From contig NZ_CP117879.1 in assembly GCF_028736155.1 (NCBI RefSeq), forward strand, positions 2,170,001 to 2,234,000: 64,000 bases of DNA. The letters run 5' to 3'. Every line of letters starts with the position of its first letter. Position 1 is the stretch's first letter. Both the position numbers and the translations under genes were made by a program. This document shows, piece after piece, positions 1 through 64,000 of this stretch. Under the pieces are notes generated by a model. The model was not told where the DNA came from. It made no database searches and saw only the letters and a list, made by a program, of their open reading frames with translations. Source of the stretch: Flavobacterium sp. KACC 22763. GTDB taxonomy: Bacteria > Bacteroidota > Bacteroidia > Flavobacteriales > Flavobacteriaceae.

Positions 1-3052
<3,052 letters not shown>

Positions 3053-3062
3053 TCATAATTGT

Positions 3063-3233
3063 GTAGTCCCTACGGGACAAAATTTATTTTTCGGCAATTA
3101 TTTTCCTACCGATATGTAACTCCTATCGGAGTTTTTTCGAGTATCAATATTTTACTTTTAAAAAAGTATCTCGTAGAGATTACATATTGGTAACCACTAA
3201 TACTTAGCTTTGCAAATGTCCCGTAGGGACTAC
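3063..3233. repeat. Palindromic intergenic element, family H
   Basis: The outer arms GTAGTCCCTACGGGAC (3063-3078) and GTCCCGTAGGGACTAC (3218-3233) are inverted copies, and each arm is itself palindromic. An inner, imperfect inverted pair lies at about 3107-3133 and 3170-3192. It fills the gap between the GH2 gene and the upstream propeller gene, so the operon transcript would carry a long hairpin here. Confidence 0.75.
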
Positions 3234-3245
3234 ATCTAAATTTTA

Positions 3246-4367
3246 TTACTTTGCTTTCTTTTCGGGCGGTGCCACAAAATTCAATTTACTTTTTCCTAAA
3301 TCTTTAGATGTTGCGATTGCGATTCCTCTTTGTTCTGCTTTGTTAACGGCACAATAAAAATGATAGACAACGCCATCATGTTTTACCACAAATGATTTAT
3401 GCGCAAACATATCATCGTAAGGTTCAGATGATTTGACTAAATCGTCTCCTTTCCAGTCGGTCCAGTTTACTAAATCATTCGAAACCGCAAAACGGTTAAA
3501 GGCACCTTGATTCCATCCCGTCCAGAAAGCTCCAAAATAGAACATTACCCAAGTATCATTAATTCGCTGAATATAAGCATCTCCCGAAATTCCTTTATGA
3601 TGATTGATTAAAGGTTTATCTCCATAACGTTTCCATGTTTTCATATCGTTTGATACTGCCATAGCAATACGTTCAGCGCCTTTAGCAGGATTGATACTAT
3701 CGCCACGAGCATTATAATACATGATGAAATTGTGTCCTGTAACTTTGTCTTTATCACGAATCACACTGTTTTTATACATCGTACTATTATCCCACCATTT
3801 GGCGTCTTTATCTTTTGGAGTCAAAACCGGATTTTCTAATCTCTGAAATTCGTGTGGTTTTGTCGGTGTTTCTTTGGTATACGCCATTCCTATTGATAAA
3901 ACGCCCGCTTCGTAACCTTTGCTGTCTCCGCCAAAATAACTCATCCAGTATTTGTCATCGTACTTTTCCCATTCGTAGCTTCCGCCCCAAGTTAGATCTT
4001 GCAACGAAATATATCCTGCTTTTTGGTTGACATCCCAATGTTTTTCATTTTCTGAAAATGACATTACTTTTCCTAGATGTTTCCAATCTAAAAGATTGTC
4101 ACTTTCTGCCAACCAGGTTTCGTAACCTCTTCCGTCGTAAATTAAATACGTCATATACCATTTGCCATCTTTTCTAAATACACTCGGGCAATCGATTTTG
4201 TATGAGTTGTCTGTCGGAACCATTACCAAACCGTATTTATAAGGCGTTTTGATTTCTTCGTAAATCTCCTGCATTACGCTATCGGTAATTTCTCTTTTCT
4301 TGTATTTGGTAGCACAGCTGGTTATGATAAGTGCTGAAATGGTTAGGATTAGATATTTAATTTTCAT
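3246..4367 (-). CDS. GH43-like five-bladed propeller lipoprotein
   Basis: A 373-residue protein that looks like a GH43/GH117/GH130-type beta-propeller glycosidase. It has a lipoprotein signal (SALIITSC, Cys18), so it should be membrane-anchored. Repeated blade-like motifs are visible: CPSVFRKDGKWYMTYL, a WAESDNLLDWKHLG-type sequence, KWWDNSTMYKN, IAMAVSNDMKTWKRYG and FAVSNDLVNWTDW. The SND-x-W motif repeated in successive blades is typical of these families. An acidic residue follows many blade starts, but I cannot assign the catalytic set. It sits between GH2 and a second propeller gene on the same strand. The fold is fairly sure; the family number and substrate are not. Confidence 0.72.
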   Translation of the reverse strand: MKIKYLILTISALIITSCATKYKKREITDSVMQEIYEEIKTPYKYGLVMVPTDNSYKIDCPSVFRKDGKWYMTYLIYDGRGYETWLAESDNLLDWKHLGKVMSFSENEKHWDVNQKAGYISLQDLTWGGSYEWEKYDDKYWMSYFGGDSKGYEAGVLSIGMAYTKETPTKPHEFQRLENPVLTPKDKDAKWWDNSTMYKNSVIRDKDKVTGHNFIMYYNARGDSINPAKGAERIAMAVSNDMKTWKRYGDKPLINHHKGISGDAYIQRINDTWVMFYFGAFWTGWNQGAFNRFAVSNDLVNWTDWKGDDLVKSSEPYDDMFAHKSFVVKHDGVVYHFYCAVNKAEQRGIAIATSKDLGKSKLNFVAPPEKKAK

Positions 4368-4380
4368 TTTTATACTTTTT

Positions 4381-4460
4381 TTGCCACGAAGGCGCTAAGG
4401 CTCAAGTTTTTTTGTTTTGGAACGGCTTAATCTCGCAAAGTCGCAGAGTCGCAAAGTTTC
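4381..4460. repeat. Half copy of the CGCAAAG-type element (family A)
   Basis: The stretch contains GCCACGAAGGCGCTAAGG and then CTCGCAAAGTCGCAGAGTCG, the same word set as the paired-arm elements at 21261-21321 and 31947-32022. Only one orientation is present, so it looks like a decayed or half element. It lies in the gap between two propeller genes. Confidence 0.55.
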
Positions 4461-4515
4461 TATTCTCTATATTCTAAAATCTTGTTTCTTGCATCTTTCA
4501 TCTTCCCACTCTCTT

Positions 4516-6192
4516 CTATTTCTTCAATTCTTTTAATTTACATTCCATTACGTCTTTATTCAGTTTTACTTTTACCATTCCTGTTGGATGAAATCTTCTT
4601 TTCAGATCGATTGCGTTATAGACTATGGTATAAACATCATTTCCTTCTGGGATTAAACACAAAGGCGTTCTCATAATATCCCACCATTTATCTACTTTGG
4701 TTTCTATTGGTAAATAATGTGCTTCCGCCCAATTAACACCATCTGCAGATAATGAATACGCAATCATATTTGGTAAATGATGTCCCCAGCCGTCTGGGCC
4801 TCCGTCGAAAATCGCGATGTACATTCCGTTTGGTAATTGACTAACAATCGGATTTTCTACAAACTGCGGATGCATGGTCTTAATTGGTTCCAAACCTTTG
4901 TTCATTCTTAACCAAGGGCCTTCTAAACTTTTGGATTCGGCTAAAGCTACAAACCAGCCTTTTCCTGATTTTTTTGGATAATCTGCCCAAGAATTAAATG
5001 GATATGCACCGCTATAAAATCCGAAGTATTTGTCACCAACTTGGTATGGAAAAAATGAAGCAACACCCTGACGTCCTTCCCAAGGTTGAGAATCTAATCC
5101 AGGTTCCATAATGATTCCCATATCTTTATACGGTCCGCCGATTCCGTTGATTCCGTTTACAGTTGATTCGCAACGCCAAATTCTTCCGAATGAATGATTT
5201 GGTTCTATTTCTTTACTTACGGTATAAGCTAAATAATAGCCATACCATTTGTTTGCTTTTTCATTAAAAACTGGCATATACGACCAAATAGCTGCACGAC
5301 GATCATTCATTGGATTATCGTCTTCAGTTACGGCATAAGTTCCACTTGCTTGATAAATTGTCGATTCTCTTTTCCAGTGAATGGCATCTTTACTTGTCCA
5401 ATGTCCGATTTTGGTTTTTACACGATCGTAATAGTAATCTATTCCTTTTTCTCCTGCTCTTTCGGTTGGAAACATATGGTACGTATCGCCGACTTTTACA
5501 ACACGTCCGCCTTCAAAACCTCCCTGAATTCCTTCAGTTCCAGACATTCCTTCATCAATAACGGGTTTATTTTCTCCACCGATAATTTCGAAAAGCGGTT
5601 TTTCATCTGAAAGGCCTTCAACAATAAAAGTTGGGTTCCAAAGTTTTCCATCTGGGAAATTGGCATTCCTTGGTTCTAGTTTTTCAGAAGCTTTTACAAC
5701 TCCTAAAACTGCAAATAATCCTTTTCCAAAATTTAATGTTTGTGTTCCTTTTGGAAATGAAATCGCATAAACATTTACTAGCGGTAAACCTGTAATCGTC
5801 AATCCGTTTTCTAAAACTAATTTGGCATTTTGAAGTTTATCAGCTTGAAGATATTCTGAATTATTTTCCTGAAAAACACCAATTAAAACCTGAACTGGTT
5901 CTTTAAATTTTAATTGCAAAGGAGCATTAGTTCCGTTTTTATATTTATTTAAAGGAAGTTCAATACCTGTTAAACCTTGTAATTCTGGAGCTAATCTAAC
6001 AATGTTATGTTTGCTTCCTGAAAATACATGTGCGTATTGAGTGGTTTTGAATGTTTTGTAATTTGATTTTACAATTTCAAATGAAGCTGGTTTCCATGCG
6101 GTATTTTGTGCTGTGGCTTGAATGCAGACAGTGAACAGCATTAGGAATGCGGTTTTTAATTTGAAGTTGTGTTTTGTATTTTTTGAAAACAT
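4516..6192 (-). CDS. Exported GH43-like propeller glycosidase with N-terminal beta domain
   Basis: A 558-residue protein with a signal peptide ending at about residue 28 (VCIQATAQ). Residues 30-170 form a beta-rich domain of unknown type. From about residue 195 the sequence has propeller features: EGGRVVKVGDTYHMFPTER, IGHWTSKDAIHWKRES, AAIWSYMPVFNEKANKWYGYYLAY, VENPIVSQLPNGMYIAIFDGG and IAYSLSADGVNW. This is the pattern of a GH43-like five-bladed propeller. It follows the GH78 rhamnosidase on the same strand, which suggests action on rhamnose-containing pectin. The start is the ATG at 6192, which gives a clean signal peptide. The function is inferred from fold and neighbours only. Confidence 0.65.
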   Translation of the reverse strand: MFSKNTKHNFKLKTAFLMLFTVCIQATAQNTAWKPASFEIVKSNYKTFKTTQYAHVFSGSKHNIVRLAPELQGLTGIELPLNKYKNGTNAPLQLKFKEPVQVLIGVFQENNSEYLQADKLQNAKLVLENGLTITGLPLVNVYAISFPKGTQTLNFGKGLFAVLGVVKASEKLEPRNANFPDGKLWNPTFIVEGLSDEKPLFEIIGGENKPVIDEGMSGTEGIQGGFEGGRVVKVGDTYHMFPTERAGEKGIDYYYDRVKTKIGHWTSKDAIHWKRESTIYQASGTYAVTEDDNPMNDRRAAIWSYMPVFNEKANKWYGYYLAYTVSKEIEPNHSFGRIWRCESTVNGINGIGGPYKDMGIIMEPGLDSQPWEGRQGVASFFPYQVGDKYFGFYSGAYPFNSWADYPKKSGKGWFVALAESKSLEGPWLRMNKGLEPIKTMHPQFVENPIVSQLPNGMYIAIFDGGPDGWGHHLPNMIAYSLSADGVNWAEAHYLPIETKVDKWWDIMRTPLCLIPEGNDVYTIVYNAIDLKRRFHPTGMVKVKLNKDVMECKLKELKK

Positions 6193-6220
6193 TGGTTTTT
6201 TATTTTTTATTCCTGATTTT

Positions 6221-6311
6221 GCGTCATTGCAAGGAACGAAGCAATCACATTTGCTATATCAAACTTTGCGGAATCATTAGTGAGGTTGCTTCGTTCCTCG
6301 CAATGATGTGC
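6221..6311. repeat. Palindromic intergenic element, family I
   Basis: The left arm GCGTCATTGCAAGGAACGAA (from 6221) is mirrored by TTCGTTCCTCGCAATGATG (to about 6309), with about 35 bases between the arms. From memory, words of this type recur in many Bacteroidetes intergenic regions. It lies in the gap between the GH78 gene and the 4516-6192 gene. Confidence 0.7.
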
Positions 6312-6323
6312 TGGATGAATAAT

Positions 6324-8510
6324 TTACAGGGCTTTATAACTTATTTTGTATTCAACATTTGGTTTAACCGTCAGTTGATATTTATTTTTTGCTAATTCCG
6401 TTATCGTTCCCGAGTTTGTTTTAGGTTTGCTGGCACTTTCAAAAATCAATTTTCCTTCTCCTTCACCTGCTTTTACTTTGATTTCTTTGGTACTGCAATA
6501 CACCGCAACTTCTCCGTTTGGTGTTGGCACTTTTCCTTCCATCCATTTTAAACCTCCTAAATTTGGTTTGATTTCGTATTCTGAATAACCCGGCGCGGTT
6601 GGTTTTACACCCAAATAATATTTTCCTAATAAGTAAATCGGACTTGCTCCCCAAGCATGACAAAGGCTTTTCCCGTAAGGACGACCATACATCGTTAAAT
6701 GTTCCGTTCCCTTTTTGTTCGGATTGTATTCTTCCCAGAAAGAGGTTGCACCTTCATTTAGCATTCCGCCCCAATAATCTTTCATTTCTTTTAAAACGTA
6801 GTTTTGTTCCCCCATTGCGCATAATGCTTCCAACTCATAAAAACGCATGTATGGTGTTGTGATTTGAAGAACATCTTTATTAAGTAACACTTTATTTTTT
6901 ACGCTTTGTTTTTGTTCTTCAGTAAAATAATTGAAGAAAATACCGAACATATTAGCGTATCTGGTTACAATATTTTGAATTTTTCCATCGATACGCTGAT
7001 GTTTCATTACGTTTTCTTTTTTATCCCAAAAGACATCAAATAATTTGGTTTTTAAATCAGTTCCCAATTTCTGATATTGCTTTTGGTCTTCGGTTTTACC
7101 AGCAATTTCTGCACTTACCGCCATTGCTTCTAAACTTCTCGCTAAAAGCATTTGCTCAAAACTAACTTCACCTGTTTTTGGCAATCCGTCTGCCCAGTCA
7201 ATAAAAACCCAGTCGCCTTCTAATGGTTCAAGAAATCCGTTTTTGTTTCTTCTTTCTAGGCAGAAATCCATAAGCGATTTCATTCTTGGATAAAAAGTTT
7301 TGATGAATTTCGTATCGCCCGTGTGTAGATAATAATCGTAAACACCAACAAACCAATACAACGAATAATCCATTATGATATTTACGTGGGCTGTTACAGG
7401 ATCTTTTCCACGAAGTGCTAACAAAGTTCTTTCTACCGAAGCCGAATCAAAGAATAAATAATAATTCATTAAATAACTTTGATAAGCATCACCAGACCAA
7501 ACCCAACGGTCACGTTTGATTCCGTCTATAAAAAATTCACGAGACGTTAAATGCATCGTGTAAGCCGACACATCCCAAATTTTATTCAATTGTTCATCCG
7601 AAGATTTGAATGCGCCACGATAGTCTAATGGCAGATATTCATAAAGCATCGAAATAGAATCGTATTTTACTCCTGCATCTGCTTGTACTTGAACATAACG
7701 GAATGCTTTCGAACCATTATGAGTGTAAGTTTCAGACTGTTTTCCGTCAAAAGATAAATGATCCAAAGTTTCACATTTAGCAGAATCCAAAGCTTCTTCA
7801 CGAGATTCTCCATAATAAAGCGCTAATTTGCCTTTTCCTTTTAAACCGTGAATTTTAATGTAACCAAAAGTTTCTTTACCAAAATCTACTAATTGGCCAG
7901 CTCCTATTTTTTCTGTTTTTTTCGCAGTTAAAGGTTTGGTTGTTAATTTAAATCCTGAAGGTTTATTTTCTGGCGAATTAAAATTCCAAGAACCAACCGG
8001 AACCCATGGTGTACCCGATTGTTGTGCTTTCCCAGTTTCATCAATCCAAAGTTTATCTTCATTGGTAACTTTCCAAGAAGCATCAGATTTAACGTATTTA
8101 CCATTAATATAAATAGCTGGCAACACTTCCTGATTATACACTTTAAAGGAAATTTTGTGTTTTCCGGCAGGAACTGCGATTGATTTTGGCTGTCCGTAAA
8201 TTTGAACGCCGTCTAAAAGTAATTGAAAAGGTCCTTCTGAAAAGATTTTCACTTCGTCTGGTTTTGGAATATCTACTTCTGTCTGAAAAGTAACCAAAGA
8301 ATACGGACTGTAATATTGCCAAAGCGGAGGAAATACGGCTTCGCGTTCTGTACGTCTAACCTGCATTTTATTGCTTAACCAAACTTCAAAATCTCCTGGA
8401 TACCAGATCCATGTCGCTTCTTTTGTTTTTTCTTGTGCTGATGACAGCGAACAACAAAAAAGGGCAACAAAAAGAAGTAAAGTCTTAAAAATGGAAAAGC
8501 GGTTTAGCAT
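6324..8510 (-). CDS. GH78 alpha-L-rhamnosidase, exported
   Basis: A 728-residue inverting alpha-L-rhamnosidase that removes terminal L-rhamnose. The signal peptide ends near residue 25 (CSLSSAQ). A beta-sandwich N-terminal part, with WIWYPGDFEVWL at 34-45, leads to the six-hairpin catalytic domain. The signature DGIKRDRWVWSGD spans residues 329-341 and supplies the acidic catalytic residues of this family. A later SFWEEYNP motif carries the other conserved Glu. The C-terminal beta domain is present (GLKWMEGKVPTPNGEVAVY). It is the first gene of the minus-strand hydrolase group that continues with the GH43-like and GH2 genes. Its position near pectin genes suggests a rhamnogalacturonan side chain or backbone fragment as substrate. 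Confidence 0.93.
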   Translation of the reverse strand: MLNRFSIFKTLLLFVALFCCSLSSAQEKTKEATWIWYPGDFEVWLSNKMQVRRTEREAVFPPLWQYYSPYSLVTFQTEVDIPKPDEVKIFSEGPFQLLLDGVQIYGQPKSIAVPAGKHKISFKVYNQEVLPAIYINGKYVKSDASWKVTNEDKLWIDETGKAQQSGTPWVPVGSWNFNSPENKPSGFKLTTKPLTAKKTEKIGAGQLVDFGKETFGYIKIHGLKGKGKLALYYGESREEALDSAKCETLDHLSFDGKQSETYTHNGSKAFRYVQVQADAGVKYDSISMLYEYLPLDYRGAFKSSDEQLNKIWDVSAYTMHLTSREFFIDGIKRDRWVWSGDAYQSYLMNYYLFFDSASVERTLLALRGKDPVTAHVNIIMDYSLYWFVGVYDYYLHTGDTKFIKTFYPRMKSLMDFCLERRNKNGFLEPLEGDWVFIDWADGLPKTGEVSFEQMLLARSLEAMAVSAEIAGKTEDQKQYQKLGTDLKTKLFDVFWDKKENVMKHQRIDGKIQNIVTRYANMFGIFFNYFTEEQKQSVKNKVLLNKDVLQITTPYMRFYELEALCAMGEQNYVLKEMKDYWGGMLNEGATSFWEEYNPNKKGTEHLTMYGRPYGKSLCHAWGASPIYLLGKYYLGVKPTAPGYSEYEIKPNLGGLKWMEGKVPTPNGEVAVYCSTKEIKVKAGEGEGKLIFESASKPKTNSGTITELAKNKYQLTVKPNVEYKISYKAL

Positions 8511-8674
8511 AGTTAATTTATTTTGGGACTAAAGATAAGTGTTATTTTTACATTTCACAACCTGTAGTATCCTGTTATTTCATAAAAAACTATGATTCTT
8601 GATAAATTTTTAAGGGAAAAATTATGACTTATCACTTTTTTAGTACTAAAAAAAATGATGTTAGAATTTTATGG

Positions 8675-8920
8675 GACTCGGATGAGACGGATTCGCTATC
8701 GCGAAGACGCGGATGAAAACGGATTTATTTTTTTAAACACATAGAGACATAGACTTCCTTTGCACATAAAAAGGCGTTTCACTTGTATACATACACATAG
8801 CTATGTGTTAATGACTAGTTATTTTTTATTATCTCTATTTCGCTAAGTAAAAAAAATCTATGTTTCTATGTGTTTAAAAAATCCGCGTCTTTACGAAGTA
8901 AATCCGTTTTATCCGTGTTC
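8675..8920. repeat. Palindromic element family C, interrupted by a family B element
   Basis: The left arm (8675-8727) includes GGATTCGCTATCGCGAAGAC. The right arm (8880-8920) includes TCCGCGTCTTTACGAAGTAA and ATCCGTTTTATCCG. The same arms occur at 24234-24359 with only about 30 bases between them. Here the arms are separated by a complete family B element (8731-8880). This accounts for most of the 427-base gap between the rhamnosidase and the AraC gene; I see no gene in the remainder. Confidence 0.75.
8731..8880. repeat. Palindromic element family B, copy 1 (nested in family C)
   Basis: The outer arms AAACACATAGAGACATAG and CTATGTTTCTATGTGTTT are inverted copies. The centre has the conserved words AAGGCGTTTCACTTG and CACATAGCTATGTG, followed by ACTAGTT. 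Other copies lie at 11073, 23041 and 59143. Confidence 0.8.
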
Positions 8921-8937
8921 TAATTTAGGCTAACAAT

Positions 8938-9756
8938 CTAAGCAATCATTCGATCAGATTCATTTTCATCTTCTAAAATATAATTAGAAGGTGTTTTTCC
9001 TAAGTGTTTTTTAAACATATAAATAAAAGCACTCGTAGTTTCGTAACCTAAATTGAAAGCAATTTCTTTAATAGATTGTTTTTCGCCCAAACGTTTTATC
9101 GCTTCCAATAATTTTAAACGTGTGCGCCAATCGCTAAAATTCATTCCTAATTCTTTTATGAATAAGCGAGATAAAGTTCTAGTGCTCATAAAAGAAATTT
9201 CGGCGTAATATTCTATCGTGTTTTTGCTCGCAATATCTTCCATTAAAAGTTCGACTACTTTTTGTAATCTTTCATGATTGGTTGTTGGCAAGAAAGTAGC
9301 GCTTGGCTCTATTAAAGCTAATTCGTCTAAGAAAACAGAAATGATTCTGTGTTGCGGAGGAGTGAGATTTCCTTCTACTCCAAAAGAAATAATTTTGAAA
9401 ACCAACTGCTTTAAAAACATCGGAATATCAAATGAGAAACTGTTTGTTGGCAATCCTTCCATAAAAGACGGATCGATAAAAACACTGTAATAATTAACGT
9501 CTTTCTGAAAAGTAACCTGATGTTCTACTCCGCCCGGAAGCCATAAGCCCTGCAACGGATTTACAACCCAAATATGATTACCAACCACAACGTTCATTAC
9601 ACCACGAGTTGCATAAATTAGTTGACCTCTTGGGTGTGAGTGCGAAATACACATTTCGTTGGTTACCATTTCGGTATAACCAATAACAGGAATCAATGGA
9701 TCAACTCTGTATCCATGTTCCTGTGCCATTCGATATGTCCGAATCTGGTTATTCAT
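8938..9756 (-). CDS. AraC-family transcriptional regulator with cupin N-terminus
   Basis: A 272-residue regulator. Residues 30-110 look like a cupin ligand-binding domain, with ISHSHPRGQLIYATRG carrying two His and LWLPGGVEHQV. The C-terminal 100 residues form the double helix-turn-helix, with the recognisable STRTLSRLFIKELGMNFSDW and IKEIAFNLGYETTSAFIYMF. It is transcribed away from the Fsr-like exporter gene, with a 101-base shared intergenic region, so it most likely regulates that exporter and itself. The inducer is unknown. A TATATTTG box (minus strand, 9761-9768) lies only a few bases before the ATG at 9756, so a leaderless transcript is possible. Confidence 0.93.
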   Translation of the reverse strand: MNNQIRTYRMAQEHGYRVDPLIPVIGYTEMVTNEMCISHSHPRGQLIYATRGVMNVVVGNHIWVVNPLQGLWLPGGVEHQVTFQKDVNYYSVFIDPSFMEGLPTNSFSFDIPMFLKQLVFKIISFGVEGNLTPPQHRIISVFLDELALIEPSATFLPTTNHERLQKVVELLMEDIASKNTIEYYAEISFMSTRTLSRLFIKELGMNFSDWRTRLKLLEAIKRLGEKQSIKEIAFNLGYETTSAFIYMFKKHLGKTPSNYILEDENESDRMIA

Positions 9757-9857
9757 TGTCCAAATATAGCAATTCTGACATTAGTATTCTTTTAATCTTT
9801 GCAAAAAATAATACAGCTGTTGTTTTTTAACCTAATTTAAAAATCAAAAAATATCTC

Positions 9858-11072
9858 ATGGACACAATTAAAGCAAATCCTGACATAGTTAAAAAAACCA
9901 CTTATTCGATCTTATTCATCATAAGTTTTTCTCATTTAATTAATGATCTTTTACAGGCTGTTGTTCCTTCAATTTATCCGCTTTTAAAGGAAAATTTTAA
10001 CCTGAGTTTCTCTCAAATCGGAATCATCACTTTTACTTACCAAATCGTGGCTTCAATCTTACAGCCATTTGTTGGAATGTACACTGACAAAAATTCAAAA
10101 CCGTACTCGCTTATTATCGGAATGTGTTTTACAATGGTTGGACTTTTCTTTGTTTCGATCGCTTCGAGTTTTATCAATTTATTATTATCAGTAAGTTTAA
10201 TCGGAATTGGATCTTCAATTTTCCATCCTGAATCTTCACGTGTAGCGCATTTGGCTTCGGGCGGAAAAAGAGGTTTGGCGCAATCTATCTTTCAATTAGG
10301 AGGAAATGCAGGAAGTGCTATCGGACCTTTATTAGCAGCATTTATTGTTATTCCGCATGGACAATCTTATATCGCTTGGTTTAGTATTATCGCATTAATT
10401 GGCGTTTTTGCTTTGTATAAAATTGCGATTTGGTACACGGCACATTTATCTGAAAGAAATGCTAATAAAGCTTCTCACCAAATTGAAACACATCATTTGT
10501 CTAAAAACCGAGTAATTGCTTCGTTGATTATCTTATTGGTTCTTATTTTCTCTAAGTATTTCTACATGAGCAGTATTACGAGTTATTATACTTTCTTCTT
10601 GATAGATAAATTCCACATCACAATTCAGCAGTCACAAGTATATTTATTCTTGTTCTCAGGTGCTGTTGCAGCAGGAACTTTAATTGGTGGGCCAATTGGA
10701 GACAGATACGGTAGAAAATATGTAATCTGGGCTTCAATTCTTGGAGTTGCTCCGTTTACTTTAATGCTTCCTTATGTTTCTCTATTCTGGGTTGGAACTT
10801 TATCTGTAATCATCGGATTGATTCTTTCTTCTGCATTCTCAGCAATTCTGGTTTATGCAACTGAATTATTACCTGGAAAAGTCGGACTTGTTGCCGGTCT
10901 TTTCTTCGGATTTGCTTTCGGAATGGGTGGTTTAGGTTCTGCTATTTTAGGAAAAATTGCCGATGCTACAAGTATTGAATATGTATTTAAGATATGTGCA
11001 TTCCTGCCTTTAATTGGGGTTATTACTGGATTTTTGCCTAATTTGGAGAAGAAAAAGAAAGCTCAGGAATAA
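9858..11072 (+). CDS. fsr: MFS exporter, fosmidomycin-resistance (Fsr) type
   Basis: A 404-residue major facilitator with about 12 membrane spans. Family marks include HLINDLLQAVVPSIYPLLKE in TM1, the loop motif GMYTDKNSKPYS, GSSIFHPESSRVAH in the TM4 region and GGPIGDRYGRK between the two halves. The HPE-S/A-R-x-A motif is characteristic of the Fsr group, which exports fosmidomycin in E. coli. It is divergent from an AraC regulator, suggesting a regulated drug or metabolite exporter. The natural substrate in this organism cannot be read from the sequence. A family B repeat begins immediately after the stop codon. Confidence 0.9.
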   Translation: MDTIKANPDIVKKTTYSILFIISFSHLINDLLQAVVPSIYPLLKENFNLSFSQIGIITFTYQIVASILQPFVGMYTDKNSKPYSLIIGMCFTMVGLFFVSIASSFINLLLSVSLIGIGSSIFHPESSRVAHLASGGKRGLAQSIFQLGGNAGSAIGPLLAAFIVIPHGQSYIAWFSIIALIGVFALYKIAIWYTAHLSERNANKASHQIETHHLSKNRVIASLIILLVLIFSKYFYMSSITSYYTFFLIDKFHITIQQSQVYLFLFSGAVAAGTLIGGPIGDRYGRKYVIWASILGVAPFTLMLPYVSLFWVGTLSVIIGLILSSAFSAILVYATELLPGKVGLVAGLFFGFAFGMGGLGSAILGKIADATSIEYVFKICAFLPLIGVITGFLPNLEKKKKAQE

Positions 11073-11171
11073 TTTTAAACACATAGAAACATAGATTTTG
11101 GATTGTCTTAAAAAGGCATTTCATTTAATTAAAAAACACATAGCGTTCTGTTGAAATGCTATGTGTTTTTT
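11073..11171. repeat. Palindromic element family B, copy 2 (shortened)
   Basis: It begins directly after the fsr stop codon with TTTTAAACACATAGAAACATAG, carries the internal AAAGGCATTTCATT word, and ends with a hairpin made of AAAAACACATAG and CTATGTGTTTTT. The distal right arm present in the other copies is missing. In this position it may act as the fsr terminator. Confidence 0.7.
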
Positions 11172-11195
11172 ATTATTATCAATTTTAGCAATTAA

Positions 11196-11861
11196 CTAAT
11201 TTTCCTCTTTCAATTTTAATTCAATATCACATAAAATTTTATAAACGTTATCAAAAAAATCTAATGCATTTGATTTAGAAGAATTCTCTTGTTGTATTTG
11301 CGCTATAACTGGTGACGTTTTTGCAATATCAATCATTCTTGTAACCTTAACATTCTCGTTGTTAACTATATTGTTTTTTACTTCCGAAAAATCGAATAAA
11401 AAGCCAGAAAAAAACTGAGGCAAATCTTTATTTATAACCGAAGTTTGAGCATGTGAATATGCATCTCTTAATGATTTAGCTTTTTCATTTAAATATCTGA
11501 ATTGATCAGAAGAAATTAAACCTTTATTTTTTGCAAGTGACACAGTTTTTGGCAATTTCAAGTGATCAAATTGATTATGTGCATGATTTACTGCTTTGTT
11601 ATACTTTTCATGATTAGAAAGGTTCAAGCCTTTTGTTTCAAACTTTATCAAAGCCATTTTCATCATGCGCTCCAATAAATGGCTTGTTGATGTAATACTT
11701 GCCGTATAGAAACCAAATAAAAGGCAATTTAAGGTTTCCCTTTTCAAGGTATTAATTTCACACATTTCAATTAAGTAATGATCATAGTATTTCTTAAGTT
11801 CGTCAAAATTTTGATCAATTCTTTCCGAGAAATAACTTTTCAAAGTTTCTTTATTATCCAT
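11196..11861 (-). CDS. HEPN-like helical protein with Rx4H motif
   Basis: A 221-residue, almost entirely helical protein that I do not recognise as a named family. The middle contains EKAKSLRDAYSHAQTS, in which R132 and H137 form an R-x4-H motif preceded by a long amphipathic helix. This arrangement is typical of HEPN-domain ribonucleases used in toxin-antitoxin and abortive-infection systems. No signal peptide or membrane span is seen, so it should be cytosolic. It lies on the minus strand next to a SymE-like toxin, an XRE protein and an AbiGi-like protein, which supports a defence role. The motif is seen directly; HEPN membership and RNase activity are inferred, and a nucleotidyltransferase partner was not found. 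Confidence 0.55.
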   Translation of the reverse strand: MDNKETLKSYFSERIDQNFDELKKYYDHYLIEMCEINTLKRETLNCLLFGFYTASITSTSHLLERMMKMALIKFETKGLNLSNHEKYNKAVNHAHNQFDHLKLPKTVSLAKNKGLISSDQFRYLNEKAKSLRDAYSHAQTSVINKDLPQFFSGFLFDFSEVKNNIVNNENVKVTRMIDIAKTSPVIAQIQQENSSKSNALDFFDNVYKILCDIELKLKEEN

Positions 11862-11978
11862 AATCTATTATGATTTTAATTTAATAACTCAATGAAATTC
11901 TATTGATTAGCATTACTAGCAAACATAGTATTTTATCATATAAAATCAAATACAAAACCATTATCATTAACTCTGAAA

Positions 11979-12070
11979 AACATAGCTCGTGGTTTCATCC
12001 ACGGGAAACGTATTTTGGCAAACGTAATGCTATACATTGCGTCTCCGTGGTTGAAACCACGGGTTATGTT
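11979..12070. repeat. Palindromic intergenic element, family G
   Basis: The arms ACATAGCTCGTGGTTTCATC and GGTTGAAACCACGGGTTATG are inverted copies separated by about 35 bases. Both arms hold the core CCACGGG or CCCGTGG. It sits between the HEPN-like and SymE-like genes, in the 3' flank of the SymE-like gene. Confidence 0.75.
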
Positions 12071-12084
12071 TAAATAGATAATTT

Positions 12085-12288
12085 TTATTTCGTTTCAATT
12101 TCATTATTGGTTGTAATAATGATTTTATTTTGCTGATGTTCAATCGTTACGAAATTCCCGTAATGAAAACCGATTTTCTGAAGCCATTTTCCGCAAAGAC
12201 GTATTTCTGGAAATATAACGTATCGATGATATGATCGTGCAATATGCTTTTGCTGTATTTTTAATCGTCTTTTTACTGATTGTTTCAT
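12085..12288 (-). CDS. SymE-like small toxin
   Basis: A 67-residue basic protein. The core FPEIRLCGKWLQKIGFHYGN, followed by FVTIEHQQNKIIITT, matches the SymE toxin fold (AbrB-like), whose consensus runs P-x-I-R-L-x-G-x-W-L-x-x-x-G-F-x-x-G-x-x-V. E. coli SymE is an SOS-induced protein that affects RNA or nucleoid state and is controlled by an antisense RNA. A TATTTTTG box on the minus strand (12310-12317) lies about 22 bases before the ATG. A small XRE regulator is divergently transcribed 163 bases away. I did not identify an antisense RNA. Confidence 0.7.
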   Translation of the reverse strand: MKQSVKRRLKIQQKHIARSYHRYVIFPEIRLCGKWLQKIGFHYGNFVTIEHQQNKIIITTNNEIETK

Positions 12289-12309
12289 TTTATTTTTATT
12301 TCATTGAAA

Positions 12310-12317
12310 CAAAAATA
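12310..12317 (-). promoter_or_regulatory. Candidate -7 box for the SymE-like gene
   Basis: On the minus strand these bases read TATTTTTG, a match to the Bacteroidetes TAnnTTTG box, about 22 bases upstream of the start codon. No clear TTG -33 element is at the usual distance, so support is moderate. Confidence 0.35.
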
Positions 12318-12451
12318 GTAAATATTTTATTACAAATAATAATTATACAAAACTTAATTGCGATTTTATAGCATTTTTTAATAACATTATTATACTTTTT
12401 ATTATATTTAAAATACATCATATTTGCATAAAAAAGCAATAAATCAACATT

Positions 12452-12664
12452 ATGTCGCAATTAAATTTAAATAGAATAAAGGTTGTTTTGGTTGAAAACA
12501 ATAGAAGTAATAAGGAATTAGCAAAACATTTGGGCAAAACGGTATCGACAGTTTCGCGTTGGTGTACGAATGATTATCAGCCTTCTATTGAAACACTTTA
12601 TGAGATTTCGAAATATTTGAAGGTTGATATTCGGGAGTTATTGGTTTCTACTGGAAAAGGTTAA
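12452..12664 (+). CDS. Small XRE-family (Cro/C1) DNA-binding protein
   Basis: A 70-residue single-domain helix-turn-helix protein. The recognition unit NKELAKHLGKTVSTVSRWCT is followed by QPSIETLYEISKYLKVDI, a textbook XRE domain that fills nearly the whole protein. It is divergent from the SymE-like gene and followed, after 143 bases, by the tail of the opposite-strand AbiGi-like gene. It may be an autoregulator or antitoxin for the islet. A near-consensus box CATATTTG (12419-12426) lies 25 bases before the ATG. Confidence 0.88.
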   Translation: MSQLNLNRIKVVLVENNRSNKELAKHLGKTVSTVSRWCTNDYQPSIETLYEISKYLKVDIRELLVSTGKG

Positions 12665-12807
12665 ATATTTTTATTAATGTTTTAAATTATACTTGTGCGC
12701 TTTTATATGATTTTAAAAGTTCTTCTTTCATTGTAAAGTTTTTAGATTATTGTGAACACTCTGAGCTATTATGAACAGTTATTATAACAATCCATTTTTT
12801 TTAATCA

Positions 12808-13569
12808 TTAAAAATCGTTACGTATTAATTCATCATTTATTATTATCAACTTTCCGCTGAGTATTGAATCAATTACCGAATTTTCATCATACTTCTTTAT
12901 TAATAAATTAATAATCCTGTTTCTTTGGTTTTCATTACTGATTACTATGTAGCGAATATCATTAATATCAAAATTTATCGAATATTCTGGTAAATGCGGT
13001 TTTTTCTTAAAATGTGATTCTTTCATATCATTGAATTCATCTGGATATAAAACTTTATTATCTTTTAAATCTGGAATGTATCTCCATTCTCTCTCTTGAT
13101 AAGTTATTATCTCTTTACCTTTATAAGTGGTTTTCCAATTCTTAAAAAATTGAATTGCGGGAGTAATTGCATCAAGTATTACATCAAAATTATTAATGTC
13201 ATTTTTATATAATCCACCACTAAATAATTTTTTACTAAAATCTTTAAAAGGAGTATTTTCATGAATGTAAACCACAGGTGAAATTCTATTTTTTAAAGCC
13301 CAATCCAAACTCATTCCTAAGCCATATTTACCATATCTCATATATTGATCCACATCTTTTAATGGTATATTGCAAAAACTCACCATTGGAACATAATAAT
13401 CTGATTCGCTAACATTTTCTAAACAATACGAAGGAGCAAAACCATCTTTTAAGATTTTTAATAAAACTTCAAAATTATCTAAGTAATGTACTATATGATT
13501 TATTTTCTTTTGACTGAAATCGTTTTCTACAACTTTTTTATCAATTTTGTTTTTTGTTTTATCTGACAT
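12808..13569 (-). CDS. AbiGi-like abortive infection protein
   Basis: A protein of about 253 residues from the ATG at 13569; an upstream TTG at 13608 would add 13 residues but is less likely. The sequence VHYLDNFEVLLKILKDGFAPSYC, then VPMVSFCNIPLKDV, YGKYGLGMSLDWALKN and SPVVYIHENT matches what I know of the AbiGi family, the antitoxin side of the lactococcal AbiG phage-exclusion system. EREWRY in the middle is another family-like motif. No AbiGii nucleotidyltransferase lies beside it, so it is a solitary copy. Its position with HEPN-like, SymE-like and XRE genes supports a phage-defence islet. The family call rests on motif memory, not on a search. Confidence 0.65.
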   Translation of the reverse strand: MSDKTKNKIDKKVVENDFSQKKINHIVHYLDNFEVLLKILKDGFAPSYCLENVSESDYYVPMVSFCNIPLKDVDQYMRYGKYGLGMSLDWALKNRISPVVYIHENTPFKDFSKKLFSGGLYKNDINNFDVILDAITPAIQFFKNWKTTYKGKEIITYQEREWRYIPDLKDNKVLYPDEFNDMKESHFKKKPHLPEYSINFDINDIRYIVISNENQRNRIINLLIKKYDENSVIDSILSGKLIIINDELIRNDF

Positions 13570-13711
13570 TGGCTTTAATAAATTATAAGAAATTACACAT
13601 CTTTTCAAACATTATACTAAACAAGGTAAAAATCACTAAGCTCCAATACTTTTTACTTACATCAAATATAATAGACTTTAATCATTTTAGCTACTTATAA
13701 CTTACTACAAA

Positions 13712-13743
13712 AAAACGCCTCCTTTAATTAAAGAAAGCGTTTT
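13712..13743 (-). terminator. Rho-independent terminator of the symporter operon
   Basis: AAAACGC...GCGTTTT arms enclose CTTTAATTAAAG, making a stem with T-runs on both sides. It lies 25 bases after the symporter stop codon on the minus strand and could act in both directions. Confidence 0.75.
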
Positions 13744-13767
13744 AAAATCATATAAAATCTTAATTAT

Positions 13768-15348
13768 CTAATTCCCATTAAAAACCAAATACAAAACCAA
13801 AATTACCAACCCCAACAAACCAAACAAAAGCTTAACCTTTTTACTAGTTTTAGGAATATCCGTTTCATCTGAAATATTAACTTCAGGGTTTTTATCAGTT
13901 AACGAAATAATAACAGCTGTAATTAAAAGCACAGCAAAAATGTAAAAGGAAATCAATAAAAAGTGAGGCCAAACTGGATATTTATCGGCAGGGAAAATCC
14001 ATAGATATAAAACACCAACAAACAAACTAAAAGCCGAACCCCAAGAAAGCGTTGCATTTACGGCTTTTTTAGTGGTGCGTTTCCAGAAAACACTCAAAAG
14101 GAAAACAACAGATAACGAAGGCGCCAAGAAACCTAAAACAGCCTGAAAGATGTTGAATAAATTCTGTCCTTTGATATTGTCAATCGCAACGGCAATAAGA
14201 ATTGCAAAAACACATCCAGCAGCAATTGTTAAACGACCAATTTTAATCTGATCCTGAATCGTCGCCGTCGGGTTTATTTTCTTTACATAAATATCATTCG
14301 TAAAAACGGTACTTAAAGCGTTTAACGAAGAACCAATTGTTCCTACCAAAACGGCAATCATCACACAGATTACCAAACCGTTCATGCCACTTGGAAAAAG
14401 GTTCGTAACCATTGTCATATAAGCCAAATCAGAATTGCTTCCTAATTCTGGATATAACGCATAACATAAAATTCCAGGCAAAATAAATAACGGCAATGCC
14501 ATAACCTTTAACCATCCTATAAAGTTAACTCCCAATTGTCCCTGCTCCAGATTTTTCGCCCCCAAAACACTCTGCACCATCGATTGATCGGTACAGAAAA
14601 AAGCAACTGCTGCTACAGGATATCCTAACAAAATAGCAGGCCACGGATAATGCGCATCGTCAGAAGGACGAACTAAATTCCAAAAATTAGAAGGAGTTTT
14701 AGCAATTAAAACATCGATTCCACCCAGTTTTTGCAAACCTAAAAAGGAAAGTGTCAGCGATACTACAATTAACAGAATCATTTGAAAAACATTCACTTTA
14801 GCAATCGCTTTTAATCCTCCCGCAAACGTAAATATTCCAGAAAAAATCACTAAAACCGTAACACTCTGCCACATAGGAATTCCAAGAATCTGACGAACTA
14901 AAACGCCTCCGCTGAATAATCCTAAAGACAACCAGCTTACTAATATTTTTACCAAAGCATACCAAGCCAAAATATTTTGAGTACTATCACCATAACGTTT
15001 TCCCATATATTCGGGCATCGTACTTACTTTGCTCGCAATATATCTTGGCGCAAAAACCATTGCCAAAAGCAGTAAAAATACAAAAGCGTACCATTCGAAA
15101 TTTCCTGCTACAATTCCCGTAGCGTAACCAATACTCGCAAAAGCCAATAATGACGAAGGCCCAACATTGGTTCCCCACATATTAAACCCGATGCTGTACC
15201 AGTTTAAGGAGTTTCCGGCCAGAAAAAGTGTTTCATTTTTCTTTCTCTGTTTCATACTTACCACATATCCAATGACCAATAAAGCCACTAAATAACCCGC
15301 TACAATCACAAAATCGAGCGTGGTTAATTTATCGTAGATACTGTTCAT
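13768..15348 (-). CDS. Sodium:solute symporter (SSS family), sugar type
   Basis: A 526-residue transporter with about 13-14 membrane spans. SSS landmarks are DFVIVAGYLVALLVIGY in TM1, ETLFLAGNSLNWYSIGFNMWGTNVG, APRYIASKVSTMPEYMGKRYG, TFAGGLKAIAKVNVFQ and FCTDQSMVQSVLGAK. The layout is that of SGLT-like sugar and sialate symporters. It overlaps the upstream Gfo/Idh oxidoreductase gene by four bases (ATGA), so the two are translationally coupled, and the transporter probably imports the substrate of that oxidoreductase. The substrate is unknown; a pectin-derived sugar or sugar acid fits the context. Confidence 0.92.
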   Translation of the reverse strand: MNSIYDKLTTLDFVIVAGYLVALLVIGYVVSMKQRKKNETLFLAGNSLNWYSIGFNMWGTNVGPSSLLAFASIGYATGIVAGNFEWYAFVFLLLLAMVFAPRYIASKVSTMPEYMGKRYGDSTQNILAWYALVKILVSWLSLGLFSGGVLVRQILGIPMWQSVTVLVIFSGIFTFAGGLKAIAKVNVFQMILLIVVSLTLSFLGLQKLGGIDVLIAKTPSNFWNLVRPSDDAHYPWPAILLGYPVAAVAFFCTDQSMVQSVLGAKNLEQGQLGVNFIGWLKVMALPLFILPGILCYALYPELGSNSDLAYMTMVTNLFPSGMNGLVICVMIAVLVGTIGSSLNALSTVFTNDIYVKKINPTATIQDQIKIGRLTIAAGCVFAILIAVAIDNIKGQNLFNIFQAVLGFLAPSLSVVFLLSVFWKRTTKKAVNATLSWGSAFSLFVGVLYLWIFPADKYPVWPHFLLISFYIFAVLLITAVIISLTDKNPEVNISDETDIPKTSKKVKLLFGLLGLVILVLYLVFNGN

Positions 15349-16409
15349 AGTCCGTATTCGTTAAGAATATCGGCAATTTTAACCGGCATTCCAGTTTGCA
15401 AAGATTTATCCATTGCCTGCAATAAAGCCACAGTTCCAATTCCTTCTTCCATGTTTGGATACGCTTCAAAACCTTGCTCGATACTGTCTACAAAATATTC
15501 TAAATAATTCTGATATTCTCCGCCGTGATGACTTTGTCCTTCAAAACGGAAATAATATTTTATCGTGCTGTCGCCCCAAGTAACTACTTTTTCTTCGCCC
15601 GTTTTATCTGTAATCGCATAACGCAATTCGTGATAATCAGCCTGACTTGCTCCTTCTGTAGCTCGCAGAATTGTGCTCATTCCGCTGTCACGTTGCGCTG
15701 GCTGAGTCGGCGAAGTATAGACACCGCTTACACGAGCAATTCTTCCATCGGTTGCTTTGAAGATAAAATGCATTGTATCTTCATTTTTCAATCCAGCATT
15801 TTGTCCGTTACTGCTAATCATTCCGTAACCCATCACTTCCTGAATATTTGGCAAATACCATCTGATGAAATCTACAGGATGACTCAAACCTCCATACAAC
15901 CATTTAAACGATTGCAAAAGCGACCATTCTTTCTTTAAAAACCATCTGTGATCGGCGTGATATTGCGCTTCAATTGTAATTAAATCTCCAATTAAACCTG
16001 CCTCGTAATCGGCTCTTTGTCTTTTGGCTGGTTCGAAAAAACGGGAACTTTGCCCTATAAAAACTTTCTTTCCAGTCGATTTGCTTAATTCTAGTAATTC
16101 CTTAGCATCCGAAAGATCATCGATAAATGGTTTTGTACAAACAACATGTTTTCCGTGCAACAAAGCTTGTTTTACATGTTGTGCATGCAGATGATCTGGC
16201 GTGTAAATCGCAATGATATCAATTGATGCATCATTCAACAAATCGTCGTAATTAGTTGTGTACGAATGAAAATCGAATTCTTTTGCTCGCTGTTTACACA
16301 ATTCTTCGTTTCGGTCGCATATTTTAACGAGTTCTAGTTTTGAACTTTCTATAGCAGCCGACATTGTGCTTCGTCCTTCTCCAAGTCCTAGAATGGCTAT
16401 TTTTAACAT
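15345..16409 (-). CDS. Gfo/Idh/MocA family oxidoreductase
   Basis: A 354-residue NAD(P)-dependent oxidoreductase. The Rossmann start IAILGLGEGRSTM is followed by YTPDHLHAQHVKQALLHGKHVVCTKPF. The catalytic Lys of the usual EKP motif is present, but Glu is replaced by Thr (TKP). GGLSHPVDFIRWYL carries the family His/Asp pair. It is coupled by an ATGA overlap to the SSS symporter, suggesting that it acts on the imported sugar. It is preceded on the same strand by the beta-helix/RhaM-like gene. The exact substrate is unknown. Confidence 0.9.
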   Translation of the reverse strand: MLKIAILGLGEGRSTMSAAIESSKLELVKICDRNEELCKQRAKEFDFHSYTTNYDDLLNDASIDIIAIYTPDHLHAQHVKQALLHGKHVVCTKPFIDDLSDAKELLELSKSTGKKVFIGQSSRFFEPAKRQRADYEAGLIGDLITIEAQYHADHRWFLKKEWSLLQSFKWLYGGLSHPVDFIRWYLPNIQEVMGYGMISSNGQNAGLKNEDTMHFIFKATDGRIARVSGVYTSPTQPAQRDSGMSTILRATEGASQADYHELRYAITDKTGEEKVVTWGDSTIKYYFRFEGQSHHGGEYQNYLEYFVDSIEQGFEAYPNMEEGIGTVALLQAMDKSLQTGMPVKIADILNEYGL

Positions 16410-16459
16410 TGGTGTGGTTATTTTAGATTGTTGATTTTAGATTTTAGATTTTTTTTCTT

Positions 16460-16521
16460 GCCACAGATTAAAGGATTTTCACAGATTAGAAAAAATCATT
16501 TTAATCCTTTTAATCTGTGGC
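16460..16521. repeat. Palindromic intergenic element, family D
   Basis: GCCACAGATTAAAGGATT (16460-16477) is mirrored by AATCCTTTTAATCTGTGGC (16503-16521), forming one long hairpin between the oxidoreductase gene and the beta-helix gene. Confidence 0.75.
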
Positions 16522-16537
16522 TAAATATATCTCAACG

Positions 16538-16571
16538 TAAACCCGACAGGTTTTAAAAACCTGTCGGGTTT
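16538..16571 (-). terminator. Long perfect hairpin, likely terminator of the beta-helix gene
   Basis: AAACCCGACAGGTTTT is followed by AAAACCTGTCGGGTTT, an almost loopless stem just 13 bases after the stop codon of the minus-strand beta-helix gene. The core GACAGG/CCTGTC recalls a repeat that I have seen in many Bacteroidetes intergenic regions, so it may be both a repeat and a terminator. Confidence 0.6.
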
Positions 16572-16583
16572 AGTCATAATGTA

Positions 16584-19091
16584 TTATTTCGTTTCTACTT
16601 TATTCAAGAAAATCCAGGTTTCGTCTGATTTTGCGCCTTCAATTCCCGATTGGTATTTTTTCATTAAGGCATTCCAGTCATCTACACGAGGATTATTTTG
16701 TGTTGTTTTTGGATTTAGTTTATCCAAATTTTCTCCTTTCGGAATACTGATTACCAAGATCAATTGTCTGTCTTTTTTGAAGACTTGTAATTGCTGAAAA
16801 TCGGCATTACAGAAACCTTTGGCTACTTCTGGCCATTTTTCGAATTGTGTTTTGTGATACTCCACATATTCTTTTTGCAGTTTTTCATCGGCAGGAAGAT
16901 TCGCTGTTAAAACAATATTTTCCCAATCCGATGCTGGTTTTGAATCTTTACATCTTTCGAAGTTTTGAAAATCATAAACCAAATCTTCATAGATTTTAAT
17001 TTCTAAAGAAGGAAAAGCACCCGCTAATTTTCGTTTCGTTCTTTCCGGCTGATTCATTTTTCCGTAAATCACCAAATGATTTTTCCATTGGTACAATTCC
17101 TGACCTACAATTCTAAAACCTACCAAAGTCGATTTGATTTTTTCGATATCAAAATCAGAACCTATCAATTCGATGGCATACGGTTTTGGCATTTCCTGCA
17201 ATCCCCATTTTTCATCGATTACGACTTCTTTTTCTAAATCTTTATAAGGAGCTCTGATTCCCGCTGCATCTTTAATTTTAGTGCTTACATACGGATCATT
17301 GTGTTCCCAAATATTCCCTTTTGGACCATTGTGGTTTTTAAGGATTTTCTTTTCAGCAATCCAGTTGTTTTTTATCGTAAAACCTTCACTTCCTTCATCG
17401 GTATATAAATACAGCCATAAAAACGGATCGTGCGCGTATGGACTATTGTAAACTTTGTCGATATAATTTTCTTCGATTCGGCTTCCTGGCTGAGCCGAAA
17501 GCGTGTAAATTCCAGCAACATCATGTAAATGTTTCGCATAATGATGAATTTTATTCCCTAGAATTTTATTGTTCTGCATCACGTTTGGCGTGTGTGTCCA
17601 ACCCCAGCCCATTGCCATTCCAGAGTATGATACATCCGAAATTTCGTTGTGTTCAATCGTAATATTTCGAACAAAACCTGCACTGATTCCTAAAGTTCCC
17701 CAATCTTCATTGGTTACGTTGGTGATTAAATTGTCCGAAATCACTTCATCCGAACACATTTCTCTTTCATCTTTTATGATTAAAGGTAAATGCGCTTCAA
17801 AAGCTTCTTCAGAGAAAACTCCAACATTAATAGCACTTCCGCCAATATCTTTAAATAAATTTCCTTTTACAGTATTGTGATTTGTTCCTTTATTTAAATC
17901 TAAACCAGTCGAAGATAGATGTTCAAAACGACACGATTCAAACTGAATATTATTCGCATAATTTACTTCAACCGCTGCACGAGGTCTACCTACCCAAGCC
18001 TGATTTTCTAAATTCGCCTGATTTGGTGTTCCTGGCTGTTTCAATTTATAAGCATCCAACAAATACAAACCCGACTGCAACGGCACGTGACCTTGCTGCG
18101 AAGGACGAAGCCAGTTGCTGTACTGAAACGAAATTCCTTTAAATTGAAAATGATGAACAGGAGAATCGATTGTTCCTTTTACTTCAACCAGATTTTCTAA
18201 AACTGGAGCTGTAACGGTAACCGAATTAATTTCTTCTCCAGCTCTTGGAATATAATAGATTTTAGCATTTTTCTTGTCTAAATACCATTCACCAGGCTCG
18301 TTTAAAAGTGAAAAAGCATTATTTAAGAAATAAGCAGAATTCCCGTTGTTTTTAGAAATCCACGGAGCAGGCCACGGATGCTCGCTTTGAATACGGCTTT
18401 CTGGCTCTTCAAACGAAAGTTTGGCGCTGTCTTTTTGTACTTCGATATTTTTGATTCTAAGATTGGCATTCGACCACCATTGCACAATAAACATTTCCAT
18501 TCCCGGTTCGAACTTAACTGATTTATCCTTAAACGGAATCCAACAGGTTTGTTCTTCGTGATTCCATGATAAAATACGTTCCATTGTGGTTCCGGCAGTA
18601 TTTTTAGCTCTTAGGGCTTTTTTTCCGTTTACCCATAATTGTCTGTAATCAATTAGGCTTCCCGCTTTTTTAGGAGCATCGGCTACCCAAACAGCACCTC
18701 TTTTTAGTCCGTTGATAACGGTTGTCGATTTTGTCCAATTTTTAATTTCGATTCCACCGCTTATAATGGGTCTTGCATTTACATCGGCTTCAATTGTTGT
18801 CGGACTTTCTGCTGTTCCAGAATCTTCTGGTCGTACAAATAATGGTTCGTTTAAATAATACGTTCCATTCATTACTATAATTCGAATTCCGTCTTTTATA
18901 GATGGATCTTTTAAACGACGAAGCTCTCTGGCTTTTCGCATTGCCATGTGAACCGTTGCCAACGGATTTGATTTTGTTCCGAGGTTTGAATCTTTTCCTG
19001 ATGGCGACACCCAGATTTCAGCACCACTTGCCGAAATTGTGAATACCAGTAAAAAAACGACTAGTAATTTGTTGAAAGGAATTAAACGCAT
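16584..19091 (-). CDS. Exported right-handed beta-helix protein fused to an L-rhamnose-mutarotase-like domain
   Basis: An 835-residue protein. After a signal peptide (residues 1-24, ending in ISASGA) comes IWVSPSGKDSNLGTKSNPLA, the standard opening of secreted parallel beta-helix polysaccharide enzymes. Residues 25 to about 620 carry the repeated N-x-I/V coils (for example NNIQFESCRFEHLSSTGLDL and NVTNEDWGTLGISAGF). From about residue 640 to the end there are two ferredoxin-like halves. The second resembles RhaM: KEYVEYHKTQFEKWPEV holds the Tyr-x3-His and WPE of L-rhamnose mutarotase, and VDDWNALMKKY matches its C-terminal part. The function is probably a pectin-side-chain or rhamnogalacturonan hydrolase or lyase. 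The domain order is seen directly; the activity is inferred. Confidence 0.78.
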   Translation of the reverse strand: MRLIPFNKLLVVFLLVFTISASGAEIWVSPSGKDSNLGTKSNPLATVHMAMRKARELRRLKDPSIKDGIRIIVMNGTYYLNEPLFVRPEDSGTAESPTTIEADVNARPIISGGIEIKNWTKSTTVINGLKRGAVWVADAPKKAGSLIDYRQLWVNGKKALRAKNTAGTTMERILSWNHEEQTCWIPFKDKSVKFEPGMEMFIVQWWSNANLRIKNIEVQKDSAKLSFEEPESRIQSEHPWPAPWISKNNGNSAYFLNNAFSLLNEPGEWYLDKKNAKIYYIPRAGEEINSVTVTAPVLENLVEVKGTIDSPVHHFQFKGISFQYSNWLRPSQQGHVPLQSGLYLLDAYKLKQPGTPNQANLENQAWVGRPRAAVEVNYANNIQFESCRFEHLSSTGLDLNKGTNHNTVKGNLFKDIGGSAINVGVFSEEAFEAHLPLIIKDEREMCSDEVISDNLITNVTNEDWGTLGISAGFVRNITIEHNEISDVSYSGMAMGWGWTHTPNVMQNNKILGNKIHHYAKHLHDVAGIYTLSAQPGSRIEENYIDKVYNSPYAHDPFLWLYLYTDEGSEGFTIKNNWIAEKKILKNHNGPKGNIWEHNDPYVSTKIKDAAGIRAPYKDLEKEVVIDEKWGLQEMPKPYAIELIGSDFDIEKIKSTLVGFRIVGQELYQWKNHLVIYGKMNQPERTKRKLAGAFPSLEIKIYEDLVYDFQNFERCKDSKPASDWENIVLTANLPADEKLQKEYVEYHKTQFEKWPEVAKGFCNADFQQLQVFKKDRQLILVISIPKGENLDKLNPKTTQNNPRVDDWNALMKKYQSGIEGAKSDETWIFLNKVETK

Positions 19092-19523
19092 TATTTATAG
19101 TATTGATTTTTTTCTTGAGCTAAAATTACGAGGCATTTATTTAAAGCGCTATAATTTTTACAAATAATTGTATTTTTAACACTTTTACCAAATAACAGGG
19201 ACAATTTAAAAGAATATAAAATTACGAGCATCCTGTACCCTCCTGTAATATTGACCTCAAGATATTCATTTCGAAAATTCGGCTTTTAATTATCCTTTCA
19301 TTTCCGAGTCAAAAAAAGTTAAATTCATAAAAAATCTGTGATAAACTCACTAAAACTGTCATTTCGTATTATTTTTTTAATAGATTTGTGTAATCGATTA
19401 CATTAAATATTTCAAATTAAAAAACAGTAATTTTATTTATTGAATAAAAATTTCAGTAATAAAAAATTGAATTAATAGTAAATCGGTTTCCCTAAAAAGA
19501 CTTTTAACTATAATAGAATAAGA
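19092..19523. promoter_or_regulatory. Divergent regulatory region between beta-helix and GH28 genes
   Basis: A 432-base, very AT-rich region with no credible small ORF. It must hold promoters for both divergent exported-enzyme genes. The only clear elements I find are the TAGATTTG box (19381-19388) and the abutting TGTAATCGATTACA palindrome (19389-19402), both on the GH28 side. Confidence 0.6.
19381..19402 (+). promoter_or_regulatory. TAnnTTTG box with adjoining LacI-type operator for GH28
   Basis: TAGATTTG (19381-19388) matches the Bacteroidetes -7 consensus. The perfect 14-base palindrome TGTAATCGATTACA (19389-19402) follows without a gap, so it would cover the transcription start. The central CG of an even palindrome of this form is typical of LacI/GalR-family operators. 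A regulator bound here would block transcription. No LacI-family gene is in the window. Confidence 0.6.
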
Positions 19524-21200
19524 ATGAAAACTAACCGAATTAACCTTTTATGTGTCGCTCTCGCCTCTTTTGCTTTGAGTTTCAACACCGCTTCGGCACA
19601 AAAATCTGCTGATACGTATAAAAATATTGAGTTTAAAATGGCTGAAGTTCAAGAGCCTATAATTCCGCAGTACAGTGTGAATCTAAAAGACTTTGGAGCA
19701 GTAAATGGCGGTTATGTTTTAAATACAAAAGCTTTTGCAGATGCTATTGATGCACTTTCTAAAAAAGGCGGAGGAAAATTAATTATTCCAGCTGGGATTT
19801 GGCTAACAGGACCGATCATTCTTAAAAGCAATATCGAACTTCATGCAGAAAGAGGCGCATTAATCAAATTCAGTACCGATAAATCTTTGTATCCAATAAT
19901 TGAAACCAGCTTCGAAGGTTTAAACACTTGGCGTTGTATCTCTCCTATTTATGGAAAAAATCTAGAGAATATTGCGTTTACCGGAAATGGTGTTTGGGAC
20001 GGATCTGGCGAAGCTTGGCGACAAGTTAAAAAGAGTAAATTGACAGATGAACAATGGAAGAAATTTGTAGCTTCTGGCGGGGTTTTAAATGAAAAGAAAG
20101 ACAGCTGGTATCCTTCGGAACAATATTTAAAAGGTGCTAAAGGTGCCGATCAGAACATTCGTCTTGACTTGAAAACAAAAGAAGATTTTGAAGCGATTCA
20201 TGATTTCCTTCGTCCTGTTTTGGTAAGCATACAAAATAGTAAAAGAGTGCTATTTGACGGACCTGTTTTTCAAAATTCTCCTGCATGGAATATTCATCCG
20301 TTATTAATTGAAGATTTAATTGTTCGAAATATAACCGTTCGCAATCCGTGGTTTTCTCAAAATGGCGACGGACTTGATGTAGAATCTTGTAAAAATGTAG
20401 TGATTGAAAACTCAAGTTTTGATGTGGGTGACGATGCCATCTGCATTAAATCGGGTAAAGATAAAGACGGACGTGATAGAGGTGTTCCTTGCGAAAATAT
20501 CATCGTTAAAAACAATATCGTTTATCATGGACATGGCGGAGTAACCGTTGGAAGTGAGATGTCTGGCGGTGTAAAAAACTTGCACGTTTCTAATTGTACT
20601 TTTATGGGAACTGATGTTGGTCTTCGTTTTAAAAGTACTCGTGGACGTGGCGGTGTTGTAGAAAACATTTACATCTCTGATGTTTTTATGACTGATATTC
20701 CATCTCAGGCAATTTCGTTTGATTTGTATTATGGCGGAAAATCTATTGCTGAAACTTTAGCAGAAGGTGGAAATACCGTTAGTACAAAAGCAATTCCGGT
20801 AAACGAAGAAACGCCTCAGTTTAAAAATATCGTGATCAAAAACATTACAATCAAAGGCGCTCAGCAAGCTGTATTTTTGCAAGGTCTTCCTGAAATGAAT
20901 TTAGAAAATATTGAAATCTCAAACCTAATTGCAAAAGCTCAAAAAGGTTTTTCTATAATTGACGCTAACGGAATTAAAATCAGCAACGCACAATTGGATA
21001 TTGAAGCGAAGAATGCTTTCGAAATTTACAACACTAAAAACCTTTCGTTGAAAAATATTGAGTTTAATCCTTCTTCATCAAATGCGATTACAATTAACGG
21101 TGAAGCGAGTAAGAATATCGATTTGAGTGGTTCTTCTGTTAATTTTTCTAAGACGACTACTATTGATAAAAACGTTCCTAAAAAAGCGGTGAAATTTTAA
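19524..21200 (+). CDS. GH28 polygalacturonase-type pectinase, exported
   Basis: A 558-residue secreted glycoside hydrolase family 28 enzyme that hydrolyses galacturonic acid linkages in pectin. The signal peptide ends near residue 26 (NTASAQ). The right-handed beta-helix carries all four family motifs: N280-G-D282 in QNGDGLDVESC, the D303-D304 pair in VGDDAICIKSG, G-H337-G in YHGHGGVTVG, and R368-x-K370 in GLRFKS. D282, D303, D304 and H337 are the expected catalytic and support residues. It is somewhat longer than typical bacterial GH28 enzymes, with an insert at about residues 165-225. A candidate operator lies in its promoter. It is monocistronic and is followed by a double palindromic element. 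Confidence 0.95.
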   Translation: MKTNRINLLCVALASFALSFNTASAQKSADTYKNIEFKMAEVQEPIIPQYSVNLKDFGAVNGGYVLNTKAFADAIDALSKKGGGKLIIPAGIWLTGPIILKSNIELHAERGALIKFSTDKSLYPIIETSFEGLNTWRCISPIYGKNLENIAFTGNGVWDGSGEAWRQVKKSKLTDEQWKKFVASGGVLNEKKDSWYPSEQYLKGAKGADQNIRLDLKTKEDFEAIHDFLRPVLVSIQNSKRVLFDGPVFQNSPAWNIHPLLIEDLIVRNITVRNPWFSQNGDGLDVESCKNVVIENSSFDVGDDAICIKSGKDKDGRDRGVPCENIIVKNNIVYHGHGGVTVGSEMSGGVKNLHVSNCTFMGTDVGLRFKSTRGRGGVVENIYISDVFMTDIPSQAISFDLYYGGKSIAETLAEGGNTVSTKAIPVNEETPQFKNIVIKNITIKGAQQAVFLQGLPEMNLENIEISNLIAKAQKGFSIIDANGIKISNAQLDIEAKNAFEIYNTKNLSLKNIEFNPSSSNAITINGEASKNIDLSGSSVNFSKTTTIDKNVPKKAVKF

Positions 21201-21212
21201 TTTTTTTTTTGA

Positions 21213-21365
21213 ACCATATAAGTGATATAAGTTCATTTAATAAAAATGCGAATAAAAAAATCTCGCAAAGACGCCAAGTCGCTAAGAAAATAAAACTTGG
21301 CGACTTGGCGTCTTTGCGAGAACTATTTAAGAACCAGCTAAATTGAACTTATATCACTTATATGG
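21213..21365. repeat. Double palindromic element (family A core in another inverted repeat)
   Basis: Outer arms of about 27 bases, beginning ACCATATAAGTGATATAAGT (21213) and ending ACTTATATCACTTATATGGT (21365), differ by one base insertion. Inside them a second, perfect inverted pair begins TCTCGCAAAGACGCCAAGTC (21261) and ends GACTTGGCGTCTTTGCGAGA (21321). The whole 153-base gap between convergent genes is therefore two nested palindromes. Confidence 0.85.
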
Positions 21366-21377
21366 TTAAGAAAAAAA

Positions 21378-22214
21378 CTAGCTGTTTAGTTTATAAAATT
21401 CGTTCGCATTTACAAACCAAATCTTATTCTGATCTTCAACAGAAAACTTCGAAATATAATCTTCTAAAGTTTTTACCACTTCATTATAATCAGAAGCCAC
21501 ATTTAAAACTGGCCAATCTGATCCATACATTAATTTATCAACTGAAAAGTTTTCAAAAATTACATCTAAATACGGTTTTAAATCTTCTGGTTTCCAGTTT
21601 TTCCAGTCGGCTTCTGTGACCATTCCTGAGATTTTACACCAAACATTATCGTATTTTGCAATTTCCTCAATACCTTTTTTCCAAGAATCAATACTTCCCG
21701 ATTTAATATCTGGTTTTGCAATATGATCGATTACAAATTTTTCGTTTGGAAAATCTTTTACCAAACTTATTGCAGCTGGTAATTGACGTTCGAAAATTAA
21801 TATATCGTAAGTATAATTGAAGGATTTTAAAGCTGTAATTCCTCTTCTGAATTCTGTTCCGAACATAAAATCATCCGCTTCACCCTGTACAACATGTCTA
21901 AAACCTTTCAGTTTTTTTTGATCTGAAAAGAATTGCAAACGATCTTCAATATTCTCATTTCGCAAATCTACCCAGCCTACAACTCCTTTTATGAAATCAT
22001 TTTTAGAAGCCAAATCCAATAAAAAATGAGTTTCCTCTTCTGACTGACTTGCCTGAACTGCAACACAACCTTCAAACTGATTTTCTTTTAATAACGGCTG
22101 TAAATCTTCAGGAAGAAAATCTCTTTGGATATTCTGCATAGTTTCATCGATCCAGCTGTCTCGAACGGGATCAAACTTCCAAAAATGCTGATGGGAATCT
22201 ATTCTTTTACTCAT
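21378..22214 (-). CDS. Amidohydrolase, L-fuconolactonase/L-rhamnonolactonase-like
   Basis: A 278-residue metal-dependent amidohydrolase-2 family protein that probably opens a sugar lactone to the free acid. The N-terminal metal motif RIDSHQHFW is followed by FEGCVAVQASQSEEET, KGFRHVVQGEADDFM, FVIDHIAKPDI and LMYGSDWPVL, whose Asp is a catalytic ligand. This is the usual order in L-fuconolactonases. It lies six bases after the SDR gene on the minus strand. With the SDR, the Zn-dehydrogenase and the FAH hydrolase it forms a non-phosphorylated deoxysugar oxidation route. Whether the sugar is fucose or rhamnose cannot be told from the sequence. Confidence 0.85.
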   Translation of the reverse strand: MSKRIDSHQHFWKFDPVRDSWIDETMQNIQRDFLPEDLQPLLKENQFEGCVAVQASQSEEETHFLLDLASKNDFIKGVVGWVDLRNENIEDRLQFFSDQKKLKGFRHVVQGEADDFMFGTEFRRGITALKSFNYTYDILIFERQLPAAISLVKDFPNEKFVIDHIAKPDIKSGSIDSWKKGIEEIAKYDNVWCKISGMVTEADWKNWKPEDLKPYLDVIFENFSVDKLMYGSDWPVLNVASDYNEVVKTLEDYISKFSVEDQNKIWFVNANEFYKLNS

Positions 22215-22220
22215 ATCTTT

Positions 22221-23018
22221 TTAATTAACATCGCTGATTAAAGCGCGGTCTAAATGTACGTAACCTCCATCCACAAAAACAAATTGTCCTGTAGTATGTG
22301 ATGATTTTTCAGAAATGATAAAAAGAGCTGTATCCGCAATTTCTTCTGTTTTGGTCATACGACTTTCTAACGGAATACTTTTATTGATTTTATTCAAAAC
22401 AGTTTGTCCGTCTGGCAATGTTTTAATCCAATCTTCGTACGCTGGCGTATAGCTTTCAGCAATAATAATCGCATTCGAACGGATCCCGTACTGAATCAAA
22501 TCTACAGCCCACTCTCTGGTTAAGCCCAAAACTCCGCCTTTCGCTGCAGCGTAACCCGAAGTTCCACCCTGCCCTGTTAAAGCTACTTTTGAACCAATAT
22601 TTAAGATATTACCTTTTGATTCTTTTAAGTATGGAAGTGAATATTTAGCTAAAAGAAAATAACTTACTACATTCAATTTCAAAGAATCCATAAATTCCTC
22701 ATAAGAAGCATCTAATCCTGCACCATCATTTACACCAACATTATTAATTATAGCATCGATTCTTCCATATTTAGCTCCGATTACTTTTACGGCATTTTCG
22801 ATTGCAACAGGATCTGTTACGTCAGTCTGCACGAATAAAGAGTTAACCCCTCTTTTTTGAAGTCTTTCTACGTATTCGAAACCTCTTGCATTCCTGTCCA
22901 CCAAAACCGGAATTGCACCTTCATCTGCCAATCTGTTGATAATCGTTTCTCCAATACTGCCTTCTTTTCCAGCCGAACCAGAAACGACAACTATTTTATT
23001 TTTTAAGTTTAAATCCAT
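22221..23018 (-). CDS. SDR oxidoreductase, sugar or 2-keto-3-deoxy-sugar-acid dehydrogenase
   Basis: A 265-residue short-chain dehydrogenase. The cofactor loop is SGSAGKEGSIG, a slightly expanded form of the TGxxxGIG loop. INNVGVN is the NNAG element, and the catalytic triad is S143, Y156 and K160 (Y-A-A-A-K). The C-terminus FVFVDGGYVHLD is typical. In this context it would oxidise L-fucose/L-rhamnose or the derived 2-keto-3-deoxy acid with NAD(P). It is followed six bases later by the lactonase gene, so they are co-transcribed. A family B repeat separates it from the upstream Zn-dehydrogenase gene. Confidence 0.88.
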   Translation of the reverse strand: MDLNLKNKIVVVSGSAGKEGSIGETIINRLADEGAIPVLVDRNARGFEYVERLQKRGVNSLFVQTDVTDPVAIENAVKVIGAKYGRIDAIINNVGVNDGAGLDASYEEFMDSLKLNVVSYFLLAKYSLPYLKESKGNILNIGSKVALTGQGGTSGYAAAKGGVLGLTREWAVDLIQYGIRSNAIIIAESYTPAYEDWIKTLPDGQTVLNKINKSIPLESRMTKTEEIADTALFIISEKSSHTTGQFVFVDGGYVHLDRALISDVN

Positions 23019-23040
23019 TTTTGTGGGTATTAAATATTTA

Positions 23041-23182
23041 TTTTAAACACATAGAAACATAGTTTTAAAACCGTTTAAAAGACGTTTCACTTGCATTAAC
23101 AAACATAGCTATGTGTAAGAAACTAGTTTCTTTTTTTATTCTCTTTACAAACAATAAAAACCTATGTTTCTATGTGTTAGAA
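23041..23182. repeat. Palindromic element family B, copy 3
   Basis: TTTTAAACACATAGAAACAT at the left and CTATGTTTCTATGTGTTAG at the right are inverted. The centre has GACGTTTCACTTG and ACATAGCTATGTG, then ACTAGTTTC. It lies between two genes of the same apparent operon (Zn-dehydrogenase and SDR). Confidence 0.82.
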
Positions 23183-23186
23183 AAAA

Positions 23187-24200
23187 TTATTCTATTTCAA
23201 TTAATGCTTTGATGACATTATTTTTAGGATCAATTAAATTCCCAAAATCAGTAATCATTTCATCAAAACTCGTTCTGTGCGTGATATATTTTTTAGGATC
23301 AATTTTACCTTCTTTCAGACATTTCATTACATATTCGAAATCCACAATTGTTGCATTTCGGCTGCTCATTAAAGTCGATTCTCTTTTGTGGAAATCTGGA
23401 TGACTAAAACTCAATTCTCCCTTTTGAAGTCCGACCAAAACAAATCTTCCGCCATGCGAAATATAATTAAAAGCGCTGTTCATTACTTTCTGGTTTCCTG
23501 TAGCGTCAATTACCACATTTGCCATATCTCCGTTTGTCAATTCAGCTAACTTTTGCGCAACGTCATCGTTTAACGGATTAATCGTTTCATCTGCATTTAG
23601 TTCTGTTTTACAGAAATTTAATCTGTAATCGTTGATATCCATTACGATTACTTTTGCTCCAGCGATTTTAGCAAACTGAATCAATCCAATTCCGATTGGC
23701 CCTGCTCCCATTACCAAAACGGTATCAGTTGGTTTTACAGCCGCTCTTCTAACTCCGTGCGCTGCAATTGCCAAAGGTTCAACCAAAGCCAATTCATCAT
23801 AATCTAAACCTTGACCATGCAATAAATATTGTTCTGGGATTGATAGATATTCAGCCATTCCGCCGTCAATATGAACACCAAAAACTTTGATATTTACACA
23901 GCAGTTTGTCAATCCGTTTCTGCAGGCAACGCATTTTCCACAATTGAAATACGGAATAAAAGTTACTTTATCTCCAGGCTTGAAACCTTCAGCATTTCCT
24001 TTTACATATTCTGCAGCCAATTCGTGGCCAAGAATTCTTGGATATTCAAAATAAGGCTGAGTTCCTCCAAAAGCGTGAATATCAGTTCCACAGATTCCGA
24101 TTCTTTTAATTTTCAATAAAACTTCTCCCTCTTTTGGTTCTGGAATATTGGTTTCTTTTAATAGAAATTCCTGAGGTTTTTCGCAAACAATATATTTCAT
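23187..24200 (-). CDS. Zinc-dependent alcohol dehydrogenase, RspB/LgoD-like
   Basis: A 337-residue medium-chain dehydrogenase. The catalytic zinc ligands lie in GICGTDIH and GHELAAEYV. The structural zinc Cys cluster is CGKCVACRNGLTNCC, and the Rossmann motif is VMGAGPIGIGLIQFAK. The RNATIVDFEYV stretch near the C-terminus resembles sequences in the sugar-acid dehydrogenases RspB and LgoD (L-galactonate 5-dehydrogenase). It probably oxidises a sugar or sugar acid in the same route as the neighbouring SDR, lactonase and FAH hydrolase. It is flanked on both sides by palindromic elements, with the FAH gene upstream on the same strand. Confidence 0.88.
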   Translation of the reverse strand: MKYIVCEKPQEFLLKETNIPEPKEGEVLLKIKRIGICGTDIHAFGGTQPYFEYPRILGHELAAEYVKGNAEGFKPGDKVTFIPYFNCGKCVACRNGLTNCCVNIKVFGVHIDGGMAEYLSIPEQYLLHGQGLDYDELALVEPLAIAAHGVRRAAVKPTDTVLVMGAGPIGIGLIQFAKIAGAKVIVMDINDYRLNFCKTELNADETINPLNDDVAQKLAELTNGDMANVVIDATGNQKVMNSAFNYISHGGRFVLVGLQKGELSFSHPDFHKRESTLMSSRNATIVDFEYVMKCLKEGKIDPKKYITHRTSFDEMITDFGNLIDPKNNVIKALIEIE

Positions 24201-24233
24201 TTTTCGTTTTTCGTTTTGTTTAAATTTCTAATT

Positions 24234-24359
24234 AGACGCGGATTATACAGATTCGCTATCGCGAAGACACGGATGAAACAGATTTTTCATTAATTTTCTT
24301 AAATATAAAATCCGTTTAAATCCGCGTTTTTACGAAGTAAATCCGTTTTATCCGCGTCA
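24234..24359. repeat. Palindromic element family C, uninterrupted copy
   Basis: GACGCGGATTATACAGATTC at the left leads into CGCTATCGCGAAGAC. The right arm has TCCGCGTTTTTACGAAGTAA and TCCGTTTTATCCGCGTC. The arms match those at 8675-8727 and 8880-8920, but the centre is short and AT-rich with no inserted element. It lies between the FAH and Zn-dehydrogenase genes. Confidence 0.8.
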
Positions 24360-24377
24360 CAATAACAGATAGTTATA

Positions 24378-25232
24378 TTACTTTTTGTAAGCTACAGCCT
24401 TTTGTTTGCTTGTTCCTAATCCTTCAATTCCCAATTCAACAACATCGCCGGCTTTAATATAAATCGGATCTGGTTTAATACCTAAACCAACTCCCGGAGG
24501 TGTTCCTGTACTGATAATATCGCCTGGAAGCAAAGTCATAAACTGACTTAAATAATGTACCAAATAAGGAATTTTGAAAACTAGATTTAGTGTATTACTG
24601 TCTTGGTATTTTTTACCATTTACCGTCAGCCACATCTTTAAATTGTCAACATCAGCAATTTCGTCTTTTGTAGCCAAAAATGGTCCAAGAGGCGCAAAAG
24701 TGTCGCTTCCTTTTCCTTTTGCCCATTGTCCGCCACGCTCTAACTGAAAAGCTCTTTCGCTGTAATCATTCAATAAAGCGTAACCCGCAACATAATCTAA
24801 AGCTTCAGCTTCTTCAACATAACTTGCTTTTTTGCCCACGATAAAAGCCAATTCAACTTCCCAGTCGGTTTTTTCGCTATTTTTTGGAATAATCAAATCA
24901 TCGTCTGGACCGCACAAAGAAGTTGTTGATTTGAAGAAAATAATCGGTTCTGTCGGAATCGGAGCGTTTGTTTCTTTACAGTGATCAATATAATTTAAAC
25001 CAATGCAAATAATTTTTGAAGGTCTTGCCACTGGCGAACCCAAACGTACCGAAGCATCAACTTCTGGCAGAGTCGGGTTACTTTCTAATGTTTTTTGCAA
25101 TTTTTCTAATCCGTTTTCTTCAAAGAAACTTTCGTTAAAATCGGTTACAATTGAAGAAACATCATATCTCTTTTCTCCAATCAAAACTCCAGGTTTCTCT
25201 TTTCCGATTTCTCCAAAACGTATTAATTTCAT
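24378..25232 (-). CDS. Fumarylacetoacetate-hydrolase-family enzyme, 2,4-diketo-3-deoxy-sugar-acid hydrolase type
   Basis: A 284-residue FAH-fold hydrolase. IICIGLNYIDHCKETNAP begins the catalytic domain. Metal ligands are in TDWEVELAFIVG (E125, E127) and LLNDYSER (D156), followed by QWAKGKGSDTFAPLGPFL and GDIISTGTPPGVGLG. In the L-fucose/L-rhamnose diketo-hydrolase pathway such enzymes split 2,4-diketo-3-deoxy acids into pyruvate and L-lactate. The three dehydrogenase/lactonase genes downstream support this. The dehydratase that should make the 2-keto-3-deoxy acid is not in the window. It is divergent from the solute-binding-fold/CoA-transferase operon. Confidence 0.88.
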   Translation of the reverse strand: MKLIRFGEIGKEKPGVLIGEKRYDVSSIVTDFNESFFEENGLEKLQKTLESNPTLPEVDASVRLGSPVARPSKIICIGLNYIDHCKETNAPIPTEPIIFFKSTTSLCGPDDDLIIPKNSEKTDWEVELAFIVGKKASYVEEAEALDYVAGYALLNDYSERAFQLERGGQWAKGKGSDTFAPLGPFLATKDEIADVDNLKMWLTVNGKKYQDSNTLNLVFKIPYLVHYLSQFMTLLPGDIISTGTPPGVGLGIKPDPIYIKAGDVVELGIEGLGTSKQKAVAYKK

Positions 25233-25597
25233 AATCGTATATTTTTAATTGTTAGTTTATTTTCAATTGTAATTCTCCATTTATAAATTAAAAATTCTTC
25301 AAAAAGAACAAATCAAAATTAATAAATGTAAAAAATACAATTACAAAAATACTTTTTAAAAATTAATATCCGAGATATATTTCGTTTTCCTATTCTTAAA
25401 ATGACTAAACTTTAAATTTTTATAACATTCTTTAGATGGTTTGTAAAAATTATATCACTAATTCTCCTATTATGCAAAAAGATCCTTTAATAAATAAAGG
25501 ATTTCTTGCTCATTTAAATCTTATTTCTACTTTTGTAATTGTATTTTTTACATTTATTATTTCAAACGATTTCACTACCCAAAATTCCTATATAAAA
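25233..25597. promoter_or_regulatory. Divergent promoter region, FAH operon versus CoA-transferase operon
   Basis: A 365-base AT-rich stretch. On the minus strand TAATTTTG (25314-25321) matches the -7 consensus, with a TTG (25344-25346) 22 bases upstream, a good promoter for the FAH gene with a leader of about 75 bases. I found no clear box on the plus strand. An open frame reaches back to 25436 but is probably not translated. Confidence 0.45.
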
Positions 25598-26746
25598 ATG
25601 ATAAAATTAAAAGGCATAACTTGGAATCATACAAGAGGTTTACTACCAATGGTTGCCACATCACAGCGTTTTACTGAACTACATCCTGATGTTGAAATTT
25701 CTTGGGAGAAAAGAAGCTTACAAGAATTTGCAGATGCTTCTATCGAAGACTTGGCCAAAAGATTTGATTTATTGGTAATCGATCATCCTTGGACAGGTTT
25801 TGGAGCGCAAACCAAAGCGATTCTTCCGTTATCTGATTATTTATCTAACGAATATATTAAAGATCAAGAAAATAATACTGTTGGAAAATCGTACGGAAGT
25901 TATGTTTTTCATGATAAATTATGGGCGTTGCCAATTGATGCAGCAACTCCGGTTGCCTCTGCCCGCTTGGATCTTTTAGAAAAAAACAATTTAGAAGTTC
26001 CTAAAACTTATGATGATTTATTGGCTTTAGCGAAAAAAGGCTTAGTCGCTTTCGCTGGAATTCCGGTAGATGTTTTAATGAGTTTTTATATGTTTTGCTG
26101 CAGTTTGGGCGAATCTCCTTTTCTTTCTGAAGAAAAAGTGATTTCTGAAACTACAGGAATCAAGGCGCTTCAAATGTTTAGAGAACTGGCGCAGTTGATT
26201 GATCCAGCAAACTTTAATCGTAATCCAATTCAAGTTTATGAAGCAATGGTGAATTCAGACGAAATTGCGTATTGTCCGTTTGCTTATGGTTATTCTAACT
26301 ATTCTCGCATTGGCTACAGCCAAAACCTTTTACATTTTTATGATTTAGTAAAATTGAATGATAATCCAATGATTTCTTCTTTGGGAGGAACTGGATTAGC
26401 GGTTTCTTCATTCAGCAAACATATGGAAACAGCTATAAAATATGCAGAATTTACTTGTTCATCACAGGTTCAGCAGAATATTTATACCGATAATGGCGGT
26501 CAGCCGGGTCATTTACAAGCTTGGAAAAGCGAAAGAATTAATGGCGTGACGCACGATTATTTCAAAAATACACTTCCTGCTTTAGAACGCGCTTTCCTTC
26601 GTCCGAGATATTATGGACACATGTATTTCCAAGATCATGCTGGAGATGTGGTTCGCAATTATTTGATGAATGGCGGAGACGAACTAAAAGTATTGGAAGA
26701 AATGAATTCGCTTTACGCGGAATCTCTAAAAATCCAGATCGTATGA
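25598..26746 (+). CDS. Solute-binding-fold protein without signal peptide (first of two)
   Basis: About 382 residues from the ATG at 25598, which begins directly with MIKLKGITWNHTRG, the first beta strand of an extracellular solute-binding protein (family 1) fold. Typical features follow: FDLLVIDHPW, LWALPIDAATPVASARLDLL, VPKTYDDLLALA, GGTGLAVSSFSKHMETAIKYAEF and QQNIYTDNGGQPG. An ATG at 25436 would add 54 residues with one hydrophobic run, but that extension looks like non-coding AT-rich sequence. No signal peptide and no ABC permease genes are visible. The stop overlaps the CoA-transferase start (ATGA). It may be a cytosolic binding protein or an enzyme of the pathway; its role is unknown. 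Confidence 0.72.
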   Translation: MIKLKGITWNHTRGLLPMVATSQRFTELHPDVEISWEKRSLQEFADASIEDLAKRFDLLVIDHPWTGFGAQTKAILPLSDYLSNEYIKDQENNTVGKSYGSYVFHDKLWALPIDAATPVASARLDLLEKNNLEVPKTYDDLLALAKKGLVAFAGIPVDVLMSFYMFCCSLGESPFLSEEKVISETTGIKALQMFRELAQLIDPANFNRNPIQVYEAMVNSDEIAYCPFAYGYSNYSRIGYSQNLLHFYDLVKLNDNPMISSLGGTGLAVSSFSKHMETAIKYAEFTCSSQVQQNIYTDNGGQPGHLQAWKSERINGVTHDYFKNTLPALERAFLRPRYYGHMYFQDHAGDVVRNYLMNGGDELKVLEEMNSLYAESLKIQIV

Positions 26747-27894
26747 GACCTTTAGAAGGATTAGTTGTTCTGGAATTCTGCCAATTTTTAGCAGGACCTT
26801 CAGCTGGTTTAAAACTAGCCGATTTTGGTGCACGTGTCATCAAAATTGAGCGTCCTGTAAAAGGTGAAGCTTGCAGACAATTGAGCATCAAAGATTTATT
26901 TGTAGACGATAGCAGTTTGCTTTTTCATACCATAAACAGAAATAAAGAATCTTTTGCAGCCGATTTAAAAAATCCTGACGATTTGGTTTTAATTAAAAAA
27001 CTAATCCAAAAGGCTGATATTATGACGCATAATTTCAGACCTGGAGTGATGGAAAAAATCGGTTTAGATTTTGAAAATACGCTTTCTATTAATCCGCAAA
27101 TTATTTACGGAACTATTACAGGTTACGGAAATGAAGGTCCGTGGGCAAAAAAACCAGGACAAGATTTATTATTACAATCGCTTTCCGGATTAAGCTGGCT
27201 GAGCGGACGCAAAAGTCAAGGCCCAGTTCCTTTTGGTTTGGCTGTAGCTGATTTAATGTGCGGGAATCATTTTGTACAAGGAATTTTAGCAGCGCTTTTA
27301 AAAAGAGCCAAAACTAAAAAAGGCGTTTTGGTAGAAGTGAGTTTGCTGGAGTCTATTCTCGATGTCCAATTCGAAGCCATTACTTCTTTCTTAAATGATG
27401 GAGGCCAATTACCTGAACGTGGTGATATTAAAGGAAGTGCACATGCTTTTTTAAGTGCGCCTTACGGAGTTTATCAAACACAAGACGGTTATTTATCTCT
27501 TGCGATGGGCGATTTACTTTTTATTGGAAAAACATTAGGTTTAGATTTAAATGCCTTTGCAGATAAACATCTTTGGTTTGAAAAAAGAGATGAAATCAGA
27601 ACGATTTTGAGTGAAAGAATTAAAACCCAAACTTCTGATTACTGGATTGAAATCCTGCAAAAAGAAGGTATTTGGTGCGGAAAAGTTTTCAACTACGAAG
27701 AATTAGACAGTCAGCCTTTTGTGAATGAATTACAGCTGAAACAAACGGTGAAAAATACCGAAGGCGAAACTTTGGTAACCACCAGAAGTCCGATCCAATT
27801 GGATGGCGAAATTTTATTAAGTGAAAAAGCCGCTCCAAAAGTAGGACAGGATAATTTGAACATACACGAACAATTTTTAAACGATTTGAAATGA
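26743..27894 (+). CDS. CaiB/BaiF (family III) CoA-transferase, copy 1
   Basis: A 383-residue family III CoA-transferase, which moves CoA between carboxylic acids. LEGLVVLEFCQFLAGPSAGL and LADFGARVIKIERP form the N-terminal nucleotide-binding motif. HNFRPGVMEKIGLDF and IIYGTITGYGNEGPWAKKPGQD follow. The catalytic aspartate is D170 in GLAVADLMCGNHFVQG, the position of Asp169 in formyl-CoA transferase. It overlaps its neighbours on both sides by four bases. A close paralogue follows at once. The acid substrate is unknown; sugar-acid genes around it suggest a carbohydrate-derived acid. Confidence 0.92.
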   Translation: MRPLEGLVVLEFCQFLAGPSAGLKLADFGARVIKIERPVKGEACRQLSIKDLFVDDSSLLFHTINRNKESFAADLKNPDDLVLIKKLIQKADIMTHNFRPGVMEKIGLDFENTLSINPQIIYGTITGYGNEGPWAKKPGQDLLLQSLSGLSWLSGRKSQGPVPFGLAVADLMCGNHFVQGILAALLKRAKTKKGVLVEVSLLESILDVQFEAITSFLNDGGQLPERGDIKGSAHAFLSAPYGVYQTQDGYLSLAMGDLLFIGKTLGLDLNAFADKHLWFEKRDEIRTILSERIKTQTSDYWIEILQKEGIWCGKVFNYEELDSQPFVNELQLKQTVKNTEGETLVTTRSPIQLDGEILLSEKAAPKVGQDNLNIHEQFLNDLK

Positions 27895-29030
27895 AACCTT
27901 TAGAAGATTATTTAATTATAGATTTCAGTCAGTTTCTTTCGGGTCCGTCAGCGAGTTTGCGTTTGGCAGATTTGGGTGCTCGTGTAATCAAAATTGAAAA
28001 ACCGGGAACAGGAGATATCTGCCGTACTTTATATACTTCTGATTTGATTATGAACGGCGAATCGTCTGTTTTTCATACTATCAACAGAAACAAAGAATCT
28101 TTTGCAATTGATTTTAAACAGCCTGAGGAACTTCAAAAACTAAAAAAATTATTAGCCAAGGCTGATGTTGTCATGCATAATTTCAGACCCGGAGTTATGG
28201 AGCGCATTGGTTTAAGTTATGATGACGTAAAAAACATCAATCCAAATGTGATTTATGGATCGATTTCAGGTTTTGGAGAACATCCTGATTTGAAAGATTT
28301 ACCGGGTCAGGATTTGCTTTTACAATCATTAACGGCTTTAACTTGGCTGAGCGGCGATCAAGAAGATGGCCCAGTTCCAATGGGATTGTCGATTGTGGAC
28401 ATGCTTGCCGGAGCTCATTTAGCGCAAGGAATTTTAGCCACTTTATATAGAAAAGCAACTCATAACATTGGCGCACAAATTCAAGTCAGTATGTTGGAAT
28501 CCGCGTTTGATTTTCAGTTTGAAACTATTACGACTTACTTTAATGACGGAGGTGAATTGCCTGTTAGAACTAAAACGAATAATGCACACGCTTATTTGGG
28601 CGCGCCATACGGGATTTACAAAACCAAAAACGGCTATTTAGCATTGGCAATGGGATCAATTCCTGTTTTGGCTTCTTTGCTAAAATGTGATGCTTTATTG
28701 GCTTTCCCTGAAAATAAATTTACACTTAGAGACGAAATCAAAAATATCCTTGCCGATCATTTGCAAACGCAGGAAACACAGTTTTGGTTGGATATTTTAG
28801 AACCCGCAGACATTTGGTGTGCAGGAGTTTTAAACTATCAGCAGTTATTTGCTGAAGACGGATTTAAGGTTTTGAATTTTACCCAGCAAGTCGAAATGCT
28901 TGACGGCTATACTTATAAAACAACGCGCTGTCCGATAAAAATCGACGGCGAATATCTGACTTCAGGAAAAGGTTCGCCAAAACTGGGTCAGGACAACGAG
29001 AAAATTATTAAAGAATTTATTGACTGTTAA
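27891..29030 (+). CDS. CaiB/BaiF (family III) CoA-transferase, copy 2
   Basis: A 379-residue paralogue of the preceding protein; roughly half the residues look identical by eye, and the motifs align residue for residue (HNFRPGVMERIGLSY, PGQDLLLQSL, D170 in GLSIVDMLAGAHLAQG). Both catalytic aspartates are kept, so both are probably active, perhaps as a heteromer or on two different acids. The start codon overlaps the stop of copy 1 (ATGA), and its stop shares one base with the next start (TAATG). Such tight coupling of two CoA-transferases flanked by binding-fold genes suggests a fixed stoichiometric complex. Confidence 0.92.
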   Translation: MKPLEDYLIIDFSQFLSGPSASLRLADLGARVIKIEKPGTGDICRTLYTSDLIMNGESSVFHTINRNKESFAIDFKQPEELQKLKKLLAKADVVMHNFRPGVMERIGLSYDDVKNINPNVIYGSISGFGEHPDLKDLPGQDLLLQSLTALTWLSGDQEDGPVPMGLSIVDMLAGAHLAQGILATLYRKATHNIGAQIQVSMLESAFDFQFETITTYFNDGGELPVRTKTNNAHAYLGAPYGIYKTKNGYLALAMGSIPVLASLLKCDALLAFPENKFTLRDEIKNILADHLQTQETQFWLDILEPADIWCAGVLNYQQLFAEDGFKVLNFTQQVEMLDGYTYKTTRCPIKIDGEYLTSGKGSPKLGQDNEKIIKEFIDC

Positions 29031-30286
29031 TGGAAAAAATTAGAATCGCCGTTCGTAAATTCGATCCTTTCGAAAGTACACTTCGAAAATTATGGGATGC
29101 ATTTTCACTTCAAAACAATATAAAAATTGAAGCTGAAATGGTTGCCTTAGAACTTCATGATTTATATGAAACCACGATTTCAGATAAAGGTTTAAAAGAA
29201 GGAAAATGGGACATCGCCCATATTAACACCGATTGGATTTATGATGCTGCAAACGAAAATGCGGTTCTTAATTTATTTTCATTAATTGGAGAAAATCCGC
29301 CAGAAAATTATCCTTTTGGGTGGCATAAATCGCTTTTGCATTTGCAGAAACTAAGTAACGGCATTTTCGGACTTCCTTTTCACGACGGTCCAGAATGTTT
29401 GATATACCGAAAAGATTTATTCGAAAACGAAACGGAGAAAGAGAATTTTAAAAAGCAGTTTGGTTACGAACTTGCTACGCCAAAAACCTGGCAGGAATTT
29501 TCAGAGATAGCAACATTTTTTAATCGTCCCGAACAAAATTTATACGGTGCTGTTTTTGCCAATTATCCAGACGGACACAATATGGTTTTCGATTTTTGCC
29601 TGCAATTATGGACACGTGGCGGTTCTTTATTAAACAAAAAAAATCAGATTGACATTCATAATGAAGCAGCGATAAAAGCATTGGATTTTTATCGAAAAAT
29701 GGTTAATAACAAAAATGCGGTTCATCCAAAATCGAGAGAATTTGGTTCTGTTGAAGCAGGTTTGGCTTTCGCCGAAGGACAAGCGACAATGGCTATCAAC
29801 TGGTTCGGGTTTGCTTCTATGGCGGAAGTAATCGAAGAATCGAAAGTGAAAGGAAAAATCGATATCACTTCGCTCCCATCTGATCCGGGGCATAAAACAG
29901 CTTCTTTGAATGTATATTGGTTATATACTATTGGCTCAGGAAGCAAGCACAAAAAATTAGCTTACAATTTTCTAAGATTTGCTACTACACCCGAAAGCGA
30001 TAAATTATTAACCACAGAAGGCGGTATCGGATGCCGAAAATCGACTTGGAAAGATGCAGAAATTAATACTTTAATTCCATTTTATCATAAACTGGAAATG
30101 CTTCATGAAAATGCATTAACTCTGCCTCAAACTCCAATCTGGCCAAAAGTAGCTGAATTGATTGACGGCACTGTTTTAAAAGCCATTGAAACCGATATTC
30201 CATCTGAAATACTTTTAGAAGAAACTCAAAAGAAAATAAAAGAACTAAGTCAAGGAACAACATTACACAGTTCTGTCAAAAATTAA
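29030..30286 (+). CDS. Solute-binding-fold protein without signal peptide (second of two)
   Basis: A 418-residue protein beginning MEKIRIAVRKFDPFESTLRKLW, that is, directly at the first strand of an extracellular solute-binding-protein fold, with no leader. Further marks are WDIAHINTDWIYDA, LPFHDGPECLIYRKDLFE, TPKTWQEFSEIATFF, EAGLAFAEGQATMAINWFGF and KKLAYNFLRFATTPESDKLL. The two binding-fold genes are only distantly alike. The start is fixed by the TAATG overlap with the CoA-transferase. Having such a protein in the cytosol, inside a CoA-transferase operon and without any ABC permease, is unusual. It may bind the CoA-acceptor acid or act as an enzyme. Confidence 0.75.
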   Translation: MEKIRIAVRKFDPFESTLRKLWDAFSLQNNIKIEAEMVALELHDLYETTISDKGLKEGKWDIAHINTDWIYDAANENAVLNLFSLIGENPPENYPFGWHKSLLHLQKLSNGIFGLPFHDGPECLIYRKDLFENETEKENFKKQFGYELATPKTWQEFSEIATFFNRPEQNLYGAVFANYPDGHNMVFDFCLQLWTRGGSLLNKKNQIDIHNEAAIKALDFYRKMVNNKNAVHPKSREFGSVEAGLAFAEGQATMAINWFGFASMAEVIEESKVKGKIDITSLPSDPGHKTASLNVYWLYTIGSGSKHKKLAYNFLRFATTPESDKLLTTEGGIGCRKSTWKDAEINTLIPFYHKLEMLHENALTLPQTPIWPKVAELIDGTVLKAIETDIPSEILLEETQKKIKELSQGTTLHSSVKN

Positions 30287-30319
30287 ATTTGACAGGCTTA
30301 ATTTCAAAATATAGAAAAA

Positions 30320-31393
30320 ATGAATATTCAATATAAACCTTTACTTCCTCAAACAGAACAGCCCATTGTAATTATTGGAGCAAGTGGTATTGTAAAAGAT
30401 GCCCATCTTCCTGCTTACGAAATGGCTGGTTTTAAAGTTTTTGGCATTACCAACAGAACGATTTCGAAAGCATACGATTTACAGAAACAATTCAAAATCG
30501 ATCATGTTTTTGAAAGTGTTGCCGATGCGGTTAAAAATGCGCCGTCAAACGCTGTTTACGATATTACGGTTTTACCTGATCAGTACATCGAAATTTTAGA
30601 ACAATTGCCAGACGGAGCTGCAGTTTTGATTCAGAAACCAATGGGAAATGATTTGGCTCAGGCTCGTGAAATTGTCGAAGTCTGCGAAAGAAAAAATCTG
30701 GTTACTGCAATCAATTTCCAATTACGTTTTGCTTCTTTTGTAAGTGCAGCCAGATATTTAATCGATCAGGGAATTATTGGCGAATTATACGATTTAGAAT
30801 TTAAAGTTACCGTAAATACGCCTTGGGAATTGTTTCCTTTAATTAAAGAACATCCGAGATTGGAGATTCTTTTCCACAGTGTGCATTACATTGACTGCAT
30901 TCGATCTTTTCTGGGAAATCCGAAAAGTGTATTGGCAAAAACGGCCAAACATCCGCTTAAAAAATTATCATCAAGCCGATCTACGATTATTTTGGATTAT
31001 GGCGAAGATAAACATGTTGTGATCAATACGAATCACGATCATCATTTTGGTCCAAAACACGAAGAAAGCTACATTAAATGGGAAGGAACAAAGGGCGCTG
31101 TTAAAGCAAAAATGGGATTGCTTATGAACTATCCTGACGGTCTTCCTGACGTTTTTGAGTACGCTTTACCAAAAAAAGATAATGAAAATGAATACGAATG
31201 GACAGAAGTAAAACTAGAAGGTTCGTGGTTTCCAGAAGCTTTTATTGGCGCAATGTCTAATCTGATGCGTTACAAAGAGGGTTCTGACTCAGTATTATCT
31301 GCCAGCGTTCAGGATGTTTTAGGAACAATGAAAGTTGTAGAAGCTTGTTATGAAAGTAACAAAAACGGCGGAATTTCTTTTGAAGAAGTGTAA
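30320..31393 (+). CDS. Gfo/Idh/MocA family oxidoreductase
   Basis: A 357-residue oxidoreductase with the Rossmann motif IVIIGASGIVKDAHLPAYEMAG. GAAVLIQKPMGNDLAQAREI is the EKP motif with Gln in place of Glu, keeping the catalytic Lys. EILFHSVHYIDCIRSFLG carries the His/Asp pair. It lies 33 bases after the second binding-fold gene and is probably part of the same operon. Members of this family oxidise or reduce sugars or inositols, so a sugar-like substrate feeds or leaves the CoA-dependent steps. Confidence 0.88.
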   Translation: MNIQYKPLLPQTEQPIVIIGASGIVKDAHLPAYEMAGFKVFGITNRTISKAYDLQKQFKIDHVFESVADAVKNAPSNAVYDITVLPDQYIEILEQLPDGAAVLIQKPMGNDLAQAREIVEVCERKNLVTAINFQLRFASFVSAARYLIDQGIIGELYDLEFKVTVNTPWELFPLIKEHPRLEILFHSVHYIDCIRSFLGNPKSVLAKTAKHPLKKLSSSRSTIILDYGEDKHVVINTNHDHHFGPKHEESYIKWEGTKGAVKAKMGLLMNYPDGLPDVFEYALPKKDNENEYEWTEVKLEGSWFPEAFIGAMSNLMRYKEGSDSVLSASVQDVLGTMKVVEACYESNKNGGISFEEV

Positions 31394-31484
31394 TTAAAAC
31401 ACTATATTTCAAAACCAAAAAACAAAATTTAAGTCCTCTTCAAAACAAACGCGATGTTGAGCTGACGAATAAAAAGAATAACTT

Positions 31485-31928
31485 ATGTATTTTAAATCAA
31501 CTTTTTTCGAAGATTATCAAATCGACGACAAACGAATAACTTTAGGCCGAACAATTACAGAAACTGATTTTGTGGTTCATGCCGGGCACACAGGAGATTT
31601 CTTCCCACATCACATGGACGAAGAATGGTGCAAAACTCAACCATTCGGACAAAGAATTGCACACGGAACCATGGTTTTTGCCATCGGAATCGGATTAACA
31701 GCATCTGAAATAAATCCTGAAGCTTTTTCTAGAGGTTACGACAAAATGCGTTTTGTAAAACCAGTTCATATTGGTGACACTATTCATTCCGAAGTTACTA
31801 TTTCTGAAAAAGGAGAAGCCAAAAATCCTGAAATGGGAGCTGTTACAGAACACGTGGAAATTATTAACCAAAGAGGTGAAGTAGTTCTTGTTTGTGATCA
31901 CCTTTTATTTGTGAAAAGAAAACCTTAA
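31485..31928 (+). CDS. MaoC-like enoyl-CoA hydratase
   Basis: A 147-residue single hot-dog domain. The hydratase-2 motif is [17 protein letters not shown] followed by [11 protein letters not shown]38 and H43 take the places of the catalytic Asp and His (D-x4-H). This family hydrates or dehydrates enoyl-CoA thioesters with R stereochemistry. Its presence just after two CoA-transferases suggests that the acid activated by them is then hydrated or dehydrated as a CoA ester. The start ATG at 31485 gives a normal N-terminus ([17 protein letters not shown]). Confidence 0.88.
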
Positions 31929-31946
31929 ATATTAGCTTTATAACAA

Positions 31947-32022
31947 TCTCGCAAAGTCGCAAAGACGCAGAGTTAAAAGTAAAGCAATTTGAAAGACTTT
32001 GCGATTCTGCGACTTTGCGAGA
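31947..32022. repeat. Palindromic element family A, between maoC-like and fucP-like genes
   Basis: TCTCGCAAAGTCGCAAAGAC at the left and TTCTGCGACTTTGCGAGA at the right are inverted, with an AT-rich centre. The 5' end of a longer open frame for the downstream symporter overlaps this element, which argues for the later start at 32056. Confidence 0.75.
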
Positions 32023-32055
32023 ACCACTAAAAAACAACTTAAAACTATCACACGA

Positions 32056-33360
32056 ATGCAAATTACAAACCAAGCCGGCGATCTACATGAAGTGCCAACA
32101 GAAGGAGGAAATCAAAAGCAATATCTATTGCCTTTTATCCTCGTTACATGCCTATTTTTTCTGTGGGGAATGGCCCACAACTTAGATTCAGTTTTGATTC
32201 CGCACTTGAAAAAAGCGTGCGAATTAAACAATCGCCAGTCTACTCTAATTGATACTTCTGTATTCTTTGCTTATTTTATCATGGCGATTCCAGCTGGAAT
32301 GCTGATTAAAAGATTTGGTTATAAAAACAGTATCATTACTGGATTATTAGTTTTTGCAGCAGGAGCATTTTTGTTTGTTCCAGCAGCTAATACTAGAACT
32401 TACGAATTGTTTTTATTTGCCCTTTTTGTAATTGGATGTGGTTTAACGATTTTAGAAACTAGTGCAAACCCTTACGCTGCAATTTTAGGACCTGCAGAAT
32501 CTTCTTCTAAAAGATTGAATTTAGCAGCTTCTTTTAACGGACTGGCTGCCATGGTTGCTCCAATTGTAGGTTCGCTATTTATTCTTTCTGGAACCAATCA
32601 TACAAAAGAACAAATGGCGGCAATGCCAGAGGCTGAAAAAGCGGCTTATTTATTGGGTGAAGCGGCTTCTGTAAAAATGCCTTATATCGTATTAGGAAGT
32701 ATTTTAGTTTTAGTTGCTGTTATATTTTATTTTGTACAATTGCCATCGATGAAAGCTACTCACGCAGAAGCTGAAATTAAACCAGGATTTTTCTCAGTTT
32801 TAAAATTCAGACATTTAAGCTGGGGTGTTGTAGCTCAATTTTTCTATGTGGGTGCACAGGTTTGCATAACAAGTTTCTTTATCAGAATTGCACAGCAAGG
32901 TGCTGGATTAGACGAAAAAACGGCTGGATATTATCTAGGAATCTACGGTTTCCTTTTTATGGCAGGACGTTTTATTGGAACTTTCTTTTTACGTTTTGTA
33001 AAAGATTATGTTTTATTGTCAATCTATTGCGTAATGAGTGTTTTATTATGTCTAGTTGCCATTTACGGTTCTGGAATTGTTGTTATTTATGCTCTTGGCG
33101 GAATCGGGTTCTTTATGTCAATTATGTTCCCAACTATATTTTCTTTAGGAATTAAAGGCTTAAAATCGAACACGGAAACGGGTTCTTCTTGGTTAGTAAT
33201 GTCAATCGTTGGTGGAGCAATTATTCCGTACGGAATGGGAACTTTAATCGATATGAATCATGATGACATTCAGTCTGGGTATATTATTCCACTAGTTTGT
33301 TTCTTGATTATTCTTTCTTTTGGAGCTATTGGACATAAAGTGAAAACGGTTTCTGAATAG
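32056..33360 (+). CDS. FucP-like L-fucose/hexose:H+ symporter (MFS)
   Basis: About 434 residues from the ATG at 32056; the frame is open from 31999, but that part lies in a repeat. The FucP/GluP marks are LFFLWGMAHNLDSVLIPHLK in TM1, FFAYFIMAIPAGMLIKRFGYK, ETSANPYAAILGP (the family N-P-Y) and FNGLAAMVAPIVGS. Twelve membrane spans are expected. Related proteins import L-fucose, L-rhamnose-like sugars, glucose or galactose with protons. It ends the plus-strand operon and probably imports its substrate. Confidence 0.88.
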   Translation: MQITNQAGDLHEVPTEGGNQKQYLLPFILVTCLFFLWGMAHNLDSVLIPHLKKACELNNRQSTLIDTSVFFAYFIMAIPAGMLIKRFGYKNSIITGLLVFAAGAFLFVPAANTRTYELFLFALFVIGCGLTILETSANPYAAILGPAESSSKRLNLAASFNGLAAMVAPIVGSLFILSGTNHTKEQMAAMPEAEKAAYLLGEAASVKMPYIVLGSILVLVAVIFYFVQLPSMKATHAEAEIKPGFFSVLKFRHLSWGVVAQFFYVGAQVCITSFFIRIAQQGAGLDEKTAGYYLGIYGFLFMAGRFIGTFFLRFVKDYVLLSIYCVMSVLLCLVAIYGSGIVVIYALGGIGFFMSIMFPTIFSLGIKGLKSNTETGSSWLVMSIVGGAIIPYGMGTLIDMNHDDIQSGYIIPLVCFLIILSFGAIGHKVKTVSE

Positions 33361-33367
33361 TTTTTTT

Positions 33368-33620
33368 GCCACTAATTCCACAAATTAACACGAATTTTTA
33401 TTTTTAAAATATCAATTGCCTCCAGCTTTAGCTGGAGGTTTTTTGTTTATGTAAATAAAAGGCTTTAGCCAAACTAGGCGCAAAAGTTTGGCTAAAGCCA
33501 ATAAATGTAGAATCAAGTAACCTCCAGCTAAAGCTGGAGGCAATTCATTTTAGCTGAAAATTAGCTTAAATTACACTATTTATAAAAATAAAATTCGTGC
33601 TAATTCGTGCAATTAGTGGC
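33368..33620. repeat. Palindromic element family E enclosing family F
   Basis: GCCACTAATTCCACAAATTA plus ACACGAATTTTT (33368-33399) is mirrored by AAAATTCGTGCTAATTCGTG plus CAATTAGTGGC (to 33620). The 190 bases between the arms contain a different palindromic element (33416-33546). This accounts for the whole 314-base gap after the symporter gene; no gene is seen there. Confidence 0.8.
33416..33546. repeat. Palindromic element family F (nested)
   Basis: GCCTCCAGCTTTAGCTGGAG at the left and CTCCAGCTAAAGCTGGAGGC at the right are inverted and each is itself a hairpin. Between them an inner pair GGCTTTAGCCAAACT (33461) and AGTTTGGCTAAAGCC (33485) makes a further stem. Confidence 0.8.
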
Positions 33621-33632
33621 TATAAAAAATCA

Positions 33633-33658
33633 AAAACGCCTCCAATTGGAGGCGTTTT
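33633..33658. terminator. Bidirectional terminator
   Basis: AAAACGCCTCC-AATT-GGAGGCGTTTT is a perfect stem with A and T tails. It lies between the ends of the convergent symporter gene and the His/Asn-rich protein gene and would serve both. Confidence 0.85.
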
Positions 33659-33674
33659 CTTTTAGTCATGTTTA

Positions 33675-34178
33675 TTAATGGTGTTTGCCATTACCGTGAT
33701 CGTGGTTCTTGTCTGACTTATTCTTTCCTTGGCTGTTTCCGTTGCCATTGTTCCCACTATTTCCTTTATCATTTCCATAGTGGTTTCCGTTGTTGCCTTT
33801 TGGCTTTTCACCTCTATTTTTTTGAGGTTTACCGTGGTAACCTTTCGGATATTCAGCTCTATGTTTTGAATGATAATAATAAGGAGAATTTCCTCTATAA
33901 TCAGTCAAAACTACTTTATATCCTGAATACAAATCATAGTTTCTATATATAGACGGAAGTCTTCTTTCACGAATCCATTTTCCGCTATTGGCATAAATAA
34001 ATACGCTTTGATTTATATCATAATACACATCGATATCTGGCAAATAATAGTATCTGCTGTTGTCGTAACCTTGCGGCCCCCAATTTGGAGGAGTACCAAT
34101 ATTTACATTTACTGATACTTGAGCTTGAGCAAAAAATGCACTCATAAAAAGCACTGAGGCGAATATTAACTTTTTCAT
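33675..34178 (-). CDS. Exported protein with His/Asn/Gly-rich tail, unknown function
   Basis: A 167-residue protein. A signal peptide (residues 1-19, ending in FFAQA) precedes a short domain with VNIGTPPNWGPQGYDNSRYYYLPDIDVYYDIN and two further aromatic-rich strands, a pattern seen in Bacteroidetes periplasmic proteins of unknown role. From about residue 115 the chain is low-complexity, rich in Asn, Gly, Lys and His, ending HDHGNGKHH, so metal binding is possible. It is monocistronic with a strong terminator. I do not recognise a named function. Confidence 0.8.
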   Translation of the reverse strand: MKKLIFASVLFMSAFFAQAQVSVNVNIGTPPNWGPQGYDNSRYYYLPDIDVYYDINQSVFIYANSGKWIRERRLPSIYRNYDLYSGYKVVLTDYRGNSPYYYHSKHRAEYPKGYHGKPQKNRGEKPKGNNGNHYGNDKGNSGNNGNGNSQGKNKSDKNHDHGNGKHH

Positions 34179-34311
34179 GTCTTTAGAATTTAAATGTTAA
34201 CTGTAATAGATATTAATCGAAATTAATGCCAAAGATTTGTGATTCAAGCATTCATTATACAAAATTACGAAACTAATCGACGAATAGTGTTTTTTAAACG
34301 ATGTACTTTTC

Positions 34312-34343
34312 AAAAAACCGTCTCAGATTTTGAGACGGTTTTT
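34312..34343 (-). terminator. Terminator of the RND efflux operon
   Basis: AAAACCGTCTCA and TGAGACGGTTTT form a 12-pair stem just after the outer-membrane factor stop codon on the minus strand, with flanking A/T runs. Confidence 0.85.
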
Positions 34344-34357
34344 ATCATTATAAACAA

Positions 34358-35764
34358 TTATTTCCAACCACCACCCAACGCTCTGTACAAATTAATAACA
34401 GCTTGCAATTTTTGCAGATTATCATTTACTCCGTTTAACTGCGCTGCTAAAAGGTTTTGTTGCGATGTAAGTACATCTGTATAGTTAGTTGCAGAACTAT
34501 ATTCTAAAAGTTCTTGTGTAAAGTCTACTGCTTTTTCTAAAGCTGCAATTTGTTTGGCTCTAGAATCTTCTTTTTCAACAGCCATTTGGTACGCATATAA
34601 GGCATTTGAAACTTCCTGACCTGCTACTAAAAGACTTTGCTGGAAATTATTATATGCTTGTAATTGTTGTGACTGGGCTGTAGTCAATCTCATTTTATTT
34701 AAGCCGTTATTGAATAAAGGCTGTGTTAATCCTCCAATAATCGAATAAAAGATAGAATGGCTGAAGAAATCATTTAATTCTAAATTTGAAAATCCTGTGC
34801 TTGCTGTAAGCGTCAAACTTGGGTAAAAATAAGTTTTAGCCAAATTAGTCGACTCAAAAGCGACTCTGAAATTAAATTCCGCTTGACGGACATCTGGACG
34901 GTTATTTAATAACTGAGCAGGCATTCCGATTGCAATTTTTTCAGGAATAATCTGTGTTCCCAAAACACCTCTATCAATTGGTCCAGGCCCTTGTCCAAGT
35001 AAAATATTTATAGCATTTTCAGTTTCACGAATGCTTTGCTTCAAGTCTGGGATTAAAACTTCAGCCGCATGCCGGTTAGCCTCACTCTGAACAACCGCAG
35101 CACCTGTTACAATTGCTCCTTCTTTTAAAGCTTTAATGGTTGCAACGTTTTCTATACGGCTTTTTAATGTTTCTTCCGTAATTTTTAACGATTCATCATA
35201 CGATAATAACAAGAAATAATTATTGGCAATATCGGCAATTAATTGCGTTTGAATTGCTTGTTTTGCAGCATCAGAAGCCAAATAAGTTGCCAAAGCTGCT
35301 CTTTTAGAACTGCTTAATTTTCCCCAAACATCAATTTCCCAAGAACTGCTTACGCCTAATTTGTAAGTTGTAGTTAAGGTATTAATATTGATTCCTGCCG
35401 GAAAGTTTAATCCTGCCTGAGATTGTTTGTTATGCGTCACATTAGCGTCCAATTGCAAACTTGGATAATAAGCCAATTTACTCTGGCGCAAAGAAGCTCT
35501 TGCCTGAACAATATTCTCAATTGCATTTTTCAGATTCAAGTTCTGTTCTAAACCTTTTTGAATTAATGCATTTAATTTTTCATCTTTAAAAACAGTGTTC
35601 CAAGGCATATCTGCAATTGTAGTCGAATCAGTCGTAGATTGATCACGATACAGTTGGTCTGTTTTTAATGTTGTGGGACGTTCGTATTTCTTGGTAACAG
35701 AGCACGCACTAATAAGTGCGGCTGTCATTACCAGTAAAATATATTTATTTGAACTATTCGTCAT
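34358..35764 (-). CDS. RND efflux outer-membrane factor (NodT/OprM type lipoprotein)
   Basis: A 468-residue TolC-superfamily channel. The lipoprotein signal is ALISAC (Cys21). Two outer-membrane efflux repeats are visible, each with long helices, including NLKNAIENIVQARASLRQSK and RPDVRQAEFNFRVAFE. LGVSSSWEIDVWGKLSS is a family signature. It is the last gene of the adaptor-pump-channel operon, 18 bases after the pump gene. It would form the exit duct across the outer membrane. Confidence 0.95.
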   Translation of the reverse strand: MTNSSNKYILLVMTAALISACSVTKKYERPTTLKTDQLYRDQSTTDSTTIADMPWNTVFKDEKLNALIQKGLEQNLNLKNAIENIVQARASLRQSKLAYYPSLQLDANVTHNKQSQAGLNFPAGININTLTTTYKLGVSSSWEIDVWGKLSSSKRAALATYLASDAAKQAIQTQLIADIANNYFLLLSYDESLKITEETLKSRIENVATIKALKEGAIVTGAAVVQSEANRHAAEVLIPDLKQSIRETENAINILLGQGPGPIDRGVLGTQIIPEKIAIGMPAQLLNNRPDVRQAEFNFRVAFESTNLAKTYFYPSLTLTASTGFSNLELNDFFSHSIFYSIIGGLTQPLFNNGLNKMRLTTAQSQQLQAYNNFQQSLLVAGQEVSNALYAYQMAVEKEDSRAKQIAALEKAVDFTQELLEYSSATNYTDVLTSQQNLLAAQLNGVNDNLQKLQAVINLYRALGGGWK

Positions 35765-35782
35765 TTTTGTTGTAATTTAAAT

Positions 35783-38700
35783 TTACTCTTTGTGAGTTTC
35801 TATTAAATGAATTTCGTCTTCATCGTCGTCTTCATCATCATAACCATCTTTTGCTGGACCGCTTACTTTTTCTTGTAAAGTTTGGAAAATGATAAACAGA
35901 ACTGGAATAACAAATACTCCTAAAATTGTTCCGATTAACATACCTCCTACTGCTCCAGTACCAATCGATTTATTACCAACAGCTCCTGCTCCAGAAGCAA
36001 ACATTAACGGAACTAATCCTAAAATAAAGGCAAACGAAGTCATCAAAATTGGACGTAAACGCGCTACTGCTCCATCAATTGCCGCTTGCACAATCGGAAG
36101 TCCTTTTCTTCTTCTATCCAAAGCAAATTCGACAATCAAAATACCGTTCTTCGCCAGAAGTCCGATCAGCATGATTAAGGAAATCTGCAGGTAAATGTTG
36201 CTATTCAATTTGAAAATAATCGAGAATAAATACGCTCCTGCTAATCCAAACGGAATCGATAATAATACTGCAAATGGTAAAATGTAACTTTCGTATTGTG
36301 CACTCAATAAGAAATAAACGAAAACCAAACATAAAAGGAAAATGAAAATCGTTTCACTTCCTGACGCTAATTCCTCACGTGTTAAACCCGAAAACTCATA
36401 CCCATAACCTGCAGGAAGATTTTCTGCCGCCACTTCTTGAATTGCTTTAATGGCATCTCCAGAACTGTAGCCTGGTTTTGGCGCTCCCGTAATCGAAATT
36501 GACGTAAATAAGTTAAATCTCGAAATAGATTCTGGTCCAAAAACTCTCGTCATTTTTACAAACTCAGTAATTGGCGCCATGTTTCCTGCGCTATTTCTAA
36601 CGAAAATTTTATTCAACCCTTCTGTATTCGTTCTGAATTCTGGAGCTGCCTGAACCATTACACGATATTGTTTCCCGAATTTATTGAAATTCGAAGCATA
36701 CAATCCACCGTAATAACCTTGCATGGTTGACAGAATCGTATTTACCGAAACTCCCGCATCTTTCGCTTTCGCTAAATTAATATCCATCATATACTGAGGG
36801 AAACCAGGGTTAAATGGCGTTGTCGCATATTGAATTTCTGGGCGCTCTGATAATTTTGCCAAGAATTCGTTATTGACTTTATAGAACTCAGAAGTTGTAT
36901 GTCCTCCTTTATCCTGCAATTGGAATTCGAATCCACCACTTTGTCCAAAACCTTGAATCGTTGGAGGTGAAATAAAGAAAATATTGGCTTCGCGAATACC
37001 GCTTGTTTTTGCAAAAAGCTGCCCGATGACATCATCAACACTAAGCTCTCGCTGATCCCAAGGATATAACTTTACAATAACCATACTGTAAGCACTACCT
37101 GCTCCAGCAGTAAAGTTCTGACCTACGATACGAAGTGTATTTTTAACTCCTGGAATGGTTTTCGCAATACTATCTACTCTTTTAGCCATGATGTCTGAAC
37201 GTTCCATAGAAGCTGATGGCGGTAAGCTGATATTAGCAAAAACTGTTCCCTGATCTTCAGAAGGCACGAAAGCAGATGGCGTCGTTTTCATCATATAAAC
37301 TAATGCAACACCAGCAATTACAATAGAAGCTAGAGCAATCCATTTTTTCGCAGAAAGGAAACTTACAGAACGTTTGTATCGTGCTGTAACATTGTCGAAT
37401 GCCACGTTAAATGAAGTATAAAAACGCTGTAAATAACTTTTATGTTTATGATCATCAGCATGCGGTTTCAATAAAAGCGCACATAAAGCCGGACTCAAAG
37501 TCAAGGCATTTACCGCCGAAAGAATAATAGCAACAGCCAATGTAATACCAAATTGCTTGTAGAATACCCCAGTAGATCCGTTAATAAAGGTTACTGGAAT
37601 AAACACCGCGGCCATTACTAAGGTGATCGAAATAATCGCTCCCGAAATTTCGTCCATTGCATGAATTGTCGCTTTTTTAGCCGATTTATATCCGTGATCC
37701 AGTTTGGCGTGAACGGCCTCGACGACGACAATCGCATCATCGACCACAATACCAATGGCGAGTACCATCGCAAAAAGCGTCAATAAGTTGATCGTAAATC
37801 CAAACAGATTCAGGAAGAAGAACGTTCCCACAATCGCAACCGGAACCGCAATTGCCGGAATTAAAGTCGATCTAAAATCTTGAAGGAAAATAAATACTAC
37901 GATAAAAACCAAAATAAAGGCTTCAACCAAAGTGTGAATTACTTTTTCGATAGAAGCATCCAAGTTTTCGTTAACGTCCACCATAATGGTGTATTTCATT
38001 CCTTTTGGAAAACTTTTTGCTGCTTCTTCAATCAGTTTTTTAGAATTGATAATTACATCACGCGCATTAGATCCAGGAGTCTGGCTAATCGCCATTGCTG
38101 CTGATTCTACGCCATTTGTTTTAATCGTTTGAGCATAACTTAAAGATCCTAACTCTACTTTAGCTACATCTTTAAGCCTTAACATCTGTCCGTTTCCAAC
38201 AGATTTGATAACAATGTTCTCAAATTCTTGAGCGCTTGTTAAACGACCTTTGTATTTAATTACATATTGAAATGCCTGATTTCCATTTTCACCAAATTTA
38301 CCCGGTGCTGCTTCGATATTTTGTTCTGCTAAAGCTGCTGAAATATCGCTCGGAATCAGTTTGTATTGCTGCATTACGTCTGGTTTAAGCCAGATTCTCA
38401 TTGAGTAATCTTTGGCACCAAAAACGGTTACATCTCCTACCCCAACCACACGTTGAATTTGCGGTACAAGATTGATCTTTGCATAGTTTTGAAGAAACGT
38501 CTGATCGTAAGCTTTATCATCACTGTATAAAGAGAAAATCAATAAGTTACTACTCTGACTTTTGGTTACTGTAACCCCCGCCTGAGTTACCTCTACAGGC
38601 AATAAACTTGTTGCTCTAGAAACCCTGTTCTGAACGTTTACCGCTGCTAAGTCAGGATTTGTTCCTACTTTAAAGAAAACTTTGATCGATGCGTTACCAT

Positions 38701-38953
38701 CATTTGTTGCTGTAGAAGTCATGTACGTCATGTTTTCTACACCATTGATCTGCTCTTCAAGCGGAATTACGATACTTTTAAGTACCACATCGGCATTGGC
38801 TCCAGTATAACTTGCCGCAACGTTTACCGTTGGTGGCGCGATATCCGGATATTGGGAAATCGGTAACTCTATTAGGCCTAAAACACCTAAAATAACGATA
38901 ATAACAGATATTACCGTCGAGAGTACGGGTCTTTGTATAAATCTTTTAAACAT
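35783..38953 (-). CDS. RND multidrug efflux pump, HAE1 (AcrB/MexB) family
   Basis: A 1056-residue inner-membrane proton/drug antiporter. The N-terminus MFKRFIQRPVLSTVISVIIV, the ELPISQYPDIAPPTV porter start, and GIVVDDAIVVVEAV with the proton-relay Asp pair in TM4 are all present. The second half repeats the fold (RLRPILMTSFAFILGLVPL). The final 30 residues are strongly acidic (DEDDDEDEIH), which is not standard. It lies between the adaptor gene (5 bases upstream) and the outer-membrane factor gene. Substrates cannot be predicted from sequence alone. Confidence 0.96.
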   Translation of the reverse strand: MFKRFIQRPVLSTVISVIIVILGVLGLIELPISQYPDIAPPTVNVAASYTGANADVVLKSIVIPLEEQINGVENMTYMTSTATNDGNASIKVFFKVGTNPDLAAVNVQNRVSRATSLLPVEVTQAGVTVTKSQSSNLLIFSLYSDDKAYDQTFLQNYAKINLVPQIQRVVGVGDVTVFGAKDYSMRIWLKPDVMQQYKLIPSDISAALAEQNIEAAPGKFGENGNQAFQYVIKYKGRLTSAQEFENIVIKSVGNGQMLRLKDVAKVELGSLSYAQTIKTNGVESAAMAISQTPGSNARDVIINSKKLIEEAAKSFPKGMKYTIMVDVNENLDASIEKVIHTLVEAFILVFIVVFIFLQDFRSTLIPAIAVPVAIVGTFFFLNLFGFTINLLTLFAMVLAIGIVVDDAIVVVEAVHAKLDHGYKSAKKATIHAMDEISGAIISITLVMAAVFIPVTFINGSTGVFYKQFGITLAVAIILSAVNALTLSPALCALLLKPHADDHKHKSYLQRFYTSFNVAFDNVTARYKRSVSFLSAKKWIALASIVIAGVALVYMMKTTPSAFVPSEDQGTVFANISLPPSASMERSDIMAKRVDSIAKTIPGVKNTLRIVGQNFTAGAGSAYSMVIVKLYPWDQRELSVDDVIGQLFAKTSGIREANIFFISPPTIQGFGQSGGFEFQLQDKGGHTTSEFYKVNNEFLAKLSERPEIQYATTPFNPGFPQYMMDINLAKAKDAGVSVNTILSTMQGYYGGLYASNFNKFGKQYRVMVQAAPEFRTNTEGLNKIFVRNSAGNMAPITEFVKMTRVFGPESISRFNLFTSISITGAPKPGYSSGDAIKAIQEVAAENLPAGYGYEFSGLTREELASGSETIFIFLLCLVFVYFLLSAQYESYILPFAVLLSIPFGLAGAYLFSIIFKLNSNIYLQISLIMLIGLLAKNGILIVEFALDRRRKGLPIVQAAIDGAVARLRPILMTSFAFILGLVPLMFASGAGAVGNKSIGTGAVGGMLIGTILGVFVIPVLFIIFQTLQEKVSGPAKDGYDDEDDDEDEIHLIETHKE

Positions 38954-38958
38954 TTTTT

Positions 38959-40113
38959 TTATTTTAAATCGGCGTAAACTGTTTCCGGGCTTTGATTTTG
39001 GGCTTTAATTTCAGTTCCTTCTTTTAATGAGGCTACTCCTTCCAATACGATTTCATCACCAGGATTTAATCCGCTTGTTACCACGTAATAGTTTCCTGCC
39101 GAGTTGTCCAATACTGTGATATTAGCATTTCTTGTCTTTTTGTCCTTTCCTAAAACAACTGCGAACATTTTATCCTGAAGTTCAAATGTGGCACTTTGAG
39201 GTATAATGATTCCGTCTTTTACTTCTTTGGGGATTCTAACTGTTGTACTGCTTCCGCTTCTGATGATTCCTTTTGGATTTGGGAAACGTGCTCTAAAATT
39301 TACCGTACCTGTTTCTGTATTAATTAATCCGTTTACGGTTTCAATATTTCCTTTTTGATCGTAAGCTGAACCGTCTGAAAGCAGTAAAGAAACTGCCGGC
39401 ATACTTTTTATTTTTTGGTTTAATGAACCTCCTGCGTCTTTAGTAAAATTTAGCAGTACTTTTTCGTTCATTGCAAAATAAGCGTATACATTACCAATAC
39501 TTGAAACTGTTGTTAAAGGTTCTGCTGTGTTAGAACTTACCAAACTTCCTAAACGGAAAGGAATTGAACCTACAACACCATTTACAGGACTTGTTACAGT
39601 TGTATATCCTAAATTTACTTTAGCATTTACTAGAGCTGCATTTGCCTGCGCTAAAGATGCCATGGCTGACTCATAAGTATATTGAGCCGATTCTAAATCG
39701 TATTTGCTGATAATTCCTTTTTCAACCAATGGTTTCACTTTGTTTACAGCCAGTTTTGCTGTACTTACTTCTGCTTGAGCACTTTTTATACTTGCTGTTG
39801 CAGTACGAACTTGCTGCTCATATTCTGGAGCGCTGATTTTAAACAATGGCTGCCCTGCTTTGACTACAGCACCTTCATCAACAAAAATTTTATCAATATA
39901 GCCTTCAACTCTAGGGCGAATTTCTATGTTTTGCTGTCCTTGTATACTAGCAGGAAAATCGCTGTTTAATGTCGCTGATTTTGTCTGTAAAGTCACAGTC
40001 TTGTATTCTTTAATCTGCGGCGCACCTCCGGCTTGAGCCGATTTATCATTTTTACCGCAAGAAGCGATAATAAGTGATGCTGCGAGAATGCTTAAAAATG
40101 ATTGCTTATTCAT
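38959..40113 (-). CDS. RND periplasmic adaptor (membrane fusion protein)
   Basis: A 384-residue AcrA/MexA-type lipoprotein (signal IIASC, Cys19). IEIRPRVEGYIDKIFVDEGAVVKAGQPLFKI is the first lipoyl half. A helical hairpin spans about residues 100-165, and LGYTTVTSPVNGVVGSIPFRLGSLV is the second half. The C-terminal beta-barrel and membrane-proximal domains follow. It is the first gene of the efflux operon and is divergent from the LytS-like kinase gene, which may control it. Confidence 0.95.
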   Translation of the reverse strand: MNKQSFLSILAASLIIASCGKNDKSAQAGGAPQIKEYKTVTLQTKSATLNSDFPASIQGQQNIEIRPRVEGYIDKIFVDEGAVVKAGQPLFKISAPEYEQQVRTATASIKSAQAEVSTAKLAVNKVKPLVEKGIISKYDLESAQYTYESAMASLAQANAALVNAKVNLGYTTVTSPVNGVVGSIPFRLGSLVSSNTAEPLTTVSSIGNVYAYFAMNEKVLLNFTKDAGGSLNQKIKSMPAVSLLLSDGSAYDQKGNIETVNGLINTETGTVNFRARFPNPKGIIRSGSSTTVRIPKEVKDGIIIPQSATFELQDKMFAVVLGKDKKTRNANITVLDNSAGNYYVVTSGLNPGDEIVLEGVASLKEGTEIKAQNQSPETVYADLK

Positions 40114-40379
40114 TGTGAAAAATGTGTAATTATCGATTATATGCCAACAAAAGAAATAAAATATAACACACGAAATTTTTCAAATAGACGAAGAGCAAGA
40201 GACAATCGATAAAGGTAAGATGAGAACCGATGGAATTTTTTAAAATATTAAACAAGTGTTTAATTTTTATCTTGTCGGCTCTAAAATGCTTTTTAGAGAC
40301 TCTAATTCGGGGTTTAGCGATTGCTAAAATTTTGTATTCAAATAAAATGTAATATTGTCCGTATAAATCATAAATCGTA

Positions 40380-41426
40380 ATGACACCGAATATTTTCAGA
40401 CCTTATTTATTTACCGGATTACATATTCTTGGCTGGTCTCTATTAGGGTATCTTATGCTGTTTTATATTCCACTTACCTGGAATGTTGTACTTCCGCAAG
40501 TATTCTGGCTCTGGCAAACGATCATCTTGTTTTTACTCATGGTGGTCTTTTATTCTACAGCAAAACTCGTTGTTCCTAGAACCATCATAAAAGACAATAC
40601 TTCACTCTTTTTGCTTTGGGCGTTTGCAGCTATTATTGCCATGCAGCTCATTGCTTACTTTTACACTTCACAAACCGATCTTCATAATCAGATTATGAAA
40701 GCCATTGGTTTTAAAAAATACAAAAATCCTTATTTCGACAACTACGTTTTTACCTTGACATTATTGGTTTTAGGGATAGGCACCAGCTGGGCAATGTTGC
40801 AGCACTGGCAAAAAGCGGCACTGCACAAACAAAAACTGGAACAAGACAAAACAATGGCCGAATTAGCAATGCTTAAGGCGCAAATCAATCCGCATTTTTT
40901 CTTTAATTCCCTTAACAGCATTTATTCACTTACTTATACTGATATTGAAGATTCTCGAAACGCGCTTCACACCTTGAGCCGAATGATGCGTTATTTGCTT
41001 TACAGTACAGAAGAGAAAACAACGCTGCTAAAAGAAGCTGAGTTTATGAGAGATTTCATTGCATTAATGAAACTTCGAGCCAATAGCAAACTGACTATTA
41101 CGACAGATATTCCCGAAAAAATACATGATTACCCAATTGTTCCGATGTTATTACTACCTTTAGTAGAAAATGCTTTTAAACATGGCGTTCACGCTACTGA
41201 TAAAAGTGAGATCTACATTAAGCTTACGCAAAATGGAAGCGAACTGGAATTTGAAGTTGAAAATACTTATTTTGAAAAAACAACGGTTTCTGGTGTAGGC
41301 GGAATTGGTTTAACCAACACCAAACGAAGATTGCAATTGATTTATCCGAATCAGCATTTTATTTCTTTTGGAGTTACCGATCACGGAACATATAAAATTA
41401 AGTTGAAGATAAATTTAGAGCAATGA
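40380..41426 (+). CDS. LytS/YehU-type sensor histidine kinase
   Basis: A 348-residue membrane kinase. Four hydrophobic segments occur in residues 8-140, then a short helical linker and the histidine-kinase domain with H172 in QINPHFFFNSLNSIYSL, the usual motif of the LytS group. The ATP-binding N-box is LPLVENAFKHG and a G-box is GVGGIGLTNTKRRL. It overlaps the LytTR regulator by four bases (ATGA), forming a two-component pair. It is divergent from the RND efflux operon, suggesting control in response to envelope stress or drugs. Confidence 0.94.
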   Translation: MTPNIFRPYLFTGLHILGWSLLGYLMLFYIPLTWNVVLPQVFWLWQTIILFLLMVVFYSTAKLVVPRTIIKDNTSLFLLWAFAAIIAMQLIAYFYTSQTDLHNQIMKAIGFKKYKNPYFDNYVFTLTLLVLGIGTSWAMLQHWQKAALHKQKLEQDKTMAELAMLKAQINPHFFFNSLNSIYSLTYTDIEDSRNALHTLSRMMRYLLYSTEEKTTLLKEAEFMRDFIALMKLRANSKLTITTDIPEKIHDYPIVPMLLLPLVENAFKHGVHATDKSEIYIKLTQNGSELEFEVENTYFEKTTVSGVGGIGLTNTKRRLQLIYPNQHFISFGVTDHGTYKIKLKINLEQ

Positions 41427-42154
41427 CAGTATTAAAATGTATAGCAGTAGATGATGAACCATTGGCTTTAAGATTGGTAGAAACCTTTATAGAGCAAACT
41501 CCGTTTTTAGAATTAATTTCTACTTGCGACAATGCTGTTGATGCCTTGGGTCTTATCAGGGAAGCAAAACCGGACGTTGTTTTTTTGGATATTAATATGC
41601 CCAATTTAAGCGGAATGGAATTGGCAAGATTAATACAAGACCAAGCTGGACCATTGCCAAAAATCATTTTTACTACGGCTTACAATCATTATGCAATTGA
41701 AGGTTACAAAGTAAATGCTGTAGATTATCTGTTAAAGCCTTTTAGTTACGAAGAATTTCTACGCGCTTCAAGCAAAGTTTTACAATTAGCTGAAGAAGCC
41801 AATAATACGTTTAGTACAATTACTGCAGATGACGAATTTATATTCTTGAAAGTAGAATATCAGTGGGTCAGAATTTCGCTAAAAGATATTACGTACATAG
41901 AAAGTTTAAAAGATTATGTAAAAGTACATCTTGAAGATTCTCAGAAAGCCTTAATGTCTCTGATTTCGCTTAAAGCATTAGAAGAAAAACTTCCTTCTTC
42001 AAAATTCATGCGTGTACATCGTTCTTTCATTGTTTCATTAGATAAAATAAGCGCCATTAGTAAAAACTCCATTTTTATTGATAAAATAGAAATAACAGTT
42101 GGCGAACAATATAAAGAAGCCTTTAAAACATTGGTCGATAAATGGCTTAAATAA
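41423..42154 (+). CDS. LytTR-family response regulator
   Basis: A 243-residue regulator. The receiver domain has the acidic pair in AVDDEP, the phospho-acceptor D56 in VVFLDINMPNLSG and the Lys of DYLLKPF. The C-terminal LytTR DNA-binding domain (residues 135-240) holds DITYIESLKDYVKVH and FMRVHRSFIVSLDKI. It is coupled to the kinase gene by an ATGA overlap. The likely targets are the divergent RND operon and its own operon. Confidence 0.95.
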   Translation: MTVLKCIAVDDEPLALRLVETFIEQTPFLELISTCDNAVDALGLIREAKPDVVFLDINMPNLSGMELARLIQDQAGPLPKIIFTTAYNHYAIEGYKVNAVDYLLKPFSYEEFLRASSKVLQLAEEANNTFSTITADDEFIFLKVEYQWVRISLKDITYIESLKDYVKVHLEDSQKALMSLISLKALEEKLPSSKFMRVHRSFIVSLDKISAISKNSIFIDKIEITVGEQYKEAFKTLVDKWLK

Positions 42155-42172
42155 AATTAGAATACAAAAATC

Positions 42173-42466
42173 ATGGAAAAAAGATCAAACAAATATTACC
42201 TTACCTTAAGTCTTAAGGAATATGCAAACGGTGAGACTGAACCTGCAAGAGAACTTGGAATTGAATTTGACAATCATGACGAGATCTTTGGAATTATAGA
42301 AAAAATTAAACAAAAGAACATTTTTGCAAATGATTCAGAAGCGACTCAATTTGCTTTAGGACTAAAATTGTTCAGTGAAATCAAAATAAAAAATCGCAAA
42401 AACCCTCTTTTTGAAGAATTGAATGAAGTTTTTCCTGTCTTTATGAAAAAATTAAAAAGTCTTTAA
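42173..42466 (+). CDS. DUF3861-like small protein
   Basis: A 97-residue protein. KYYLTLSLKEY, then FDNHDEIFGIIEKIKQ, FALGLKLFSEI and NPLFEELNEVFPVFMKKLK match my memory of the DUF3861 family, whose function is unknown. It starts 18 bases after the response-regulator stop and is probably in the same transcript. No signal peptide or membrane span is seen. Its place beside the sensor/regulator pair is worth noting but does not indicate a job. Confidence 0.8.
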   Translation: MEKRSNKYYLTLSLKEYANGETEPARELGIEFDNHDEIFGIIEKIKQKNIFANDSEATQFALGLKLFSEIKIKNRKNPLFEELNEVFPVFMKKLKSL

Positions 42467-42816
42467 AACCTTCTTTAAAAATAAGGCCTCAACCCTATTT
42501 TTGTTAAATTTTGGAATGTTAAATTTCTGCTAAGAAAAAGACAATCCAATTCTTACTGGCAATATTTTATAACAATTTGCCGTTCCAATTAGGCATGTCC
42601 CACTAAATGCTTTTTTCCAAAAGAAGTTTAATTTCTGTTTTTGAAATTCTACTGCTTCACATAAAATGGCATAAGCATTTAGGCATTCTTAATTGAAAAC
42701 AGAGCATTCATTTGAAACTGACCATTTCAACATTACTGAATCTCTATCCACAATCTTCACTTTCGAAATGTTCGATAATGCAAAAATTTAATTTTAACCA
42801 TTAAAACGAAAGCATT
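42467..42816. other. 350-base non-coding gap before the sugar dehydrogenase
   Basis: No credible small gene is seen. There is a 9-base inverted pair, TAAATGCTT near 42604 and AAGCATTTA near 42672, but no strong terminator and no perfect promoter box. The gap must contain the terminator of the two-component operon and the promoter of the next gene. Confidence 0.4.
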
Positions 42817-44046
42817 ATGATAATTCAAAAAAGTATATTTATTCTTGCTGGAATTCTAGCTTTGGGCAGTTGTTCTAATAACGACAATACTGAAGGAGGC
42901 ACAGATCCAGGACCAACAGGACCTCCTGTAGAAACAGGAACAGCAAACACCACTTATCAGCCCGCATTCTCAGGACAAACACGCGCAGGAAGCATTCAGA
43001 CTACCACCGAAATTGAATCTAAAGTAATCACCAACGGTTTAAGCGCTCCTTGGGGAGTTGCCTATCTTCCTGACGGACGTCTTTTGGTTACTGAAAAAGC
43101 TGGAAAAATTAAAATCGTAACTCAAGCAGGCGTTATCAGCAATGCCTTAACGGGTGTTCCTGCCGTTAATCCAGATAGCCAAGGTGGTTTATTAGGAATT
43201 TGCCTTGATCCTGCATATGCTACTAACCGAATGATTTATTGGGCTTTTTCTGAAGTTGTTGCTGGCGGAAATATTACCGCTGTCGCGAAAGGTAGAATTT
43301 CAGACGATGAAAAAGCAATTGAAAATGCAACGGTTATTTATCGTTCGAACACTCCAAACTCAAGTACACTGCACTATGGCGGCCGAGTTTTATTTGATAA
43401 AACCGGAAATTTATTTGTAAGCATTGGCGAAAGATCTGTGCTAGAAACACGCCCATTGGCTCAATCAGTAACGAGCAGTTTAGGCAAAATTGTACATATT
43501 ACAACAAGTGGACAAGCAGCGCCAGGAAATCCTACTTTTACACAAACAGGAGCTTTACCAGAACTTTATACTATTGGCCACAGAAATCCGCAGGGATTGG
43601 CTATGCATCCTACTACAGGAGAATTATGGCAAAGTGAACACGGCCCAAGAGGTGGTGACGAAATTAACCGAATTAAAGCTGGAGCAAATTATGGCTGGCC
43701 AACAATTACTTACGGAATTGAATATAGTGGTACGAAAATTGGAGAAGGTATTACACAGCAAACCGGAATGGAACAGCCTGTTTATTACTGGGATCCTGTA
43801 GTTTCACCAAGCGGAATGACGTTTTATGCTGGAAAACGAATTCCAGAATGGGAAAATAATTTATTTATAGGCGCTTTAAGCGGTATGCATATTGTGCGTC
43901 TAGCCTTTAAAGACAATAAAGTGGCAGGTGAAGAAAGATTATTGGCCGGAGAAGGACAAAGATTTAGAGATATTACACAAGGAAAAGATGAAGCATTATA
44001 CGCCGTTACCGATCAAGGAAGACTTTATAGAATAGATAAAAAGTAA
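42817..44046 (+). CDS. PQQ-dependent sugar dehydrogenase-like lipoprotein (Asd/YliI type)
   Basis: A 409-residue protein. The lipobox is ALGSC (Cys19), followed by a Pro/Gly/Thr-rich linker. The six-bladed quinoprotein glucose/sorbosone dehydrogenase fold is shown by LSAPWGVAYLPDGRLLVTEK, GGLLGICLDPAYATN, LHYGGRVLFDKTGNLFVSIG, IGHRNPQGLAMHP and WQSEHGPRGGDEINRI. These include the His and Arg residues that hold PQQ and base catalysis in soluble glucose dehydrogenases. It is monocistronic with a strong terminator. It probably oxidises aldose sugars in the periplasm if PQQ is available. Confidence 0.92.
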   Translation: MIIQKSIFILAGILALGSCSNNDNTEGGTDPGPTGPPVETGTANTTYQPAFSGQTRAGSIQTTTEIESKVITNGLSAPWGVAYLPDGRLLVTEKAGKIKIVTQAGVISNALTGVPAVNPDSQGGLLGICLDPAYATNRMIYWAFSEVVAGGNITAVAKGRISDDEKAIENATVIYRSNTPNSSTLHYGGRVLFDKTGNLFVSIGERSVLETRPLAQSVTSSLGKIVHITTSGQAAPGNPTFTQTGALPELYTIGHRNPQGLAMHPTTGELWQSEHGPRGGDEINRIKAGANYGWPTITYGIEYSGTKIGEGITQQTGMEQPVYYWDPVVSPSGMTFYAGKRIPEWENNLFIGALSGMHIVRLAFKDNKVAGEERLLAGEGQRFRDITQGKDEALYAVTDQGRLYRIDKK

Positions 44047-44072
44047 ACTTGTTCATCTATACATGCCAAAAG

Positions 44073-44096
44073 AAACGCCCCATATTTGGGGCGTTT
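44073..44096. terminator. Terminator after the PQQ-type dehydrogenase gene
   Basis: AAACGCCCCA and TGGGGCGTTT form a 10-pair stem with a four-base loop and a T-rich tail. It lies between convergent genes and could serve both. Confidence 0.85.
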
Positions 44097-44109
44097 GTAT
44101 TTTATTATT

Positions 44110-44186
44110 TTTTTTGTTTCAGGTTTCAGGTTCCAAGTTAAACGCAACAGAATAAAACTTGAAACTTTAAACTTGAAACAAAAAAC
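44110..44186. repeat. Imperfect inverted element (family J)
   Basis: GTTTCAGGTTTCAGGTTCCA on the left and CTTGAAACTTTAAACTTGAA plus AC on the right are imperfect inverted copies. It lies between the terminator and the end of the minus-strand thioredoxin-like gene. Confidence 0.55.
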
Positions 44187-44801
44187 TTAAGCTTTTGCTT
44201 TTCTTTTTACAGTACAGCCAATTTCTTTGGTTTGTGTAATGGCTGGTTTCTGTCCGCTTTTTAATGATGCAATTACATCTTCTGCGTATTTAATTTTCTG
44301 AGGATTATTTCCTTCTGGATCATTATCGATTGCTCCAACATATTCTACAACATTTCCTTTTGCTGTTTTAGAAACGATAAAGATATGAGGTGTACGTTTT
44401 GCTCCATATTCATCGGTAATTTTTTGTCCTGGGTCAAATAAATATGGGAAAGAATATTTTTTGTCTTTAGCTAAATCTTGCATTTTAGCAAAAGTATCTG
44501 CAGTAGAAGCTTCTGGATCGTTTGGATTTATGGCGATTACTGGATATCCTTGCGATTTGAATTTTTTATCCAAATCGATAATTCTCTGCTCATATCCAAT
44601 TGCGTATGGGCAAGTATTGCAAGTAAAAACAACAATATATCCTTTTGCATCTTTAAAAGTTCCGAAAGAAACTTCTTTGTTGTCCACATTTTTCAGTTTG
44701 AAATCTGGAGCCGCATCGCCCGCTTTAAGTGTTACAGCATTTTGTGCATGAGAAAGAAAAGCAGAAAATGCTAATGCTAGTAATAAGATTATTTTCTTCA
44801 T
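44187..44801 (-). CDS. Exported thioredoxin-like (AhpC/TSA-type) protein
   Basis: A 204-residue protein with a signal peptide ending near residue 20 (FLSHAQ). LKAGDAAPDFKLKNVDNKEV is the opening of the peroxiredoxin/redoxin fold, and FTCNTCPYAIGY holds the active pair C61 and C64. FPYLFDPGQKITDEYGAKRTPHIFIV gives the cis-Pro loop (TPH). It is probably a periplasmic thiol-disulfide reductase or peroxiredoxin-like protein. It lies 6 bases after the TlpA-like gene, so the two form an operon. The C-terminus is basic (TVKRKAKA). Confidence 0.88.
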   Translation of the reverse strand: MKKIILLLALAFSAFLSHAQNAVTLKAGDAAPDFKLKNVDNKEVSFGTFKDAKGYIVVFTCNTCPYAIGYEQRIIDLDKKFKSQGYPVIAINPNDPEASTADTFAKMQDLAKDKKYSFPYLFDPGQKITDEYGAKRTPHIFIVSKTAKGNVVEYVGAIDNDPEGNNPQKIKYAEDVIASLKSGQKPAITQTKEIGCTVKRKAKA

Positions 44802-44807
44802 AATAGT

Positions 44808-45284
44808 TTACAGTTTTTTATATTCAGTTAATAATTGTTCGTAGGTAAATTCGCTTTCAACAAATTTTCGTTTATCATTTTTAATAAAAAGGGTTGCTGG
44901 AATGCTTCCTGACCAGCTTGGATCAATTCTATCAATAAATTCTTGAGGATTACTTTCGTTTAAAAGAAAAACTTCATTTTTTAAGTTTTTCCTTTTTACA
45001 AACGGAATCACATTTGATTCTAGTTTCGATTTAAAATCTAAACTCACCAATAAAACAGCCAGTTTTTCTGATTTATGCTCTGCTCCTAATTTCTCAAAAT
45101 GCGGCAGTTCTTTTATGCATGGCGCGCACCAAGTCGCCCAAAAGTTAACGACGTAAGTACTGTCTTTTCCGTTTTTGATTCTCTCATTAAGCTGATTGAT
45201 ATTTAGCAGTTTCACATTCTGACTATAAGCCGAAACTGAAATAATACCGAATAAAAAAAGATAGAAAAAAGGTTTTATTTTCAT
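44808..45284 (-). CDS. TlpA-like thioredoxin family protein
   Basis: A 158-residue exported thioredoxin. The signal peptide ends at residue 21 (ISVSAYS). VVNFWATWCAPCIKELPHF contains the C53-A-P-C56 active site, and SWSGSIPATLFI the cis-Pro. It is first of a two-gene operon with the AhpC/TSA-like gene. It probably reduces disulfides in the periplasm. No cytochrome c maturation genes are near, so the partner is unknown. Confidence 0.92.
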   Translation of the reverse strand: MKIKPFFYLFLFGIISVSAYSQNVKLLNINQLNERIKNGKDSTYVVNFWATWCAPCIKELPHFEKLGAEHKSEKLAVLLVSLDFKSKLESNVIPFVKRKNLKNEVFLLNESNPQEFIDRIDPSWSGSIPATLFIKNDKRKFVESEFTYEQLLTEYKKL

Positions 45285-45395
45285 GAGAAGAATGCTTGAG
45301 GATTAATTTGTTTCCTACAAATATAAAATAATGATAAATTACTTTTTGTTAATGAAAGTTTAATGAGTTTTTTAAGGCGCTAAGCGGCTAAGATT

Positions 45396-46052
45396 CTAAG
45401 GTACTAAACTGTTTTTCAACACCTTATTCAATTTCGTTACATCTTCTTTGTAGCGCGGATAATCTGTTATGTTTCTTACACTATGATTTTCGGTATTTGT
45501 CAATCCGATATCTTTTATTTCTACAAAAGGAGATTGCATTACTAATCCATTTAAAATACAGTCTGAAATATATTCTGAATGTGCTTCAAACTTTGGAATT
45601 GCGTTTAAATGTTTTACCATTATGGGTTTTAAAACAGCTTTTTCATTTTCTTGTATTCCTGTCATTGGAAGAAAAAGAAGAAATAGATTTGGATATTTTT
45701 CAAAAGCCAATAACTCATCCATCGTAAAAAACCAAGCTTCAAAATGCCCGCCTAAATTGCCGATGTAAATATCGTTTAGAAAAAAGTTGATTTCGTATTC
45801 AGCAAATTCAATGGCATAATTTAAATCATCACTAATTTTGCCCGCAACATATCTAGGATTTTCTTCTATATCGTTTTGATTGAAAAACTTCCATTCCCAT
45901 TCATAAGCTTCAGTTTCATTTGTTTCTACAACTTCCAAAACCTCATCAATATTGAGTTCTTCTTTTTCATCATAGCCTCTCGACCAACAGAAATAATACT
46001 TCCAGAAAAAAGTGTTATTAGTAAGCTCTTCAATTTGTATTGGTTTATTCAT
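45396..46052 (-). CDS. Unknown acidic cytosolic protein, immunity-like (218 aa)
   Basis: I do not recognise this protein. It is acidic, has no signal peptide or membrane span, and is rich in aromatic residues and Glu (for example FWKYYFCWSRGYDEKEE and LGGHFEAWFFTMDELLAFEK). It is the last of four minus-strand genes (48541 to 45396) whose first member is SMI1/KNR4-like. Acidic single-domain proteins in such strings are often immunity proteins against polymorphic toxins. The assignment is by context only. Confidence 0.6.
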   Translation of the reverse strand: MNKPIQIEELTNNTFFWKYYFCWSRGYDEKEELNIDEVLEVVETNETEAYEWEWKFFNQNDIEENPRYVAGKISDDLNYAIEFAEYEINFFLNDIYIGNLGGHFEAWFFTMDELLAFEKYPNLFLLFLPMTGIQENEKAVLKPIMVKHLNAIPKFEAHSEYISDCILNGLVMQSPFVEIKDIGLTNTENHSVRNITDYPRYKEDVTKLNKVLKNSLVP

Positions 46053-46061
46053 GTTTAAATC

Positions 46062-46436
46062 TTACTTAAATTCATAAACAAAAGGCAGATATCCAGCTTC
46101 ACTATGTTTTAATTGTGTAGGCGTTCTAAATCTCATGCTTATTCTTAACTCAAAAATTATGTTTTCATTTGTTCGTTCACTTAAAATCACTTTTATCCAC
46201 AATGGATATTTATAATTAGGCAACGCCAAAAGATCTACAACCTCATCTAAGGTAAATTGTTTACTTAGATTTTTCTCTGTTAAAATCCATAATCGAGCAA
46301 AATCATCAATTGAATTATATTTTGCATTCTCTTCTTTAATTGGAGTTATAGTAAAGAGAATTGTTTTATTTTTCAATTCGTTTACAGCTTCTTGTATGGT
46401 CTGAAATAAATTACTTTTAAACTGCTCTTTATCCAT
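46062..46436 (-). CDS. Unknown small cytosolic protein, immunity-like (124 aa)
   Basis: An unrecognised 124-residue protein with no leader. The C-terminal half, YPLWIKVILSE, then FELRISMRFRTPTQLKHSEA, is a pattern that I have seen in Bacteroidetes hypothetical proteins found beside immunity genes. It lies 26 bases after the 449-residue gene and 9 bases before the 218-residue gene, so it is co-transcribed. No toxin is present nearby. Confidence 0.6.
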   Translation of the reverse strand: MDKEQFKSNLFQTIQEAVNELKNKTILFTITPIKEENAKYNSIDDFARLWILTEKNLSKQFTLDEVVDLLALPNYKYPLWIKVILSERTNENIIFELRISMRFRTPTQLKHSEAGYLPFVYEFK

Positions 46437-46461
46437 AAAACATCAACTATATAGATTCTTG

Positions 46462-47811
46462 TTACAAAAGTTTTTCAAAGATTTGTTTTTCTCCATTTGT
46501 AAGCTGTTTGCTAATTTTAGCAAAATTCTTTTTCTCGCCAAATGTTGTATACATCACACCTTCCCAACAATAATCTGCCATTTCTTGAACATTAGTCCCA
46601 CTATCTGAATATTCTTTTAAATCTTCTTCTGTAAAATAATACGAAACAAAATTCTCTTTACTATCCAATAATAACTTCAAGCTATTTTCATTTGTAAAAT
46701 AAGATGTGAAAACCTTATTATGCGGATGTTCTTGCATGGATAAAACAGCATTGATATAGACTTTAATTGATTTTTCGTTTATTCCGAATTTCTCCAGAAA
46801 CACTGGTGTAAATTTCTGCTGAATAGACTGATGTTCTCCATCTATTGTTTGATAATAATCTATTAGTGTATCAAAATTTTTTTCGTCTTGTAATCCTAAA
46901 GCAAAAACAGCAAAAGTCGAAGGCATAGCACAATTTTCAGCTTCAAGATTGGTGTACCATTCGTATTTCTTTTTTGTAAGATCAATGTATTCTAAAATGC
47001 TTTTATGCAGATTTGGATATTTTACCGCTCCAGCAAAAAAATAATTCTGTCCGCATTTTGGAAGCCCTTTTATAGGAAGCAATTCTTTTCCTTTTGATGA
47101 AAAACTAATTTCGAAACTTTTAGGAAAATCAGATTTTAGAAGGTTATTTACGAAATGCATTGCTTTTGCGTAACTTTCTTCTGTTTCGGTAATCAGTTTA
47201 AGACTTATTTTAGCAAAAACATCATTTGCTTTTCCTGTAAAATCTTTGTCTTTGTACTCGGTCAACTCTTTTGGAATTTTCCCCGTTCCGTTTTTCTTCA
47301 GCTGTTCTACTTCATCAGAACCCAATTCTGTCACAACATCAAAATACTCATTTGCCGTAACTGTGGCATAACTTGGCCCATATTTAATGTGTGAGACAGC
47401 GATATAACATATAAAACTTAAAAGATCTTTTTGTTCTTCCGTCAATATGGGTTTCGGAAGTTCTTCTTTTGTTTTGGGTATAAAAATCTTGTATTTACCT
47501 TTTTTTACTCTTTCAAAACTATTAAAAACCAATTCTTCTGCCTGCAATCCTAATGTGTAACGGTAGCTATCGAATCCATTAAGCTTTCTTAGTTTTTCAA
47601 CAAACGAAATGTAAAACTCTTTTGAAAAAGGTCTCGTCTGGAAAAAATATTCGATTATGGGTGATAGCAGAAATTTTTCTCCCGAATCTAATACGTACGG
47701 ATTTGGATATGCTTTATCTATTTTAACAGTATTAGTATCAATCGCTTCAATGAATTTTTCTAAAAGCGCTTCGTTGCCTTCTATTTTTACTAAATAATTT
47801 AATTCTCTCAT
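46462..47811 (-). CDS. Unknown helical protein, possibly DUF6138-like (449 aa)
   Basis: A 449-residue, mostly helical cytosolic protein. LDSGEKFLLSPIIEYFFQTR and SSKGKELLPIKGLPKCGQNY, then YADC-like and FGEKKNFAKISKQLTN stretches, recall the DUF6138 family, but I am unsure. No signal peptide or membrane span is seen. It lies 31 bases after the SMI1/KNR4-like gene in the same direction. It has no recognisable catalytic motif. A role in toxin immunity is inferred from neighbours. Confidence 0.6.
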   Translation of the reverse strand: MRELNYLVKIEGNEALLEKFIEAIDTNTVKIDKAYPNPYVLDSGEKFLLSPIIEYFFQTRPFSKEFYISFVEKLRKLNGFDSYRYTLGLQAEELVFNSFERVKKGKYKIFIPKTKEELPKPILTEEQKDLLSFICYIAVSHIKYGPSYATVTANEYFDVVTELGSDEVEQLKKNGTGKIPKELTEYKDKDFTGKANDVFAKISLKLITETEESYAKAMHFVNNLLKSDFPKSFEISFSSKGKELLPIKGLPKCGQNYFFAGAVKYPNLHKSILEYIDLTKKKYEWYTNLEAENCAMPSTFAVFALGLQDEKNFDTLIDYYQTIDGEHQSIQQKFTPVFLEKFGINEKSIKVYINAVLSMQEHPHNKVFTSYFTNENSLKLLLDSKENFVSYYFTEEDLKEYSDSGTNVQEMADYCWEGVMYTTFGEKKNFAKISKQLTNGEKQIFEKLL

Positions 47812-47842
47812 TGTTTATTTTATTGTCACATTTTTAATTTGA

Positions 47843-48541
47843 TTATTCCTCATCGTCTTCATCATATTCTTCATCATCATAAGACAGATAAGACCAATCA
47901 ATATCAACAAGATCAAGAATGGCATCAAATCGTTCCTGATCGCTTGATCCGATAAAAGCTCCTGTACAGTTGTTCTCTTGATCGAATGACAAACTTATTA
48001 TATCATAAAAATCAGCTGTATATATCTTTTGATTTTCTCTGCTAATTTCTGGAACAAGCGCATAGTTTTCTTCAACCATCTTTACAATTTCAGAATCAAT
48101 TTCTCCTAAATAATTTCCGTTAAATTGAAGTCCACCCAAAGTACCGTTGAAAACTGCCATCAAAAGAAAAAAGTTCTCTGTTGTCTCAATTTCTATTTCC
48201 CAATCTGATTTTTCTATTGTGTCGTAATTGCCATATATTGGCGGATTATCCTGTGATAAATCTTCTTTTTTAATTCCCCAAAAAGCTACGTTCTGATTTT
48301 CTTCATAAAAAACCAGAAAATCATCATCTGAAAATCCGATTTCATTTTCAGGTTTCAAAAGTCTGTTAAAACAGTAATTTAGCTTTTCTCCTTTCCCTAA
48401 TTCTAAATAATATTCTTTGAGCTTTGAAGGAAGTTTTACATTTAATCTTTTCTCAAGATCGAGAATCTGTTTTTCTGAAAATCCGTAGTTTTCATTTTCA
48501 GATAGGCGGTAAAGGCGTTTAATCTTTTGAATATAATTCAT
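47843..48541 (-). CDS. SMI1/KNR4 (SUKH) family protein
   Basis: A 232-residue protein. IKRLYRLSENENYGFSEKQI, then RLNVKLPSKLKEYYLELGKG, is the typical SMI1/KNR4 N-terminal motif. Further along, FLVFYEENQNVAFWGIKKED is the usual central strand pair. Bacterial members of the SUKH superfamily are mostly immunity proteins against secreted polymorphic toxins. The C-terminus is very acidic (DDEEYDEDDEE). It is first of a four-gene minus-strand group. No cognate toxin or Rhs protein is in the window. Confidence 0.83.
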   Translation of the reverse strand: MNYIQKIKRLYRLSENENYGFSEKQILDLEKRLNVKLPSKLKEYYLELGKGEKLNYCFNRLLKPENEIGFSDDDFLVFYEENQNVAFWGIKKEDLSQDNPPIYGNYDTIEKSDWEIEIETTENFFLLMAVFNGTLGGLQFNGNYLGEIDSEIVKMVEENYALVPEISRENQKIYTADFYDIISLSFDQENNCTGAFIGSSDQERFDAILDLVDIDWSYLSYDDEEYDEDDEE

Positions 48542-48753
48542 CTTTGGCTTCTATTTTTACGAAGTGAAAAATAAACAATTAATTACAAGCCTGCAATTAC
48601 TTTATAATGATAATCTCACTTTTATGCAAAAGCAATTTCTTAAAACTAGTATATATTTTCTAGTCATGTTTTTTTGACTAATTGACTGGCTATGATATTC
48701 GGCTCAACTTTGCAATAAATTCATAAATCCGAGAGTACCTTTTAAAAACTATT

Positions 48754-49737
48754 ATGAAAATACTGTCGATACTATTAATCCTGGTTTGCAGTTCAAGCTG
48801 CCAATCACAAACAAATTCAAAAATGAGCGAAGACAAAATAAATCCGTTATTATGCGATCCTGTAAGCGGAATGTGCGAAATGCCTGCTGGCGAAAAATCG
48901 AATGAAAAAACAGCTATTCCAACAGAAAATAAACCAGTCAAAATAATTTACTATACCGACCCTATTTGTTCTTCTTGTTGGGGAATTGAACCTCAGCTTA
49001 GAAAATTAAAACTAGAGTACGGCGATTATTTTGAAATTGATTATCGAATGGGCGGTTTATTGCCAGATTGGAGCTATAACAGTGGCGGAATAAGCAAACC
49101 ATCTGATGTTGCACACCATTGGGACGAAGCTAGTTTGTATTACGAAATGCCCATTGATGGAAATGTTTGGCTTGAAGATCCGTTAGATTCTTCATATCCG
49201 TCGTGTATTGCTATGAAAGCAGCGCAAATGCAGAATAAAGAAAAAGCAGTTAACTTTATGCGTATTCTTCGCGAAAAGCTTTATCTAGATAAAAAGAATA
49301 TTGCCAAATGGGAAAATATAGCAGAAGCTGCAAAAATCGCAGGTCTAGATGTTCCGAAACTAAAAGCAGATTATGATGATGCCGAAGAACTTTTTCAAGA
49401 AGATTTAAATTTAGGAAAAACTCTTGGTGTACGAGGTTTTCCAACTTTATTTTTAGCCAACGCTGATAATAATCAATTAACTGTTTACGGTTCTAAACCT
49501 TATGCTTCTTATGAAAATGCTTTACTAGCGTTATTTCCTGAAGCAAAAAAGAAGAGTATTAAAAATGAAAATCCGCTAGATTTGTTTGAAATTTTTCCAA
49601 CATTAGCACCAAAAGAATATGCTGTCATTTTGGATAAATCGACTTCTGAAGCCACTTCTATTTTAGAGAAATTATATCAGCAAGGTTTATTGGGTAAAAA
49701 GACAATCAAAAATGGTTCGCTATATATTAAAAAGTAA
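48754..49737 (+). CDS. DsbA/FrnE-like thioredoxin-fold lipoprotein
   Basis: A 327-residue lipoprotein (SSSC lipobox, Cys16). A linker with C34 and C41 (LLCDPVSGMCEMP) leads to IIYYTDPICSSCWGIEPQLR, with active pair C72 and C75 of the DsbA/FrnE/SpxH type. The helical insert is typical, and GVRGFPTLFLA contains the cis-Pro loop. A C-terminal winged-helix-like extension (residues 270-327) ends KNGSLYIKK. It probably forms or shuffles disulfides at the outer face of a membrane. It stands alone with ATG at 48754. Confidence 0.85.
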   Translation: MKILSILLILVCSSSCQSQTNSKMSEDKINPLLCDPVSGMCEMPAGEKSNEKTAIPTENKPVKIIYYTDPICSSCWGIEPQLRKLKLEYGDYFEIDYRMGGLLPDWSYNSGGISKPSDVAHHWDEASLYYEMPIDGNVWLEDPLDSSYPSCIAMKAAQMQNKEKAVNFMRILREKLYLDKKNIAKWENIAEAAKIAGLDVPKLKADYDDAEELFQEDLNLGKTLGVRGFPTLFLANADNNQLTVYGSKPYASYENALLALFPEAKKKSIKNENPLDLFEIFPTLAPKEYAVILDKSTSEATSILEKLYQQGLLGKKTIKNGSLYIKK

Positions 49738-49740
49738 ACT

Positions 49741-50169
49741 TTACTGATTGGGAATGTTAAATCGTTCTCTGTATTTGGCAAGCGCAATTTTATCTATTGG
49801 TAAAACAAACGGATTTTCATTGATATCAATCCATTCAAATCTGCTTATATCTGATGTACTGATTTTCATTTCTTCAAGATTACTAATTTTTACGATATAA
49901 TAAACCAAAAGAATCTGTCTTCCATCATCAATAATAGATTCAACAAAATGTTCTTGCGTATATAGATGGCCAACGATTTCGATTTTAGCATTAAGCTCTT
50001 CTTCAAATTCTCTGTGCAGACAATCTAGAATACCTTCGCCAAATTCTACACCTCCACCTGGAAGTTTGCAATATAATTTGCCTTTGTGATATTCGTAAAG
50101 TGCTAAAATCTTATTATCGTTTTCGCAAATCGCATAAGCTCTTACGTTAAAACTAGAGAGAGGTTTCAT
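49741..50169 (-). CDS. Nudix hydrolase
   Basis: About 142 residues from the ATG at 50169; an upstream TTG at 50184 would add five residues but is unlikely. The Nudix box is G39-x5-E45-x7-R53-E54-F-x-E57-E58, in GGVEFGEGILDCLHREFEEEL. The enzyme would hydrolyse a nucleoside-diphosphate-linked compound with Mg2+. Its stop codon lies just past the end of the convergent DsbA-like gene. The substrate cannot be told. Confidence 0.92.
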   Translation of the reverse strand: MKPLSSFNVRAYAICENDNKILALYEYHKGKLYCKLPGGGVEFGEGILDCLHREFEEELNAKIEIVGHLYTQEHFVESIIDDGRQILLVYYIVKISNLEEMKISTSDISRFEWIDINENPFVLPIDKIALAKYRERFNIPNQ

Positions 50170-50212
50170 AAATGAGAAAATCAAAATTCTTTAGATGCAA
50201 ATTTAAAAATTA

Positions 50213-50246
50213 AAAAGCCGTAAAGTTTAATTTCTTTACGGCTTTT
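50213..50246 (-). terminator. Terminator of the CinA-like gene
   Basis: AAAAGCCGTAAAG and CTTTACGGCTTTT make a 13-pair stem with a short loop, 20 bases after the CinA-like stop codon on the minus strand and before the Nudix gene. Confidence 0.85.
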
Positions 50247-50266
50247 ACTATTCTAATAGCTTTTTT

Positions 50267-50740
50267 TTATATCTCTTTCAAAACCAAATCGGCCACAACA
50301 TCTATTGCTTGATTAATAATTTTTTCGGGAGTTCCTTTAAACTCAAAACGCTTGGCAATTTGTTTTTCGCCAAAAATGATATGAATGAAAATGGTTCCAA
50401 CAGGTTTTGAGTCGCTTTCGCTTCCGCCTGGTGTAGTCAGTCCTGTTAAACCCACACAAATATCTGAATTAATATAGCGGTAAAAATTTTGCGCCATCAA
50501 CTTGGTAACCTCAGCAGATTCTGCACTATATTGTTCAATAGTTCCCCACGGAATATGAAGTAAATCTTCTTTCATAGAAGTATGATAACATACTATTCCG
50601 CCTATGAGAATTCTTCCGGAATTAAGAACTGTCGAAAACTCATAGCACATTTTTCCAGCAGAGGCACTTTCTGCAAATGATATTGTTAAGTTCTTTTCTA
50701 TCAAAGCTTGACAGCATGCGGTTACCTTATCTGATGCCAT
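50267..50740 (-). CDS. CinA C-terminal domain protein (NMN deamidase type)
   Basis: A 157-residue stand-alone CinA C-terminal (PncC-like) domain. SFAESASAGKMCYEF, then GRILIGGIVCYHTSMKEDLL and VGLTGLTTPGGSESDSKPVGTIFI, are the family motifs. Such proteins deamidate nicotinamide mononucleotide for NAD recycling. No N-terminal MoaB-like domain is attached. It is monocistronic with its own terminator. Confidence 0.9.
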   Translation of the reverse strand: MASDKVTACCQALIEKNLTISFAESASAGKMCYEFSTVLNSGRILIGGIVCYHTSMKEDLLHIPWGTIEQYSAESAEVTKLMAQNFYRYINSDICVGLTGLTTPGGSESDSKPVGTIFIHIIFGEKQIAKRFEFKGTPEKIINQAIDVVADLVLKEI

Positions 50741-51081
50741 ATTGATTTTAAATTTAATTACACATTAAGTTCAACTTCAAATGTAGATTGTTCTAATGTA
50801 GTAAACTTACATAATTTCTTACAATAATTATATTATAAGTAACTGTTAATTATGCAACTATCGTTTATTTTTTTATAAGAACTTCTTTCTGATTATGTGG
50901 TAATTTTGTAAATAGAGCTTTTTACAGTCAAATAGTACGCTGCCTAGAAATAATGTAAATGCACAAATGCCGTGACTAATAAAAGTTATAATAAGACAAT
51001 TACAGTAAACTGTAAAGAATTAACTGGTCTTCTTTAAGAAGGTTCGATTTTGAAAAAGTAATAATCTAAAAAAATAGTATT
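50741..51081 (+). promoter_or_regulatory. Upstream region of the acidic-protein operon with palindromes
   Basis: A 341-base gap without genes. TAATTTTG (50901-50908) matches the -7 consensus, which would give a leader of about 165 bases. The leader contains the perfect palindrome TTACAGT-AA-ACTGTAA (51000-51015) and a small hairpin CTTCT-TTA-AGAAG (51029-51041). These could be an operator or a structured 5' leader. Confidence 0.45.
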
Positions 51082-51570
51082 ATGGAAAAGCAACACAACC
51101 ATGAATATGGTCAGTTTGATCCTGATTATATTGAACAAAATACTCTTGTTGACGGAACATATTCTAATGAGGATGAGTTCAGACAAGTTTTGAAAAAACA
51201 TGACAATAGAGAATTTGGCGAAAGCGACCCTGATTATTATGAGCAAAATATGGTGATTGACGATGACAATTATACACGAGATGAAGATCCGTATCAGTAT
51301 CAGGAAGAATTTATTGAAGATTCTTTGCATTCAAAAGGAGATTTTGAACCTCATGAAACTATTCGAGCAGAAAATATTCCGAATCAGGAAAGAATCATTA
51401 ATGAAGATGATGCCATTACAAACGATGGCACAAAAGACGATTTAAACGATGAATATCATCCTGATTTAGATTACGAAAATGATCTAGAAAAAGACGAGGA
51501 TTTTGATAAGGATGAAGAATTGGATGATTTTGACGCAGAACATTATCCCGAAAATCATCCTAGAGAATAG
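51082..51570 (+). CDS. Very acidic repeat protein of unknown function
   Basis: A 162-residue protein dominated by Asp and Glu. Two copies of a 13-residue motif, EYGQFDPDYIEQN (8-20) and EFGESDPDYYEQN (44-56), are spaced by 36 residues. The C-terminal third is nearly all acidic (DLEKDEDFDKDEELDDFDAE). No signal peptide or fold is recognised; it is probably disordered. It begins a three-gene plus-strand group with a membrane protein and a 90-residue protein. A general stress role is a guess. Confidence 0.8.
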   Translation: MEKQHNHEYGQFDPDYIEQNTLVDGTYSNEDEFRQVLKKHDNREFGESDPDYYEQNMVIDDDNYTRDEDPYQYQEEFIEDSLHSKGDFEPHETIRAENIPNQERIINEDDAITNDGTKDDLNDEYHPDLDYENDLEKDEDFDKDEELDDFDAEHYPENHPRE

Positions 51571-51603
51571 CCAAAATTATCGTAAATTGTAATGTATTAA
51601 TTT

Positions 51604-52002
51604 ATGGACATAGCAATTCAAATTGTCTGGCTTTTTGTATTAGCAATTCCAATTGCCTGTATTAGCTGGACTGTCACACACGAAGAGATTTTTAGAGAAC
51701 CGCATGAATGGTGTGTCAGGCATTCTAAAAATGACAAATACATACTGTCAAGAAAGTTCTTTTATCTTCTCACTTGTGAATATTGCTTCAGTCATTATGT
51801 TACAATTGCCTTTCTGGTTATCTGCGATTATAAACTTTTGTTAAATGACTGGAGAGGATATATTTTGGCAGGGTTTTCTCTGGTCTTTATGACAAATGTT
51901 TATATGAGTCTTTTTGCTCTATTGCGCCAAGCTATAAAAAAGGAAAAGGTCGAAATTGAGAAAATTGAAAGTGAAACTGACACTGAAAACAGTAAAAATT
52001 AA
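51604..52002 (+). CDS. Small membrane protein with CxxC motif, unknown
   Basis: A 132-residue protein with three hydrophobic segments: about residues 4-24 (IAIQIVWLFVLAIPIACISW), 57-75 and 84-105. The loop after the first holds HEEIFREPHEWC and LLTCEYCFSHYVT, giving a C-x2-C pair at the membrane face. The C-terminal tail is charged and coiled-coil-like (KKEKVEIEKIES). I do not recognise the family. It lies 33 bases after the acidic-protein gene. Confidence 0.8.
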   Translation: MDIAIQIVWLFVLAIPIACISWTVTHEEIFREPHEWCVRHSKNDKYILSRKFFYLLTCEYCFSHYVTIAFLVICDYKLLLNDWRGYILAGFSLVFMTNVYMSLFALLRQAIKKEKVEIEKIESETDTENSKN

Positions 52003-52041
52003 TAAATAACAAATAAATATAATTAAAAATTAATTGGCATT

Positions 52042-52314
52042 ATGGAGAATTTGAATTTTATAGACCCATTATTACACGGAATTAAACCTGAAAGCAAACC
52101 GTTAAATCTGTCAGTAAAACAAATGGTATTTGCAGGCGTTGGTGCCCTTTTAGCATCGGCAGTTTTGAATAAAACAGGACATAAAAAAGCAAGTGCTGTT
52201 GTAGGAAGTCTTGCATTACCAATTTTAGCATCGGCTTGCTATAAAAAATACAGTCAAATATCTAAAGAAAAAATTGATGCTCAGGCAAGCAGCGGTATCG
52301 AATATAATCACTAA
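52042..52314 (+). CDS. Small protein with one or two membrane segments, unknown
   Basis: A 90-residue protein. Residues 27-45 (VKQMVFAGVGALLASAVLN) and 54-67 (SAVVGSLALPILAS) are hydrophobic and could be a helical hairpin. Termini are hydrophilic. It follows the 132-residue membrane-protein gene by 39 bases and precedes a strong terminator. The function is unknown. Confidence 0.75.
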   Translation: MENLNFIDPLLHGIKPESKPLNLSVKQMVFAGVGALLASAVLNKTGHKKASAVVGSLALPILASACYKKYSQISKEKIDAQASSGIEYNH

Positions 52315-52332
52315 TCCTTATAAACTATCATA

Positions 52333-52368
52333 AAAAAGAGCGCTTATTTTACTATAAGCGCTCTTTTT
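52333..52368. terminator. Bidirectional terminator
   Basis: AAAAAGAGCGCTTA and TAAGCGCTCTTTTT form a 14-pair stem with an eight-base loop between the convergent 90-residue gene and the STAS-like gene. Confidence 0.88.
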
Positions 52369-52381
52369 CATTTAGGCTAAA

Positions 52382-52750
52382 TTAGTTTATATTTCCTTCG
52401 ACCCAGTTTAATGCTTTATTAAAATCAACTTTTTTATAACCACGAAACTCACCTGGAACAATGTAGCTAAATCCGTTTGTGAAAGAAATGATTTCGTCAG
52501 TATCGGTAACAATAGCTGCTCTATTCCATTTTCCAAGATTTTTCAAACCAAGAAGAGCATCTTGCAGCCAAGCACCTGTCGTAAAATTTTCAATATCGGT
52601 ATCTAAAACCAATAAAAAATTAATTTCATTAGTCTGTTTTACCAAATGTTCAACGGCTGGAGCTACTGCTGTCACAAAGTCTTCTTTTGTCACTTCTGCC
52701 AATGCTCTAAAGGCAACAATATTATCTGTGGTATCAATTTGATGTATCAT
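52382..52750 (-). CDS. SpoIIAA-like STAS domain protein
   Basis: A 122-residue protein matching the SpoIIAA-like STAS family. AFRALAEVTKEDFVTAVAPA, then INFLLVLDTDIENFTTGAW, KWNRAAIVTDTDEIISF and FSYIVPGEFRGY are in the expected order. The family is of uncertain role and may bind lipids or proteins in stress responses. It is monocistronic. Confidence 0.85.
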   Translation of the reverse strand: MIHQIDTTDNIVAFRALAEVTKEDFVTAVAPAVEHLVKQTNEINFLLVLDTDIENFTTGAWLQDALLGLKNLGKWNRAAIVTDTDEIISFTNGFSYIVPGEFRGYKKVDFNKALNWVEGNIN

Positions 52751-52884
52751 GATTTTTATTCTTTTTTAGTTAATTTATGAGGTTTTATTTGGAACATTTC
52801 TTCAATATTTAACATCAACCCAAAGATACTCATTATCAATCAGATAACACTTACATTTAACTATTCGTTTATTATATTTTTTTA

Positions 52885-52993
52885 AGATGCTAAGCTTCTG
52901 AGATGCTAAGATGCTAAGATTTATATACTTTACGTTAGATGCACTGCAGTGCATCTCTACAGCACAGAAAAAACTTAGAATCTTAGCATCTCA
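52885..52993. repeat. GATGCTAAG-type element with nested palindrome
   Basis: Arms with repeated GATGCTAAG words (52885-52920) and CTTAGAATCTTAGCATCTC (to 52993) are inverted. Between them is a perfect 20-base palindrome at 52937-52956 (core GCACTGCAGTGC) followed by CTCTAC. It lies in the gap between the SusD-like and STAS-like genes, about 308 bases in total, which otherwise holds only a terminator. Confidence 0.75.
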
Positions 52994-52994
52994 A

Positions 52995-53027
52995 AAAAAG
53001 CCTGCTTTTTTTGAAAACAGGCTTTTT
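52995..53027 (-). terminator. Terminator of the SusC/SusD operon
   Basis: AAAAAGCCTG and CAGGCTTTTT form a 10-pair stem about 32 bases after the SusD-like stop codon on the minus strand, with flanking A/T runs. Confidence 0.8.
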
Positions 53028-53058
53028 GAAAAAAATAAAAAAAAACTAACACACAAGC

Positions 53059-54828
53059 TTAATTGTACCCTTGGTTTTGTTTGAATTCCTTAGTCACGTC
53101 AATGGTCGACTGTGGAATTGGGAAAACTCTTCTGTATGGTTGTGAAGCAGCTTTTGCGGTTCCTGGAAGATCAAATTTCCCGAAACGAATCATTTGTGGT
53201 CTTCTGTATAATTCCCAGTATAATTCGAAACCAATTTCGTTATATAAAACAGTCTGATCAATTGCCGTCAAAGCTTTACCTGGCGCGCTTCCGAATAATG
53301 ATTCTCTTTTTCTGCTGGTACGCAATTTGTTCAAATCTTCCATTGCTTGAGCAGTATTTCCTTTTCTGAAATAAGCTTCAGCTCTCATCGTATAAATTCC
53401 CCCTAAACGATATAACGGAATATCAACATTGCTGTTTCCGTTTCCTCCTTCTGGGTCAAATTCATACTTAAAAATACGCGCTCCCTGATTAATTTCGTTT
53501 TGAGCAAAAACTGCCTGAGCTGGATTTTTAAAGGTTAAAGAAGGCGTAAAATCCATTCTCGTAGTTGTGCTTTTTTCCATGTATAACGGAGAAACTTTAA
53601 TACGTCCGTTAACCATTTCTAATGAACCAGATGATAATAAGATTGGTCCGTATTGAGGTCCAAATTCAATTCCTCTATTAAAATGGAACCAAGGTAAATT
53701 AGCGCTTTTCGGAACAATATCTGTCGCTGGAACACTTACATCTGTACCGTCATTTTTAAACCAAGTTCCGTCAGAGTACTGATATTTTTGCTGAAATCTT
53801 GGGTCATCGTGATTTCCATCCCATGTTGCAAAAAACTCAGGAGTGGTACAAGCGGCATTTGTTCCTCTATTGGCTGCAGATGTTCTTTGGTTACGCTCCA
53901 TACATACATAAGCAAAACTGTTTGAACCGTTTCTGATGTAATCAATCTTCTGAGAAATAGCAAAAATCAATTCTTTTCCTTTGTCATTGTCTCTTGCAAA
54001 GTTTTTGAAATAATCGCTTTCTAAAGTATATTTTCCAGAATCAATCAGCAATGAAGTATAATAAATTACACGATCCATATCTGTTCCTGTACCCGTTGCA
54101 GCAGCTTCAGTAAAATTAAAGCTTGAAGATGCATTGAAACGATCCTTAAAAACAGCACGATTCAAATACATCTGTGCCAAGAATCCATAAGCCGCTTCTT
54201 TTGTAAATCTTCCATGATGCGTTTGCTGTGTTCCCATTTCTGCTAAATCTGGCAGTAAAGCTTCAACATCTTTTATCAATTGATCGATTTGCGTATCGGC
54301 TTTTAAAATCTGCAATGGAGCATTCGGATTCATCGGATCTCTGTAAGGCGCTTGTCCGTACAAATCTAGTGTTGTGTATAAATAATACGCTAAAAGTCCT
54401 TTTGCTTCCGCTAAAAACAATTTCTTCTCCGGAATTGAACTTTCTTCAACTGATTGAATTGCAGTTAAAGAACGCGTAATTCCGTTTGTCAATTTATTCC
54501 AGTTGTCCACCACAACAGCGTTATCAGATTTCCATGTAAACTCATGCATGTCTCTCCATTTTCCGCCATCTCCCCAGTCACTTCCGCGAGTTGGCAAAAT
54601 AGCTTCGTCTGTTGTGTATTCCTGTAAAGAGAAAATACCGCCGTGATCTACAAAAGTTCCATCTCCTAAACGATCGTAAGCCGCTGCCAAAGCTCCAGCT
54701 GGGTTTGAAGCATCTTCTCCTAAAACCTCATCCAGCACCACTTCGTCAAGATTTGTACAGCTTGCAAAAAGCCATATAAAAGAAAATATCGCTAATGTTT
54801 TAATATTAAAAATTGTATTTGTCTTCAT
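53059..54828 (-). CDS. SusD/RagB-like outer-membrane nutrient-binding lipoprotein
   Basis: A 589-residue lipoprotein (FASC lipobox, Cys24). The SusD N-terminal part has LFLAEAKGLLAYYLYTTLDLYG and the TPR-like helices. The C-terminal RagB part has LYRLGGIYTMRAEAYFRKGN, DLNKLRTSRKR and NEIGFELYWELYRRPQMIRFGKFD, ending RRVFPIPQSTIDVTKEFKQNQGY. It captures the substrate over the SusC channel. It is 5 bases after the SusC gene. The ligand is unknown, but PI-PLC and phosphatase genes lie just beyond the sigma gene. Confidence 0.96.
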   Translation of the reverse strand: MKTNTIFNIKTLAIFSFIWLFASCTNLDEVVLDEVLGEDASNPAGALAAAYDRLGDGTFVDHGGIFSLQEYTTDEAILPTRGSDWGDGGKWRDMHEFTWKSDNAVVVDNWNKLTNGITRSLTAIQSVEESSIPEKKLFLAEAKGLLAYYLYTTLDLYGQAPYRDPMNPNAPLQILKADTQIDQLIKDVEALLPDLAEMGTQQTHHGRFTKEAAYGFLAQMYLNRAVFKDRFNASSSFNFTEAAATGTGTDMDRVIYYTSLLIDSGKYTLESDYFKNFARDNDKGKELIFAISQKIDYIRNGSNSFAYVCMERNQRTSAANRGTNAACTTPEFFATWDGNHDDPRFQQKYQYSDGTWFKNDGTDVSVPATDIVPKSANLPWFHFNRGIEFGPQYGPILLSSGSLEMVNGRIKVSPLYMEKSTTTRMDFTPSLTFKNPAQAVFAQNEINQGARIFKYEFDPEGGNGNSNVDIPLYRLGGIYTMRAEAYFRKGNTAQAMEDLNKLRTSRKRESLFGSAPGKALTAIDQTVLYNEIGFELYWELYRRPQMIRFGKFDLPGTAKAASQPYRRVFPIPQSTIDVTKEFKQNQGYN

Positions 54829-54833
54829 AATAA

Positions 54834-57800
54834 TTATAGTTTTAAAGTTGCTCCAAAACTGAATGTTCTAGAAGTTGGATAACTTGCATAATCGATACCG
54901 ATAGATTGATTTCCTCCGTTAGATTTCGGACTGTTGATTAACGGATCGTAACCTGTGTAATTTGTAATCGTAATTAAGTTCTGGCCTGTAACATAAAGTG
55001 TTAATCCATTGATCCAGTTTAAACCTTTTAAATCAAAATTGTAACCAATACGAGCTGTATTCAATCTGATAAAATCTGATTTCTCTAAGAATAAAGTAGA
55101 CAAGATTGGAGAGTTGGCAGGATTTGCTCCAGACTCATAATAACCTGTTGCTACATTACGATCAGATGCAAGGTTGTTGATATTTAATGCATTTAAACCA
55201 GTATTATTCAGTAAATAACCTCCCGTTTGCCCGATGATAGAAAATGAGAACGTAAAGTTTTTGTATCTCATATCACTATTAAATCCGTAATAAAAAGTTG
55301 GTAAAGCTCCTTCAATAATGATTCTGTCGCTATTATCAATTTTACCGTCTCCGTTTTGATCTTTAAAGATGTTTGCTCCATTTGCATCAAAACCAATATG
55401 TTCTAACAAATAGAATGATCCTGCTGCATAACCGCTTTTGTAGATATTAGCATTTACTCCAGATTGTCCTGGACCTGAAATTGTTCCTGTCAAAATTTCT
55501 GAAACCGGAAGATCTTCAATTTTATTATGAAGCGTTGCGCCATTCATGTCAATATTCCAAGAGAAATTTTTAGTGTCCACTATTTTTGAACCTAACATAA
55601 ACTCGATTCCTTTATTGATGATTTTACCGTCAATATTCGTCCAAATTGTAGTTGTTGGACTCAAAGCTTGAGAAGGAACATTTAAAATCGCATCTGTTGT
55701 TGTTTTGTTGAAATAATCTAATGTTCCGTACAATTTATCATTCCATAAATTGAAATCTAAACCAACGTTGTATTGCGTTACAACTTCCCATTTCAAATCA
55801 GGATTTGGTGTTCTGTTTACCGAAACTCCGTTCACTAGATTTAAATCATCGTATAAATAATATCCATCAGCACCAGACAAAGAGTAGCTTGCTTGCGTAA
55901 TTTTATTTTCAACTTCTTGGTTTCCTGTCTGTCCCCAGCTTGCTCTTAGTTTTAAATTATTTAAAGTAGAAGAATCTTTTAAGAAACTTTCATTTGCAAT
56001 ATTCCATCCTAAAGCAAATGATGGGAAATAACCGTATTTATTGTTTTTACCAAAACGAGTCGATCCGTCACCCCTCATAGAAGCTGTTAGAAGATATCTA
56101 TTATCGAAACTATAATTCAACCTTCCAAAATAAGACTGCAATTCGTTTTCCTGCGCATAACCTGTCGTTCCAGATTGTGTTCCTTTAAATCCAGGATTTA
56201 TTGAAGGCGGAACACCCTCACCTTGATTTGCGATTCCATCAATACTGAAACTTGTTCCTGATCTTTCAAACTTTTGGTATGAGAAACCGCCTAAAGCTTC
56301 AATTTTATGTTTATTTAAATTCAAATTGTACGTTAGATAATGCTCAACCAAAGAGTTTTTAGAATCTAAATTATTCTGAACATATTTCCCTTTCGGATTC
56401 AAATCGGTTAAGTTTGGAAAAATCGTCGTATTTCTTTCCGCCATCGAACGATCGACACCAATGTTCAATTTGTATTCTAATCCGTCAATAATTCTAAGAG
56501 AAGCCTCTAAGTTCCCTAAAACTCTCAACGTTCTAGTTTGATCTTGGTAAATGCTCAATAAATAAGCTGGATTATAATGCGCATTCATATTGAAGTTGGT
56601 ATAATTTCCATTTGCATCAAAAACAGAACGCGTTGGATTTGCCATTAAAGTATGTACGATCAATTGTCCGTTTGAACCACCGTCATCACTTGTTGGAACT
56701 CCGTCATCTTTAGTTTCACTCGCCGTAAGATTCATTTTTACTTTCAAACGTTTGTTATCCAAAAATGATTCAGCAGCGTTGATTCTTCCAGAAAGACGTT
56801 TGAAGTTACTGTTTCGAACCACACCTTCCTGATCCATTTGAGCAATCGAAGCATAATAATTTCCAGATTCTGTCTGTTTAGAAAAAGAAAGCGAATTGTT
56901 TGTCGTAATAGCTGTTCTGTAAATTACATCTTGCCAATCTGTATTTCCTCCGTGATCAAATGCTTTATCTTTAATTGCATTTCTGTATTCGCCAGCACTT
57001 AAAACATCTAGTTTATTAGCCACAGTTGCAACTCCTGTATAAGTATCAAAAGTTAATGTTCCTTCGCCTTTAGAACCTTTTTTAGTAGTTACCAAAACCA
57101 CTCCGTTAGATCCTCTCGCTCCATAAATCGCAGAAGCCGATGCATCTTTCAGAACCGTAATCGATTCGATATCGCTTGTATTCAAAAAGTTCAACGGATT
57201 TTTAGCCGATGAAGTTCCGAAACCAACATTACTTCCCGATGGACTCACATCATCATTTGACAACGGCACACCGTCTACAACAAACAAAGGCGTACTTCCG
57301 CTTCTGATAGATCCAACTCCACGAATGGTTACATTTACTCCCGCTCCTGGTTCACCGCTTGTATTTACAACACGAACACCAGCCACTTTTCCTTGCATTA
57401 AATTATCTACAGAAACGTTTACACCTTGTTTGAAGTTTGCTGCTTCCAATTGCGTAACCGCACCAGTAACATCTTTTTTAGATTGTTTTCCGTAACCAAC
57501 AACCAAAACTTCATTTAATTCTGCTGTATTTGGGTCCAATTGAATCGTCATAAAACCAGTTTGTACGGCAACTGTTTTAGTCTTATAACCCATATAAGAA
57601 ATGTCAAGCGTTTTTCCTTCTCCAACTGTAATTTCAAATTCTCCATCGAAATTAGTTACCGTTGAATTTGACGAACTTGTTTCTGCAATTGTCGCACCCG
57701 GAATTGGCAGTTTATTTTCGTCAACCACTTTTCCTTTTACTTTAATTCTGTCAACAGCTTTAGTATTTACTGTTTTTGGCGCAGCCGTTTTTTGAATTAA

Positions 57801-58115
57801 AATTAATTTCCCATTAATGTTATAATTGAAATTGGCTTTTTTAGAAAGATCATTCAAAATTGCCGTAATAGACTCACTGCTATAATTTACTGCATAAGCT
57901 GTATTATCAGCAATTACAGCTTGTCCGTAGCTGAATTTGTAATCGGTCTGCTGTGTTAATTTTGAAAAAATAGAAACAAGGGTAGCTTTTTCTATTTTAT
58001 TTGCTACTTTTGACTCTTTTAATAAAGTTTTACTATAACCGCTCTGAAAGGCAAGTAAAGCTAGAACTAAAAAGACAAAACTCTTTAGATTTAAATAAGA
58101 AGGTTTAAAATACAT
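54834..58115 (-). CDS. SusC/RagA-type TonB-dependent receptor with STN domain
   Basis: A 1093-residue outer-membrane receptor. After the signal peptide, residues 40-107 are an STN signalling domain (SIFSKLTQQTDYKFSYGQAV). Next comes the CarboxypepD-like domain (VKGKVVDENKLPIPGATI). The SusC plug has LNEVLVVGYGKQSKKDVTGAV and RGVGSIRSGSTPLFVVDGVP, and the barrel runs to the end. The STN domain means that it can signal to the FecR anti-sigma factor encoded just upstream, so uptake induces its own operon. Confidence 0.97.
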   Translation of the reverse strand: MYFKPSYLNLKSFVFLVLALLAFQSGYSKTLLKESKVANKIEKATLVSIFSKLTQQTDYKFSYGQAVIADNTAYAVNYSSESITAILNDLSKKANFNYNINGKLILIQKTAAPKTVNTKAVDRIKVKGKVVDENKLPIPGATIAETSSSNSTVTNFDGEFEITVGEGKTLDISYMGYKTKTVAVQTGFMTIQLDPNTAELNEVLVVGYGKQSKKDVTGAVTQLEAANFKQGVNVSVDNLMQGKVAGVRVVNTSGEPGAGVNVTIRGVGSIRSGSTPLFVVDGVPLSNDDVSPSGSNVGFGTSSAKNPLNFLNTSDIESITVLKDASASAIYGARGSNGVVLVTTKKGSKGEGTLTFDTYTGVATVANKLDVLSAGEYRNAIKDKAFDHGGNTDWQDVIYRTAITTNNSLSFSKQTESGNYYASIAQMDQEGVVRNSNFKRLSGRINAAESFLDNKRLKVKMNLTASETKDDGVPTSDDGGSNGQLIVHTLMANPTRSVFDANGNYTNFNMNAHYNPAYLLSIYQDQTRTLRVLGNLEASLRIIDGLEYKLNIGVDRSMAERNTTIFPNLTDLNPKGKYVQNNLDSKNSLVEHYLTYNLNLNKHKIEALGGFSYQKFERSGTSFSIDGIANQGEGVPPSINPGFKGTQSGTTGYAQENELQSYFGRLNYSFDNRYLLTASMRGDGSTRFGKNNKYGYFPSFALGWNIANESFLKDSSTLNNLKLRASWGQTGNQEVENKITQASYSLSGADGYYLYDDLNLVNGVSVNRTPNPDLKWEVVTQYNVGLDFNLWNDKLYGTLDYFNKTTTDAILNVPSQALSPTTTIWTNIDGKIINKGIEFMLGSKIVDTKNFSWNIDMNGATLHNKIEDLPVSEILTGTISGPGQSGVNANIYKSGYAAGSFYLLEHIGFDANGANIFKDQNGDGKIDNSDRIIIEGALPTFYYGFNSDMRYKNFTFSFSIIGQTGGYLLNNTGLNALNINNLASDRNVATGYYESGANPANSPILSTLFLEKSDFIRLNTARIGYNFDLKGLNWINGLTLYVTGQNLITITNYTGYDPLINSPKSNGGNQSIGIDYASYPTSRTFSFGATLKL

Positions 58116-58185
58116 GATTTAAGTAATTGTTTTTACGATGCTTAATTATTAATAGCAGTTGTTCCCGCAACTGCTTTTTTTGTTT

Positions 58186-59109
58186 TTAATCCACTTTTAC
58201 TATTTCGCCATAAACTTTGAATTTTAGGTTTGTGATATAATTTATTTGTTCCAAAACATTTTCTAATGTCGCGTCCTTCTTAATGAATACCGTTAACGGC
58301 GTTGCTAATACGTGCTTATTATCATACTCAAATGAAACTCCGTATTTATATTGTAAAATGGCAATTACTTGTTTTAAAGTAGTTTGATCTAATGTTACAT
58401 CTTGATTATACCAATTCACCAAAAAAGCTTTATCAGCCATTTGCTTCGTCAATTTTTGAGACTCAAATAAAGCTTCTTGGTTTGGCACTAAATCAACACT
58501 CTGCCCTTTTCCAGAAACATTTACTTTTCCAGTTACCACAATTACCTTACAGTTTAATTTTGATAATTGAATGTGGAAAGAAGTTCCTACAACTCTGGTT
58601 TTTATTTCGCCAGAATGAATAATAAAAGGGTGCTGTTTGTCTTTGGCAACTTCAAAAAACGCGTTTCCTTTTAGTAAAGAAACCGTTCTTTGATCACCGT
58701 TAAATTTTTCAGGATACTGAAATGATGAATTTGCTGCCAGATAAATTTTCGAACCGTCACTTAATTGGATAGATTTGGGAATCGATGACGTTTTAAATGT
58801 GATTTGTTTTTGGTTTAAAACATTTGGTCTCAAGAAAAATCCTAAACCAAGCAGAAAAAGAATGCTGGCAGCAGCTATATATTTTAAATAAGGACGGAAA
58901 GATCTCTTCTTTCCTATTCTTAACTGAATTTCGTCATATATGTTTTGAGATTCGATTTCAGGGTTTCCCATAAAATCATTATCCCATTTTGAATTTTGAT
59001 ATTCGCTGAAAGCAAAATCATGTAATAAATTTTCTTCTGCCGATGAAGTCTTTCCTCGCGAACTTTTATCCAGCAGAAATTCTAAACTATGTTTGATTCT
59101 TTTTATCAT
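58186..59109 (-). CDS. FecR-family anti-sigma regulator
   Basis: A 307-residue inner-membrane protein with one span at about residues 74-93 (YLKYIAAASILFLLGLGFFL). The periplasmic FecR domain has SIQLSDGSKIYLAANSSFQYP, VSLLKGNAFFEVAKDKQHPF and HSGEIKTRVVGTSFHI. The C-terminal DUF4974 domain (LVNWYNQDVTLDQTTLKQVI) is typical of Bacteroidetes FecR proteins. It passes the signal from the SusC-like STN domain to the sigma factor encoded upstream. Confidence 0.95.
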   Translation of the reverse strand: MIKRIKHSLEFLLDKSSRGKTSSAEENLLHDFAFSEYQNSKWDNDFMGNPEIESQNIYDEIQLRIGKKRSFRPYLKYIAAASILFLLGLGFFLRPNVLNQKQITFKTSSIPKSIQLSDGSKIYLAANSSFQYPEKFNGDQRTVSLLKGNAFFEVAKDKQHPFIIHSGEIKTRVVGTSFHIQLSKLNCKVIVVTGKVNVSGKGQSVDLVPNQEALFESQKLTKQMADKAFLVNWYNQDVTLDQTTLKQVIAILQYKYGVSFEYDNKHVLATPLTVFIKKDATLENVLEQINYITNLKFKVYGEIVKVD

Positions 59110-59142
59110 AATACTTATTACCGCCTCTTAGTGTAATTTTTC

Positions 59143-59284
59143 AACACATAGAATCATAGTTTTTCAGTGCTTGCTAAAGGCGTTTCACTAGTTTAAATAA
59201 TCATAGTTGTATGGCTATGTGTAAAAACTAGTTTTTTTAATTATCTTTTTTGAAAAGAAAAATCTATGTTTCTATGTGTTAAAA
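59143..59284. repeat. Palindromic element family B, copy 4
   Basis: AACACATAGAATCATAG at the left and CTATGTTTCTATGTGTT at the right are inverted. The centre has AAAGGCGTTTCACTAG and GGCTATGTGTAAAAACTAGTT. It lies between the sigma and FecR genes, which are transcribed together in this type of locus. Confidence 0.8.
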
Positions 59285-59389
59285 CAAAAATTGCTAATTA
59301 CACTTAACAGACTATTGTTTTATATAAGTACCAGAATCACGAAATCGTACTATCGCCAAATATTATGAAAACATCAAGCGAAAGTTATC

Positions 59390-59914
59390 TTAAAATTTTT
59401 GATTGAAAATAATGAAAGGAGCTAGCCAAGCCAAGTCTTTTAAGCCTTCTCGAAGTTGTTTTACAGCTGATGAAATCTGATTTTTTACGGTTTGTTTAGA
59501 AATTCCAAGTTCCTCAGCAATCTGGTCGATTGTCATGTCTTGAAATTTATACATCAACAAAACCTCTTTTCTTTTTTCTGGAAGTTTGTCTAATAGAGAA
59601 TAAAGCAGATCCATCACTTCTGGATCTATTGTCGAAAAATTGTCGATAATGTAGTCTTCGAATTTTTCTTCTAAAATCGTCTTATCAAAACGATTGTTCT
59701 GGTAATGTTTGAAAACCTGATTCTTAACCGCGCGAAACAAAAAAGGTTCAATCGCATTAATATTCAGTTCTTCTTTTCTTTCCCATAAATCCACAAAAAC
59801 ATCCTGAACAATGTTCTGCGCCAAGTCTTTGTCCTGAGTCATCGTATAAGAAAAGGCATTAAGCTTTTTCCAATATTGTTTATACGTTAGTTCAAAAATT
59901 TCAGGATTATTCAT
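59390..59914 (-). CDS. ECF-family RNA polymerase sigma factor
   Basis: A 174-residue sigma-70 family factor. Region 2 is seen in FSYTMTQDKDLAQNIVQDVF followed by VDLWERKEEL. Region 4 is seen in KRKEVLLMYKFQDMTIDQIA then EELGISKQTVKNQISSAVK. It is the Bacteroidetes SusCD-linked type. It should be released by the FecR protein to transcribe the FecR-SusC-SusD genes. It is the first gene of the locus on the minus strand. Confidence 0.95.
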   Translation of the reverse strand: MNNPEIFELTYKQYWKKLNAFSYTMTQDKDLAQNIVQDVFVDLWERKEELNINAIEPFLFRAVKNQVFKHYQNNRFDKTILEEKFEDYIIDNFSTIDPEVMDLLYSLLDKLPEKRKEVLLMYKFQDMTIDQIAEELGISKQTVKNQISSAVKQLREGLKDLAWLAPFIIFNQKF

Positions 59915-60178
59915 ACGGCAATTACAGGGCTTTATACTATCGTAAAATAAGGAAATGAAAAGCCAATGCTTTTTGCGTCAAGGTTATCTTTAAATTAATA
60001 AATAAACACGTTTGTTGTATTAATACTACTTTTTCAAGATAGAAATAGAAATGTCTTTGCGATTTCTTTTTTTTAATCTAACATAGAAACCAACCGCAGA
60101 TTTTAACTTAGTCCCTTTCAAAAAATGCAATTTTCTTTTGATGCGTCCCCAGTCAAACATTAATTACATTTTAGAATC

Positions 60179-61243
60179 ATGAAACCATTTTTGTTCACAT
60201 TATTATTTGCCAGCGCTATAAATTTTAGCGTTCAAGCACAAAACGACAATCTGAAAATTAACCAAATTCAGGTTATCGGATCACATAACAGCTATCGTCA
60301 CGCGATCGAAACCGACTTATATAATCTTATTCAAGCTAGAGATACTTCTCGTTCGCTTAAAGGTTTACAATACACTCACATTAGCATTACTGATCAATTG
60401 AATAAAGGTTTGCGCAATCTTGAAATTGACATTTTTGCTGACGCGAAAGGCGGAAAATATGCACACCCAAAAGGTTTGGACATTGCAAAATCTGAAGAAG
60501 CTTACGACCCAAACGGATTAATGAAAAAACCGGGGTTTAAGGTTTTTCACATGCCAGATATCGATTTTAGGACTTCTTGCTACACTTTCGAAATCTGTCT
60601 TCAGGAATTAAAAAAATGGTCTGACGCCAATCCGAATCATGTTCCTGTTTTCATCACTTTAGAACCAAAAGATGGCGATGCCAATTTCTTCGGAACAAAA
60701 CCAGAAGATTTTACTGTTGCTGTTTTTGACGAAATGGACAAAGTAATCCGTAAAGAATTAGGAAAAGATAAACTCATTACGCCAGACATGGTTCGCGGGA
60801 AATATAAAACACTCGAAGAAGCGATTTTAAATAACAATTGGCCGACTTTAAAAGAAGCTAAAGGACGATTCTTATTCTTATTAGATAACAACGGCGCAAA
60901 AAGAGATTTGTACGCATTGAATCATCCGTCCCTTAAGGGACGCGCCGTTTTTATTAACGCCGAACCAGGAAAACCTGAAGCTGCAGCTTTATTTAGAAAC
61001 AATTCTGAAGATCCACAAATAGAAGATTTGGTTAAAAAAGGATATTTAATAAGAACAAGAGCCGATTCTGATACCAAAGAAGCGCGCGCCAATGATTATT
61101 CTCATTTTGAAGTTGCTAAAAAATCAGGTGCACAAATCATTACAACCGATTATTATCTGCCAAGTACGTTCTTTAATTCGCCATATCAGATTAAATATGA
61201 TGACGGAAGTTATGTTAGAAATAATCCTATTACAGTGCCTTAA
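60179..61243 (+). CDS. Exported Ca2+-dependent phosphoinositide phospholipase C-like protein
   Basis: A 354-residue PI-PLC-fold enzyme with a signal peptide ending near residue 20. VIGSHNSYRHAI contains catalytic H36, GLRNLEIDIFAD supplies E82 and D84 as Ca2+ ligands, and FKVFHMPDIDF contains the second His, H124. HVPVFITLEPKDGD continues the barrel. It matches the secreted Ca2+-dependent PI-PLC family of Bacteroidetes. It would cleave phosphatidylinositol, GPI or related phosphodiesters, releasing inositol phosphates. It is divergent from the sigma gene and is followed by a secreted metallophosphoesterase gene. Confidence 0.9.
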   Translation: MKPFLFTLLFASAINFSVQAQNDNLKINQIQVIGSHNSYRHAIETDLYNLIQARDTSRSLKGLQYTHISITDQLNKGLRNLEIDIFADAKGGKYAHPKGLDIAKSEEAYDPNGLMKKPGFKVFHMPDIDFRTSCYTFEICLQELKKWSDANPNHVPVFITLEPKDGDANFFGTKPEDFTVAVFDEMDKVIRKELGKDKLITPDMVRGKYKTLEEAILNNNWPTLKEAKGRFLFLLDNNGAKRDLYALNHPSLKGRAVFINAEPGKPEAAALFRNNSEDPQIEDLVKKGYLIRTRADSDTKEARANDYSHFEVAKKSGAQIITTDYYLPSTFFNSPYQIKYDDGSYVRNNPITVP

Positions 61244-61251
61244 TTTTTTTC

Positions 61252-61391
61252 TTAACCGCAAAGGGCGCAATCCCGATAGCTATCGGGATACGCAAAGTTC
61301 GCAAAGCTTTGTGAACTTATTTATTTTATAAATCATACTTAAAATCTTTGCGTTCTCTCCGAGAAACCTTTGCGTTCTTTGCGGTAAAAAA
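61252..61391. repeat. GCAAAG-type element with nested palindrome
   Basis: AACCGCAAAGGGCGCAA at the left pairs with TTTGCGTTCTTTGCGGTAAA at the right. The 20-base palindrome at 61270-61289 (core CCCGATAGCTATCGGG) interrupts the left arm. It fills the gap between the PI-PLC and phosphoesterase genes. Confidence 0.75.
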
Positions 61392-61400
61392 ACAAAACCT

Positions 61401-63332
61401 ATGAATTCAAGATATACAATATTATACATATTAGTGCTCCTAGTTTTCTTCAATAATACAGCATCAGCACAAAAAGTAAAAAACCTCAACGGAACGCAGA
61501 TTGCATTTCTATCAGATGTGCATTTACAAGACTTATTCGGCAAGCTTTCAGACTCTGATTACAAAGGCGTTCTAAATCCGAAAACGGGAGAATATGTTTT
61601 GGTGCGAACCATGTCGTCTCAGCTACATTCTACCAGAATTTTCAATGAAAATTATTTTGCATTCATTGCCGCTTTAGAAGATATCGCAAAGCGAAAAATC
61701 AAATATGTAGCACTTCCAGGAGATTATACAGATGATGGCCAGCCAATTCACGTTCGCGGATTAGCCTCAATATTAGAACAATACACCAAAAAATACGGAA
61801 TAGAATTCTTCATTACAACTGGAAACCATGATCCAGTTGGCCCTTTTGCTCAAGAATCAGGAAAAGAAGATTTTTTAGGAAAAGATGGTAAAAGTCAGCC
61901 CATTTTTAGCAAAGACGGTCTTTATAAGCCAAATCTAAACATCGAACAGCCTGTAGTTGTCACGGCCGATATTGCTAAAATGGGTTATTTAGGAATTACA
62001 GAGCAACTTCATGATTTTGGTTTTCATCCGAATAAAAAATACAAATTCTGGGCAACTCCATTTTCTACTTATTCAAGCGAAAATTATACATTCGAAAAAG
62101 CTTTAGAAAGTGCAAAATTGGCAAATCGCGTATACGAAGTAGCGTCAGGCTATGAAGTCCCTGACGTTAGCTATGTCGTAGAACCTATAGACGGACTTTG
62201 GCTGATGGCTATTGACGGAAATGTCTATATACCGAAAAAAAATGCTTCTGCTGAAAAAGATTCTAAGAATTACAGCGAAGCCAGTACAGGTTATAACAAC
62301 GTGCTTTCGAACAAAAAACATCTCATAAAATGGGTTGAAACTATTTCGGCGGAAGCCAAAAAACAAGGAAAAACTTTAATCACTTTCAGTCATTTCCCTA
62401 TGATTGATTTTAATGATGACGCTTCCGCAGAAATAAAAGAATTGCTCGGTCCTAACAAATGGCAGTTAAACCGTGTTCCTGTTGAAGAAGTCGCACAAGT
62501 TTTTGCAGATGCAGGATTAAAAATTCATTTTGGCGGACATATGCACATCAACGACACAGGAGTTAGAACTTCTGCAAAAGGAAACACTTTGGTTAATATT
62601 CAAACGCCATCGCTTGCGGCTTATATTCCAGCTTACAAACTATTGACTTTCAAAAAAGATAACCTTGTAGATATTCAAACCATTACTATTGATGATGTTC
62701 CGAGATACAACGAACTTTTTGATTTGTATAAAATGGAATATCAGTTTCTAGAAAGTCAGCATGCTCAAGACATTTGGAATATTGATATTTTAAAAATGAA
62801 AAACTATCACGATTTTACCGATTTTCATTTGAAAGAATTGGTTCGACTTCGATTCTTGAAAGACGATTGGCCTTCTGCTTTCAAAGATTTTATATTGAAT
62901 GTTTCGGCGAAAGATTTACTAGTTTTAGCCAATATGCAATCAGATCAAGATTTTGATTTTATTCTTAAAAATAAAGATCAATTTCAGAAAGAATGGAATG
63001 AAGCCGAAGCTAAATCAGAAAAAAATTTAACTCAGAACAATCTCAAAAAAGACAATTTCACTTGGTCTGGTTATGATCTTCTGGTAGATTTTTATCGTTT
63101 TAGAAGTGCAGATGAATTGGCTTTAGCCGATGTTGGAATTCAAAGAGCAAAAGAATACAAAGTTTTGTCAAATTTATTTTTAGAAGGTTCTAAAGCTGAT
63201 CTTTCGAAAGACACTGCGCTTCAGAAACAAATGAAATTATTTCTTATCATCTTCAATAAATTTATGCATGAAGTCCCAGCAGATCATTTTACAGTTAATT
63301 TGAAAAATGGTACGATTAAGAGCGTGAAATGA
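61401..63332 (+). CDS. Exported metallophosphoesterase (calcineurin-like)
   Basis: A 643-residue protein with a signal peptide (residues 1-24, ending in ASAQ). All metal motifs of the calcineurin-like fold are present: D39-x-H41 in FLSDVHLQ, G-D108 in LPGDYTDDG, G-N142-H143-D144 in TTGNHDPVG, H in FSHFPM and G-H-x-H in GGHMHINDTG. A long C-terminal region from about residue 420 is helical and unrecognised. It may dephosphorylate the products of the neighbouring PI-PLC. It is probably periplasmic or surface-exposed. Confidence 0.92.
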   Translation: MNSRYTILYILVLLVFFNNTASAQKVKNLNGTQIAFLSDVHLQDLFGKLSDSDYKGVLNPKTGEYVLVRTMSSQLHSTRIFNENYFAFIAALEDIAKRKIKYVALPGDYTDDGQPIHVRGLASILEQYTKKYGIEFFITTGNHDPVGPFAQESGKEDFLGKDGKSQPIFSKDGLYKPNLNIEQPVVVTADIAKMGYLGITEQLHDFGFHPNKKYKFWATPFSTYSSENYTFEKALESAKLANRVYEVASGYEVPDVSYVVEPIDGLWLMAIDGNVYIPKKNASAEKDSKNYSEASTGYNNVLSNKKHLIKWVETISAEAKKQGKTLITFSHFPMIDFNDDASAEIKELLGPNKWQLNRVPVEEVAQVFADAGLKIHFGGHMHINDTGVRTSAKGNTLVNIQTPSLAAYIPAYKLLTFKKDNLVDIQTITIDDVPRYNELFDLYKMEYQFLESQHAQDIWNIDILKMKNYHDFTDFHLKELVRLRFLKDDWPSAFKDFILNVSAKDLLVLANMQSDQDFDFILKNKDQFQKEWNEAEAKSEKNLTQNNLKKDNFTWSGYDLLVDFYRFRSADELALADVGIQRAKEYKVLSNLFLEGSKADLSKDTALQKQMKLFLIIFNKFMHEVPADHFTVNLKNGTIKSVK

Positions 63333-63356
63333 TTTTTTTCTGTACAAGATGCATTT

Positions 63357-63537
63357 TTTAACGCAAAGAGCGCAAAGGTTTTTCGCAAAGTTCGCTGAGT
63401 ATTTTGAGTAAGATTTTACAAATCAAAGTTCGCAAAGATTTATGAATTTAACTTTGTGAACTTTTTTATTTTATAAAATTTAGCTTAAAAAAACCTTAGC
63501 GAACTTTGCGAAAAACCTTTGTGAACTCTGCGCTACA
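63357..63537. repeat. GCAAAG-type element, paired arms
   Basis: AACGCAAAGAGCGCAAAGG with TTCGCAAAGTTCGCT at the left pairs with AGCGAACTTTGCGAAAAACC and TTGTGAACTCTGCGCT at the right. It fills nearly all of the 297-base gap between the phosphoesterase gene and the T9SS protein gene, where I see no coding sequence. Confidence 0.75.
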
Positions 63538-63570
63538 AAAAAAAGGTCGTCAAAAAAATGACAACCTTTT
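63538..63570 (-). terminator. Terminator of the T9SS-sorted protein gene
   Basis: AAAAGGTCGTCA and TGACAACCTTTT form a stem with one mismatch that becomes a G-U pair when read on the minus strand, so it fits a minus-strand terminator for the gene ending at 63630. Confidence 0.65.
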
Positions 63571-63629
63571 CATCACATTAAAACCTAAAATTTAATGTAT
63601 CTAAAACCATTATGGCAAATGGGTTAGTA

Positions 63630-64000
63630 TTATTTTTTAATAAAACGTCTTACCGTTTTTATTCCGTTTTTTTCCACCGAAATAAGATAAATTCCTGTTT
63701 TTAAAGTTGAAACATCAATACTGTTATTGTTTACAGTTTGAGAAAAAACAGTTGCGCCGCCTTCTGTGTTGATGACATTTACATTCCCGCCAGAAACCTC
63801 TGTGCTAAAGTAAAGCTGACTTTCGGTTGGATTTGGATAAACTTCCAAACTTGCTATGGATTGTTCTGTAGTTGGTGCAGCTGCTCTTGCCGTTGAACCC
63901 GATTTAGTAATTTTAAACCAGTTTATATTGGCACCAGAAGCCTGAATGTAAATTCCGAAATTGTACGTTCCTGCATTTACGTTTACCGTCTGAGAAATCG
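63630..64000 (-). CDS. T9SS-secreted protein with CBM6-like end, N-terminus outside window
   Basis: The frame is open from the right edge (64000) to the stop at 63630, about 123 residues visible. The first part reads VNVNAGTYNFGIYIQASGAN, then INWFKITKSG, which resembles the last strands of a CBM6-type carbohydrate-binding module. The C-terminal 75 residues (LEVYPNPTESQLYFSTEV through GIYLISVEKNG to RFIKK) are a type A T9SS sorting domain. It is therefore a secreted, probably enzyme-linked, surface protein. The catalytic part lies outside the window. Confidence 0.85.
   Translation of the reverse strand, partial: ISQTVNVNAGTYNFGIYIQASGANINWFKITKSGSTARAAAPTTEQSIASLEVYPNPTESQLYFSTEVSGGNVNVINTEGGATVFSQTVNNNSIDVSTLKTGIYLISVEKNGIKTVRRFIKK

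Follow-up and report, generated by a model that had tools for sequence, protein, structure and literature searches.

What would bring two solute-binding-fold proteins into one operon with CoA-transferases? The question arises from seven genes, all on the forward strand, at positions 25598-33360 of the window, the 64,000-nucleotide stretch of Flavobacterium DNA analysed here. In order, they encode a binding-fold protein, two CoA-transferases, a second binding-fold protein, a Gfo-type oxidoreductase, a MaoC-type hydratase and an MFS importer. The original prediction for this locus was that a sugar-derived acid is handled by way of CoA thioesters, with cytosolic binding-fold proteins as partners. 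It fits our results well, with L-fucose as the likely sugar, but the exact step is a proposal. In our best reading, the module may act as a carnitine-dehydratase-like sugar-acid dehydratase, with a solute-binding protein (SBP) as its soluble partner.

Gene content and conservation of the module

Re-reading of the DNA, together with Pfam, NCBIfam and PDB matches, confirmed the predicted coordinates, strand and order of the seven genes. SBP1 (25598..26746, +; Pfam SBP_bac_1/8), a cytosolic solute-binding-fold protein and putative CaiB partner, is followed by the family III CoA-transferases CaiB1 (26743..27894, +; PF02515, 303.5 bits) and CaiB2 (27891..29030, +; PF02515, 292.8 bits), and by the second cytosolic solute-binding-fold protein, SBP2 (29030..30286, +; PF01547, 91.5 bits). 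Overlaps of one to four bases had been claimed for these four genes, and they amount to 4 nt for SBP1/CaiB1, 4 nt for CaiB1/CaiB2 and 1 nt for CaiB2/SBP2. Downstream lie a Gfo/Idh/MocA oxidoreductase (30320..31393, +; PF01408/PF02894), a MaoC-type enoyl-CoA hydratase/dehydratase (31485..31928, +; NCBIfam; PDB 4ffu, E 3.6e-63, and 1q6w) and an MFS protein (32059..33360, +). The last had been called FucP-like, and it scores as a FucP-type L-fucose:H+ symporter (TIGR00885, 363.5 bits against a cut-off of 280.4). An Rfam scan of 16000-36000 returned zero RNA families. Other open reading frames in the window were labelled GH28 and PL835 by eye.

Both CoA-transferases exceed the PF02515 cut-off and carry Asp170, which we take to be the catalytic Asp position, in 98 of 98 aligned CaiB1 and 105 of 105 aligned CaiB2 sequences. 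The PDB list for CaiB2 is headed by YfdE and SUGCT. Alpha-methylacyl-CoA racemase also has the CaiB fold and uses a catalytic His/Asp pair; the column presumed to correspond to the racemase His is Gln in 98/98 CaiB1 and 104/105 CaiB2 sequences. The window's genome has two CoA_transf_3 matches, both within the module. The product of 31485..31928 combines hot-dog homology with Asp38 (103/103 aligned sequences) and His43 (99/103, with Val in the remaining four), presumably the Asp/His dyad motif of (R)-specific hydratases/dehydratases. SBP1 and SBP2 belong to the SBP_bac_1 or SBP_bac_8 families, and the motifs of SBP1 are near invariant across 33 non-redundant sequences from three phyla. Near-invariant residues include His11, Arg13, His63, Arg123, Arg335 and Arg337.

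Among 80 related loci (tblastn cut-off 1e-15), SBP1 and CaiB1 were found in all 80, CaiB2, SBP2 and Gfo each in 79, and MaoC and the FucP-like importer each in 78. The gene order, which might have been conserved across Bacteroidota, is fixed in loci of the Flavobacterium/Pedobacter/Hymenobacter type. Other Bacteroidota differ in gene order, in the importer and in the kind of hydratase. Fusion proteins gave 376 matches; among the 120 listed, 117 are CaiB-CaiB, CaiB1-CaiB2 fusions included, and 3 are SBP1-CaiB. All three of the latter are metagenomic and could stem from an indel at overlapping genes.

L-fucose-type genes and a proposed dehydration step

Divergent from the module, at 21378-25232, lie L-fucose-type genes on which the original prediction was silent. 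They encode an FAA-hydrolase family protein resembling 2,4-diketo-3-deoxy-fuconate/rhamnonate hydrolase (24378..25232, -; NF053535, 376.4 bits, under the cut-off of 500), a zinc-dependent dehydrogenase (23187..24200, -; PF00107/PF08240), an L-fucose dehydrogenase of the SDR type (22221..23018, -; NF052481, 355.6 bits, over the cut-off of 300) and an amidohydrolase resembling L-fucono-1,5-lactonase (21378..22214, -; PF04909; NF052480, 264.7 bits, under the cut-off of 400). For the lactonase and the diketo-acid hydrolase, these are the best family matches, with scores under the curated cut-offs. L-fucose dehydrogenase, lactonase and alcohol dehydrogenase accompany the module in 57 of the 80 loci and the FAA hydrolase in 50 (tblastn 1e-15), the 30 loci lacking it including some on short contigs; a 2-keto-3-deoxyfuconate-dehydrogenase-like SDR is present in 33. 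An alpha-L-fucosidase and an annotated L-fuconate dehydratase near module relatives also point to L-fucose.

As in the non-phosphorylative L-fucose pathway of Xanthomonas and Paraburkholderia, genes for FucP, L-fucose dehydrogenase, a lactonase-like protein and a diketo-acid-hydrolase-like protein occur together. Unlike that pathway, the locus has no enolase- or UxaA-type fuconate dehydratase; two CaiB proteins, two cytosolic SBPs, MaoC and Gfo/Idh are found instead. UxaA and FucD queries, the former short of about nine C-terminal residues, matched in 0 of the 80 loci (tblastn 1e-15), which by these queries contain no L-fuconate dehydratase of a known family; another enolase-family query gave one 31% match, in locus L080. 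Genome G343, which carries the full locus (tblastn 1e-10), showed no other candidate for the fuconate dehydration step. Its single UxaA match (53%) sits in a galacturonate-type cluster, and it has one IlvD and one FAA match. Its MR_MLE matches are confined to frames of 376, 340 and 434 aa, where 434-aa frames were taken for enolase by size and 340-350 aa frames for MenC/dipeptide-epimerase types by size and one NCBIfam look at a 336-aa protein.

In carnitine metabolism, the family III CoA-transferase CaiB and the enoyl-CoA hydratase CaiD jointly act as a dehydratase, with CoA passed on from product to substrate. The module likewise places a CoA-transferase and an enoyl-CoA hydratase in one locus, but its CaiB proteins are paired, cytosolic SBPs and sugar genes surround them, and the hydratase is MaoC in most loci read and a crotonase in others. 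We see an even chance that the operon supplies the sugar-acid dehydration part of the non-phosphorylative L-fucose pathway via CoA thioesters, not by a metal-dependent dehydratase; the substrate is likely L-fucose, and the step that we propose is fuconate to 2-keto-3-deoxyfuconate. The scheme that we infer, from substrate and direction to CoA cycling, complex formation and the role of the SBPs, would run as follows. FucP would bring L-fucose into the cell, where dehydrogenase and lactonase, judged by family assignment, would convert it to L-fuconate. CaiB1 and CaiB2, probably as one heterodimer, would load CoA onto L-fuconate, and MaoC would take off the 3-hydroxyl as water to give the enol of 2-keto-3-deoxyfuconyl-CoA. 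The transferase would then hand CoA to the next fuconate, in the manner of CaiB/CaiD with carnitine, and a 4-dehydrogenase followed by the FAA hydrolase would turn the free 2-keto-3-deoxyfuconate into pyruvate and lactate. We know of no precedent for such a 2-keto-acyl-CoA intermediate, which counts against the scheme. SBP1, and perhaps SBP2, would be soluble partners of the transferase, to which they would deliver the sugar acid that they hold, or would share in catalysis. The original prediction had noted no described pathway of this make-up, and we likewise found no description of one with the same gene set, or of its CoA esters, among the open-access PMC papers that our searches listed.

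Other loci speak against the proposed scheme. At a second L-fucose-type site, the window's genome combines L-fucose dehydrogenase with a UxaA-family dehydratase, an SDR and an FAA hydrolase. SBP, CaiB and MaoC are absent from the Flavobacterium genome G206, where Gfo, an importer, the dehydrogenases, a lactonase and the FAA hydrolase are retained. Among 40 module-free FAA loci, hand-chosen as controls from 76 FAA matches, 18 also had no UxaA or FucD nearby (tblastn 1e-10); a missing local dehydratase is thus not peculiar to module loci. Passages of PMC5507952 describe strain HL-49 (A. marincola) as being without FucD and ascribe an unknown rhamnose route to Rhodobacteraceae.

Relatives outside Bacteroidota

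In relatives from Alphaproteobacteria and Streptomyces, the module appears as a triad in which a cytosolic SBP and CaiB are joined by a hydratase, either MaoC or an unrelated crotonase. CaiB was present in 17 and MaoC or crotonase in 15 of 18 non-Bacteroidota loci (tblastn cut-off 1e-12), which are the 20 plasmid loci minus L104 and L105, hand-picked for spread from 146 records, partly close kin and not all independent. The parts also occur separately: no SBP1 lies in the 18 kb covered for L116, the locus of a CaiB2 relative, and SBP1 stands without a neighbouring CaiB in L111 and L136. Known sugar-acid dehydratase families occur in nine of the 18 loci, two of which have an annotated L-fuconate dehydratase, so the module there is no simple replacement. 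These alphaproteobacterial dehydratase loci, G206 and the 18 control loci together weaken strict replacement everywhere.

Loci of Azospirillum (L127/L190) and Streptomyces (L115) hold CaiB, SBP, a hydratase, a KDP-dehydratase-like FAH protein and an NADP-type aldehyde dehydrogenase. By gene content they look like pentose clusters of the Weimberg type (Route II), with which they share the last two proteins; FAH-superfamily proteins are described as acting as KDP dehydratases in passages of PMC6336799. They differ in carrying CaiB, SBP and hydratase, and queries for known pentonate dehydratases (COG0129, enolase and UxaA types) were unmatched within the 37 kb and 21 kb covered (1e-12).

These loci bear on the main alternative, which we regard as unlikely but worth weighing: the module may form a CoA-thioester pathway of its own, which merely has importer and locus in common with the L-fucose genes and acts on a different or modified 6-deoxy-sugar acid (an epimer, O-methyl-fucose or an acid from pectin). 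Loci of the Pedobacter/Hymenobacter type, with module core and importer and no L-fucose genes, are in line with it, as are the enolase-family genes adjoining alphaproteobacterial modules, the RhaT-type importer replacing FucP in several Bacteroidota and the persistence of L-fucose genes in the module-free G206. However, FucP, L-fucose dehydrogenase, the fucosidase and the annotated fuconate dehydratase indicate L-fucose itself, and the recurrence of the triad in Weimberg-like loci favours a step common to aldonates over one odd sugar.

More broadly, an SBP-dependent CaiB complex with an exchangeable MaoC or crotonase might join the IlvD/Edd, enolase and UxaA kinds of sugar-acid dehydratase as a fourth kind that depends on CoA, serving fucose and pentose breakdown in at least three phyla; we advance this tentatively, at somewhat less than even confidence.

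Role and location of the binding-fold proteins

The solute-binding fold also occurs in enzymes, MqnA among them. The module would share the use of this fold in a non-transport role, but its SBPs have a sugar-type, MalE-like fold and are linked to CoA-transferases, and any catalysis is putative. Cyclohexadienyl dehydratase is a further solute-binding-fold enzyme, according to PMC7683729.

Alternatively, the SBPs could regulate the CoA-transferases from within the cytosol, as ligand sensors or as chaperones, and neither deliver nor convert the substrate. The typical sugar-SBP fold of SBP1, the tight linkage to CaiB and the fusions agree with such a role, which we nevertheless judge improbable: fourteen checked SBP1 positions (His/Arg/Asp/Trp/Gln) are almost unchanged across the three phyla, suggesting more than loose regulation. 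As subunits of a soluble CoA-transferase complex, in the tentative reading of a fourth kind of dehydratase, these SBPs would to our knowledge be the first known case.

A cytosolic location agrees with reading frames and conservation, on which our signal-peptide assessment is based. Fewer than 15 in-frame open codons precede SBP2 in 80 of 85 loci (at least 45% identity), whereas for SBP1 the number is below 15 in 43 of 93 loci, 15-39 in 30 and at least 40 in 20. In some Flavobacterium, including the window (ATG at 25436), longer hydrophobic SBP1 extensions consist of similar DNA whose frame differs among near relatives. Part of this DNA coincides with a promoter of the Bacteroidota type upstream of SBP1 (25506..25535, +; pattern match). 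The pattern, TTG-N19-TAnnTTTG, which we take to be the Bacteroidota promoter consensus, occurs in 54 of 78 SBP1 upstream regions, the window's included, against 0.6 expected from shuffles. A hidden SBP1 signal peptide was rejected on these grounds, and the SBP1 and SBP2 homologues have no conserved one, as predicted.

The predicted lack of an ABC permease partner also stood: a PF00528 search of the genome, of a kind that can miss genes (SBP2 was missed with PF13416), gave a single, MetI-like match and no sugar ABC permease. This match adjoins an ATPase and a lipoprotein and is of the MetNIQ type by eye. Family annotation and fold might suggest that SBP1 and SBP2 serve an ABC sugar importer with permeases elsewhere in the genome. 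Within the limits of this search, such a role is extremely improbable in view of the sole MetI-like match, the absence of conserved export signals and the fusions to CaiB.

Where named, the homologues are called 'ABC transporter substrate-binding protein', 'extracellular solute-binding protein' or 'multiple sugar transport system substrate-binding protein', names that mislead about location and role. If the proposed function is true, oxidative sugar catabolism would gain a CoA-thioester step that accounts for some fucose and pentose loci without a dehydratase, and a soluble binding protein would have a role within an enzyme complex.

Operon composition and the neighbouring L-fucose genes

The operon (25598..33360) comprises seven genes, all on the + strand, in the order stated by the original prediction: SBP1, CaiB1, CaiB2, SBP2, Gfo/Idh, MaoC and a FucP-type MFS importer. 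The proposed overlaps among the first four genes were confirmed (4, 4 and 1 nt), and the observation behind that prediction was right. Pfam assigns the SBP_bac_8/1, CoA_transf_3, CoA_transf_3, SBP_bac_1, Gfo/Idh/MocA and MFS families, the MaoC identity being drawn from NCBIfam and PDB matches; the genome shows no CoA_transf_3 matches beyond CaiB1 and CaiB2. Among the best 120 matches of each SBP search, the named proteins are nearly all from Flavobacterium. The PDB contains a close relative of MaoC (31485-31928) from structural genomics, 4ffu (E 3.6e-63), labelled just "oxidase"; a structure for this type of enzyme is therefore already public, without a stated function. A promoter-like TTG-N19-TAnnTTTG element at 25506-25535 sits within a misleading hydrophobic open frame before SBP1 and lies 50-65 nt 5' of SBP1 in 54 of 78 upstream regions.

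The genes divergent from the operon encode an L-fucose dehydrogenase (NF052481, above cut-off), a lactonase and an FAA-family protein whose best matches, both scoring under cut-off, are L-fucono-1,5-lactonase and 2,4-didehydro-3-deoxy-L-rhamnonate hydrolase, respectively, and a zinc dehydrogenase (ADH), while the operon's MFS gene is FucP, above cut-off. From these neighbours, L-fucose is the likely sugar. The locus resembles the non-phosphorylative L-fucose route, but lacks a known dehydratase converting L-fuconate to 2-keto-3-deoxyfuconate. No clear 4-dehydrogenase gene was found in the window, and the ADH is a possible candidate for this step. Judged by eye, the genes 5' of the locus (3246-21200) include polygalacturonase-like, rhamnosidase-like and SSS symporter genes and suggest the breakdown of pectin or rhamnogalacturonan.

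Conservation in Bacteroidota and the occurrence of known dehydratases

Across 80 loci in genome contigs, SBP1 and CaiB1 are always present, CaiB2, SBP2 and Gfo occur in 79 each, and MaoC and the FucP-like importer in 78 each; the loci without MaoC, L022 and L069, lie on contigs 12.5 and 6.6 kb long. L-fucose dehydrogenase, lactonase and ADH are each found at 57 loci, FAA at 50, and an SDR akin to the 2-keto-3-deoxyfuconate-dehydrogenase-like gene of a second locus (see below) at 33. UxaA and FucD queries matched at none of the 80 loci, and another enolase-type match occurred at one. SBP1 is present in 19 members of an evenly sampled set of 395 Bacteroidota genomes. Wider stretches were examined for nine of these 19, and CaiB adjoins SBP1 in eight, with MaoC as the hydratase in six and crotonase only in two (L138, L139); L137 combines MaoC with a remote crotonase match 7.5 kb away. 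In the ninth, L136, SBP1 stands alone, with a CaiB pair ~60 kb distant. The importer type differs among the stretches (FucP or RhaT).

Genome G343 has a complete locus, one FAA and one IlvD. Its one UxaA match (53%) has neighbours matching the tagaturonate reductase/aldolase/kinase/uronate isomerase cluster of the window's genome, and it matches the enolase family only in frames of 434 aa (taken as enolase), 376 aa and 340 aa. Given this UxaA context, these frames and the single IlvD, no candidate for fuconate dehydration other than the module was seen there. The window's genome carries a second L-fucose-type locus (G000:C1 4381744-4389078, equivalent to L124:7745-15079). It encodes an FAA hydrolase sharing 83% identity with the one in the window, together with a UxaA-family dehydratase, an SDR, an L-fucose dehydrogenase scoring 414.6 bits and, judged by eye, an SGLT-like symporter. 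In Flavobacterium G206 (L141:4610-10816), Gfo, importer, SDRs, ADH, lactonase and FAA are present; SBP1, CaiB1, CaiB2, SBP2 and MaoC are absent from the locus, and no CaiB2 match was found elsewhere in the genome. Forty FAA loci without the module contain UxaA in 18 cases, FucD in 4 and neither in 18.

Relatives on plasmids and in other phyla

SBP1 relatives were detected by tblastn in 146 plasmid records, and 20 loci were read, 19 picked from SBP1 matches and one (L117) from CaiB2 matches. CaiB is present in 19 of the 20, on the same strand and within 400 nt in 18, and a hydratase in 17 (MaoC 12, crotonase 5). L104 and L105 are from Bacteroidota; the remaining 18 loci contain CaiB in 17 cases, a hydratase in 15 and a known sugar-acid dehydratase family in nine. 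At L116, a CaiB2 match, SBP1 was not found within the 18 kb read. In most loci of rhizobia and marine Alphaproteobacteria, CaiB-SBP1 is accompanied by an amidohydrolase, IclR, an enolase-family protein, a mutarotase, Gfo/Idh and MaoC, as well as an ABC importer that has an SBP of its own; two alphaproteobacterial loci have an annotated L-fuconate dehydratase, and the Persicobacter and Croceibacterium loci an alpha-L-fucosidase. In Sinorhizobium meliloti 1021 pSymB (L102:8839-9989), the CaiB match beside SBP1 is split over two reading frames, whereas this CaiB match is in one piece in strain ABS7 (L103).

In Azospirillum L127, the order is LacI, CaiB, SBP, crotonase, FAH protein and aldehyde dehydrogenase, followed by an SBP and two ABC permeases. 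Streptomyces L115 encodes SBP, FAH, CaiB, MFS, MaoC and a related aldehyde dehydrogenase amid transposase genes, and one L127 protein is 57% identical to its L115 counterpart. From the FAH proteins and aldehyde dehydrogenases, we infer that both are pentose loci. Excerpts of PMC6336799 describe FAH-superfamily proteins as KDP dehydratases, and pentonate dehydratases of the COG0129, enolase and COG2721 kinds. Queries for these three kinds found no match across 37 kb surrounding the Azospirillum genes or the 21 kb of L115, and the triad of cytosolic SBP, CaiB and hydratase thus occupies the expected place of the aldonate dehydratase in two different sugar pathways. The hydratase can have either of two unrelated folds. 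Considering G206, the module-less FAA loci and the dehydratases at nine of 18 plasmid loci, clean replacement of a known dehydratase by the module best fits Flavobacterium without the second locus and Weimberg-like loci, and fits Alphaproteobacteria less well.

Fusions, conserved residues and overall reading

A joined SBP1+CaiB1 query matched 376 proteins at E <= 1e-20; of the 120 listed, 117 are CaiB-CaiB fusions or fragments thereof, and those that are named come from Hymenobacter, Pelagicoccus, Planctomycetota, Verrucomicrobiota and a bin designated Janthinobacterium. The other three (P0317, P0331, P0360; mutually 70-79% identical) are SBP1-CaiB fusions of metagenomic origin, which an indel at the overlapping start could mimic.

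Asp170 is kept throughout in CaiB1 and CaiB2, and TWxHxRG, DHP, YGYxxY, GGTG, GQP and RPRxxG...Q are near-fixed in 33 non-redundant SBP1 sequences. In Microvirga L111, an SBP1-like gene (L111:10001-11173) adjoins two mannonate-dehydratase genes, overlapping one in place of CaiB, and no CaiB was found in 21 kb. This protein alone has lost His63 and Arg337; it also lacks Trp109, Thr265 and Asn315, positions at which a few other sequences differ as well. L136, likewise without an adjacent CaiB, keeps both His63 and Arg337. The single case of L111 hints that these two residues go together with CaiB.

No published description of the module was found in the open-access literature searched (titles and starts of abstracts). 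In our judgement, some CoA-thioester route for a sugar acid with cytosolic SBPs, as originally proposed, is probable. Its most likely form, in which we place about even confidence, would be dehydration of L-fuconate as a CoA thioester by CaiB and MaoC, with the cytosolic SBPs as partners.
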